Source: Chiridota heheva
Lineage: Eukaryota > Echinodermata > Holothuroidea > Apodida > Chiridotidae
Assembly: GCA_020152595.1 (NCBI GenBank)
Contig: JAIGNY010001587.1
Coordinates: forward strand, 2,729,501-2,793,500
Length of the DNA stretch: 64,000 nucleotides
Direction of reading: 5' to 3'
Below are positions 1-64,000 of this stretch, piece by piece. How positions within the stretch are numbered: position 1 is the stretch's first letter; the number at the start of each line of letters is the position of its first letter. The translations under genes and the position numbers were made by a program. The notes under the pieces are model-generated. The model searched no databases, was not told the DNA's origin, and saw only the letters and a list, made by a program, of their open reading frames with translations.

Positions 1-792
1 AATTCTACATTCCACTGCCAACGATTGTGTCCTGGTGACAGTGCGGACTCCTAGTACAACAGGCTATAGTTTGATGATCATCAAAATAGGAAATAAACAT
101 GGCAGGAGTAATAAGATAATTTCTGCAATCTAAAGCGAAAAGAAATTTTTCAAACGAAAACTACAGAAGGAACATAAAAACGGCGCAAGAGAAAAAATGC
201 ATTATAAAACGAATACGAAAAATACAATTAGAGCAAGATGTATAATTTTTCTGCCTACATGCCTCCCTATGGCAAAGGTCATCAAAGCACAATTTCAATC
301 TCCGGTAGGCAAGAATGTTCTAAAATAAGTAGTGTCTTGCTACATCAATTGTTAAAACTTCAGGGTTTCAGTGACATTTAAATAAGCTTCTTACATTTAG
401 CTAAGAAATATTTAAAAGTTATTGCTTCAAGTGAACGGTTGTAGAAGCCTATTTTCTCTTTACCTTACGTTTACTTTTCAAGAATTTAGACGTTTCTTGC
501 TAATTAGATTGTTTAATCTGAGAATCCTTAGGCCTATGGTTGGAAAAGATTTAAGTCGAAACCTTCTAGTTCAGCAAGAAATTTAAACTTTATCCATAAC
601 GAATGAGTTAAAGAGGTGGTCTTGTCTCAAGACAAACTGCAAATACGTCAGTAAGTACAGAAGCAGTACTTATACACACATCATTAAAAATCAATTGAGT
701 ACATGCACGTCAATTATGTATGTGTGGTAACATGACACGGCCGAGTTAAACAGAGCTGTACAAATCCGTCATTATATTTAATCATGGAGATC
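1..792. other. Unassigned AT-rich sequence
   Basis: No ORF, RNA or repeat that I can support. Confidence 0.6.
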
Positions 793-1375
793 TTACAGGA
801 ATATTCCTATGTTTTTTTTGTGGAAAATTGTATTTGAAAAAGCACATTTTTAAAGCCAATTTGATACAAAAATCAGGTTTATATCATATTTCGTCCAGGA
901 GATATGGATTTTTAAAGATTTCTTAATTGCATTTTAAAGTGTTTGTACAGTATGATGAATTCGTGTTTGATGATGTCATAGAGGCCATTCCTTTGCAAAT
1001 GTTTATGTATTTCTTTGAACGATAATTGGTTGTTTCTGTATGATTAGAAACAATTTTGCAAAAGTTATTGAAGTAGGGTATATTTGGCAATGTATATAAA
1101 TTACTAATTTTTAGCAATTTATTTTTCTAGCAGGTTTTACTACCAAACAAGGATGATAGATTTTAATGAAATACATCAACTTTATGGGAAAATGTGTTTC
1201 TGTGATGTCATACTGATCCTTTTCCTATACGTTTATTGGCATTTTTTGTGAACCCTAAAATTTGAATATCTCCTGGTAGGAATAACACAGCAACATGATT
1301 TTTGTACTAAATTGTCTCTAAAAGTGTTCTCTTTCTTATAAAAGGTTACGAAAAAACACGGGAATATTCCTTTAA
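793..1375. mobile_element. Palindromic TTAA element, copy 1
   Basis: Ends AGGAATATTCC (797) and GGAATATTCCT (1371) next to TTAC/TTAA. The arms are inverted copies: CCAGGAGATAT near 896 against ATATCTCCTGG near 1266, and GATGTCAT blocks on both sides. It looks like a diverged member of the family at 1664-2168. Confidence 0.65.
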
Positions 1376-1663
1376 CTGAAATTAAAAGCTCCATGGTTCA
1401 ATTCAAATGAGAGAAAAAGACGGAAACAAATTGTTGACTTGACGAGATTTGAACTCAGTACGTTTGGTTTATAATTAGGTAAACTACTTGCTTCAAGTTA
1501 AGGTTCTGTCTTCCGTGCACGCGCTTAAGAGAAATTACATAATCTCGTTCAGCGTTGGTTTTTCGCCTGTAGTCATCATCAGTTTCAACAAGGAAGGACA
1601 ATACTAGCGGTTAACGGTTATTAAACTTATCTTTATTTCTACACCTTTCTTTAATTTTCCTAC

Positions 1664-2168
1664 TTAAAGGAGTATATACGATAGAGAACTATAAAAGGTA
1701 CACTTTGGTGTAAAATCTATGTCTTTTATATTTTTTTTCCGTTTAGGAGTTATTGCATTTCAAAGGTTGCGCGAGAGTGGTAAACAGTGAACTCACAATG
1801 TACAGTGTGATGTCATAATGGCAGATCTAAGACAAATTTGTGTGTATTTCTTTGAAAAGTAATTGCTTTTTCTTCAATGATTGGAAGCATTTTCTGTTTT
1901 TTTTTTATTATTGAGTTGGGGTATACCCTGTACTTCATAAGAAAGCGAATTGCCCATCTGCTTACGAACCTTGTAAAAGATAAATCTTTTTGTCTTGGAT
2001 CTGCCTTTGTGACATCACATTTTACACTGTGAAGTTATACTGATGAAATCTTCAATGTAATACTTCCAAAACGAAATAAATATCAGCATGATTTTTATTC
2101 CAATTTGTTTATGTAATAGTCCTCTATGACATAGATGAAAATGAAAAATCACGGGAATATTCCTTTAA
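1664..2168. mobile_element. Palindromic TTAA element, copy 2 (no internal array)
   Basis: TTAA flanks both ends (1664-1667, 2165-2168). The arms pair: CAGTGTGATGTCATAATGGCAGATC (first 20 bases from 1803) against the GATCTGCCTTTGTGACATCACA block near 2000. Each arm is about 230 bp with a short centre, so the strand can fold into a long hairpin. Confidence 0.75.
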
Positions 2169-2927
2169 ATGTTGATGTAGCACAGTTCCTGATAATTTAA
2201 AATGTACCCGCAGCCCTGCGGATGTAGTAGATTGTAAAACTTAATTATATGTAAACCGTTTGGATAGATGTTGTTCTGCATCACAAGTGAACCGAAAATT
2301 GCCTGCTTAATCAAGCTTTAGTTCTTGTGGTATTTTCAAAGTCACGTTGAATAAAAAGAGCAAACGTACAACTGCTTGTTTGAATTTTCTTGTTTTGACT
2401 CATTTGAAGGCAGTATTATTATCATAATAGATTCTAAATCAAATCACGTTCGGATATTTCTAATTGATTATACCATGCACGTATGTAGCAAGTTATAGTT
2501 TAGCTAAAAGGTAACACTACTCTGTTCTGGGTTGAAATTCTGTTAGATGTTTCTAAACAAAAAGCTAAGAAAAATTGAAGGCATTTGAGAACAGGATTGT
2601 ACTAGTTCGTGACATGAGGGAAAGCAGAATGATTCAATCGACGTAAGGTGTTCATTTTTGGATGTGTATAAATCCAAATCAAACATTAAAAAACAAAAAC
2701 ACAAACGACTTGGTTTGCTTATCTATTTAAGGTGTTTTTATTGTCTGTTCAGGAAAGCTTAAAAACATTGTATTAAGAGAGAGAGTTGAACACACAATTA
2801 CAATGACGGGGTCGTCGCCTGCGTATTCGGTTATGATAGTACAAATGCTATCACGAAACGCTTAATACGACCCGGACGAGAACACAGGTACGACGTACGG
2901 ACAGACATAACATCGACAACCAAGTAT
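2169..2927. other. Unassigned sequence
   Basis: No supported gene or repeat between palindromic element copy 2 and the partial repeat at 2928. Confidence 0.55.
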
Positions 2928-2995
2928 CGTACACATTATATAATGTTAAACTTTTATTTTTCCCTCTCTCAGATTTCAAAATCTGAGGTTGCAGG
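2928..2995 (+). repeat. Partial copy of the 7.1-8.6 kb repeat unit
   Basis: GTACACATTATATAATGTTA, then TCTCAGATTTCAAAATCTGA and GGTTGCAGG, match the start of the units at 7130, 7565 and 8135. It ends at a point with no further similarity. Confidence 0.7.
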
Positions 2996-3238
2996 TACAG
3001 TAAACGTTTGCACTCAATGGCGATGAACTTTCACTCCCGGGAAGTTTCCTTTTCATATGTATGCTAGAGACTGATTAAACCTTTTGGAATATTTGGAACC
3101 CGAGGGGAAAGGGGGGGGGGAGGTGGGGGGCACTTCCATAGTGAAGTGGTAGGTATTTGCCGCCAGGATTTCAAAAGTGGACTGCAGTATGAGAGATTTT
3201 CTAATAACTGCGGGTATCACATTATATGATTTTGATAC

Positions 3239-3380
3239 CTGCAGTATGAAAATAAATGATTTTTGATACATGCAGTACGAAATTAAGTGATTTTTGTTAC
3301 CTGCAGTACAAAATTATATCATTATTGAGACCTGCATTATACAAATATGCATTTTTTTAGACCTGCAGTATGAGAGATTG
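3239..3380. repeat. 31-bp tandem repeat
   Basis: CTGCAGTATGA-type units start at 3239, 3270, 3301, 3332 and 3363, each 31 bp apart and followed by TGATTTTTG or relatives. A related start lies at 3182. Confidence 0.8.
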
Positions 3381-3995
3381 GATCTATTTTGTACGTGCAC
3401 TACGAAAATTATGAAAAAGGGCAATTGCTCGGGCGGCACATGTATATACCTCACATATGAGAGTGCACCCCCCCTGGGAATTGAAAGAGGTAAAATGAAG
3501 GTTGAATGATACAATCCTAACAAAACCATCAACCAGTCTGGGAAGTACCCGGACCAATGGTTTTGAGACTGGTATAACCTTGCTTATTTTGATAACAAAT
3601 TGCACATTAGAATATTTTAGAACTGTATTAGAATTAGAACTTTCCAGTTATAAAAAAGAAAAAGACTCTGAACCTTAAATGACCATTAAATGGTATTTAT
3701 ATTTCAAGATACCCAATTTCGGGCAAATATCAAAGATTCAATATTGGTTATGGATGCATGTGCTTTCTGCTAAGTAGAGGTGGAGTGGGTTCCAGGGTTA
3801 TATTTGAGAATTTTTGTAGGGTGGGGTAGGATGGGCGGGGCTTGTTTTGACTACGATTAACATGCACACTTACAATTGAAAGTGGGAATGGGGGTGTAAT
3901 TATGTAAGTTGTTATATTAAATATTTCAGTTCACCATTTTAAGCTCAGAAGAGTTTTTGTGAGCACTTCCATACACGTTATATGTATTTATGCTG

Positions 3996-7028
<3,033 letters not shown>

Positions 7029-7089
7029 TATGGGAAACCTGGCAAAGCTGTCAGAAAGCGGCATGTTTTTAAGTATAGCATCTCCATTT

Positions 7090-8650
7090 ATTTGGTAGAT
7101 ATTGTGAAAAATATTGTGTTATACGTCGTACAAATTATGTAATGTTAAACTATTATTTTCTCCGTTTTAGATTTCAACACCTGGAGGCACGTGAATCACG
7201 AAAAATATGTAAAAAAGCAAAATTTAATTAAACCTCAAGGATACTGATACATATAAAATCATGTCCACCTCGCTTAAACCTGCTTTATATGATCAGATCT
7301 TCGTACATGGAGATTCAAGATATCAAATTTAGTTGACTTTATTGATTAGCCTACGGATATAAAAATGCTGGTCACATTTACATATTCTTTTAAATGTCTA
7401 AGCATAATACGCATTATTCACCTGGTCAATTGTCTTTGTTTATTTTTTGTAGATTTACGCTATCAGAGTTAATATAGTTGTGCATCAATTATTTTGGAAA
7501 ATGCACCCGTCGAGTTTTATTTAGTTTTAGTTTTCATTCATAATTCTGAAAATTGTTTTATACGTTGTACAAATTATGTAATGTTAAACTTTTATATTCC
7601 CTCTTTCAGATTTTAACCTCTGAGGTTGCAGGCACGTGAATCACGAAAACATAAAGAAAATAATTATCTTAAACGTATGATACTATAAATATAATATGTC
7701 CACTTTGCTCAAGCCTTTCCTGCTTTATATGATCAGATCTTCGTTTGCTTGTACATGGAGATCCAAGATATCAAAGTCAATTTACTTTACTGATATTAGC
7801 CCAAGAATATATAAACGCTGGTAACATTTACATATTCTTTTAATGTCTTTCTTTAAATAGACCGAAGAAAGAAACATAATGTATAATCATTATAAATTTG
7901 CATCTTTAAAGTTCAACCCCCTCCCCCAAAAAAACTGTTTCTTAATGTAAACAGTATAAAACAGTTTAAGCGATCGATGCATTATTTACCTGATGAATTT
8001 TCTTCCCGTATATTTGCAGATTTAAGCTATTAGAGACAATAAAGTTGTGCATCAATTATCATGAAAAACGCACCCGTCGATTTTTGGTTTAGTTTTCATT
8101 TTCATTAATATTTGTGGAAATTGTGTGAAGGTCGTAGAAATTATGTAATGTTAAACTATTATATTATTCCTTTTAGATTTTAAGCTCTGAGATTGCAGGC
8201 ACGGAAATCACGAAAACATAAAGAAAATTTTCATCTTATACGTCTGACACTATATATATAAAATGTCCACTTCGCTTATGCATTACCTGCCTTATATGAT
8301 CAGATACTGATCATATAAGGCAGATATTGATTTACTGCTATCAGCCAAAGGACATAAATATGCTGGTAGCATTAACATGTTCTTTTTAATGTTTTTCTTT
8401 GAAAAATTCGAATGAAGAAACATAATGTATAATCATTATCTAAATTTGCATCTTGAAACGAAAAAACGACTGTTTTCTTAGAACAGTCTAAAACAGTGCA
8501 AAAATTCAATGCATTATTTAGCTGTTCTTCTCTTCGTTTATTTTTGTAGATTTATGTTATCAGAGTCAAATTATTTGTGCATCAATTATCATGAAAAGTG
8601 CCCCCATCGAACTTAGATTTAACTTCCATTAATATTTCTGTAAACTACTG
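7090..8650 (+). repeat. Tandem repeat of ~0.44-0.57 kb units, three copies
   Basis: The landmark AATGTTAAAC recurs at 7141, 7580 and 8147. Each time it is followed by a TCAGATTT/TTAGATTT segment, GCA[CG]GTGAATCACGAAAA-like sequence, TTATATGATCAGATC and a CATTTACATATTCTTT segment. Length differs by indels. A partial copy sits at 2928-2995. No ORF. Confidence 0.85.
8287..8323. repeat. Perfect 17-bp hairpin with 3-nt loop
   Basis: CTGCCTTATATGATCAG, ATA, CTGATCATATAAGGCAG. The sister repeat copies have only the left half (TTATATGATCAGATCTTCG), so the right half is a local inverted duplication specific to this copy. Confidence 0.9.
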
Positions 8651-8812
8651 GTATAGGCAACCACAACGTTAAGATTTCAAGTATGCTTTTGAGACTGAAT
8701 CACTTGTAACTAATGATCATACAAATAACGTTTGTTCCTTTTAAAGAAAGATTATGTTGAAGAAGCGAAATCGTCATATGGACATATTTTTAGAAATCGA
8801 GTAAAATAATTG

Positions 8813-8834
8813 ATTGGTTGAAATTTCAACCAAT
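8813..8834. repeat. Perfect 22-bp palindrome
   Basis: ATTGGTTGAAA followed directly by TTTCAACCAAT, with no loop. Purpose unknown. Confidence 0.85.
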
Positions 8835-8870
8835 TGTGTCACGATAAGTTGGCGTTTATTTTACGATAAA

Positions 8871-8952
8871 TATTACCGGTTGTCGGTTAAGTCGATGGAT
8901 TTGGGATTTTTTTCGAACCAACAGTTGAAGGTTCGAATCCCGCCTGAACCAT
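8871..8952 (+). pseudogene. tRNA-like (Ser/Leu type) pseudogene or SINE head
   Basis: An exact B-box GGTTCGAATCC at 8930-8940 and a D-arm-like GGTTAAGTCGATGGA at 8885-8899 match a class II tRNA layout. Anticodon and T stems do not pair properly, so it is not a working tRNA. A perfect 22-bp palindrome (8813-8834) lies just upstream. Confidence 0.4.
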
Positions 8953-11454
8953 TTTTCTCGAATTTTTCTTTTTCTTTTTTCGCTCTTTGTAATTTTCGTC
9001 TAGTGAATACTATTGTAGTATTATCTTACTAAACTTTCACTTTCACTTTTTTCTTTCGACAAATACATTAAAAAAAACAAGTCTCCCGTAGATAACGTTA
9101 CGCACTACAATTGAATTATCACACACATAACGTTATGTATGCACATATACAAATTGACAGGGATCTTGTGTGTTCCGGAACCGGACGTGATGTAAAAGCT
9201 CTGCACCCCCTCCCCCTCCTTTTTCTTCATTTTACAGAGACCAACGATGTACGAACTGAAACGAGCTTCCCTCTTTAAGTAATTTGCTCTTCAGATTTGA
9301 TTACATATAATCAATTCCCTGTGGTTTACTTTCTCGACTATTCAACCAAAGGTTAAGGAAAATTGTAAAAATCGTAGAAATTGTTAGGGCGTATTTTTCT
9401 GGGATCAAAAACAATTTTTAAGGCGTGTTTTTCGAGGCCCATTGAATATTCTAATACCCATTCCTTGCATATAATGGTACTGGTAATCTTTGATATGAAT
9501 TTGTGAGTCAACCGTTATCATTTATAATGAATACTTTATTTATTTTACCAATATTAAAAATGAACATTTTGTTACTTTAAACTTCCCATGAACCAACAAT
9601 AAAGACGCCTTCACCTTCCTCCTGTCAAGAAATTACTTCTTTCGTGAAAAGAACTATGTGCTGGTGGGCAAGTAATGGATGCTCTGGTTTGGATTTATTA
9701 TCTATTACACAGACTTAAATACCTTTTCAAACCGAGTTTATCCGAACGTCATTTACTCAGTACTTGGACCAATCAAATGCTAGGAGAACTTTTCATTTGT
9801 TTCCCAACCAATCAGGAGCAGTTTTGAGAAACAAATACAAGCAGAAATACGCGCACGTATTTCTTTCATGTTACCTTTAACTTGTATTTTGTTTTATACG
9901 CTTGTTCCCATACCGTGCGTAAATTGGGCGGACGGCCAAGATTCCCCCAGTATTTAATTAGTCAATGAGATTCCCCCAGTATACGATTGGTCCATTATGG
10001 ACACGTGAATCTAATTCTTGTGACATTATTTATTTTTCCCCGGAAATTGTCGATTCAGATTTGAAAAGGTCTATAGTGCGTTCGCTTCTACAAAAACAAT
10101 TGCACTCAGCGGCGCTTACAAACCCGGAAATATACAAACAAATCAATAAAATAAATAGTTAATGCAGGCATGGAAGAACAGATAGGTTTTGAGTTTTCGT
10201 TTGTATAAAATAAAGTTACTTATGCTTTTAATTTTAGTGAGTAGTTTGTTCCATTCCTTTGGTACCCCCCACAGAAAAAGCACGATTATCAAATGTTTAT
10301 CTCTAAATTTTAGGTACGTGATAAATAATATTAGAACTTAAAGAGGACTCGCTTATACTTGGATATTAGACTGTGCCATGAAATCTTTGTTGGTCTTGTG
10401 CAGATCCAGGTGTGTGTGTGTGTGTGAGGGTGGGTGGGTGTGCAATGCGTGTGTGTGTGTGAAGATGTTAGAGCAATTTTACTCATCAGAAGAAAAAAAT
10501 ATATATAAATTATGAAATTCTGAAGTAGTCATTAATTACAACAAAAGCACCTGAAGAGTTATGACTGATAAAAGTTTCATATTATTTAAAGTTTAAAAAG
10601 GCTGTAAAAGAAGATGGCTCAAAATCTTCAATACTCTTATTCACGTTTGTGACGGTTCTAAACTTAATATGGGAAAATTCATAGCTTTTTGTTGTGATTG
10701 CACTATACTGCTCCTTTGAGCAAGTGTTGTCAGGTGACTCGTTACATGACCAGCTGTCTGGAATGGCTATAATATGCGAGTTTTCTTTCCTCAGTTTTTT
10801 TTTATCAAATATCTAATACTTTTCTCTTTCTAATGTCACAAATGTACAGAAATATGATCGTAGTTTATTGCAATAAGGGCTTTAAATTCAAAATGATGTG
10901 AAATGGTAAATTCGAAAATGATTTTAATAATACTTGTTTTCCGTTGTAATGGTTTATAGCATACTCCATAAATTGGTACCACTTGTCCATGTATCCTTAA
11001 AAACATAACATGAACTTTACTTCCATTAATGCAGGTTTGCAAACTTTTTGGCATTACCTTGTTCGTGTACTTTATACAAAATAAATCAAAATCTTTAACT
11101 AGTTTATGGAAAATGGAAAACTCCAAAGAACATCGTATGGATACCTTTATTACAGAAATATCATGAAATTAAGCCATTGGGATAAAACCCATATTTCCGT
11201 TACATAAATCTCACTTAAGGTAAAATCATCATTTTGCCACGAATATGGTTTAGCATTACCTCGCATTTTCGACACCTCTGAAACTTGAAACTTTAATACT
11301 TTTCTCAAGCTTAAGGAACTGAATTTGTAATTTCCCTAGTGGATTCTTTTGAGTAAACGAGAGACTCTTACATCTCGCTGAACCTGATGTGTTAGAAATT
11401 ATTCGAATAAGAAATAACCGGGAATTTAGAGCAAATAAAAGTGGCATTGGTGAG
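8953..11454. other. Mostly unassigned sequence
   Basis: Contains the GT microsatellite at 10410, CCAAT-type motifs near 9770-9815 and a repeated AGATTCCCCCAGTAT at about 9939 and 9968. Short ORFs at 9965 (+) and 11126 (-) have no recognisable motif or splice context. Confidence 0.5.
10410..10462. repeat. GT-rich microsatellite
   Basis: Two (GT)n runs separated by GAGGGTGGGTGGGTG and a short spacer. Confidence 0.85.
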
Positions 11455-11722
11455 TTGAATATACGTTTCGCAGATCGTGGCTTTGATGAGGAAACATACG
11501 TTTCGCAGATCGTGGCATTGATGAGGGGACATACGTTTCGCAGATCGTGGCATTGATGAGGGGACATACGTTTCGCAAATCGTGGCATTGATGAGGGGAC
11601 ATACGTTTCGCAGATCGTAGCATTGATGAGGGGACATACGTTTCGCAGATCGTGGCATTGATGAGGGGACATAAGTTTCGCAGATCGTGGCATTGATGAG
11701 GGGACATACGTTTCGCAGATCC
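11455..11722. repeat. 35-bp minisatellite, ~7.5 copies
   Basis: The unit contains CATACGTTTCGCAGATCGTG and GCATTGATGAGGGGA. Because 35 is not a multiple of 3, three units make one 35-codon period, and all three minus-strand frames stay open over several units. This explains the apparent Ser/Pro/Cys-rich ORFs. Confidence 0.95.
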
Positions 11723-12006
11723 TACAATTACTTTAAGGCGAGGTTTATAGTTAAAATGGGATTACTGAAAATACAATAAGATATTACGTCCTCTCAGTGT
11801 TTCCTTCATACCTGATGTTCAACCACCCAGCACTCGCTGCCGCCCCTCCCCATCTCCTTGCTCACAATCTAAACCTGTCGCGTCCATTACTGTATGAATT
11901 ATAAATATGATGCAATATACTTCCATTTAATACATTTTCAAGAAAATAATAGCGACAAAACAACATTATTATTTCAGCTTGAATCTTTCCTCCACCAGAA
12001 GCAGAC

Positions 12007-15000
12007 TTAGAGGAATATTCCCATAATATTAATTTGCAACTATATGAGAGAGGACTATTAAAGAAACAAATTGATGAACACACCATGTTGACGTCTTATT
12101 CTATTTACGATTGATTTTATTTTAAATATTTAAACAGTGTTTTGAAAAGTGACCTTGCAGTGTAATGTGCGATGTCATAATTGCAGGTCCAAGATAATTC
12201 TTTATGCATTTTTATAAAATGAAAATGTATTTTTCTTTGATTTATAGAATGCAAGGTACATGAGCAGATGGACAAACCATGTTCTTGTTAGGTGGATGTT
12301 GTAACCTATCTCAATGATTAAACAAACCATGTTCTTGTTAGGTGGATGTTATAACCTATCTCAATGATTAAACATACCATGTTCTTGTTAGGTGGATGTT
12401 GTAACCTATCTCAATGATTAAACAAACCATGTTCTTGTTAGGTGGATGTTATAACCTCTCTCAATGATTAAACAAACCATGTTCTTGTTAGGTGGATGTT
12501 GTAACCTATCTCAATGATTAAACATACCATGTTCTTGTTAGGTGGATGTTATAACCTCTCTCAATGATTAAACGAACCATGTTCTTGTTAGGTGGATGTT
12601 ATAACCTCTCTCAATGATTAAACATACCATGTTCTTGTTAGGTGGATGTTGTAACCTATCTCAATGATTAAACAAACCATGTTCTTGTTAGGTGGATGTT
12701 ATAACCTCTCTCAATGATTAAACATACCATGTTCTTGTTAGGTGGATGTTGTAACCTATCTCAATGATTAAACGAACCATGTTCTTGTTAGGTGGATGCT
12801 ATAACCTATCTCAATGATTAAACATACCATGTTCTTGTTAGGTGGATGTTGTAACCTATCTCAATGATTAAACATACCATGTTCTTGTTAGGTGGATGTT
12901 ATAACCTCTCTCAATGATTAAACATACCATGTTCTTGTTAGGTGGATGTTGTAACCTATCTCAATGATTAAACGAACCATGTTCTTGTTAGGTGGATGCT
13001 ATAACCTATCTCAATGATTAAACATACCATGTTCTTGTTAGGTGGATGTTGTAACCTATCTCAATGATTAAACATACCATGTTCTTGTTAGGTGGATGTT
13101 ATAACCTCTCTCAATGATTAAACAAACCATGTTCTTGTTAGGTGGATGTTGTAACCTATCTCAATGATTAAACATACCATGTTCTTGTTAGGTGGATGTT
13201 ATAACCTCTCTCAATGATTAAACGAACCATGTTCTTGTTAGGTGGATGTTATAACCTATCTCAATGATTAAACATACCATGTTCTTGTTAGGTGGATGTT
13301 GTAACCTATCTCAATGATTAAACAAACCATGTTCTTGTTAGGTGGATGTTATAACCTCTCTCAATGATTAAACAAACCATGTTCTTGTTAGGTGGATGTT
13401 GTAACCTATCTCAATGATTAAACATACCATGTTCTTGTTAGGTGGATGTTGTAACCTATCTCAATGATTAAACAAGCCATGTTCTTGTTAGGTGGATGTT
13501 GTAACCTATCTCAATGATTAAACAAACCATGTTCTTGTTAGGTGGATGTCATAACCTATCTCAATGATTAAACAAACCATGTTCTTGTTAGGTGGATGTT
13601 GTAACCTATCTCAATGATTAAACATACCATGTTCTTGTTAGGTGGATGTTGTAACCTATCTCAATGATTAAACAAACCATATTCTTGTTAGGTGGATGTT
13701 ATAACCTCTCTCAATGATTAAACAAACCATGTTCTTGTTAGGTGGATGTTATAACCTCTCTCAATGATTAAACGAACCATGTTCTTGTTAGGTGGATGCT
13801 ATAACCTATCTCAATGATTAAACAAACCATGTTCTTGTTAGGTGGATGTTATAGCCTCTCTCAATGATTAAACAAACCATGTTCTTGTTAGGTGGATGTT
13901 ATAACCTCTCTCAATGATTAAACAAACCATGTTCTTGTTAGGTGGATGTTATAACCTATCTCAATGATTAAACAAACCATGTTCTTTTTAGGTGGATGTT
14001 ATAACCTATCTCAATGATTAAACAAACCATGTTCTTGTTAGGTGGATGTTATAACCTATCTCAATGATTAAACATACCATGTTCTTGTTAGGTGGATGTT
14101 GTAACCTATCTCAATGATTAAACAAACCATGTTCTTGTTAGGTGGATGTTATAACCTATCTCAATGATTAAACAAACCATGTTCTTGTTAGGTGGATGTT
14201 ATAACCTATCTCAATGATTAAACAAACCATGTTCTTGTTAGGTGGATGTTATAACCTATCTCAATGATTAAACAAACCATGTTCTTGTTAGGTGGATGTT
14301 ATAAGCTATGTCAATGAATAAACAAACAATGTTCTTGTTAGGTGTATGTTATAACTTATCTCAATGATTAAACAAGCCATGTTCTTGTTAGGTGGATGTT
14401 ATAACCTATCTCAATGATTAAACAAACCATGTTCTTGTTAGGTGGATGTTATAACCTATCTCAATGATTAAACAAACAATGTTCTTGTTAGGTGGATGTT
14501 ATAACCTATCTCAATGATTAAACAAACAATGTTCTTGTTAGGTGGATGTTATAACCTATCTCAATGATTAAACAAACCATGTTCTTGTTAGGTGGATGTT
14601 ATAACCTATCTCAATGATTAAACAAACAATGTTCTTGTTAGGTGGATGTTATAACCTATCTCAATGATTAAACAAACCATGTTCTTGTTAGGTGGATGTC
14701 ATAACCTATCTCAATGATTAAACAAACCATGTTCTTGTTAGGTGGATGTTATAACCTCTCTCAATGATTAAACAAACAATGTTCTTGTTAGGTGGATGTC
14801 ATAACCTATCTCAATGATTAAACAAACCATGTTCTTGTTAGGTGGATGTTATAACCTCTCTCAATGATTAAACAAACAATGTTCTTGTTAGGTGGATGTT
14901 ATAACCTCTCTCAATGATTAAACAAACAATGTTCCAAATGATTTAGAAAGAGGAAATTAATTTGAAATGAAATACATAAACATTGTCATGGATCTGCAAT

Positions 15001-15165
15001 TTTAACATCACACTTTACACTGCGAGGTTACTTTTCAACACACTACTATAATCTTTGAAATGCAATTATTTCTAAGCGAAATAAAACATTAACATGTTTT
15101 TTCAACATTTTTTCAGCTATAGCCCTCTATCACGTAAATAAAAATTCATAGGAATATGCCTTTAA
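12007..15165. mobile_element. Palindromic TTAA element, copy 3, containing a 2.7 kb minisatellite
   Basis: The left arm (12011 to ~12270) and right arm (~14935-15161) are inverted copies. Examples are GAAAAGTGACCTTGCAGTGT against ACACTGCGAGGTTACTTTTC, and a CATAATTGCAGGTCCA against TGGATCTGCAATTTTAAC match. Outer ends are AGGAATATTCC and GGAATATGCCT beside TTAG/TTAA. The entire centre is the 50-bp array. Confidence 0.8.
12271..14934. repeat. 50-bp minisatellite, ~53 copies
   Basis: The unit contains AACCATGTTCTTGTTAGGTG, GATGTTGTAACC and TATCTCAATGATTAAAC; the period is exactly 50 bp. Variant positions (GTAACC/ATAACC, TATC/TCTC, AACAAA/AACATA/AACGAA) form mixed higher-order patterns, for example a 200-bp repeat at 12721 and 12921. 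The right third is more uniform (ATAACCTATC). No long ORF crosses it. Confidence 0.97.
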
Positions 15166-15449
15166 GGAGCAGTCTTTTCCATAGCACAATAACTTTTATC
15201 ATCTTATCTAAGTGAAGATGCACCAAGTTTATTACATTTGTTAAAAGTATTGAAGTTTCCTACTACATTAATGGTTAACTTGTAACTTGGGGCTTAAAAT
15301 GGCGGAATTAGAAGAAGTGTTGTACGCGCTACAATTAAGTATCTTGTAGAATATGAACGATGTATGCCATAAACTGATAAACAGGCATATGAAATATGAA
15401 TGTCTTGTTATAAATACACGAAAATAAGTTTTCGGTTTATTGCAAAAGT

Positions 15450-15632
15450 CTAATCTTTTTTTCTTTTAGGTATTCTCTCTTTACGCCTTATCAAGAACTT
15501 CCAACACTGTTGTAGAGCTAAATATATATCCAGGAGATCAGAATCTCTAATATTTACAGTTCTAGACACGCAGCATTGCCCCTCCACCTCAAGAATAAAT
15601 ATATGAATCTGTGGAAATATTTTCGGTATGCA
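15450..15632 (-). CDS. Candidate exon 2 of the unknown minus-strand gene
   Basis: 183 bp after TTGCAG, 60 codons plus TAG, ending in a lysine/arginine-rich tail. A canonical AATAAA follows within 10 bases. Confidence 0.38.
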   Translation of the reverse strand, partial: CIPKIFPQIHIFILEVEGQCCVSRTVNIRDSDLLDIYLALQQCWKFLIRRKERIPKRKKD

Positions 15633-15995
15633 CTGCAATTATCTGGAGAATAGATTTATTTAAATCTCAAGAATCTCATCAATTTCTAAAAGGACTATGC
15701 TTCAAATATAGAAATTGTAGCTAGGAGGGCTCAACCACCTCCAGAATAGCAGCTACGGGATCAACCTTTCAAGAACGACACCCCCTCCTCCTTGATTCTA
15801 TACCACTAATCATTACGTATACAATGAAGTCAAAAAGACACTCACCTCGGAATGAAATCCACCATGTTTAGGACTCAAACTCCGATGGTTGCCCCATAAA
15901 TGTGGCGGAGGACATGATGCTACCTTTCTTGCGGTACTTGGTACATTCGTAATAGGTACGTGGAGAATCTGGTTTACATTTCCGTCAGCAGACAT
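15450..15995 (-). CDS. Candidate two-exon small gene, unknown protein (110 aa)
   Basis: On the minus strand an ATG at 15995 opens 50 codons (MSADGNVNQILHVPI, then a PPPHLWGNHRS segment) to a strong donor GAG|GTGAGT at 15846. A 213-bp intron ends in TTGCAG, and exon 2 (15632-15450, phase 0) continues for 60 residues: FPQIHIFILEVEGQC, then LLDIYLALQQCWKFL and a basic RRKERIPKRKKD tail before TAG. An AATAAA lies 9 bases past the stop (15441-15436, minus strand). The phases agree and the reading looks protein-like, with a hydrophobic/amphipathic middle and a possible basic nuclear-localisation tail. I recognise no family. The acceptor pyrimidine tract is weak and upstream exons could be missed; the two ORFs could be unrelated. 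Confidence 0.4.
15846..15995 (-). CDS. Candidate exon 1 of the unknown minus-strand gene
   Basis: 150 bp, 50 codons from ATG to GAG|GTGAGT, phase 0. It is rich in Pro, His and Ser and has no recognised domain. Confidence 0.4.
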
Positions 15996-15999
15996 GTTA

Positions 16000-18900
16000 A
16001 TTCCATATATTCTCAAAATAGCGAACAAAGTAACTTCAAAAAAAAAAAATCCAGGGAGATCTAAAAATGAATTCATGCATAGATAACTTTCCACGTTTTT
16101 TCACTCTCTTTGGTTTAATAAGTTAATATAACTGCGTATAATTGCTTTCATCTAAAATGTGATACTTTCCTCTATAACAAACATGCCTGTATTCAAAATG
16201 ATATCTCAGAAAATATTTTTCCTTCTATACCCGGATGATGACTTTTATAAACGTATATTCCCAAACACTTAAACAAATTACTACCTCATGTCTACCTAAT
16301 TGTTGACTTTTTTTGTACGACATATGCGTTTACTCCAATAGTTTCGAGAAAATACTTCCTGATAACAAACATTCAGAAGTGACATAACGAGAAATTTGTG
16401 CTCAAAGTTTATCTTTGCAATCTCATCGCTTGTTACGTTTTAATGATGAACTATCCTTTCTCTGCTAGCTTCTTAAGGTTTTGTAACCTTATGAATTTCT
16501 TAATAGTGAACGTAAGCATACAATTCTGATACTTGAAGCAAAATACTTAAAAAAAACAAAAGAAATCCCAACACCAGATGAAACATTAATTGCCTATCGC
16601 AAGCAATTTCGCATTTGATTGCACGCTAAAAGAAAAACTTATCTTCATCATAATTGAACTGCCAATCATAAGCATATAAAATAGCTGAACAAAATACTTG
16701 CAGAAAGCCATATTCAGAACAGACGAAAGGTGGATATCCTCATTGCAACTTGGCTAATTGTTGTCGCATTTCGTTTTGTTCCGAGCTTTGCTAAGGTTAA
16801 ATAACAACCCTTGCTCTGCTCTTCTAATTGTAGTGATGAATTTGTTCCACAACGAACAGAAGCACACTTGCAGGCCTCACATGCAAATCAATACCTTAAG
16901 CAAGAAGTAATATAAACAAAATCAATCACTCAAAAATGGATGAGTTTCGTTAATCACCTGTGAGCCACAACACACAGTGTAGTCTGTTGATGATAAAATA
17001 GATAGTGTGTAGAAACCCTTGTATATACAACCAGACTACTAGTTTTGTACATGATCAATAATTAATATAACATTTATAACTGGAAATTGGAACACAAGTG
17101 AAATACAATACCGCCGGAACTTACTTCTCACTAAAAAACACTTGAGAATGAGAAGCAAAATTTATGTCTTTACTTTATAAAACACTTTTATTTTAATGTG
17201 TCTAGGGGATTCCTTTGGCATTTCGTTGTGTAAGTGCAAGACATTGACATCAAATGTGTCTTCGAAACGTATATGTCATGTTGAAATATGGCTATGTGTT
17301 TTCTGCAGTTTCAATAAACCACATTTGAAAGAGTTGAACTTGAGTGTAAGAAACATTCATCTACAAACGATGTAAATATCAGATAGCATATACGTTTCAT
17401 TTCATTAAATGAATTAGATTGTTTTATTGTTTATTTCTTCCTCTAAGACCTAGCAATCAAAATGGTCAGGTTGTTTCTGTGGAATTTTCACCGGCATCTT
17501 TTTTTTCACTAAAAGAAAATGGAAACTTTCAAAAACACTTTTAAAAACACTTTTAAAACTGCATGGCTGCATATCATATTCCACATGGAGGTATCCAAAC
17601 CGCTCATTGTCGAAACACACTTAGTTGTGTTCAAACAGGATTTTCCAATTTCTGTACTCGCTATGATTGGTGCATTTCAACACGTGACAATCATGTTATT
17701 CTCATTCGTCTTACACTAAATTATGTGAGTGGCATTATGTGAGACAGTCGTAGTGACTGCATCATTTCAAGTAAAAAGTCCAATCTTTGTATATTTTCCA
17801 TTTTTCATCAAACAAAACAGCAGGAAATACAAAACAGACGAAAAATGAAACAATTGTTGATCAATGGCAACACAACTTGATTACCAAAAACATATAATTC
17901 AATCAGAATATCTCAACAAATCATAACATTATTTGCATTTCCAATTATCACGCACGGTTCACCCGCATGCTGTTCATGAGTCTATTACACTCAATTAGTA
18001 TAGCAATTGTAGCTGGATAATCTGCCACAAGAACAGTGAAGAATATCGGATGTTATAATCCACATGTTTTACTGAATCCAATATTCCTTTTCTACATTTG
18101 TTGCTCATCGCCTCTTTGCATTCCTGTACCAATACTAATGGAACTGTCACAGTCCCAAAGCTCTTCATTGAATGAATTATGAATTAATAATTAAAAGAAT
18201 TAGATCCGCCAAGGTATACTCTAAAATCTTCATCCAAGAATGGTGAATACAATACCTCAATTAAAATAGTACAACATAATTTGGCCTCACACACGTGTAA
18301 TATTTCTCTCATACAAATAATATACAATTAGTGAGTTATTGCGGGTTCTCGAATTCCACATGCATCAAATACTATTTATAGTTCTTCACTGATAAAACTA
18401 AAACAGTATTTGCAGAATAGCAGACAGTACTAACACGCGAAACGATGCCAGATTCATTATCAGTCGTTATTTCATCGGATTTGGGTATAAACCTTTTTCG
18501 GTATATGTTCAAAGGAAAATAATATTTCTCTTTTGCGTTCATTAATAAAAAACCTCGGGTTGTGTTTTGCAAAAAAAGGTTTTTTATTTTAATATCAATT
18601 AATGTTCTACCTGTCTGTCTTTTCACTTTTCTGTCCGTACCTAAAACAGTTGTTTAGAGTCGGAAGATAAACATAACAGCGGGAAAATATTTCTGTGCTG
18701 AGAAATATTTTCTTAAATAGAGGAAGGACATGGATGTCATACGAAGAAGTTTGGTAAAGGTGCGCGTGTTGGTCTCCTAACTATCAATGATTTCATTGTT
18801 TGCTTCATTTGAACAGCGACACCACCAATGAATGCGAATTGTTTTTGGCATGCAATTGTGGATGCAAAGCCTTTTCAACAAATTGTAGATAACTTTTTGT

Positions 18901-20314
18901 ATTGCCTTAAGTAGAACTTATGAAATATGCAACATTCAAAACCGTTGCATAACAAACGCAACTCGTTTTTCGACCAAGGGGAGATGGGCTGCCGTGGATT
19001 GTTTTAACGTCTGCCACCCCCATAACCAGTGCATTAACCCATACAAATATCGAACACCCACCCCACCCCACATGGGGAAAAGTACAATGCGGTTTATGAA
19101 AATAAAGATTAAGAAAATATGCTGGTCCAGATTTTAAGGCGATCAACTGTTTGCTCTTCAGTTTAATTTGGTCACCGAAAAGTGTAATTGATTGCTATTT
19201 TCACAAGGTTTTCGAGAATATGCTACTCCATTAACAAGTTTTTTCCTCGGCGAACCCCTCCCACATCGGAAATACTCGATACATTCCTCTGGTACTTAGT
19301 GGCGGACCGTGTAAGTTTTGAGAGTCTGTGTGTGTGGAAAGAAGGGGTGGGGGGGGGGGGGAGCGGTGGGTGGATGGAAACTTAATTTACAAGTGGAATT
19401 TTTCCACTTGTGACCGGGAAACTTTTAGGATTATTTCCCCCATAAGAGGCGATCCTTCCTACTCACCTACGTTTGGCACGTCACTTGCATATTAAAATGT
19501 TCAAGAATATAACAGAATACTGAATCCCGTACAATAGGATTTGGAGATTTTTGGCGACCAAGGTAGAGGAAATTATGTACTCCAATTACCCAAACTGTAT
19601 CATTTCTACATTAGCAGACACAAATCTTAAATTTTGTGTTTATTTTCTTGCAATCAAACTCAAGTTGTTACCTGTTCACGAAAATCATAGAAAATGGAAA
19701 GACAAAATCCCAATGAAATCAGTTTACAGTAAAAAAGTTGAAATTTGAAGGCCTATCTCTTGTAGAAATATGTGACTTATGTCAGTATATGTTATGCTAT
19801 GTTATGTTATGAAAATAGCTTCTTGTTTTCCCATAAATTCACTGTGTCCGATCTAATCACACAAAAGCGAGAATGAGCAAAGCTAACGATAAGATTAGAG
19901 ATCTTTTTAAAACTGGCCATATCCAATTCTGAGGTTTAGATTACAGTGGTATAGGAAGTGCAGAGCGTCACCCCAATATGTGTATTGAGGCCAAATACCC
20001 CCTTCCCTCGCCCTGATAATGAAGGTATGGCGAAATGATTTTGAAGAGTCAGATTCCCTTCACCGTTTCGTATTCCAAGTGCGCATAATGAAGTCGGCGT
20101 ATTTACAACTTTTGAATATTCTAGATAGGCCCTGTGTTACCAATATCAAACTTCTTAGTAATTTGTAAATAAATTAAGTAAATTTAATGTTTTAATTTGT
20201 AGGGCCAACTTGAAGTCTCCGTTCTTCTCCCACTCTCTCTCTCTCTGAGCTCTCGTTCTGAGCTCTCTCTCTCTCTCTAAGCTCTCTTTTCTCTCTCTCT
20301 CTCTCTCTGAGCTC

Positions 20315-20375
<61 letters not shown>

Positions 20376-23300
20376 CTCTCTCTATCTCTCTAAGCTTGGC
20401 TTTCATCATCCTGTCATCCAAAGATATTTATCTCTATATGAGGAAAATAAGGATATACAAAGGTATGAGATTTGTTCTACACTGGGACATCAAATCAAAT
20501 CATCCAAAATTATTATATTGGAGGCCATGTACACCCCTCCCCCCCCTCCCCTTCCCACACTGAAGGTCATTAGGATATCAAATTATGTTCCAACAGCAAA
20601 TCAACAATATTATGTCATAGATGTGAGTTTCGATAGGTGATAATTTTGTTGATGATGACACTTTGAAAAGGGTCTTGTACCAGAGTGTACAAACCACCTT
20701 TTATCTGTTTACCAGTGTGCTTAGAGTTTGATCTAACAGTTTTAGTATTTTGCGATTATTCAAAATTTGTGTCTCATTACCCTTCCAATTGGTGTTGAAG
20801 TTATATCATTTTAAAGCCTCGAATAGGTTTAAAGAAGACAGACTGACAGAAGGCAAAAGGCAAAAGTGATATACGTTTTACACCTGTACGAATTTATCCA
20901 GGAAGTTATCATTCAGAAAGACAATTCCCTGGTCTGAGACAGATTCCACACTGTTCATGTTGTGACATTTGTGTTAAATTTTAAAAATAGTTTCTTTAAA
21001 TCATTAGTACCTTAACTGTAAATATATTTGAACAATGTAAACAAAGTTTGAGACTATCCAGGTTATACTTTAAAGTCATGTTAAGAAACAGAAATTGGTT
21101 CCTTAACTTTGTGGAGTATCATAACTGAAAAAGTGTATTTGACCATCTCAATCTAAAAAAAAAAGTGAAAATATCTGGTTACACCCTGGCATCAGTTAAA
21201 ACAACATGAGTTATAACAACAGATGTACATAAAGAACATATCTATGTAGAACATACGCTTGTTATTTCATCTAAATAAAGTTTTGTTACACCAAAAAATT
21301 GCATCGCCTCATCTTTCCCCCCTGTGGCTCATTTTACCTCATGCCATGGCTCATTTTACCCCACATTAGAGGTAAGTTGAGCCACTTTGAGAACTTTTTA
21401 AAAATCCTAATTTACCTTTAATGTTAAGAGGTAGAACAGTCATTTTGATAAGAAAAGCGAGACAAATACCTAAGCTATCTAATACACTGCTTTATCTTCG
21501 TAAGTAAGCCTTGCTGTCCTTATGATTGCCTGGAAATGAAAACTGGCTCAAATTACCCCACACTCCCCTACTGTTCACTTGTTTAAATCAGTGATTTATC
21601 GGAATCATGCTCGATTCGGCTAGATATCCGTCATGCCCTCCTGACTTGGCATGCTGACAATATGATTCTTGGCCGCCGGCCTTAATCGGGCAAGGATGTA
21701 AAATATGAGAGATTTAGTTGCGTAGCCAGCCTCCAAAAACGAACCGTGAATTTTGGTGTCAAAGTAGGGGAACCGCGGGACCTTGATAACGTTATGTCTG
21801 ACAAAGTGGTGAGGGGAATCAGGACCTCTCCCTATCACATGGCTTTGCCACTAGCAGACTGGTCGGATATACCAGAGATTTATGGCATGTATCGAATTAT
21901 GCTCGACCAAATCAGATATCAGAATCATGTCCGCAATCCTCCCCCCCCCCCCTCCCTTTAATTTAACCCGACATGATGCTGATTACCAGGTGGAATGTTT
22001 ATATTAAATAAACTCCTCCAACACATTCAGATGTTTAAAATCCTGAACCCGCATGACAGGGGCGGACTAGGACTAGTTTTGAATTAAGTGTTCATAATAA
22101 TCCTCTTAAATTAAACAGTTAAATTTGTTTTGTTGATATGCGTGATTAGGGGTGCCCGGTCCATGCGAGGGGAGCATTTTGCCCAGTTTTACTCCAGTAC
22201 TTATATATTTTGCACAATGTTGTATTGTATTATTTTTTGTATCTTAGTGTGAGTTATTTTCAATTTTACAATTTATTTTGTGATTTTTCCCCCACTTTCA
22301 GTGGCAAATACCATCCATGGTTCTGCTGATGCATCAATTTACTTATGGATCCAACATTTTCAAGCGTGGAAAGATTGTTTTGACCCAGAAAGATTAAATT
22401 CTTTTGCAAAAGTTGACGGGCTTTACATTACTGTGGTACGCACATTCGGGGAAATTACCAGCACAATATACAGGTACATTTTCTTGGCTTTCCACGGCCT
22501 GACGGCGCTTTTGTGACCCTTTTCACAGTTTTTGATCCGAATACTGGAATATGTCTAATAATATTTAGCCCAAAGTATCTCAATTCTAAGAGAAGATTGC
22601 CACTTTTGTGTCTAGAATTTTAGCCATTTTGCATTTTGGGGCATCAAAATCTTGAAATCTTCAGCGCTTCCGGGAAGAGTCTCTATACCCAATTAGGGTT
22701 TCGCTCCTAGATCCCATTATTGAACTCGAATTGTCTAAATTTTCAGGGGAATTCAAGTTCTTCTCTGCCTGTTTAGAATAATGACCCAAAGCTTATCTGT
22801 TTATCTTAATCTGTTAGAATTTTAACCTTAGAATTTCTTCTTTTTATCAGTTGAAAGTTTGAACGTTGTGTTTGATTTAAAGCCATTTAGCGGCATCAAA
22901 AGTTAAAAAAGGGGTTTTTAGGGCTTCGCCCCTTGCAATTGCACGGCTTCGCCCCTAGAACGCTCTAGGGCTCTTACACCAGCCACGAGACCTACGTCGT
23001 TACGCGTACGCTGCATGTGTGCAATACTGCCTTCGGCGTCCCCCATCCCCAACTGCCCGAGCCAATAAATCTGATGAAACCGTGCTCAAAATTAAAGTTT
23101 ATTGACATATTTATTGCGATTTTCCCTTCGTAATAGGTTTTCGAATCGGGCAAAAAGTCACCGCCTCCACCCCCCCCCCCCCTCTCCCTCTCCCTAAGTA
23201 AGAAGGTCCCGTACGGCCAGGCAAGGTGCAAAGTCCTGGTGGGGCCCAAGGGTGAAGCCCTGGAATCTCGGCGATTGACGATTGAAGGCATTCAAAAATC

Positions 23301-23889
23301 ATGCATAAAAAACATAGTCAACTTGCTTCAACCTGATTGCAAATCTGCACTGATGTGGTAATACCCAATATATTAAAACGCCTGTACTTTTTGGGTGCCA
23401 AGGCATAACCTTGGTTTGGATGAAATGTTACCCCGGAATAAGTGAAGTCAAACTAAGTTAACCTTTGCATAAAGCTGTTCTAAACTGACCTTATAATTGT
23501 TTGGTGTGTGAGATGCACAATGGTGTATCTTATCCCATGCATTCCTTTAATTTGCATGGTCTTTATCCTAGAGAAAACTTGTCTTACATAAGTTTACTGC
23601 CTCATGCAGATTACTTGGTTATTAGATTTAGCATTCTCTAATTAACTGGTCCTTATCACATGACCTGCAGACCTGTGAGCTGGATGCTTTCTTTAGAAAC
23701 AATTTAGTGGATATAAGTGTTGTTTTCAGTTGAGTTGCGAATCAGTTTGAGTACAGAATTAGTTTTAGGTCTAATTGAGGTTGGTTGTAGGCACCTGGAA
23801 TAGAGAAGCAAAGTAGGGCTTAGCCGAAGTCTCATAAGAGAAGACCTAAGGTTTAAGTCAAGCTAACTCAAGTACATGGCAATAGCAAG
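16000..23889. other. Unassigned intergenic sequence
   Basis: Apart from the CT tract at 20222 I see only short low-complexity pieces (G run near 19350, C runs near 20535, 21940 and 23170) and a GC-richer patch at 22900-23060 with repeated GGCTTCGCCCCT. No supported gene. Confidence 0.5.
20222..20395. repeat. CT microsatellite with GAGCTC interruptions
   Basis: A (CT)n tract repeatedly broken by TGAGCTC or TAAGCTC. Confidence 0.95.
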
Positions 23890-24738
23890 ACTATCGTGTT
23901 ACGTGTTGAGAGCAACGTAACTTTTATTCTATTCTCTCAAACTTTTCATTCCGATACACTTTACCTTTCACTTTACCACCAAAATTTTGTTTTGTATCTT
24001 CATTTTCCAGGATTTTCTCTCTGGATGTATTTCTGCTTTCGGTTCTTTTTGTTTTTCCCTTCCCGTTGTGACCAGACTTTTACGCCCTTATCAATACCTG
24101 TACAATGGTTCTCCTATATTAGTTCCGCGATTTTCCCCTAGTCACTTTGGGTCTCTCGGCCCTTGTTTTTCTTTTCTTTTTCCAATCATGACGAAACGCT
24201 TCTGCCTTCAACTTGAACTTGACTCTCCTTCCTCATCCCGCGACCCACCTGCTACCTCCATTGACCATTCTTCAGCCCAAGTCCCCAAAATTTTAATCAT
24301 TCAGACCACCAATAAAACAGTTTCAAAAGAAAGAATTTCCCCCTTTCCTCATACACAAATCGCTCTACGGCCTTGTCACCCTCTGCAAGGTTTCTACCCT
24401 CAGATCCGGCGATCTTCTGGTGCACTGCACGATGGACACTCAAGCCACCACCATCCTCACCATCAAAACCCTAGCTAATACTGGTATTGACGTTACTGTC
24501 ACCCCACCCTTCCCTGAACTCCAGCAAAGGCGTCATCAAAACCAGAGATCGAAGACCTTGTTGATCAACTTGCCAGCCAATCGTTACTGAAGCCCGTCGC
24601 CTCGCCCTTAAGAGAAGGTGCCGAAACACCCACCAATACCATCTTCCTGACTTTTGCCACACCAACTCTCCCCTCCCACATCACTGCCGGCTACCTAAAA
24701 ATACCAGTCGCCCCTTAGGCCTACATTCACCAGCCCCT

Positions 24739-24990
24739 CCGTTGTCGTAAGTGCCAGAGGTATGGCCATGCCGCAGCCAAGTGCACTGTGGCAAATGTGG
24801 AGCCCCGGACAATGACAGCGCGTACTGCACCAACACCCCACTCTGCACCAATTGCGACAGTACTCACCCAGCCAACCATCACTCCTCCTCAAAAGACTGC
24901 CCCACCTGGCTTCATGAAAAGCAATTAACCAAACTGAAAACCCTTAAACCCAACATCACTTACCCGAAGGCCAGGAAGCAATTCCTCGCT
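24739..24990 (+). pseudogene. LINE ORF1 zinc-knuckle region
   Basis: 24739-24786 encodes RCRKCQRYGHAAAKCT, a C-x2-C-x4-H-x4-C knuckle. After a frame change, 24784 onward gives CGKCGAPDNDSAYC and further Cys/His pairs. This is the nucleic-acid-binding part of a Gag-like ORF1 protein. The frame breaks between the knuckles. Confidence 0.8.
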
Positions 24991-25549
24991 TCCCTCCACA
25001 CCAAACTTTCCTACTCGAGCGCAGTTTCCTCAATCACCAATACCCCTCCCCCTATCACAACTAAAACTGACTCACATGCCCAAACCGACCTCACCTGGCT
25101 CTTCTTACCCAGTTCTACGCCCACCACCATTGGCAACAACCCAACCACACCCATTACCAAAACCACCTCCACCAGAACTTCTCTCCCCAACCTTCCTTCA
25201 TTTTCTAAGACCCCCGCTGTCCCCTACACCAACACCTCTAATGCCATCAAACATCAAACTCAAGCCAACCTGGCCAACGAAAATCAAACCAACAAAAAAA
25301 ACAATCATCAAACAGCCCACCATCTAAACCCCCACGTATGACACTGAAGTGAACATGGATTGTTCATTTACCGAATATACTTTTTGTCCAACTTTCAAAA
25401 ACAACCGCTCCCAAAGAAACAAAAACAGATCCAAAGAAAAAAACCAGCCAACTCAGACCCAACAGATCTTCCTTCACATAGCCCCATGCCTCCTTATGGC
25501 GTGCAACACAAACAATTACAATAACACCCACCACATTATACAATAGAAC

Positions 25550-26260
25550 ATAAGGAGCCTTAAGGCTAATTTAGAAGAAATTGACCTACTGGCCACTACC
25601 TTCAACCCGGTTGTATTCTGCCTACAAAAAAACCCTTCTTAAAAACCACTGACCATTAATCCCTCAACAACTTCGCTTGCTACCATAAACATTAACTGGA
25701 TGCCGACAAGGCCTGTATGGGCGTCTCCATTCTCGTTAGACACGATATCCCACACAGCCCTGTTCATGTAAACACTGACCTTCAGGCCATCTGTATATTT
25801 ATTTCCCTCCACAAAAACCTCATTCTTTGCAATATCTCCCCCCCCCCCCACCCTTTCCCCCACTATCAACGCCAACGTTCAGCCAACCAGCCTTTACAAC
25901 CTCATCTCTCAGCTCCCCCTTTATCCTTCTTGGTAAGTTCAACGCCCACAATCCCCTGTGGGTTCCAATACCACCACACCCAGAGGCAAGCTCGTCGAAA
26001 ACACTTCGACAGCACAGCCTCTCCTTGCTCAACACTAACTCCCCGACCTACCTTCACCCTGCCACAGGCTCCCTCATCTGTATTGACCTGTCTATCTGTT
26101 CCCGTAACCTCCTCCTTGGTTTTAGCTGGAAGGTCACTGCTGATCTCTGTAGTAGTGACCATTACCCTCTTCTTATTCACTCCGACCCTCAAAGCCCCAC
26201 AGACCACACCCCCAATGGAACCTCAAGAAGGCCAACTGGTCCCTTTTCGAAACCCTCTGC
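25550..26260 (+). pseudogene. LINE endonuclease domain, frameshifted
   Basis: Pieces in different frames include FILLGKFNAHNPLW (the [GD]DFNAHNPLWG-type motif) near 25918-25965 and SSDHYPLLIH near 26150-26180 (the conserved SDH catalytic motif). These are hallmarks of the exonuclease/endonuclease/phosphatase fold that nicks target DNA in LINEs. Stops separate the blocks. Confidence 0.75.
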
Positions 26261-26989
26261 GACTCATACCTTATCTCATAGAGGGTGAGGATCCCATGTC
26301 AAACGTCATTAACATCCTTATCAACATCGCCGTCTGCTCCTTTCCCCAAACCTCATAGCCACCCCCAACCACTGGTTCACTGATGACTGCAAAATTGCCA
26401 TGCAGAACAGAAAAAGGGCCCTCAGAAACTTTAAAACTAACCCGACCACCCATAACCTCAACCTCTCTCGCATCACCCGTGCCAAAGCCAAGCGCACTAT
26501 CAAGGACAGTAAAACCAACACTTGGAACAACTTCATCTCTTCTCCCACCATCATCACCCCACTAACTGACTAAGAAGATTTGGAGAATGGTTAACAGCTT
26601 CTACGGCAGGATGGGTAAGTCTCCCATCTCCCATCTCCCATCTCTCATGAAATGGTAACCTTCTCACTGCGAAAAAGGACATCGTTAACAACCTTGCCCC
26701 CTCTTTCAACAACATTTTGTCCTCGGCCAACTACCCCAATGCTTTCAAAGCCAAAAAAGCTCGCAATGAAGCCCGGAGTACCACCTTTCCCTCCAAAAAG
26801 AACGAGAGCTACAACACCCCTCTCACCCTTTCTTAATTAAACCAAGCTATCCACGATGCTGGCTGCACCTCGAAGGGCCCAGATAACATCCCCTACCAGT
26901 TCCTGTAACACCTCCCCAACAAGGCCACCACTATCCTACTCACCATCCTCAACCACATTTGGTCCTAACACTCATTTCCCCCTATCTGA

Positions 26990-27560
26990 AAGACAGCTAT
27001 CATCACCCCCGTCCCCAAATCGGGGAAGGACAGTACCGACCCCACCAGCTACCGCAGCATCGCCCTCACCTGCTGTCTCTGTAAAATTATGGAGAGGATC
27101 ATTAACCGGAGACTAAACTGGTTCCTTGAGATCAACAGAATCCTCTCCCCTCACCAAAGCGGCTTCCGAAAACGTCGCAATACCCTGGACCAGTTAATTA
27201 TTATCGACTTCGCTATCCGGAAATCCTTTGCAAAAGAGAAACACCTCAATGCCATCTTTTTTGACCTCGAGAAAGCTTTCGACACTACTTGGAAATACGG
27301 CATTACCCGAAAACTTCACACCATCGGTCTCAAAGGTCTCTTCCCATCTTTACTAAAAACTTCCTCTCACCTTGGCAGTTCCAAGCTCGTATTGGCCACA
27401 CCCTCTCCAACTCTACCCCCCAAGAAGAGGACGTCCCTTAAGGCAGCATCCTTTCTTCCACGCTTTTCAACCTGAGCATTAACGACATCGCGGACAACCT
27501 TAGCACCAACATCAAACGTGGACGACTTCATCATCTTCTACTCCTCCCCTAGCTTTCCTC
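26990..27560 (+). pseudogene. LINE reverse transcriptase core, frameshifted
   Basis: 27089-27475 is the longest intact piece. It follows ITPVPKSGKDSTDPTSYRSI (motif 1-2 region) and contains LSPHQSGFRKRRNTLDQL and the catalytic-Asp motif A FFDLEKAFDTTW. Downstream, near 27517-27540, VDDFIIFY corresponds to the catalytic [FY]xDD motif in another frame. RNA-templated DNA synthesis is the family role; this copy is inactive. Confidence 0.85.
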
Positions 27561-28189
27561 TTGTCGAAAATATACTCCAACTCAGCCTCAAAAGGCTGCA
27601 AGACTGGTGAAACTGAATAACGCTTTCAAATTCTCCAAAGAGAAGACAATCTGCATGCACTTCTGTCAGTCTGTCATTTCAACAACCTCCACCCCAACCC
27701 GAACCTAGTGTTCAATGGCAATTGTATCTCTAAAGTTGACCACACTAAGTTTCTGGATTTAAGCCTAGACCCCAAGCTCTCCTAAAAGCAACACATAACC
27801 AACCTGAAACAGAAAAGCAACAGCTCCCTCAACTTCTCCGCCTCCTCTCCAACACCACTTGGGGTGCGAACTCCCTTGCTTGCCTTAAAATCTTCAGGCT
27901 CACCATTTGTGCCAAGCTCATCTACGGCAATATTGTCTACTGTGTCAACACCATCCAAAATGAAGCCTTTAGGATGAAACCCTATCCCCTTCCTTTAGCT
28001 TACACATCAAACCAGACCTCCTCCATCTCGGCATCAACCCCGCCACTCTTGGTACCTTCTCCTGGCCCACTTTTCCTCCCTGGGCCATCCCGTCCCTTCT
28101 ATCCACCTGGGACTCTACATTCATCACAACACCCAAACCCACCCTATCCTATTAATCAACCGGCTCCACAACCAACTCTCAAATTACAC

Positions 28190-28900
28190 CTCCATCTATA
28201 CTGATGGCTCCAAGAAAGGCGACAAGTCAGCTGCTGCTGCCGTCATCCAAGATAGCAGGATAGCAGGCTTCCCGACTACTCGTCCATCTTCTCGGCCGAG
28301 GCCGAGGCCATCCTCCTCGCCCTCAAGTTTATTGAGTACTCCCCGCTCAGCCACTTTGCCGTCTTCTCCGACTCCAAAGCTGTTCTTACTTCTTTACTCA
28401 ATCGTAAATAGGATAACTTCACATCCCACCTCCTCCTCCGGAAACTCCTTTCGCCCACCCTCTGCAGGAAAAGTGTTCTTTTCTTTTACCTACCCAGCCA
28501 TGCTGCCATCCCTGGCAATAACAGGGCTGATGCAGCCGCTAAGCTTGCCCTCAACCTCCCCTACCCCTTTTCCCAAAACCCTCTCTGACATCAAAGCGCT
28601 TATTGCTTCCCTTGTTCGTGACCGCTGGCAAACCTCATGGAACTCCCAAATTGATAACAAACTCTACGTCATCCAGCCCACCATTCCGATCAAACCCACC
28701 ATCTACAACCTCTCCCGTGTCGACAACATTCACATTACCCGCCTTAAAATATGCCACACCCACCTCACTCACTCACTCCCACGTCCTTATTGCCTCACCT
28801 TGTTGCCCCACCCCTCTGCAACAATTGCCATTGCACCCTCACAGTACTTGTTTTACCTATGTACAACGTTCCCAGCGCTTCCCTCGCTCCCCACAACTCA
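28190..28900 (+). pseudogene. LINE RNase H domain and C-terminal region
   Basis: 28190-28260 encodes YTDGSKKGDKSAAAAVIQD (first catalytic Asp), followed by FSAEAEAILLALKFIEYS (catalytic Glu), FSDSKAVLTSLLN (Asp) and later SHAAIPGNNRADAAAK (final motif). A TRLKICHTHLTHS segment follows. Frames change and stops intervene. Confidence 0.8.
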
Positions 28901-29195
28901 ATAGCCGAGCTCTTCCAGAAAAACCCTGCGGAATTTTTTTTATCTCCTTCAACTTCATCATGCTTACCTCACAACCATATTTAGTCCTCCTCTCCCAGTC
29001 CTTCCCCCTTCCACCCCTTCCATCCCTTCCACCTACCCTTTCACCCCACCCTCCGTTTTTTCACCCATGCACCTCGTTCCCGTGTTTCTCTCAATCTCCC
29101 CCCGTTTTCGTTTTTTCCAGTGGAATTATTTAATCTCTCAGGCACAATTGTACCCTCGCTGTTGTGATGCCGTTAAGCCCTCATCAAACAATTAA

Positions 29196-29692
29196 ACTCT
29201 GATTTATTTGAATTTTTGTTGTATCCTTGTATGAGTTTGAAACCACGTTATAAATCCAGAGTTTTATTTACCAGTTGTTTCGCCTATTTATTTTCTTTAG
29301 TTTTCTGCTTTCCTGATCGCCCAATACCTTGGACCAATGATCCCGCCCCCTGTGTTCTTGCTCGCCACGTTTCAATATTAACATTTTTGACAATTTAGGC
29401 AATCGTCTGTGGAGCTAGACAGTAGACATGATTTAGGTGCCACGGCTTTTGTTGAAGAACTGAGACTCTGGTTTCCCTTCCCCGCGGAGTTCCGCAGCAA
29501 TGGGTAACAATGGAGAATTATATAGGTACTATTCAAGCAAAACATGTTTTTTTTACATATTTTTTAGGTTGGCATACAGTGTGATGTGCAAATATCTTTG
29601 TACCACCATCACCTGACCGAGGTGTTACATCACATGTCAGTGTAGTATTTTGGTTGATCAAGCTCACTTGAACTTGAAGTTGAAGTTAAAAG
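29196..29692. other. DPH5 upstream region
   Basis: About 500 bp between the I-clade LINE end and the DPH5 ATG. The promoter and 5' UTR must lie here or further upstream. I see no TATA box or CpG island that can be assigned. Confidence 0.45.
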
Positions 29693-29827
29693 ATGTTTTA
29701 TTTTATTGGGCTTGGCCTAGGAGGCGTTCAAGATATAACAGTACGTGGCCTTGATGTTGTCAAGAGATCGTCAAGGGTCTACCTGGAGGCGTACACTTCC
29801 ATTCTTACAGATGGAAAAGCTGCTTTG
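29693..29827 (+). CDS. DPH5: DPH5 coding exon 1
   Basis: The ATG opens 45 whole codons encoding the glycine-rich GLGLGG loop and a [20 protein letters not shown] segment, ending in GKAAL. The donor is TTG|GTAAGC, phase 0. No in-frame upstream ATG was chosen because the family begins exactly at this M-[FL]-Y-[FL]-IGLGLG start. Confidence 0.95.
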
Positions 29828-32800
29828 GTAAGCATGCCTGAAGTTAAAGTTTAGGCCTAACTAACGTTAACGCACTAACGTAGCCTTACGTTAGCCTAAA
29901 CTTTAGTCACATATGAATCGGTTAAGTCGGCAAAAATTCTTCAAGAGGACATGAACGCCAACCGAGCGTAAAAAGTATGAGTAAAAAATAAAAAAAATAA
30001 AAACTAGTTAGCAATACAAGTGTTAGTAAGTTCAGCTTTGAAACAGTTGAGACTTGGTGCATGTACATTGTCTGGCGGTAAAGCATTCCAATCCTTTTAG
30101 TGTGTGAAGGAAGAAAGAGTGTTTATATACATTCTTTTTAGCATAGGGAACCTGGAAATTAGGGTCATGATTATTTCTTGTTTTAGTTCTTACGGCAGGT
30201 ATAAGTACATCTTTATTGATGGCGGCAAGACTTTTATTGATTTTATATAGCATATGCCTAGCCGGGTGTTGTATCTTCTTTTTTTTTTAGCAGTGGCCAA
30301 TCTAATTTATGAAGCATGTTTTTTACACTAGATTTATAAGAGTAGTCTGCCATACAGAACCTGCCTGCTCTCCTTTAAATAGATTCAAGTTTATCGCACT
30401 GGTGATGGGAGTCCCAGACTGCTGATGCGTACTCAAGTACCGGCCTGACTAGAGCTTTATAAGCAGTGGATTTAGCGTCGGTAGGACAGTTTGAGAGGTT
30501 ACGTTTTAATAGGCTAAGTACAGAGTTAGCTTTCTTGGTTATGTTATGGATATGTTTATCCCATCTTAGTTTATTATCAATTTTAACACCTAGGTATGGA
30601 TGGGAGTTGACATATTTTAGTGGATGGTTGCATAAGGTATAAATAGGTGATTTAAAGCATTTCTTAGAGGAAATTGACAAGATGTAGCATTTAGAGGGAT
30701 TAGAATTCATTTGCCATTTGTTTTGCCATTGTTCAAGTTTGTTAAGATCATCTTGGAGGAGTTGCTGCTCAGAGGGGTTATCAATTGTTCTGTACACAAG
30801 GCAGTCATCAGCAAACAGTCTAACTGTGCTGTTTATATTATCAGGGATGTCATTTACATATAAAAGGAAAAGTAATGGACCCAAGACAGTACCTTGTGGT
30901 ACCCCGGATAAAACCTGTTTAGAATCAGAGATTTCACCATCACAGACAACACGCTGGATGCTGTTATTGAGAAATGATGCAAACCAGGCCAGGAGATTTC
31001 CATCAATGCCATAGGCGGAAAGTTTGGATAACAGGCGCTGGTGTGGGACTTTATCAAAGGCTTTTGAGAAGTCAAGAATAGCCATAGAGACGTTACTGTT
31101 TTGGTCAATTTGTTTAGAGATATCATTTGTTGTTAAGAGGAGTTGTGTTTCAGTCGATCTTTTTGCACGGAAGCCATGTTGGCCAAACGTTGATTTTCAC
31201 TGTGCAGGCGTTAATTTGTAAAGTAATATGATTTTCTGAGATAAAAAAAATCAGTCGAAAGAAGGGAATAATTCAAACTAGAACATTTGTGAGGGAAATT
31301 TACCTTTTAAGTGGCTAGTTACTTGCCTAGGCTTAACGTTAACAGTACTTACCACTTTTGCGAATAATCTAATACTTATTCCGAACACACAAACATAATA
31401 TAACAAGATGACGGGCTAAGAAGGGTGAGTCACCCCACAAAAAGCCCAAACTAGCACCACCACTACTAAAAAAAATTAAAATAATAATAATAAAAGACTC
31501 CCAGAGTTAGTAAAGAACTTATCAGTGTTAACTTTAAAATTGTGAACAGAATTGGAGCTAACTAGGCCCACTCACTCAGGCAAACCATTCCACTAATTAA
31601 CAACTCTTGCAAAAAGCAAAAATGCCAAATATCTATCCATGAAAACTCTTTGGTCAACTTCAAACTTACCATGTGTCACATGAGGATTAGCTGAAAAATG
31701 CAAGAAATTTACAGGAAGTCCAAAGCATCACTACCAGATAGGAATTTTAAAAACCTGAATCATATTGCTATGTACTCTACTCAACTCAAGTGTGATTAAA
31801 CCAAGAATTCGCAACCTAGATTCATAAGAGAGATTTCTTACTTCGTGAATAATGCACTTGTCAGTTGTATGACTCACTCCTACTACCTCCGGCAATGTCA
31901 GTCAAAGGTGAGTCATTGACATGAAACAAGTGACTCACATGTGCGTCATTGTACCAAATTGTCAGTCACCAGAGTGACTCAGGGGTGAGTCAATTTACTT
32001 CAGACCCATTGACTTTGCACAGAGGTGAGTGATTTGGGTACGTCATTTGCACAAGAAATGTCAGTCACCTGAGGGGTGCGTCAATGTACATGTTTTGACC
32101 ACCCATTTTGGTACAATGACTCACCTTGTCCAGGGGTGTAGGGGTGAGTCACACGATTGACAAGTGCATAAGTCTTGTGGCTCTTTGCTGAACCTGCTCC
32201 AAAATGAACTTATCCTTCTCATAAAAGGAACTCCAAACCTGAAATGCATACTCAAGGTGAGGCCTGACTAACTGCTTATACAAATTAAGAACAACCTCTC
32301 TACTGGCAAGAAAAACATTTCTTTTAATTAAACCAAGCATCCTATTTGCCCTTGCAGCTGCTAAAGCACACTTTTTAGAAGGCTTCATGCTATAATCAAA
32401 AGCCAAATGCTCTGATCAAAATTAATAACATTGAATGACATCTGCCATGTTTGGGATTAAGAAACTAACTTAAATCTAGATCAGTTTGCAACAGTGAAGA
32501 ACCCCTAGCATTATCAACAAATCCTGTACAACTTAGTGTCATCAGCAAATTTGCAAATCCTGGAGCCAAGGGAAACATCAATATTATTAATGAAGATTAA
32601 AAAAAGAAGCGGACTCAATACAGAACCCTCAGGAACACACTTGTAACCTTCTTCCATGGAGATGCTTCACCATTAACAATAACTCTTTGTGACCTGTCAA
32701 TTAATTAAGAATTTATCCAACTGGCACACTTTCCCTCCACACCAAGCGCTCTTGTTTTCAACATGAGCCTGCCTAACAGAACCTTATCAAATGCTTTTTG

Positions 32801-35800
32801 GAAATCCAAATAGATAGCATCCACATGAATAGTTTACTAGTTTAGTAACATCTTTAAGAAACTCCAATAAATTAGAAACACAACAGGCTCTTAGGTAAGA
32901 ACCCATGCTGGGACAAATTCAACAAACCATTGACCAGTAAATGATCTAGTACAACATCCTTAACATTGGACTCCATGATCTTACACAACACTAGTAAGAC
33001 TCACTGGCCTATAGTTACAGGGCAAACTGGTCAATTTTTTTTGTAGGAGTGACATTAGCAATTCTCCAGTCACTAGGAATAACACCAACATCAAAGCACT
33101 TTGAAAAGATGATACTCAGGGGAACAGAAAGAACATCAGAACACTCACGTAAAAGAGGATGTATACCATCTGGACTGGGTGCTTAATTGAATTCAAACCT
33201 AGTGTTTGCACCGGGTTTAAAATTCGGACCGGGTACCCAACCTGCATTATCGGCCAGGTATCTGACGTATCGACAAAGCATTTTCAATATTTTTCACGGA
33301 AGTAGTATATGTGTTAAAATCTAACAGTGTACCTTGTAAAATCTTGTAATATTTCTTGTTTTTCAATTGCACCTTTGTTTTTGTAAATAAAGAAACAGAA
33401 TACAAATGTTTCTTGTCTCTTATATTTACCCGTCTTCATAAAATACCATGAAATAATGATATACGCACTTCCTCGTAATTTCACAAGACGGGTCACTTGT
33501 TATTTTGGAATATTAAATACACGATTCCACCTCATTAACGCTATGCTGGGAATTACTGACTGATTCCACGATTCTGTTACGTGCACGCTCAGTAACACGT
33601 AACAATTTAATGTGAACACAACTTGTGATTGGTTCAGAATAGGTGTTACAATTTTTTTCAGCAAATAGCTGACACGCTTTCAAAACAGTTTGGTAATGTA
33701 CAACCGCAATATTTTTTTCAACAGCATACTACACACACACACTGCTTGTTGTGCACTGGTTTGGATATATATTTTTTTTTTACAGCGAAGTTTAGTTAAT
33801 TTAAGTTTTGTGCTACTTGTACATGTAGTACTACTAGTGTGTATACGTAGCCACATCGATCGTTCGACATCTTTTCTGCGATCTGTGACAATATTTTGTG
33901 ATCATTTTATTGTATTGCATTGGAATAGAAAGGAAACATACACTAATACACTTTAAAATTCTTGTAAGTTAAGATTTTTTTTTTTAACATAACATTTTAA
34001 TCTGAAACAGTCTGCAATTGGTAATATTATGAAAATCCATACCTGGGTTGTATTTTCGGAACCGGGTAACAACACAATCGGTCGGGTACCGGGATATTTT
34101 AGGTACCCATGTAAACACTATTTAAACCCTTTAACTTCTTAGACACAACATCAAATGCAAAATCAACATCCTTAATGGATACTGGAGAGTATACACTAAG
34201 ATAATCCACAACATCATCAGCAAGGGACTCCTTAGTAAAAACAGACACAAAGTAGTCATTCAAAACCTGAGTCATATCCTTTCCACTATTTTATAGTAAC
34301 ACCATCATTACCCTGAAGGGTCCAAAAACCTCTAGACTGAGAGCCCAGACAGTTTATTCAGCTGAAAAGATAAAAAAGGTTTGAATGTCAGGTCATGTCC
34401 ATCTGGACCAAGGACTCACTAATCAATGTTGCTGCCAGGTCACATCCTGCACCAGTAGCCAGGGGGCACAAGACAGGGGGCCAAAAAAATGCATTTATTC
34501 AGCCGAAGAGATACACGGACAAACTTTGTTGGATTATGCTCCCAAGCGGGTACTCTTGCTGGTCATAGCCATGACAGCAACTTATGCCTGTACCAGGACC
34601 CAGACAGTAGCCTTAAAGGGGCCCAATCAGTTGGGTTATTCAGCAAAAAAGATACATGGATGAATCTTCTTCTATTGGAACCATTATACATTGGGGGTCA
34701 CATAAATACCAATGACAGTAACTTTATCCTGTACCTAGGCCCAGACAGACAGTAACTTTAAAGGGCCCCTGTCCCTCAACTTGTTTATTCAGCCGAAAAG
34801 ATACATGGATGAATCTTCTTCTATTGGAATTATTAAACATAAGGGGTCACATAAATACCAATGACAGCAACTTTATCCTGTACCTGGGCCTAGACAGTAG
34901 TCTTAAAGGACCCCTGTCCCTCAACTTGTTTATTCAGTCAAAATGATATATGGATGAATCTTCTATTGGAACCATTATACCTTGGGGTTTACATAAATCG
35001 TCCAATGACAGCAACTTTATCCTGTACCTGGGCCCAGATAGTAGCCTTAAAGAGCCCCTGTCCCTCAACTTGTTTACACAGTCAAAAAGATACATAAATA
35101 AATCTTCTTCTATTGGAACCATTATACCTTGGGGGTCACATAAATACCAATGACATCAACTTTATCCTGTACCTGGGCCCAAACAGTAGCCTAAAAGGAC
35201 CCTTGCCCCTCAACTTGTTTATTCAGCCGAAAAGATACATGGATGAATCTTCTTTTATTGGAGCCATTATACTTTGGGGGTCACATAAATATTAATGACA
35301 GCAATTTTATCCTGTACCTGGGCCCAGACAGTAGCCATAAAGGGCCCTTGTCCCTCAACTTGTTTATTCAGCCGAAAAGATACATGGGTGAATCTTCTTC
35401 TATTGAAACCATTATACCTTGGGGGTCACATAAATACCAATAACACTAACTTTATCCTGGGCACCTGTCCCTCAACTCGTTTATTTAGCCAAAAAGATAC
35501 ATGAATGAATCTTCTTTCATGGGAACCAAGGTACCTTGGGAGTCACAAAAATAGCAATGACAACAACTTTATCATGTACTGGGGCCAAGACAGGAGCCTT
35601 AAAGGGCTTCTGTCCCTATTGTTTAATCAACTGAAATATACAGGATGAATCTTTTTTCCTTTAGGTTCATTATTCCCGGAGGACACAAAAGGGTTCATGA
35701 CAGCAAGTTTATCTTGTAACGCAGCCTAGACAGTAGCCTTAGGACCTATGCATAGTGTGTTATTAAGTCGAAAAGATACATGGATCAGTTTTCTTCCATT

Positions 35801-38800
35801 TAAGGTTGTATGCATGGCTACTTTGTCCTTATTGGGTCCCAAACAGTAATCATTAAGGGTTGAGTGGCCCTAACAGATAATTGAGTTGAAGCTATACGTG
35901 GGTAATACTTTTACATTGGAACTATTGTACCATTACTGAACAAAAATACCAAATTATCTTTACCAAGACATGGTCAGAAGATACTGGAATCCTTTAAGTG
36001 TTTAACGAAGTAAATATTTTGATGAAAACAACATTCTGACAAATTACTTTAGTGGTAAAAGTTGATTCAAAGTTAATCTTTTAACTTTCAACAGTATGGT
36101 TTTTCTCACAACAGAAGAAAATAAATGCTTAAAGTGAACGTAGATGTGGACAATATTTACAACAAATTGTATGCCTGTTATAATAAAAATAAAGATCGCC
36201 CAAAGCCGGGTGGGTCAGTTTTGTTTGAAGTAACAACTCTAGATTGAATTGTTTTGTTTGCTATTGAAGAGGGGTGGGGTGGGGAAGTAGAGGGTGAAAG
36301 TGGTCAAGGCAAATCTATGAAGATAGTTTGAGATGTGCATTTTACTGGAACATCATTGAATATAGCGTGTATGTGCACTAAAATGCCATAATTACTATCT
36401 TCCTATCCAAAATTGTTGTTACTTTTCATTATTTATTTCTTCACCTGGGAGTGGTCACAACTAAAAGGCCTTATCCTATAGAGGCCAGCCTACCTAATTT
36501 ATCTTTCCCATGTAGTTGATGAATAACAGATAAGATAAATATGTAAATAAATCATAACTGTCCAAATTTTTTAAAGAGCATAAAAGATAGTAGGTAATCA
36601 GTTACCATTTTTTACAAAATTTTAAAAAGCGATGGGGGGAGGGAGGGGCAGGCGAGGGTTGATATGGGTTTCAGTTTATTTTATTTTTTGGCTATGTGCA
36701 ATATGCTCACCTATATATATGCTCACCTGGGTGAAACATATATATTTATGTGTAATTTGATATTTTTTGGTGTGGGATTCGGGGGATATGGCTCCCATGT
36801 CCCCCACACCCTCTGGCTATGCCAATGCTTGCACATACATTAGCAAATTCACTTGTCTCATTGAAAGCAACAGATTGAAAAGTTTGTTTAATCCCAATGT
36901 ATTTTAAATGAATTATCTGCCTTTGACTTAAAAACTACTATTTATATATTATCTTCAGGGACTTCGCCTGCTTAGAAAAACTGGATTGGACAAAATTGTT
37001 TGTGTGCTAATTTTCATTGACCCGTCTTGTCCGGTTTTGATAAGGGGCGATGTGAGTAACCAATAGTGTGCAACTTGCAGATTTAGAGAAATAGGTGATG
37101 ACCTTTTTTTTTTTGCTTTTCAAAATATTCGGGGCTGAATTATAAAATATGCTTTTGGTTGGTAACATCTAACCATTCGGGCAAAAGTGCTGTGCCCCCA
37201 CCCCCTCCAACCCTCAGTTCAATGACCTTTCACATGCCTATGTAAACCAGGGACCATGCACTTTGCACAATGTCGTAATCTCGTTTCCAAACTTAGGGTC
37301 ATGACTAAAAAGGCAGCTCAATGGTTTGCAACACGGACCCGTAGCCCAATATGAGGTGCGGACCTTATTTGGGTTAACTGTCTGGGCCACTGTACAGGAG
37401 GAAATTGCTGTCACTGTTGTTTTTGTAACCCCTATGTATAATGGTTCTAATAGAAGAAGATTCATCCATGTATTTTTTTGGCTAAATATTCCCCCACCCT
37501 GAGTGGGCCCCTTTAAAGCTACTGTCTGGGTCCTGGTACAGGCATGGGTTGCTGTCATGGCTATGGCCAGCATGAGTGCCCTCTTGGGAGCATAACCCAA
37601 CAAATTTTGTCTGTGTATCTCTTCAGCTGAATAGATGCATTTTATGGCCCCCTATCTTGGTACTGGATGTGACCTGGCAGCAACATTGATTAGTGAGTCC
37701 TGGGTCCAGATGGACATGACCCAACATTCAAAACTTTTTTTATCTTTTCAGCTGAATAAACTGTCTGGGCTTCCAATCTACTCCTTGGGTTTTTGTTTTC
37801 AGCGAACATAAGAGTGAAATGACTAAGATTAATCTTAACCTCTTATGACAAAAAGCACTTTAGTATCTCTTATCAAACCCTTTGTGTTCTTTTTATGCTC
37901 CTTATACCTAGCAAGCTCTGAAGGACACCCACTGTTTTGAGAAAAACACCACAACCTTTCCTTTTTCCGAACAGCCCACAAAACCTCCAAAGACATCCAC
38001 ACTGGCCAATTACGCCTACATACTTTCTTTAATGGGACAAAGCTTTTCACACCCTCCAAAACTTTAGTTTGGAAAACATCACATGATTTAGAAGGATCTA
38101 AGTCACAGAGCAAAGAAATCCAATCGAATGACAGATTATCCTGAAGTGCAACAAAGTCAGCATTCTTAGAATCTAAAACCAGTTTATTAGCTGGAGAAAC
38201 CTTTGTGAAACGATACAGATCAAAACTAATGAGGTCATGATCACTACACCCTACCTTACTGCTACTATGTAGCACATTTCTAACATACTTTCTTCACTAC
38301 TGAAAATCACTCAAGACAATAACAAGATTGAAAGTTTATTAATTAATTTGTTGATGTTTACCAAACCTTTTTCTTCAAAACAGGAAGAGTTTTACGGGAG
38401 GGAGATCATATTGGCCGATAGAGATATGGTTGAGCAGCAATCAGACGAACTATTCAGAGATGCAGATAAAGAGGACATTGCCTTTCTTGTTGTTGGTGAT
38501 CCTTTTGGGTAGGATAAATTGCTCAAGATTTTTCAAAGAATAAATGACCTTTGGGTGCAACAGCCAAATTGCTTTGTAGTCTATAATCTTTTTTTTTTTT
38601 TAAAGATATAAAAGTAGCAAAAAAAAATTGTATCAAAAGTGGATATAAATTACCCATTTCATAGCTTTTAGGAATATTAAGACATCAATATGTAAATTTG
38701 TGATGTATGTTTGGGTGGCCTTGGTATTTTCTTATTTCATTTTTGGTTTTGATGCGATAGCATAAGGAACCTATATAGGCATGCTGGCATGTGTATGTTT

Positions 38801-41800
38801 GTATGTGTATGTATGTACAGTATGTGTGTCTGTCAACAAGCTTGTAAACACGATATCTCAACTATTCAGTGGATTTATGTCATACTGGGTATATGGATGT
38901 GTTGTGGTCTGTAGATGATCCCTATTGTTTTTGGTGGTGATGTCACGAATATTAACTAGTTTGCTAGTGGGCAGGGCTAAATGTAAAATTCTGTAAACAA
39001 GCTTGTAAATGCGATATCTCAAGAACCGTGCAGTGGATTTATGTCATACTTGGTATATGGATGTGTTGTGGTCTGTAGATGATCCCTATTGTTTTTGGGT
39101 GCTGATGTCATAAGTATTAATTAGTAGGCGGGGGTAAATGTAAAATTTTGTTAAGCCTGTAAACACGAAATCTTAAGATCCTCAAAGTGGATTAATGTCA
39201 TACTTGGTATATGAATGTGTTGTGGTCTGTAGATGATCCCTATTGTTTTTGGTGCTGATATCATGAATATCTATTAGTAGGCAGGGCTAAATATAAAATT
39301 CTGTTAACATGCTTGTAAACACAAAATCTGAAGATCATTGAGGTGGATTAATGCCATACTTGGTCTGATGTACTCTAGATGATCCCTTTGCGTTTGGTGC
39401 TGATGTCATGAATATCAATGAGAAGGCAGGAATAACTGTAAAGTTTAAACAAGAAACAAACAATACAAAAGCTACAGGTTCCAGTGTGATAAATACCTAA
39501 ACATGTGAAAATAAAACACTTAAAGAAATACGATGCTTCTAATCTAAAATTACAGTAGCATCGAAACCACGAGAGATTTCTGTCTGGTTTGTTTGTCTTT
39601 TGAATGCCTTATCATAAATCTTTTGAATGGTGTAGCAAATTTAGACTTAAATGTTTTGCCATACCCCCGATGAAATTGTAGTTGCAATATGTTTTCTCAT
39701 CAGTTTTAGTGATTGGGGATTTGTAAATTAAATTTTAAGGAGACATCAAGTCTGACATCATCCTCATTTCATATTATAGAATTGAAAATTACAAATGTAC
39801 TGACCAAGTTTTATAACTCTCGAACCAATCTAACACATTTTTTGTAATCATATACTACTACTTAATAGTACCATGGGAGTTGCCATTTCAAAACATGCAG
39901 AATATGTCATCAGCCCAGCAGGATGTTGGAATGCTTTGTATTTCTTTATAATCTACCTCAAGTTTTCTAGCTAATGAATTTTTTTTTTTTTTGTAAGGGT
40001 CAAGGAAATTTTGATGTACACATGAAATTATCAAAACATGCTGTTAAAACTTTGTGTCACATCATTATAGAATAAAAACTTTAATCGCATTTTGTTTGTT
40101 TGTTTGTCATCAAGATATCTCAAGAACTGTAGATTGGATTCTGAACAAAATTGGTTTGCAGTTTTGTTACTGCCCAAGGACGAAGTGTGAAAAATTTGGG
40201 ACTTATTGGTACAGGGGAAGGGTGAGAATGGAGGGTTGAGGACATGTTTTTACCTCCTGTTTGTTTACCTATCATCAAGATATCTCAAGAACTGATAATT
40301 GTATTTGGATTAAAATTGTTGTGTGGTTTTGTTACTGTTCAAGGAAGAAGTGATTAAAATTTGAGACATTGGAACAGGGAAAGGGTGCAAATGGAGGGGT
40401 GGGGACATTTTAAGGTGAGTTTGTCTGTCATCAAGATATCTCAAGAACTGAAGATTGGATTTTGAATAAATTTTGTGTGTGGTTTTGTTACTCTTTCAGG
40501 AAGAAGTGTTTAAAATTTGGGACTAATTGGGACAGGAGAAGGCAGAAATCAAGGAGTGGGGATGTTTTAGGATAAGATCTGTCAAGACTTAAGTTGTCAA
40601 GATATAAGTTGAAACTGTCCAATGGAATTTGCTGAACAACTGACTTTGCACTCTGAATGAAGATACAAACAATCAATTTTCTGGACTCAGAGAGACTTAC
40701 ATCAAGTGTTCTCTGGAATCATTGAAAATAAAGCAATTGGTTTCTGCCATGAATAGAAAATAATGGAATGTGAATCCTGCTTGAATAGAGCTCAAACAAT
40801 CATGCTTCGCTTGAATAAAACAGAAAACAATGATACTGCCTCAGAAGAAATCCAGTCAGAAGATAATCTTGAAGTGTTTAGATTGCAAATGTTCATTACA
40901 GATCAAAACTTGGGGATGAATCTTGGTGGGCCTCTAATTTCTGAGGTAGATTATATTGGGTATGGGGATCAAACGAACTCTATAATTATTCTAGGCATGT
41001 TGGAATGCAACAGGCGGAGGTATGCCCACTAGAGAGTGTTAGTATTTTAGTTTCTTTTAATTCAATTAATTTCTTTCTTCACATTTCAGTAGAAATTGTT
41101 AAAACTCTGTAATAGACAAAAATATAAAATGTGAAACGGGGGCTCTAAAAATCCCTGATGGATTTGAAAAAATTTACATCTTGTACAGCTTTTGAATGTC
41201 AAATGTTGGGAATTAACAAACATTTCTGATCAATTGCCAGATGCATTTAAGATACTGAGCCCACCCTTCAAAGATGATTTGTTTGCTGTCCCAACTTACC
41301 AACTCAATTGTTTTTCACTTTTCTTAATTGACAATATCTTATTATATAAAGATATTCCAAAATTCTTCAAATTTACTTCTTTTTTAAAACCCTACCTATG
41401 CAACCCAACTTTTCTCAGCTAGTTGTTTTTACAGCAAACTAACGGTATGTTGTGGATGACCTGAGTGAAATTTCCTTTTATGTTTTCATGACATCCTTCA
41501 TATACGATTACATGACGTCTTCAATTACTTCACTGTTTTGTTTTGCAAAGGGCTACAACTCATACAGACTTGCTGCTAAGAGCAAAACTAGAAGGCCTGG
41601 AGTACAAGGTTATACATAATGCATCAATTCTGAATGCCATTGGATGTTGTGGTTTGCAGGTAAGGAAATACATCATTTTTACCTTTATTTTGTATCTATT
41701 TTTTCCATGAAAATTTGATTCCTCAATTATACTTTCCTTCCAAGAGATGTATCTCTGATGAATATTTTGTCAAGAGAAATATATTAGGCCTATAAAAATA

Positions 41801-44800
41801 ATGATATAATCTTTGTGTCATGCATCATCCAATCACAGACCAATTAGACTCTTCTCATGTATTTACGGACCTACGGCAGATATGCTCATACTCACAGACA
41901 GGTGGGGGAGAGGGGAAGGGGGAGGAGGGACTCAATTTTAAGGACTTAGGTCTCAGACTTAAGATGAGCCTCAAGTCTTGTTTTTTCTTTGACTTGGACC
42001 TAAACACTTGGGAAATAAGATTCAATTAGGTTGATTCAACTACAACACTGCTTGGTATATAAGCCCTTTATCCTATCTTGTTATATTTTATTTACACCTA
42101 AAGACCTTTACCCTACAGTAAAAGGAAGAACATCATGTTATTATGTGATACTCTTTGAGTATTCCAAATGTGGGTAATGTGAACATATGTTTGAAGAGAA
42201 TAAGAAGCTATAAGAGGAAAGATAAAAGACTTATGCTTGACTTGAATGCAATTACAAAACCTTATGTATAAAGAAAATCAATATGGCAACGAAGATAATC
42301 AATTTGATAAATAATGTAGGAAAAATATTGTTTAAGTTCAAAAACATTGAGGAGGTTGTTAAGAGTAATTTCCATGGGTGTTGAAAGGAAAGGGACGGGG
42401 TACTTACAGCAAGCTTTTATATTATAATAATTATACTAATTTTATTTATTGCATTATTGATTCAAGGAATTATTTTGGTGTAATTAATGTGTTACACAAA
42501 AGTATTTAGAAAATTGTTTTTAGGTATTTCTCACTTTATGTCAAAATATGTGCATCCACCTGCCTTTTTTTCAGCTCTACACATACGGAGAGGTCGTGTC
42601 AATTGTATTTTGGACGGATTCTTGGAAACCGGATAGCTATTATGAAAAGATTGCTTCAAATCAGAAAAGGGGTTTACATACACTTTGTTTGTTGGACATT
42701 AAAGTTAAGGAACAAAGCATAGAAAATTTAATGAAGTAAGTGCATTATTTGTTCGTAAATTAAAAAGGTATTTAAATGTAGAAGCAACATTGGCTAGCTT
42801 GCTTGAATTAGTTGAAAACGGAAAAAAGATAGTTGAAAAAATTGGCCATTTAGAGTTTTTTTTATTTTCTGCTTTGATCAAGCTTACTGCTCACTTTAAT
42901 TTACAAATCCTTTTATGGTCATCTACAGTACCTCAATACTTAGATTTTGAAGGTTAATTATACCTATAGGGGTGTGAATGTGTACTGGGCCAGTGTATAG
43001 AGGAGGGGGTAGTTAGGGTTGCATTTCTATTTATTGTTGTTGTTGTTATTAATATTTGTATTTAAGGACCAGACTAGAAAAGATTACTATTTCTGGTCCT
43101 TTATCTTTTCTCAGTTAGCTACTACATCACATGTTTATAGCTATTAAGTGTGTGCTCTATACTCATGTTTCTTACAAAATGTTTTTGAATATTCCATTGT
43201 GCAAACTTCTTGCTATGATTTATGTATATGTTGTTGTAAACTGATCAAAAGATAAAAATAAATTAAACAAATCAAATAATCAAAACGTAGGCAGAATGGA
43301 CAATGGTAGAAAATGAGAAATTTACAGAATTATACAAAGACTTTGCTCTGTCTATTCAATCATAAAGTCTTTTATATATTGAGAAGTTCTTAAACTTTGC
43401 TTGGCCAAACTCTGGAAAAATGTTTTTTTTACAATTCTGAGATTGCTACGCAGGTTGTGTTGGTCTTTTAAACAGAGTTTTAATCTGTATTCATATGTAG
43501 ACAATTCAAGGGGCTATGACAAACTGATGTACTCTTTGTAAATCTATCACAAGATGGTTATTAGTCTTGAACATTTCAGGTAAAGAAAAATAAAATAAAA
43601 AACCCATATCTGCAATCTGCCAAAACATTGACCACTAAGGAAATAGAGCCATGCACATTGCATTTTTCCATATTGCACACATTTCATTCATTTGTAGGCC
43701 TTGGTATCTACAGTAATTACTTTGTTATGTTTGCATGAAGAAATAATTATGTCTGCATTTTATTTTGTCTTATTCTAATTACCAAATCTTTCTTATGTGA
43801 CTACTAGCTTACTTACACTGGGAAGTGGGTTAGTGCCACTCCCTTGCTTAACCCTAACTCTACCAGCACTTTTTTGAAAATGCGCTTGGGAGGCGGGGTC
43901 AAAGGTGGGGTACCCAAAACGGTGATAACATCGTTGCGTGGTAGAGTAAGGGTTAAGCACAGACTGATTATTGAATGGTCCTCTGTCTTCAGAGCAGCAG
44001 AGTCGAGCTCGTTCCTCTTCAAATGACCCATCGTGGCCATGCTGCACATATTTTTGAGTTGACACACTTGTCGCGGGCTTCTTAACCTTTACTCTACCAC
44101 AGCACTTTTTTGAAAAGGTGCTTGAGAAGCGGGGTTAAAGATGGGGCACCCAAAACGGCGATAATATTGCCACGTGGTAGAGTACTTAAACCTCACATAT
44201 TATTGCACACCATATTGCTGTTTGCACAAGTGAGCTCTAAAGTGTTGCTTTCCTGGTCTGATAGATATACATCAACTCCATGTATCAAACCTTTAACAAG
44301 GAAAGAGGTGCAGAGGTCAAGGAGTCATGATCGTATGCAAAAGATATCAGGTTGGACTCCTGTGGCGAACGCTGCATTGTATCCTTGAGGAAGACACTTT
44401 AGTAGGTACTCATTTTGCAGCTACAGAGTTGACTGGAGTAAGTAGAGTACCAGCACTGCTGGGGAGCTAACCTGAGATGGACTGGCATCTTATCCAGGGG
44501 GAGACATGTGCTCTCATTTGCTTACGTCAAGAAAACCGAGAATAAGCACTGACCTGGCCTGATGATGCTTTTTGGCGGGAGTATGGATTAACTTTTTTTT
44601 AATAACAAAGAAAGATGAGATTTTATTTCATAATTGTGACACTCAATGTACATTTAAGCTTGTAACCTTTTAGTAACCTCTGTAGTTTGAGTGACCCTTG
44701 AGTGCTTTGATGGTTTTCTTATTTCAAAAACAGGATAATATTTGCATGTATTTATACATATGTATATTGCTTTAAGAAGCTATTTTTTGGTATGATTTGC

Positions 44801-46736
44801 TCTTCAGGGGAAGAAAAATTTATGAGCCGCCACGTTACATGACAGTACAGCAGGCTGCGTCACAGTTGATTGAAATCGTTGAGAAGAAGAGGCAGGAAGG
44901 AGAAACTCCAGGTAAGAATTCTTGCAGGAATTTACTTGACACTTAGAAACATTTTATATAGAAATACCATCTTGGGTAAAACTCCCCATTTCAATGTTGG
45001 TGAAAACTTTAAGCACATTTTGTTTTTTAAAATCAGGGACTGCATTAAACTGGGAAGCTGGGACACGGAAGAACCATTAATATATAGAGGAAAATTAGAG
45101 AAGTTATGGAACAGTTTTGTCAAAGATTGCAGTTTTGGTGTCGCCAACAATGGGGAACATATTATTTGGGTAGTTCTAACAAATGCCAGGTGGTCCTTCA
45201 AATTTGAGACATTTGTTTTTGTCAAAACTAAGTGCAGTGCTGTTAGTAGGCATATTGGCCCTATATTTTCAAGGTTGATATGCCTGAAGGAGATATTCAG
45301 ATTTTCACAAAAGCTTTCTGACTTTTATTTAATTTGAAAATAAGAATTGACAAGCAGCAAATTATCTTCATAACCTGTCCTCAACCATTTCAATCAACTG
45401 TGATGCAGCCTGCTGTACTGTCATGTAACATGGCAGCTCATAAATTTTTCAAAGCAGATTTTTTTAAGAGCAAATCGTACCAAAAAAAAAAAGCTTCCTA
45501 TATTTAAATACATGCAAATATTTTGGCTTTTTATGCTTTTTGACTGCTTTTTGTATCCACTTAATTTTGACTCTTTTATTTTTTTTTTTTTTGGGGCAGG
45601 GTGCACTATGGGGAGTCATGTTTTAATAATCTTTGGTCCCAGTTTATGAAGAAAAAGATACATGATATATTTTAATTTGCAAATCATTTTTCTTGCATTT
45701 GCATTTTTTATATGCATTAGCACATGTTAGATATGTTTGTGAAATTTATAACCCTTTAATGATATATGGACAGATAACAGCAACTAGAGCTTATTTCCAC
45801 AAAAATGTCCTATTAACCACGAAAATATGCTATGAACCAAGAAAATATGCTTTGAACCACGAAAGTATGCTATGAACCACAAAAATATGCTATGAACCAC
45901 GAAAATATGCTATGAACCACAAAAATATGCTATAAACCACGAAAATATGATATGAACCGCGAAAATATGCTATTAACAAAGCAAGTATGCTATGAACAAA
46001 GAAAATATGCTATGAACGAAGAAAATATGCAATAAACCACAAAAATATGCTATAAACCACAAAAATATGCTGTGAATCACGAAAATATACCATGAATCAC
46101 AAAAATTTGCTATGAAACTCGAAAATATGCTACATGAAAATATGCTATGAACCTTGAAAATATGCTATAAACCACGACAATATGCTGTGTACCACGAAAA
46201 TATGCTATGAACCACGAAAATATGCTATGAACCACGCAAATATGCTATGAACCTCAAAACTATGCTATGAACCACAAAAATATGCTATGAACCACGATAA
46301 AATGCAATAAATCACAAAAATAACAAAAAGTTTTAGCAAAATTGGTTGGAAACTTTGATTAACCATCAAACTTTAAAACTACAGGTATTCTTGACATAAT
46401 TTAAAGACTGCTGGTCAGAAGTTTCACTATCTTTTATCGCAATTTACCTTCAATAATAGTTTTATCTGGGATGATATTCAACATGCATCATACTTTCTTT
46501 TATTTCGCCCTGAAGCATTCACAGAAGAAACCATTTGTGTTGGCGTGTCAAGAGTTGGCGCTGAAGATCAAAAGATTTTAAGTGGCACTCTTCAACAGCT
46601 GTCAGAAACGGATCTTGGGAAGCCTCTACATTCCTTAGTAATAGCTGGGCATATGCATCCTGTGGAAATTGACATGCTAAGACTTTTTGCAGTAGACACA
46701 AAAACATTTGATAATTTAAATGAGGAGGTGAGGTGA
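29693..46736 (+). CDS. DPH5: DPH5 gene, diphthine methyl ester synthase (six coding exons, complete)
   Basis: Joined exons 29693-29827, 38384-38508, 41551-41659, 42575-42735, 44808-44911 and 46516-46736 give one open frame of 284 residues plus a TGA stop; the human protein is about the same length. Family knowledge: DPH5 is a cytosolic S-adenosylmethionine-dependent methylase that methylates the modified histidine of elongation factor 2 during diphthamide synthesis. Seen in sequence: an N-terminal [11 protein letters not shown] start with the glycine-rich cofactor loop, VVGDPFGATTH across the exon 2/3 junction, the GCCGLQLY block across exons 3/4, [33 protein letters not shown] and a C-terminal [14 protein letters not shown] segment. 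All five introns are GT-AG with matching phases (0,2,0,2,1). Introns are 8.6, 3.0, 0.9, 2.1 and 1.6 kb and rich in transposons. No premature stops were found, so it looks functional. Untranslated exons cannot be placed. Confidence 0.96.
29990..31200 (-). mobile_element. 5'-truncated CR1/Jockey-like LINE, RT C-terminal half
   Basis: Antisense to DPH5 in intron 1. The open stretch 31085-30375 (236 codons) contains [14 protein letters not shown] (motif A), [15 protein letters not shown] (motif B), [11 protein letters not shown] (catalytic FADD, motif C), [16 protein letters not shown] and [14 protein letters not shown] (thumb). A HGFR-type segment lies upstream in another frame (about 31130-31200), and a tail with NALPP continues to about 29990 after stops. 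No endonuclease is present, so this is a 5'-truncated insertion. The long intact frame suggests it is relatively recent. Confidence 0.85.
31853..32168. mobile_element. Harbinger-like MITE with TAA target duplication
   Basis: 316 bp inserted in the LINE. The ends are TGCACTTGTCA and TGACAAGTGCA, extending to imperfect ~29-bp TIRs (25 of 29 match). A TAA trinucleotide flanks both sides (31850-31852, 32169-32171); removing the element and one TAA restores the LINE reading frame. A 3-bp T-A-rich duplication suits PIF/Harbinger elements (inference). It contains seven TGA[CG]TCA heptamers. Confidence 0.8.
33200..34120. mobile_element. Non-autonomous hAT-like element
   Basis: 921 bp with ends TAGTGTTTGC and GTAAACACTA, and subterminal inverted CCGGGT-type blocks (ACCGGGTACCC and GGGTACCGGG). 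The flanks TTCAAACC (33192-33199) and TTTAAACC (34121-34128) look like an 8-bp target duplication with one change, as hAT elements make. No transposase is seen. It splits the antisense LINE. Confidence 0.75.
34640..35780 (+). repeat. Tandem ~145-bp repeat inside the foldback element
   Basis: About seven diverging units each carry CCCAGACAGTAGCC, a TTTATTCAGCCGAAAAGATA block, TACATGGATGAATCTTCTT and GGGGTCACATAAATACCAAT. The TTTATTCAGC[CT]GAAAAGATA part is the same sequence as the element's terminus, so the array may have grown from the arm. Units decay toward 35780. Confidence 0.8.
36959..37051 (+). other. Candidate cassette exon in DPH5 intron 1
   Basis: TTATCTTCAG|GGACTT opens 31 stop-free codons (starting [15 protein letters not shown]) to GAT|GTGAGT. 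It is 93 bp and phase 0 at both ends, so inclusion between DPH5 exons 1 and 2 would keep frame. It sits inside the 3.4 kb foldback element. It could be a remnant of a transposon or captured exon, or chance. Confidence 0.3.
38384..38508 (+). CDS. DPH5: DPH5 coding exon 2
   Basis: The acceptor TTCAAAACAG precedes GAAGAGTTT (EEFYGRE), which continues exon 1 in phase 0. It encodes a [13 protein letters not shown] segment and ends within the conserved VVGDPFG motif. The donor is TTTTGG|GTAGGA, leaving two bases of a glycine codon (phase 2). Confidence 0.95.
38745..39568. mobile_element. GGTTCC-TIR element, copy A
   Basis: Starts GGTTTTGATGC and ends GCATCGAAACC, inverted with one mismatch. Just inside the left end GATGCGATAGCATAAGGAACC folds into a hairpin. 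The interior holds about four tandem ~150-bp units with CGATATCTCAAGAAC, GTGGATTTATGTCATACTTG, TGTGGTCTGTAGATGATCCC and AGTAGGCAGGGCTAAATGTA. No ORF. It lies in DPH5 intron 2. Confidence 0.75.
40100..40590 (+). repeat. Tandem ~160-bp repeat, three copies (DPH5 intron 2)
   Basis: CAAGATATCTCAAGAACTG occurs at 40111, 40276 and 40432. Each is followed by a TTTTGTTACT block, AAAATTTG[AG]GAC and a G-rich GGGTG stretch. The ATATCTCAAGAAC core is shared with the GGTTCC element units, hinting at a relation. Confidence 0.8.
41551..41659 (+). CDS. DPH5: DPH5 coding exon 3
   Basis: The acceptor TTTTGCAAAG is followed by G, which completes the glycine codon, then [20 protein letters not shown] and [15 protein letters not shown]. 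The donor is TTGCAG|GTAAGG, phase 0. The ATTH and GCCGLQ blocks are among the most conserved parts of this methylase family. Confidence 0.95.
42575..42735 (+). CDS. DPH5: DPH5 coding exon 4
   Basis: A strong polypyrimidine tract and TTTTTTTCAG acceptor lead into [17 protein letters not shown], then a [19 protein letters not shown] segment and [17 protein letters not shown]. The donor ATGAA|GTAAGT leaves two bases of a lysine codon (phase 2). Confidence 0.95.
43848..44189. mobile_element. Composite piggyBac-like MITE, copy I
   Basis: Two ~106-bp units (43848-43956 and 44082-44189), each bounded by TTAA and inverted CCCTAACTCTACCA/TGGTAGAGTAAGGG ends, flank a ~125-bp spacer with GATTATTGAATGGTCCTCTG and ACACACTTGTCGCGGGC. 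TTAA target sites with CCC...GGG ends resemble piggyBac relatives (inference). It lies in DPH5 intron 4. Confidence 0.75.
44290..44590 (+). mobile_element. tRNA-headed SINE
   Basis: An A-box-like GCAGAGGTCAAGGAGT and B-box-like GGTTGGACTCC (44350-44360) are followed by TTGAGGAAGACACTTTA, GGGGAGCTAACCTGAGATGG, ACTGGCATCTTATCCAGGG and a T-rich end. The layout of tRNA head plus conserved body with the GATGGACTGGCAT block matches widespread metazoan SINEs. It lies in DPH5 intron 4. Confidence 0.65.
44739..44892 (+). repeat. Arm 1 of an inverted duplication covering DPH5 exon 5
   Basis: This stretch (end of intron 4 plus most of exon 5) reappears reverse-complemented at 45374-45524. Shared runs include the TGACAGTACAGCAGGCTGC and CACAGTTGATTGAAAT blocks and the GGTA[TC]GATTTGCTCTT intron segment. 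Confidence 0.85.
44808..44911 (+). CDS. DPH5: DPH5 coding exon 5
   Basis: The acceptor TTTGCTCTTCAG is followed by G, which completes lysine, then [20 protein letters not shown] and [14 protein letters not shown]. The donor is CCAG|GTAAGA, phase 1. This exon and its upstream intron flank are duplicated in inverted orientation at about 45374-45524 inside intron 5. Confidence 0.95.
45374..45524 (-). pseudogene. DPH5: Inverted partial copy of DPH5 exon 5 plus intron flank
   Basis: Read on the minus strand, this matches 44739-44892. It still reads like the exon ([12 protein letters not shown]) but with substitutions, including the Pro and Arg of the EPPRYM motif changed. The acceptor CAGGGG is lost (TCTTAAAAAAA), so it is a non-functional copy. 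It lies about 480 bp downstream of exon 5 in intron 5, so the pre-mRNA could pair exon 5 with this segment. Confidence 0.85.
45805..46325. repeat. 20-bp minisatellite (DPH5 intron 5)
   Basis: About 26 degenerate copies of GAAAATATGCTATGAACCAC, with CAC/CAA/CTC variants. Confidence 0.92.
46516..46736 (+). CDS. DPH5: DPH5 coding exon 6 with stop codon
   Basis: The acceptor TTTCGCCCTGAAG precedes CATTC. It encodes [53 protein letters not shown] and a divergent tail ending NLNEEVR before TGA. The tail length matches the family. The stretch 46630-46725 resembles the 78-bp satellite unit that begins about 300 bp downstream. A GAGGAG|GTGAGG sequence at 46722-46733 is also a reasonable splice donor, so an isoform with a different C-terminus is possible. 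No AATAAA follows before the satellite. Confidence 0.93.
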
Positions 46737-47370
46737 TACCAGTGGGGTGAAAATGTGAAGAATTGTGACAGATATCTGGCAGTATTAAGATGTGACATGG
46801 AACAGCACCATAAGCAAATATGCCTACCAAAAGTAAGAAGGGGGAAGTCAAAAGTAGGGGGCCAAAATCAGGCCAAAATACAAAAATTGCCATGCAAAAG
46901 ATATATGATTTGGAAAAAAGTGGCGTGTAAGTGCCCCATTTTCCCCCAAATCCCGCCTATCAGCAGCAATGTTGCATTTTGAATAGAAATTGACTAAGAA
47001 TTATAACCATTTGTAAGTGCCCCTCATGTTCAGCTGCTAAGACCCAAAAAATCATTCTTAGAATGGACTGCTGTCCTTATAGATGCCCTGTGGAAAGCAA
47101 CATGCTAAGACTTTCTTGAAGATCCATAAACATTTGATAGATGGACTGCTGTCCTTATATATGCCCTGTGAAAATCAAAATACTAAGACTTTGTTGAAGG
47201 TCCATAAAGATTTGATAGATGGACTGCTGTCCTTATAGATGCCCTGTGAAAATCAAAATACTAAGACTTTGTTGAAGGTCCATAAAGATTTGATAAATGG
47301 ACTGCTGTCCTTATAGATGCCCTGTGGAAAGCAAAATACTAAGACTTTGTCAAAGGTCCATAAACATTTG

Positions 47371-48752
47371 ATAAATGTACTGCTGTCCTTATAGATGCCC
47401 TGTGGAAATCAACATGCTAAGACTTTCTTGAAGATCCATAAACATTTGATAAATGGACTGCTGTCCTTATATATGCCCTGTGGAAAGCAAAATACTAAGA
47501 CTTTGTTGAAGGTCCATAAAGATTTGATAAATGTACTGCTGTCCTTATAGATACCCTGTGGAAATCAACATGCTAAGACTTTCTTGAAGATCCATAAACA
47601 TTTGATAAATGGACTGCTGTCCTTATAGATGCCCTGTGGAAATCAACATGCTAAGACTTTCTTGAAGATCCATAAACATTTGATAAATGGACTGCTGTCC
47701 TTATATATGCCCTGTGGAAAGCAAAATGCTAAGACTTTGTTGAAGGTCCATAAACATTTGATAAATGGACTGCTGTCCTTATAGATGCCCTGTGGAAAGC
47801 AAAATACTAAGACTTTGTCAAAGGTCCATAAACATTTGATAAATGTACTGCTGTCCTTATAGATGCCCTGTGGAAAGCAAAATACTAAGACTTTGTCAAA
47901 GATCCATAAACATTTGATAAATGTACTGCTGTCCTTATAGATACCCTGTGGAAATCAAAATGCTAAGACTTTGTTGAAAGTCCATAAACATTTGATAAAT
48001 GGACTGCTGTCCTTATAGATGCCCTGTGGAAAGCAAAATACTAAGACTTTGTCAAAGGTCCATAAACATTTGATAAATGGACTGCTGTCCTTATAGATGC
48101 CCTGTGGAAAGCAAAATGCTAAGACTTTCTTGAAGATCCATAAACATTTGATAAATGGACTGCTGTCCTTATATATGCCCTGTGGAAAGCAAAATACTAA
48201 GACTTTGTTGAAGGTCCATAAAGATTTGATAAATGGACTGCTGTCCTTATAGATGCCCTGTGGAAAGCAAAATACTAAGACTTTGTTGAAGGTCCATAAA
48301 GATTTGATAAATGGACTGCTGTCCTTATAGATGCCCTGTGGAAAGCAAAATACTAAGACTTTGTTGAAGGTCCATAAACATTTGATAAATGGACTGCTGT
48401 CCTTATAGATGCCCTGTGGAAAGCAAAATACTAAGACTTTGTTGAAGGTCCATAAAGATTTGATAAATGGACTGCTGTCCTTATAGATACCCTGTGGAAA
48501 TCAACATGCTAAGACTTTCTTGAAGATCCATAAACATTTGATAAATGGACTGCTGTCCTTATAGATACCCTGTGGAAATCAACATGCTGAGACTTTGTTG
48601 AAGATCCATAAACATTTGATAGATGGACTGCTGTCCTTATAGATGCCCTGTGGAAAGCAAAATGCTGAGACTTTGTTGAAGATCCATAAAGATTTGATAA
48701 ATGGACTGCTGTCCTTATAGATGCCCTGTGAAAATCAAAATGCTAAGACTTT
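47371..48752. repeat. Higher-order repeat copy 1 within the 78-bp satellite
   Basis: About 1.38 kb that recurs with the same order of variant units at 48853-50234. The offset is 1482 bp = 19 x 78. There are a few single-base differences. Confidence 0.8.
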
Positions 48753-48852
48753 CTTGAAGATCCATAAACATTTGATAAATGGACTGCTGTCCTTATAGAT
48801 GCCCTGTGAAAATCAAAATGCTGAGACTTTGTTGAAGATCCATAAACATTTG

Positions 48853-50234
48853 ATAAATGTACTGCTGTCCTTATAGATGCCCTGTGGAAATCAACATGCT
48901 AAGACTTTCTTGAAGATCCATAAACATTTGATAAATGGACTGCTGTCCTTATATATGCCCTGTGGAAAGCAAAATACTAAGACTTTGTTGAAGGTCCATA
49001 AAGATTTGATAAATGTACTGCTGTCCTTATAGATACCCTGTGGAAATCAACATGCTAAGACTTTCTTGAAGATCCATAAACATTTGATAAATGGACTGCT
49101 GTCCTTATAGATGCCCTGTGGAAATCAACATGCTAAGACTTTCTTGAAGATCCATAAACATTTGATAAATGGACTGCTGTCCTTATATATGCCCTGTGGA
49201 AAGCAAAATGCTAAGACTTTGTTGAAGGTCCATAAACATTTGATAAATGGACTGCTGTCCTTATAGATGCCCTGTGGAAAGCAAAATACTAAGACTTTGT
49301 CAAAGGTCCATAAACATTTGATAAATGTACTGCTGTCCTTATAGATGCTCTGTGGAAAGCAAAATACTAAGACTTTGTCAAAGATCCATAAACATTTGAT
49401 AAATGTACTGCTGTCCTTATAGATACCCTGTGGAAATCAAAATGCTAAGACTTTGTTGAAGGTCCATAAACATTTGATAAATGGACTGCTGTCCTTATAG
49501 ATGCCCTGTGGAAAGCAAAATACTAAGACTTTGTCAAAGGTCCATAAACATTTGATAAATGGACTGCTGTCCTTATAGATGCCCTGTGGAAAGCAAAATG
49601 CTAAGACTTTCTTGAAGATCCATAAACATTTGATAAATGGACTGCTGTCCTTATATATGCCCTGTGGAAAGCAAAATACTAAGACTTTGTTGAAGGTCCA
49701 TAAAGATTTGATAAATGGACTGCTGTCCTTATAGATGCCCTGTGGAAAGCAAAATGCTAAGACTTTGTTGAAGGTCCATAAACATTTGATAAATGGACTG
49801 CTGTCCTTATAGATGCCCTGTGGAAAGCAAAATGCTAAGACTTTGTTGAAGGTCCATAAACATTTGATAAATGGACTGCTGTCCTTATAGATACCCTGTG
49901 GAAAGCAAAATGCTAAGACTTTGTTGAAGGTCCATAAACATTTGATAAATGGACTGCTGTCCTTATAGATACCCTGTGGAAATCAACATGCTAAGACTTT
50001 CTTGAAGATCCATAAACATTTGATAAATGGACTGCTGTCCTTATAGATACCCTGTGGAAATCAACATGCTGAGACTTTGTTGAAGATCCATAAACATTTG
50101 ATAGATGGACTGCTGTCCTTATAGATGCCCTGTGGAAAGCAAAATGCTGAGACTTTGTTGAAGATCCATAAAGATTTGATAAATGGACTGCTGTCCTTAT
50201 AGATGCCCTGTGAAAATCAAAATGCTAAGACTTT
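48853..50234. repeat. Higher-order repeat copy 2 within the 78-bp satellite
   Basis: Second copy of the 19-unit block. Landmarks are ATAAATGTACTGC at 48853 (against 47371) and AACATGCTGAGAC at 50063 (against 48581). Differences include GCCC to GCTC near 49348. Confidence 0.8.
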
Positions 50235-52189
50235 GTTGAAGATCTATAAACATTTGATAAATGGACTGCTGTCCTTATAGATGCCCTGTGGAAAGCAAAA
50301 TGCTAAGACTTTGTTGAAGGTCCATAAACATTTGATAGATGGACTGCTGTCCTTATAGATGCCCTGTGGAAAGCAAAATGCTAAGACTTTCTTGAAGGTC
50401 CATAAACATTTGATGAATGGACTGCTGTCCTTATAGATGCCCTGTGGAAATCAAAATGCTAAGACTTTGTTGAAGGTCCATAAACATTTGATAGATGGAC
50501 TGCTGTCCTTATAGATGCCCTGTGAAAATCAAAATGCTAAGACTTTGTTGAAGGTCCATAAACATTTGATAGATGGACTGCTGTCCTTATAGATGCCCTG
50601 TGAAAATCAAAATGCTAAGACTTTGTTGAAGATCTATAAACATTTGATAAATGGACTGCTGTCCTTATAGATGCCCTGTGGAAATCAAAATGCTAAGACT
50701 TTGTTGAAGATCTATAAACATTTGATAAATGGACTGCTGTCCTTATAGATGCCCTGTGAAAATCAAAATGCTAAGACTTTGTTGAAGGTCCATAAACATT
50801 TGATAGATGGACTGCTGTCCTTATAGATGCCCTGTGAAAATCAAAATGCTAAGACTTTGTTGAAGATCTATAAACATTTGATAAATGGACTGCTGTCCTT
50901 ATAGATGCCCTGTGGAAATCAAAATGCTAAGACTTTGTTGAAGGTCCATAAACATTTGATAGATGGACTGCTGTCCTTATAGATGCCCTGTGGAAAGCAA
51001 AATGCTAAGACTTTGTTGAAGGTCCATAAACATTTGATGAATGGACTGCTGTCCTTATAGATGCCCTGTGGAAAGCAAAATACTAAGACTTTGTCAAAGG
51101 TCCATAAACATTTGATAAATGGACTGCTGTCCTTATAGATGCCCTGTGGAAAGCAAAATACTAAGACTTTGTCAAAGGTCCATAAACATTTGATAAATGT
51201 ACTGCTGTCCTTATAGATGCCCTGTGGAAAGCAAAATGCTGAGACTTTGTTGAAGATCCATAAAGATTTGATAAATGGACTGCTGTCCTTATAGATGCCC
51301 TGTGAAAATCAAAATGCTAAGACTTTGTTGAAGATCTATAAACATTTGATAAATGGACTGCTGTCCTTATAGATGCCCTGTGGAAATCAAAATGCTAAGA
51401 CTTTGTTGAAGGTCCATAAACATTTGATAAATGGACTGCTGTCCTTATAGATGCCCTGTGGAAATCAAAATGCTAAGACTTTGTTGAAGATCTATAAACA
51501 TTTGATAAATGGACTGCTGTCCTTATAGATGCCCTGTGAAAATCAAAATGCTAAGACTTTGTTGAAGGTCCATAAACATTTGATAGATGGACTGCTGTCC
51601 TTATAGATGCCCTGTGAAAATCAAAATGCTAAGACTTTGTTGAAGATCTATAAACATTTGATAAATGGACTGCTGTCCTTATAGATGCCCTGTGGAAAGC
51701 AAAATGCTAAGACTTTGTTGAAGGTCCATAAACATTTGATAAATGGACTGCTGTCCTTATAGATGCCCTGTGGAAAGCAAAATGCTAAGACTTTGTTGAA
51801 GATCCATAAACATTTGATAAATGGACTGCTGTCCTTATAGATGCCCTGTGGAAATCAAAATGCTAAGACTTTGTTGAAGGTCCATAAACATTTGATAGAT
51901 GGACTGCTGTCCTTATAGATGCCCTGTGGAAAGCAAAATGCTAAGACTTTCTTGAAGGTCCATAAACATTTGATGAATGGACTGCTGTCCTTATAGATGC
52001 CCTGTGGAAAGCAAAATACTAAGACTTTGTCAAAGGTCCATAAACATTTGATAAATGGACTGCTGTCCTCATAGATGCCCTGTGGAAATCAAAATGCTGA
52101 GACTTTGTTGAAGGTCCATAAACATTTGATGAATTTACTGCTGTCCTTATATATGCCCTGTGGAAAGCAAAAATGCTAAGACTTTCTCA

Positions 52190-52469
52190 AATTATGGGAA
52201 ACATTTTTTTAAATTTATTGATATGGGGAACAATATGACCTTTGCAAGACATACTTTGGCATCTGCTCATGTACCTTATATTCTGAATGAAATAAAAAAA
52301 TCAAATTCATTTTAGAGAAATACAAAGAATTATCTTAGATCAACAATTATGACCATCACACTTTTCACTGCAAGGTTGCTTTTTAAAACAATGGTGAAAT
52401 ATATAAACTGCAGTAATTTCCAAACAAAATAAGATATTACCATGGTTTTTCATTAATTTGTTCCTTTAA
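52190..52469. mobile_element. Palindromic TTAA element, copy 4 (right half only)
   Basis: Matches the right arm of the 12-15 kb copy. CATCTGCTCATGTACCTTA is the reverse complement of TAAGGTACATGAGCAGATG-type sequence at 12252-12270. An ACCATCACACTTTTCACTGC block and the CCTTTAA end follow. It directly abuts the 78-bp satellite on its left; no left arm was found upstream of the satellite. Its terminal TTAA is shared with the piggyBac-like MITE that follows. Confidence 0.75.
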
Positions 52470-52974
52470 CCCTTACTCTACCACGCGGTGATAATACGTG
52501 GCGATATTATTGCCAATTTTGGGTGCCCCATTTTTGACCAGTCGCTGACTAGGTAACTGAAGCGGAACGAGCCCTGACTCTGCTGCTCGGAAGACAGAGG
52601 ACCCTTCAATAATCAACATGTGCATAACCTTTACTCTACCAAGTGGTGATATTATCGCTGTGTTGGATGCCCCATCTTTGTCCCGCCTCCCAAGTGCGTT
52701 TTCAAAACAGTGCTGGTAGAGTAAGGGTTAATCAACCCGCGACAAGTGTGCCAACTAAAAAGATATGCAGCATGGTCCCAGTGGGCGGCCCACTGGGTCA
52801 CTGAAGCGGAATGAGCCCAACTCTGCTGCTTGGAAGACAGAGGACCCTTCAATAATCACCATGTGCTTAATCCTTACTCTACCACACGGCGATGCCATTT
52901 TGGGTGCCCCATCTTTGACCTGCCTCCCAAGTGCATTTTCAAAACAGTGCTGGTAGGGTAAGGGTGATAGTCCT
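52466..52974. mobile_element. Composite piggyBac-like MITE, copy II (three units)
   Basis: Reverse orientation relative to copy I. Partial and whole units begin at 52466, ~52625 and ~52870 with C[CT]TTACTCTACCA and TGGTAG[AG]GTAAGGG ends, separated by two spacers carrying GACCCTTCAATAATCA-type sequence. It starts on the same TTAA that closes palindromic element copy 4. Confidence 0.75.
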
Positions 52975-52984
52975 CTACCATATA

Positions 52985-53180
52985 AATTGAAATAAAATTG
53001 CATATAGTGCAGTGAATTTGGACCATAATTTTATGAAAGTTTTCACTTTTTGATAAAAGTGTGGAATTTGGCACACTTGTTTGTCATACCTTAAGAATAA
53101 GTTTTAGACATGGAGCCATCGAAAATACAATTTTGGTCTATTTTTGGTGAGCATGCAAAGCATAATGTTAACCTATGTAA
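52985..53180 (-). repeat. Dispersed repeat R, minus copy, part 1
   Basis: The segment with TTTTCACTTTTTGATAAAAG and TGGAATTTGGCACA is the reverse complement of part of 60960-61035. It is separated from part 2 (55230-55440) by the minisatellite and LINE. Confidence 0.65.
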
Positions 53181-53879
53181 TGGCGATTTCATCCGGCTGG
53201 CTGGCCACAGTTTTGCCTGAGATTTCCTCAGAAATGTTAATTTTTTTGAGAAATTCTTAGAAAGTGTTTAAGTTTCTTCAAAGTTCCTCAGAAAAAGTTA
53301 AAGTTTCTTCAGATATCCTCATGGAAGGCTGGAATTTCCTTACTAAATGTTTAAGTTTTTCAGAAACTCTTAAGACAGGTTGAAGAATAGTTTCCTAAAG
53401 TTTACAAAACATTTGATATTTCAGATTAAAGATAACTGTAAGATGATATAATGTCCCAAAATTCTTCAGAGATCCTCAAATGTCTCTTATAACACTGGAG
53501 GTTCAAAACCCTTAAACCAACGGCTGTATCAGGCATAAATATTAAACTCCGCCTTTATTATTGTCTTCATTTGCATAAAGTTGCTACATTATATGAACTG
53601 ACAAGACTTTTTTTGCTTAGTGTGCTTAGTCAGGGAGTGTGACAGGAAATGACTGCATATGGACATAGGAGGGATGTCATATGGGACATGGATGGGGGCC
53701 TTGCAGGACATAGAATAGAATATATACAATGTGGTATAAACTAAGGGCTATTATCAGACATGATTATTTGAGTCTGCCTTATTTTTTTATTCAACAGTTC
53801 ATTTGCATATTAGTTATTATATAGACCTACAGACTTCCATACTAGTATGCTCAATCAGGGACTGTGATAGATTGGACAA

Positions 53880-54265
53880 GACTTTATATGGAGCCTATGC
53901 TATGTGGGACATGGGGTGGGATGACATGTGGAACAGGGTGGGATGCCATGGGACAGGATGACATGTGGAACAGGGTGGGGCCATGTGGGTATATGGATGG
54001 GATGTCATGAGGGACATAGGGTGGATGTCATGGGATGGGATGTCATGTGGGACATGGGATGTCATATGGGACATAGGGTGAGATGCCATGTGGGACATGG
54101 GGTGGGATGCCATGTGGGACATGGGGTGGGATGCCATGTGGGACATCGGGTGGGATGCCACAAGTAACACAGAATGTGACATAGGTTGGGATGCCATGTG
54201 TGGCATAGGGTAGGAGGCGATGTGGGACATATGGTAGGAGGACATGGGTTATGATGCCATGTGGG
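53880..54265. repeat. ~26-bp minisatellite, left block
   Basis: Units with GGATGCCATGTGGGACATGG and GGTGGGATG variants. The same repeat resumes at 54880, so the LINE fragment between was inserted into one array. Confidence 0.88.
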
Positions 54266-54269
54266 ACAT

Positions 54270-54880
54270 AAATAACAATAATACAGTTCTTATAAAGTGC
54301 AACACACACTAAAATCTTATTGCGTTGAAAAAACAAATAAATAAAAGGGTGGGGGTGGAGTAGGGAAACAACTTACAGAAGTAAGAAAAGATGTATTTTT
54401 AACAGTGATTTAAAGTTTCTTACAGTTTGAGCATTTTGATATGTGTTGGTAAATTGTTTCAGAGAAAAGCAGCTGAAGATTGAAACGAATGATGACCATA
54501 TGACTTTGTAGAAACAGAAGGTGGTAGGAGCGATAACTTAGAACTAGAGCGTAGACAGCGAGTCAGAATGTACATGTGGATAAGATCCTGTAAGTAAGTG
54601 GGAACAAAGTTGTGGACACATTTGAATGTTTACAAAAGAACATTGAAGTTGATGCACAATTTAACAGGGAGCCAGTGTAAGTTGTGAAGGATTGGAGTTG
54701 TATGAGTGAATGGTTTAGAACGTGTGACCAGTCTTGCAGCAGAGTTCTGTATGTGTTGCAGTTTAGCGAGTTGACAATCGGGGAGACCATATAATAAGCT
54801 ATTACAGCTATCCAAGCGTGAGGACACAAATGCATGTACAAGCATTTCAATTTTTTGTTGATCCAAGTAGCTACTGTATG
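54270..54880 (-). mobile_element. 5'-truncated CR1/L2-like LINE inserted in the minisatellite
   Basis: Minus strand. 54866-54630 encodes LVHAFVSSRLDSCNSLLYGL, then LQHIQNSAARLVTRSK and LHNLHWLPVK, the RT thumb/C-terminal part of CR1/L2-type LINEs. The 3' end GCACTTTATAAGAACTG with a TATTATTGTTATT tail is at ~54270-54310. Satellite units (GATGCCATGTGGGACAT and GAATGCCATGTGGGAGAT) flank both sides. Confidence 0.8.
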
Positions 54881-55195
54881 ATGGAATGCCATGTGGGAGA
54901 TATGGTGGAATGCCATGTGGGACAAGGGATGGGGTAGGATGTCATGCGGGACATAGGGTTGGATGCCATGTGGGACATGGGATGGGATCCATGTGGGACA
55001 TAAGGTGGGATGCCATGTGGGTCATAGGATGGGATGCCATGTGGGACATGATGGAATGCCATGTGGGACATATGGTGGAATGCCATGTGGGACATATGGT
55101 GGATATCATGTAGGACATATGGTGGAATGCCATGTAGGAGATATGGTGGAATGTCATGTGGGACATGGGATGCCATGTGGGACTTAGTGTGAGAA
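54880..55195. repeat. ~26-bp minisatellite, right block
   Basis: Continuation of the 53880-54265 repeat, with GGTGGAATGCCATGTGGGAC variants. Confidence 0.88.
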
Positions 55196-55229
55196 GCCAT
55201 TTTTATAATTGGCCTCGTCATATGATATT

Positions 55230-55440
55230 GGTGTCAATTTGCATGGGCATGCAAACCATGATGGTATTTATCATTCTAGTTTCTTACGGATCAAAGATTT
55301 TTTACAGGAGAGGCACCATTTGACCTCTTACACTTGACCAATGGTTTTGCTTTCATCTGAAGACAAAATGTCAAATATTTAAATAAATAGAAGTTGTCAT
55401 GGAAATTGTAATAAATCAATATTATATGTGTTGAATACCG
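55230..55440 (-). repeat. Dispersed repeat R, minus copy, part 2
   Basis: TTTGACCTCTTACACTTGAC and CAATGGTTTTGC reappear in reverse complement at 60750-60900 (AAAACCATTGGTCAAGGGTA and AGAGGTCAAA). Confidence 0.7.
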
Positions 55441-55893
55441 TTATTTGGGAAAATTTGAAAAAAATATTAAAACTTGTGACAAAATGTTTTTATTTGTATT
55501 TCATCCAACTGAAAAATTTACACAAATATTATATTAATCAGTTTCTAGATCTATGATCATAACATCATTAATTTAAGTTGTCATGACAACCACTTACACC
55601 ATGGTGAATTTTTGCAAACATTTTAAAAATGCAATACTTACTGATTTTTTTGGTGAAAATGTAATAATATTCATATCAAACCTGATTCATGAATAGATTT
55701 GTTTGATTTCTGAAATCTCATTGGCTAATGGATGGTCTCCAAAATACTTTTGAGACCAGGAAGATGCATGTAAGGAGAATGATGGTAATCAGCATTTTCT
55801 AGATGTAGGCCTAAACACATTTTATGGAGATAATTTGTCCAATTGTTGCTATCAAATAACACTTCTGCTAGAATCATCCATCTGTCTACAGCA

Positions 55894-56325
55894 AGGGTTT
55901 TTGATTAATTTTTCCAAGGGCCATCATTTCACAATAACCTCGGGCTGTTGGCCAATCGCATGACAAAATCAGCATCACGTGACAAACAAAACCAGTCAAA
56001 ACAATCCCTGAATACAATCAAGCTGAGAGCGCGTGCGATAAGAAGGATGTACTGTATGCCAGATGTCGGCGGTTCTCTTATCAGCCTTCCTTTGACAAGC
56101 CGCGAGTCTGCCCATTTTTAACAGAACTAAAAATAAGATTTTGCTTGATAAGCCACGATGTTATAGCGCGCAGATCTGCCTAGAAAACCCCAAAATTAAA
56201 CAAGGTATTTTGGGATTTTTACCGATTTTATTCAGATTTTTTCTGGCTTTGACTATTGTCACAGGCCAGAGTGGATTGTCTGGCGGGCCAGATTTGGCCC
56301 GCGAAGCGCCCATTAAGAATCGCCG
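55894..56325. mobile_element. hAT-like MITE with GTCTACAG duplication
   Basis: About 432 bp flanked by GTCTACAGCA on both sides (55884-55893, 56326-56335), containing an 8-bp-type target duplication. The ends AAGGGTTTTTGATTAAT and ATTAAGAATCGCCGG are imperfect inverted repeats. The interior has GGGCCATCATTT and GGCGGGCCAGATTTGGCCCG. No transposase. Confidence 0.7.
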
Positions 56326-56446
56326 GTCTACAGCATCAGGAGTGTTATTAAGCAATCACCCTGGAATTGGTTTTGCGACAAAGTTGAAGCAACTTTTACG
56401 AGTATTAAGAAAATATGAAAAGTGATCAACTAATGTTGCCTTTTTT

Positions 56447-57909
56447 GGTTCCGATGCGATAGCATCAGGAACCTATGCAGTCATGATGTGTGTGTATGTA
56501 TATGTAGATGTACGTGTGTGCATGTGTGTTTGTGATGGCCAGAACGTAAACGTGATATATCAAGAACAATACACTGGATTCATGTCATATGTGGTACACA
56601 AATAGCCCTTGGTCTGTAGATGTGCCCGATTGTTTTTGATGGTGATGTTATGCATATTAATTAGTAGGCAGGGCTTAATGTAAAAATCTTGAAATGTTTA
56701 TATTTAATAACCACCTGTATGTTTTGTTTCATATTTGTTATAATTATGATGTTAGCTGGTGTGTACATGTTCATGATGTAAAAACATTGAGTTCCATTGA
56801 TGTGCATAGTGGGCACACATATCTGTTTTGTTTGATGTTTGGTATAATTATGATGTTAGCTGGTGTGTACATATTCAAGTTCATGATGTAAAAATGTTTA
56901 ATTTCATTAATATCCATAATGGGAGGGGCCTAATATTATTTTGCTGAAAAGAGCATAAAACAGTAAACTGGATTATGTCAGACAGCCTATGGTCTGTAGA
57001 TGTGCCCTATTGTTTTTGAATACCATGCATATTAATAAGTATACAGGCAGGGGCCTAATATAAAAACATTTTGAAATGCTCTTAAGTTATTTCGACAATC
57101 ACATACATGTCTGTTTTATCTGATATTTGTTATAATAATGATGTTAGCTAGTGATACTTATGTTTTCATGGTATGAAAACATTGAATCTCATTAGTATGC
57201 GTAGTGATCAGGGCTTAATATGATTTTGAAAATAAAACGCACAAGTAAACATGATATTTCAAAAACGATGAACTGGATTCACACCATGTGTGGTACACAG
57301 ACAACTCATGGTCTGCAGATAACTCATGGTCTGCGATGTGACCTAATGTGTGTGGTGATTTTATTCATATTAATAAGTGGGCAGGCTTAAAGTGAACAAT
57401 TTTTGCAAAAGTAATAAATGAGCAACTGTATATATGTCCGTTTTGTGTCATATTGGGCATGATAATTTTGTTGGTTATTGTGTACATGCTTATGTTATCA
57501 ACAGATGTCAATAATATGCATAGTGGGCATGGCTTAATGTGACGGTAAATGATGTAAACACCATAAGCGATATCAGATTTATGCTATATGTGGTACACAG
57601 ATGGGTTGTGGTCTGTACGTATTTTCTAATCTTGTGGTGGTGATGTCATGAATGCTAATGGGTAGGTGAGGCTTACTGTCATATTCTTGAAATAGGATAA
57701 ATGAGCAATCGTTTTTTTTTGTATCATACTTGCTTTGATGATGTTAAGTATTGTGCAAATGCTAATGTTTTCAACATTTTTATTGATCTGCATGGTGCGT
57801 GTGGCTTATGAATAAATATTATGGAACAAATTTGTCATGATATGCAATGACATGACAGTTAATACAAATTTTGCAAACTTCAATCAGCTTATGAAAAAGC
57901 ATCGGAACC
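56447..57909. mobile_element. GGTTCC-TIR element, copy B (full)
   Basis: 1463 bp with perfect 11-bp TIRs GGTTCCGATGC and GCATCGGAACC. The left end GGTTCCGATGC-GATA-GCATCAGGAACC forms its own hairpin. The interior holds degenerate ~150-300-bp units with TGGTCTGTAGATGTGCCC, GATGTTAGCTGGTGTGTACA and GTGGGCA[TG]GGCTTAATGTGA-like blocks. No transposase. Confidence 0.8.
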
Positions 57910-58140
57910 ACAACACTTTTTTTGTTTATGGTTTTCTGTATTTTTCTCCACAAAATTTAATATTTAGAAAATTGGGATCAAAGCAGTGGTGGTCAGTTAT
58001 ACATTCCATTGCATTGGTCCACACTAAAACCATACGATAATCTTCTTGATCTCAAATGGCATTTGAGACCAGCCACCTTGCATTATGCAAGTTATAGTAT
58101 TTTAGTATAGATTGTCATGAAAATCATGCAGTAAGTTGTT

Positions 58141-58484
58141 TTACCCTTGAAACGCAGCACTTTTTTGAAAACGCGCTTGGGAGACGGGATCAAAGATGGG
58201 GCACCCAAAATGATGATAATATCGCCGCATGGTAGAGTAAGGGTTAAGCACAGGCTGATTATTGAAGGGTCCTCTGTGTTCTGAGTAGCAAAATTGGGCT
58301 TGTTCCACTTCAGTGGGCCACCCACCGGGACCATGCTGCAGATATGTTTGAACTGGCACACTTGTCTAGGGTTGATTAACCCTTACTCTACCAGCACTTT
58401 TTTGAAAATGCGCTTGGGAGGCGGGGTCAAAGATGGGGCACCCAAAACAGCAATAATATCGCCGCATGGTAGAGTAATAGTTAA
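58141..58484. mobile_element. Composite piggyBac-like MITE, copy III
   Basis: Same unit-spacer-unit layout as copy I. The units contain GCACTTTTTTGAAAA[AT]GCGC and GGGGCACCCAAAA; the second starts at TTAACCCTTACTCTACCA near 58378. The spacer has GATTATTGAAGGGTCCTCTG and CATGCTGCAGATATG. Confidence 0.78.
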
Positions 58485-59171
58485 GAGAAAATTAAACTGG
58501 ATGTTTGACCTACCCTAACATATATTTATGGAATGAAGTCTCTGTATCAGGTTCCCACATAGGCAAAACTTTAAGAATGACCAATCAAAATGCTGAATAA
58601 CTAAGAAGTTTGTTTGAATAAAACATCAATTCTTTGACAAAAATTATGTTTCTATAGAAATACTTGCATATTATCAAGATAGAATTAATGGTTGGTGGGG
58701 CAATTATTTTGGTAAAATCTTGTTTTAGAAAAATAAAAATCACTTTTGCATCCTCTAAATAAGTCTCACATTCACCACAAACAGTTACTTAATGCAGTAC
58801 ACACACTTGCATTGGTATGGCAACCGTATGCATCCAACTTAGGCAGTTAGAGGTTCACGACAGGAATGACTTGCTTCTTTTAAGATTGGTCTTCCTATCC
58901 CCATTCTTTGGACGAAGGAAGTTCTGGTGCTCATAAGAACCCCAACAATGACCTTCTTGATATGCATTCTTCCTGATGTGCTGATTAAGAGCTGCTTTGG
59001 TTGGAGGAAGAAGTCCCATAGACCTGCCTTTATCTTGGAAAAGCTGCAAGTGAGCTTAATCTTTACTACATGTTTTGTTATATAACAATGTAACAAAGTG
59101 TTCTAAAAGAGCCAAAGGCACATCATAATTGATTGACATGCATTGTTTGATAGGTAACATTCACGTTTTAG

Positions 59172-59432
59172 GATCCTTACTGTCAACCCGCACCTAAGAT
59201 AGAGCTCATATCAGCGCATATTAAAAAGGTATACCAAGAAATGGATTTGGATACTTTATCAGCCCATTTCCAGCAACTAATGCAAGTGATAAATATCAAC
59301 TACAGTAAGTCATCACACGAACCACCAACAAGTCCAAATCAAAGATCAGTGACTTTACGTAGAACCAGGAATCTCCGCCTTTCTGTCGGCATATTACCCC
59401 TGCTAAAAAATGCAAGAGATGGAATAAAATAA
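59172..59432 (+). CDS. Possible terminal exon or transposon ORF fragment, unknown
   Basis: A CACGTTTTAG acceptor is followed by 86 open codons to TAA at 59430. They read DPYCQPAPKIELISAHIKK, then MDLDTLSAHFQQLMQVINI and a basic tail with SVTLRRTRNLRLSVGILPLL. AATAAA overlaps the stop region at about 59425. It is phase 0 and would join in frame to the alternative donor GAGGAG|GTGAGG at the end of DPH5 exon 6, across a 12.4 kb satellite-bearing intron. It could equally be the last exon of an unseen gene, or part of a LINE first ORF, since the following 45-bp Pro/Gln-rich repeat looks transposon-like. I do not recognise the protein. Confidence 0.3.
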   Translation, partial: DPYCQPAPKIELISAHIKKVYQEMDLDTLSAHFQQLMQVININYSKSSHEPPTSPNQRSVTLRRTRNLRLSVGILPLLKNARDGIK

Positions 59433-59478
59433 AGCAAAGACTCAAATATACCCAGGCATTTTCAACTTCACACTTGCA

Positions 59479-59615
59479 ACCATGCCAACCCAGTGAGCCT
59501 AAAACAAGCAACACTTGCTACCAACCATGCCAACCCATTGAGCCTAAAACAAGCAACACTAGCTACCAACCATGCCAACCCAGTGAGCCTAAAACAAGTC
59601 AAAGTGGCAACCAAC
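59479..59615 (+). repeat. 45-bp tandem repeat, three copies
   Basis: CATGCCAACC begins units at 59481, 59526 and 59571; each includes GAGCCTAAAACAAGCAACAC. As 45 is 15 codons, one frame reads a Pro/Gln/Ser/Thr-rich repeat. Confidence 0.9.
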
Positions 59616-60739
59616 CCACTGAATCCATCAAACCATCAACCGATATTGCAGTCAGCACTGAACCCACCACCTCACTGACCGTACTAACACAATAGTCAAC
59701 CGGCATTGCGATCAACACCTCAAAGAATACGGGCGCCTGATGGTTTTCTTGATAATTGATCTAACATTTTTCTCTCATACATAACCTAGTTGAATACTTT
59801 AACAACAAATTACCCTTCACCTCCAAGAAGTGTTTTTACAACTTTGTAATCCTCCTGATGTGACCTTCATGATCAAATCGCATATCTCTTCTTCATGCAT
59901 CGTCACAACAACCATTCATGACACATTCAAGTTAAAATTCATCGCCACCAACGAAAGAACTCTTATCAACTATGACAATAACTTCAGTTGCCCACAACCG
60001 GCTTCTGAGCAGTCAACCAATTGCCACTAGATGAGCATTCAGTCCAGTCGAAAGTTTAAGGACATTAATATGAAACTCCCCCCATCACCACATTTTTTCC
60101 CCCAACTCTGATTGCCGAACATCCCCCCATCACCACATTTTTAACACAGCTCATCGACTTGTCGCCAACTCTGATTGTCGAACATCAAGGTGGCACTAGG
60201 ATTCTTAGCCCGACATGTTAATCATTTTTGAGGGGGACTATAAACCACCTCTGGTCCCTTGCTTGCTATCTCTGGTGCCCCTTTATTGCTGGCCTGCTCT
60301 AGTTGGCACCATGATCTATTTCAGGATCGTTCATATAAAGAACTGCATTTAAAGTTTTGGCATTCATTGATAATAGGCTAAATTTAGCTCAAAGTTGACA
60401 CATTGTGAGTGAGCAAAGGGTTTCACTCCATATCCCACCGCCTTCCCCCTGTGGGGCCATCCGTGTAGCATCATATAAGCAAAATGAATTTATAATTCTG
60501 TGCAATTTATTTGGAAAACTGAATTTCAGGGTTTTCAATCTATCAAAAATATGAGAATTAGCTTACTTAAAAAATTGTGGGAGTGAGGTGGGGGCATCAG
60601 GATGTTCCTCCACACAAGCATGGTGCCATCCATGTGTAGTGTAGTATAATTTAAGAAACATGAATGTATAATTCTGGGTCATTTGTAACCTGTTTTGGCA
60701 TTTATCGGTAATATGCTAGAAGTATCTCAAATTTTAATG
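59616..60739. other. Unassigned sequence, CA-rich then AT-rich
   Basis: Includes a duplicated CATCACCACATTTTT...CCAACTCTGATTG...CGAACATC segment near 60080-60185. The coding status of the 59830-60030 ORF is unsupported. Confidence 0.45.
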
Positions 60740-61040
60740 GTATTCAACACATAAAATATGATTTATTACAACGGTTGCCATGACAACTTTATTTTATCAA
60801 ATTTATGACTTTTTGCCTTAAGATATGAATACAAAACCATTGGTCAAGGGTAAGAGGTCAAATAGTGTCTTCCCTGTAAAACATATTGGATCTGCCACTG
60901 GTTAGTGAAAAAAATGGTTGCCATGGCAACCAGAAGTTGAATTTTTAGTAGCCCCACATCTAAATTTTATTCTTAGGGCAAGACCAACAACTGTGCCAAA
61001 TTTCACATTTTAATCAAAAAGTGAACGATTATCCACACTG
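60740..61040 (+). repeat. Dispersed repeat R, plus copy
   Basis: Holds both segments of repeat R in continuous order, plus GGTTGCCATGGCAACC. Compared with the split minus copy it shows the uninterrupted structure. Identity of the element unknown. Confidence 0.65.
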
Positions 61041-61394
61041 GACTAATATGAAAATCGCTTAAAATATGATAAATTTCCCAGTGTGAAAATAGAGACTATC
61101 CATTCACTGGCATGGATGACAAAACTCAATACAAATTGCAAATTAAGACCTGAATTTTCAAAAAGTTGTTCGACAGAAACTTTTGAAACAGCTTTGAAAG
61201 GATTGCATTGTTATTTACATAGAAATTGTTATTTTTTTGTTATTTTATGATCTAATTTTATGTCAGATTTTAAAAGCTATATTTAAAACCTAAAGAGGGA
61301 ATTCCATCACCAGAAAGTTTTTTGACACAGAAGCACTTAATGTGATATATACCAGTGATGCCATTTCCAATGCTGTTTGATTGGCCTGCCAGTA

Positions 61395-61823
61395 TGTGTG
61401 CATGATAATTTTGTTGGTTATTGTGTACATGCTTATGTTATCAGCAGATGTCATTAAATGCATGTTAGGCATGGCTTAAGGTGAAAGTGCTAAATCATGT
61501 AAACACCATACCGTACCCCATGAACGATATCAGGTACACAGATGGCTCATGGTCTGTACATATGTTGTGGTAATGAATATAAATGAGTAGGTGAGGCTTA
61601 CTGACAAATTCTTGCAATAGGATAAATGAGCAATCGTTTTTGCATCATACTTGCTATGATAATGTTAATTATTGTGCAAATTGCTAATGTTGTCAAGATT
61701 TTTATTGATCTGCATGGTGGGTGTGGTTTATTAATAAATATCCTGGAACAAATATTTCATAGTATGCAATGACATGACAGTAAGTATTTTGCAAATAAAA
61801 TGAGAAAAAGAAGCATTGGAACC
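61395..61823. mobile_element. GGTTCC-TIR element, copy C (5'-truncated)
   Basis: Matches the last ~460 bp of copy B (GCATGATAATTTTGTTGGTT, then a TGTACATGCTTATGTTATCA segment) and ends GCATTGGAACC. The left part is missing. Confidence 0.8.
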
Positions 61824-63104
61824 ACAAAACCTTTTGGTTCTGGCTTATTTTTCTGAGATGTATTTGGATCATTTGTAATGGACATGAACACAAAAGACAG
61901 ATTTAAAAGGGCTTCTGTTTTACGACATGTGGATAATGATGGTTCAGTCTCAGTCACACTTTAGTTACAGAGTACAATACTCAAAATAGAAACTTGTGGT
62001 AATTCAAGATGTTTTTGTTTTTTTCATTAAGAAATTTGTTCTTCAAAATCCAGGTTTAATCACTTAGTGGATAGCATAACAAAGCCTTTCTGATGCAAGT
62101 TAAAGAATTAGTTCAGTGGTCAAGCAAGTATTTCTTATATGAAAGAGGACTTAAATAGTTCAAACAAAATGGTGAAGAAACTTACTTTAATATCTTATTC
62201 CATTAAGGAGATATTGAAGATTACAGTTGTCTTACATGTGTAGAAATGACAGATGTAGTCATTTTTACTACGGTACTTTGCCGACATATCCAATGGTTTC
62301 CAAACCACATATTTGCCGGAAAAAATATTATTAAATACATCAAGATTGAGGAATCTGGGGATGTGATGTCACAAGTAGTGTGGTTTCAGTCGTTTCTACA
62401 CAAATAATGCAGAGCTTTAAGCTTAAAGGAGCACTTAGACCGAATAGCTCGTCTTTGCAAATTTTACAGATATATTATCCCCAACAGTTCAATAAACTTT
62501 GTGCCTCTACAGATGACATGAGGGCAAAGGTCATTTGAAAATTCATGTTAACCAGATAATTTCCATACCATTGCGTGATAAATAAGCATTTGATTTTTGG
62601 GGACCCCTATTAATATGCCCTCACTTTTCAGTCTAGTGCTCCTTTAAATATCTCGTTAACATAATAAGCTATTTGAATGCTGTCTACACTTTGTTTCTTT
62701 TGAAGGGATCACTTAACTAATCCTAAATAGTACGTACAGATCTTGTTTGTAAGGAATCAGAAGATAACACTCCATAACCATTCTGATATCATGTAAAGAT
62801 TCAGGGGTTCTAAAAAAAGGGGATTCTGATTACGCAGTGATGGATCTAAGAGAGGGGATGCATTATCACAATAAAATCTTTTTGCAGAAAAGATGGAAAT
62901 AACACTTAATCATAATTTTTGGCCTCTACCCTCCAAAACACCCATGACAAAAGTGTTATCCTTAAACATGCAGGATCAGTGGTGATACTGAAATTAAATC
63001 ATCTGATTGTGTAAAAATATTGTTTGTTTTTTTGGACAATCACATGTCTATGAATATTCATATTGAAAAAGTTTGTTCCAAAGCATATCTACATCTTTAT
63101 AACA
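61824..63104. other. Unassigned sequence with one MITE
   Basis: Besides the 225-bp TTAA MITE no gene or repeat is supported. Confidence 0.5.
62423..62647. mobile_element. 225-bp TTAA MITE
   Basis: TTAAAGGAGCACTTAGACCG at the left and AGTCTAGTGCTCCTTTAA at the right are inverted repeats with small differences. TTAA lies at both ends, so a TTAA target duplication is likely. No coding capacity. Confidence 0.8.
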
Positions 63105-63600
63105 TTTGCCAGATTGCCAAGTATTAAAAGATTCCTTGAAAACCTGTATTATTGCTTTGTTTAAGTCACATTGATTATTGTAATTCACTTCTTCTTGGCC
63201 TACCTCAATATCAACTTCACAGAATTGAAAGAATACTTAATGGTGCTGCCCGCTTAATTTTAAGACTACCAAAATTTTCTCACATTACTGCTTTTTAGAA
63301 GTCCCTTTACTGATTACCAGTCAAAGAAACGACTGAATATAATTATTTTACAAGTTTCCAAGTGCATTAATAAAGGCTTTGCTCCCAATTATGTACGTGT
63401 AATGGTAGTTGAAAAACCCATCCTGCTATGATTTTTGTTTGAAGTCCCTATTTGTTCCCCATATTAAGCATACAATTCTTGACAAAAGGGCCTTTGCTTA
63501 TAAAAGTCTTTGGTTTTCGTATCTAATTTGTTTGTTTGAAAAGCGCTTTTGAATGTTTTTACAAAATTAGTGCTATATGAATTAATGTATTATTATCTTA
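63105..63600 (+). mobile_element. CR1/L2-like LINE fragment, RT C-terminus
   Basis: Broken frames give SHIDYCNSLLLGLPQYQLHR, ILNGAARLILRLPKFSHIT and SLYWLPVKE, the typical end of an RT thumb region. It ends near GCGCTTTTGAATG and a TATTATTATC tail. Confidence 0.75.
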
Positions 63601-63745
63601 AACATAAGGCCAAAAAATTGAACTGGTTTGGTTATTATTGCTGAACATTAATCTATTCAAGATACATTGACTCAAATATCCACCTTGACATCGCCCTCCA
63701 TTCCATTCATGTCTTTACCCTATATTCCAATGTACCTAAATTTTT

Positions 63746-64000
63746 CAGTTCATTCCTCCAAGTTGGGAACTGATAAAGCCACACCAGTTCATTCTTCCCA
63801 GTTGGGAACTGATAAAGCCACACCAGTTCATTCTTCCCAGTTGGGAACTGATAAAGCCACACCAGTTCATTCTTCCCAGTTGGGAACTGATAAAGCCACA
63901 CCAGTTCATTCTTCCCAGTTGGGAACTGATAAAGCCACACCAGTTCATTCTTCCCAGTTGGGAACTGATAAAGCCACACCAGTTCATTCTTCCCAGTTGG
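63746..64000. repeat. 39-bp minisatellite running off the window
   Basis: About 6.5 copies of TTGGGAACTGATAAAGCCAC plus ACCAGTTCATTCTTCCCAG. 39 is 13 codons, so a minus-strand frame reads an uninterrupted GKNELVWLYQFPT repeat. The array continues past position 64000. Confidence 0.95.

Follow-up and report, generated by a model that had tools for sequence, protein, structure and literature searches.

The window, a stretch of 64,000 nucleotides of the Chiridota heheva genome, contains a long array of 78-bp tandem repeats behind the housekeeping gene for diphthine synthase, DPH5. This raises the question of where the repeats came from. A sequence-only reading had proposed that a piece of the last coding exon was duplicated downstream, lost its frame and was amplified. 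The features that bear on this proposal are collected in Table 1.

Table 1. Features of the DPH5 locus and the adjoining repeats (positions refer to the window)
Feature	Position	Strand	Basis or remark
DPH5 exons 1-4	29693-29812, 38372-38509, 41552-41674, 42569-42718	+	borders given by profile matches instead of splice sites
DPH5 exon 5	about 44808-44911	+	translation; borders set by eye at splice sites
Inverted copy of exon 5 and part of the upstream intron	45380-45522	-	inside intron 5
DPH5 exon 6, coding part and stop codon (source exon)	46525-46736	+	TIGR00522, translation
Exon 6 segment homologous to the unit	46653-46714	+	strict core 46659-46713; alignments, shuffles, blastn
Fragment of a dispersed repeat, 3' of the stop codon and ahead of the array	46818-46960	+	assembly search
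78-bp tandem array	47062-52185	+	66 units, 35 distinct; TRF and anchor script
Block duplication, offset 19 units (1482 bp)	47374-50181	+	limits approximate
Possible poly(A) signal, first AATAAA after the DPH5 stop codon	52291-52296	+	106 bp past the array
Inverted dispersed-repeat pair	43851-44184 and 52632-52965		brackets exons 5-6 and the array

The array is highly uniform. TRF reported a period of 78, 65.7 copies and 94% matches, and a script that cut the array at anchors found 66 of them with a spacing of exactly 78 bp in 65/65 cases, in agreement with the roughly 66 copies counted before. The earlier start at 46630 included the source exon segment, and the array proper begins only at 47062. 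Its stated distance of ~300 bp from the DPH5 stop codon was approximately right; the exact value is 326 bp. Among the 65 full units, 19 of the 78 columns were variable and the mean pairwise difference was 6.1%; the last unit has one extra base inside and is then broken off. The GC content was 0.367 in the array and 0.364 in the window. Units 5-21 (47374-48699) resemble units 24-40 (48856-50181), and identical pairs of units were found in 12 of 47 cases at a lag of 19 units, compared to at most 5 at any other lag from 1 to 39. We interpret this peak in the unit sequences as the trace that unequal exchange left by duplicating a block of units. Minisatellites consist of head-to-tail units of 10-100 bp at a single locus, and this also holds for the array.

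DPH5 has six exons on the + strand, and the translated stretches contain no stop codon before the end. The acceptor AG of exon 6 is at 46523-46524 (by eye) and the stop codon TGA at 46734-46736. The 71-residue peptide of exon 6 matched the TIGR00522 dph5 profile at 7.8e-14, residues 1-58 corresponding to profile positions 198-256 of 258. It also matched solved diphthine synthases over about residues 1-58, with 59 diphthine synthases among the best 60 of 139 rows of the structure search. The top row of this search, a DARPin (6mol), was taken as a chance match, as no single stretch of it passed. Exon 6 alone gave no match to Pfam at E up to 0.1; the match came from NCBIfam. When TIGR00522 was applied to the 1.1-Gb assembly, five collinear exon matches (exons 1-4 and 6) were obtained, all on this contig (C1581), and no DPH5 match was seen elsewhere (7/7 candidates scored). 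The short exon 5 lies outside these five matches and was read by eye. As controls, four archaeal genomes and Bacillus subtilis all gave a signal with the profile, which was over the cut-off in 4/5. DPH5 was thus found once in the assembly, as the sequence-only reading had assumed.

We compared exon 6 to the repeat unit by local alignment against shuffled sequences. The three ordered blocks that had been noticed in exon 6 and in the unit were present in both. Exon 6 aligned to the doubled TRF consensus with a score of 55, which was reached by 0/2000 unit shuffles (maximum 32) and 0/2000 exon shuffles (maximum 29). The closest copy scored 63 alone and 65 when doubled, whereas 5000 dinucleotide shuffles reached at most 33; this copy is collinear with exon 6 and identical at 51 of 56 aligned bases, with four gaps in addition. 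Across the 56 aligned columns, the divergence between unit and exon was 8.9-19.6%. Within the window, blastn aligned exon positions 46659-46714 to the closest copies with E = 4e-8 and 82% identity (gaps counted). When all six exons were compared to the window at E up to 0.01, exon 6 hit the array 65 times, exon 5 hit one inverted copy, and exons 1-4 matched only themselves. A chance similarity is ruled out by the shuffle controls (scores of 55-65 versus maxima of 29-33), which was the check proposed together with the original claim. Read in the frame of the exon, the closest unit lacks 2 bases and contains a stop codon (by eye), in line with the assumed loss of frame.

The homology does not extend across the whole 78-bp unit. 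With the core fixed, we tested the remaining ~25 bp of the unit in three scoring schemes and two unit variants. Extensions equally good as the observed one were found in 263-944 of 2000 shuffles upstream of the core and in 594-1048 of 2000 downstream, so that extensions on either side are within chance. The weaker fourth block, TCCTTA..ATAG, did not rise above chance in these extension shuffles and is dropped. The exon-derived share is about 53-57 of the 78 bp: unit positions ~22-78 derive from exon 6, and no source was found for positions ~1-21. A weak similarity between intron 5 (46478-46499) and the core of the unit scored 27, which was equaled by 2/500 shuffles in the strict and 42/500 in the lax scheme; it was one of seven regions tried in two schemes and is not claimed.

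We scanned the assembly for the 22-base non-exon part of the unit with up to 3 mismatches. The 71 matches comprised 66 in the array and 5 elsewhere, at about 5 expected by chance (rough estimate) and 0 for the reversed control. All five matches outside the array carry 3 mismatches, and those on contigs C826 and C1954 share the same letters. A distant repeat may be the source of this part. About 21-25 of the 78 bp are not explained by exon 6, and this weighs against an account of the birth of the unit from the exon.

Several observations support the direction from the exon to the array. The copied stretch corresponds to residues 45-64 of the exon 6 peptide, of which residues 45-58 are within the part that aligns to the protein family. 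Because DPH5 was found once and most of the copied stretch falls in the conserved family part, exon 6 is taken as the older partner. At 14/14 variable columns aligned to the exon, the exon base is among the alleles of the array, an agreement that is favoured by the use of the closest copy in the alignment. The exon base is the minority allele at three columns: 36 (31/65), 40 (11/65) and 61 (28/65). The similarity of the units to the exon did not change systematically along the array (Spearman -0.006, p 0.96). No decayed copy was detected at the left edge (120 bp; 63 and 123 of 500 shuffles equally good) or at the right edge (145 bp; 372 and 401 of 500). Neither end of the array therefore shows a trace of having been the founding one, which counts against the proposed origin.

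From the homology above the shuffles, the single array locus (see below) and the single DPH5 gene, we conclude that a fragment of exon 6 was very probably copied downstream and then amplified in place into a passive minisatellite, which supports the duplication and amplification originally proposed. In the first step, ~55-62 bp of exon 6 would have been copied a few hundred bases downstream by a local duplication, possibly through template switching or microhomology-mediated repair. The fragment would then have been joined with about 21-25 bp of other sequence to form the 78-bp unit, which presumably reached its 66 copies on site through slippage and unequal exchange. A rearrangement between the two bracketing dispersed repeats may be an alternative.

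We also considered whether the array has a function. Most likely it has none and is a passive minisatellite in the 3' flank or in a long 3' untranslated region (UTR) of DPH5; this absence of function is inferred. Alternatively, as part of a transcribed DPH5 3' UTR, the array could influence 3'-end formation or mRNA stability. The motif positions would fit such a transcript: among ten hexamers sought on the + strand, neither AATAAA nor ATTAAA occurs from the DPH5 stop codon to the end of the array, and the first AATAAA follows 106 bp beyond it. However, on the + strand of the window AATAAA and ATTAAA together reach a density of 2.66 per kb, which leads to an expectation of ~0.9 in the 326 bp before the array. 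Considering this density and the fact that the array is one repeated 78-bp unit, the absence of the hexamers is unremarkable. Furthermore, weak variants at 46877 and 46982 could end the mRNA ahead of the array. Weak variants are also present in the units (CATAAA 58, GATAAA 50 and TATAAA 7 times). We consider a role of the array as a 3' UTR as rather unlikely.

It is less probable still that exon 6 is not the last exon and that the array is located in an intron followed by one more short exon. A donor-like GAG/GTGAGG at 46725-46733, in phase 0 and with its GT at 46728, lies just ahead of the stop codon, and the sequence AGGTGAG occurs only 7 times on the + strand of the 64 kb, once here. Against the use of this site, read-through meets a stop two codons later, and the 258-position profile is matched up to position 256 in exon 6, which implies that hardly any conserved residues are missing. 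The array itself also shows no sign of coding: open stretches of at least 110 aa gave nothing in support of translation, and three minus-strand open stretches of 129-181 aa were rejected, as they are broken at a T in column 36 (31/65 units; by eye). RNA families at gathering score and tRNAs were not found in the window.

Ongoing gene conversion between array and exon, which would keep exon-like alleles in the array or alter the exon, is very improbable. Exon-like minority alleles such as the C at column 40 (11/65 units) would be expected from conversion, but simple ancestry accounts for them as well, and exon 6 agrees with its family and stays open up to its terminal stop codon. None of the results speaks for the effect on DPH5 3'-end formation or the gene conversion of the exon that the sequence-only reading had raised.

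The original proposal also depended on the unit not being a genome-wide satellite. When we scanned the 1.1 Gb for a 28-base pattern from the shared core and allowed up to 2 mismatches, 67 places matched in forward and none in reverse orientation. They comprise exon 6, 65 copies in the array and, on another contig, a single site with 2 mismatches. The reversed pattern gave 1 match. A 401-bp query from the array start had a single candidate place in the assembly. DNA searches pass over highly frequent words; the results of the 401-bp search and of the pattern scan were concordant. The array is private to the DPH5 locus within the assembly, and a genome-wide satellite is rejected for this assembly. 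Tandem arrays and dispersed repeats are abundant in the genome, another array of the window (12006-15166) lies between inverted repeats like a mobile element, and an inverted dispersed-repeat pair brackets exons 5-6 together with the array; nevertheless, we give almost no credence to a satellite or mobile-element repeat that landed beside DPH5 and resembles the exon by chance, since the core motif is confined to exon 6 and the array save for the one 2-mismatch site, the exon-unit score was never reached by shuffles, no inverted pair lies directly at the array ends (E up to 1e-6, starts less than 6 kb apart), and the bracketing pair carries little information, as it belongs to a family with 5865 first-look candidates, 40 of them scored.

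Repeats are also frequent around the amplified exon fragment. The 3' flank between stop codon and array contains a dispersed-repeat fragment: among 40 scored of 261 candidates, 39/40 places listed were on other contigs, within 46772-46993 and many over 46818-46960, at 72-89%. TRF was also run on 264 kb, made up of the window and 200 kb of surrounding sequence. With minima of 15 for the period, 3 for the copies and 150 bp for the length, it listed 26 rows representing 24 arrays with 20.3 kb in total, as two arrays were split over piece borders. Since arrays are common in these 264 kb, local growth of an array needs no special cause. For 6 of the 26 rows, a relative of the unit in the flank scored more than 8 points above the best of 40 shuffles; two further rows (L038 and L044) exceeded the best shuffle by less than this margin. 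By eye, the flagged partners other than that of DPH5 were a stretch of array (L037, both L045 rows, 54882-55200) or an inverted relative (34571-35459). DPH5 was the only one of the six with a partner known as a coding exon, coding status having been established for this partner alone.

A second DPH5 exon has a copy nearby. The inverted copy of exon 5 derives from 44737-44883 and is 78% alike overall and 94% alike over 71 coding bases; no further copy was found elsewhere in the assembly. Two of the six DPH5 exons thus have private local copies, which suggests a tendency of the locus, although two events are few. We tentatively raise the possibility that DPH5 is a local hot spot, at which exon fragments are repeatedly copied into adjoining non-coding DNA. 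This would correspond to the exon stuttering known from the chicken, here outside birds and without high GC. If this was true, exon stuttering would be general and not tied to GC-rich microchromosomes.

The origins of most satellites and minisatellites are untraceable, as the seed has decayed. At DPH5, selection keeps the seed exon readable, which makes it possible to date the array and to reconstruct its growth. The array clearly exemplifies a gene fragment that expanded into repetitive DNA in situ. Compared to the class of ordinary VNTRs or minisatellites, the array is similar in its period, its homogeneity, its signature of unequal exchange and its restriction to one locus. It differs in that its seed is identified, a protein-coding exon about 350 bp away. 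In our literature search, no paper joined satellite, DPH5 and tandem repeat. The exon-derived array is interesting, but not categorically new.

The closest known system is exon stuttering, a form of sequence stuttering described for the chicken, mostly for its dot chromosomes. According to that report (PMC12954441), exon parts of 20-187 bp (median 36) occur in 1-44 copies (median 4), and whole areas comprise 112-23,555 bp. The screen examined introns, of which 190/236 were on dot chromosomes and 46 elsewhere. More than 90% of the sources reach to within 1 base of a border of their exon. The units show imperfections and less organization, a connection to GC-rich sequence is suggested by the authors, and many alleles that differ in length occur within the species (PMC12954441); the DPH5 array is represented by one assembly. 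The two systems share the copying of an exon part beside its source and its local expansion in tandem, with units of tens to hundreds of bases, and in DPH5 the coding exon also stays intact. Copies of an exon part close to their source and above shuffles, as in exon stuttering, were indeed found at DPH5. In contrast to the chicken cases, the DPH5 array is highly regular (66 copies, 65/65 spacings of 78 bp), is located past the stop codon instead of in a known intron, and has a source internal to the exon, which ends 19-20 bp before the stop codon. The homology stops at 46713-46714, short of the donor-like site at 46728, and the source is therefore not at an exon border. The DPH5 region has 36% GC, and its surroundings are not GC-rich. 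Because of the source off the exon border and the surroundings that are not GC-rich, the array is not plain exon stuttering; we regard it as a variant of the same kind. This suggests that the expansion of exon fragments, described in 2026 mainly in GC-rich bird chromosomes (PMC12954441), may occur elsewhere.

Exon 5 of DPH5 and its acceptor region are matched by an inverted copy in the following intron. The two segments agree in 94% over 71 coding bases and are separated by 497 bp, and an assembly-wide search revealed no further copies of the exon 5/acceptor segment besides this pair. Folding of the DPH5 pre-mRNA with the inverted copy could place exon 5 in a duplex. Intron 5 also harbors another minisatellite, made up of 26.5 copies of a 20-bp unit, for which no relative above the shuffled-sequence controls was found in the flank.

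Exons 5-6 are flanked on either side by copies of a dispersed repeat, two of which are mutually inverted. Some stretches of the repeat are arranged in tandem, recurring about every 245 bp, and many contigs carry it; a query containing it yielded 5865 first-look candidates, of which 40 were scored.

Positions of repeats and arrays (L036, flanking sequence beyond the window end)
Feature	Position	Remark
DPH5 exon 5 + acceptor region	44737-44883	has an inverted copy
Inverted copy	45380-45522	within following intron
20-bp minisatellite	45797-46322	
Dispersed repeat	52548-52965; 43851-44184; 58155-58485	
145-bp array	34571-35459	
Its inverted relative	37377-37780	2-3 kb off
39-bp array	63746-64000; L036:1-798	total ~1 kb
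50-bp array	12272-14934	53 copies
Inverted repeats (~200 bp)	12006-12211; 14970-15166	71%

The 39-bp array crosses the window end with 96-99% matches. The 50-bp array lies between inverted repeats, and the layout of the whole structure (12006-15166) resembles that of a non-autonomous mobile element with an internal tandem array.
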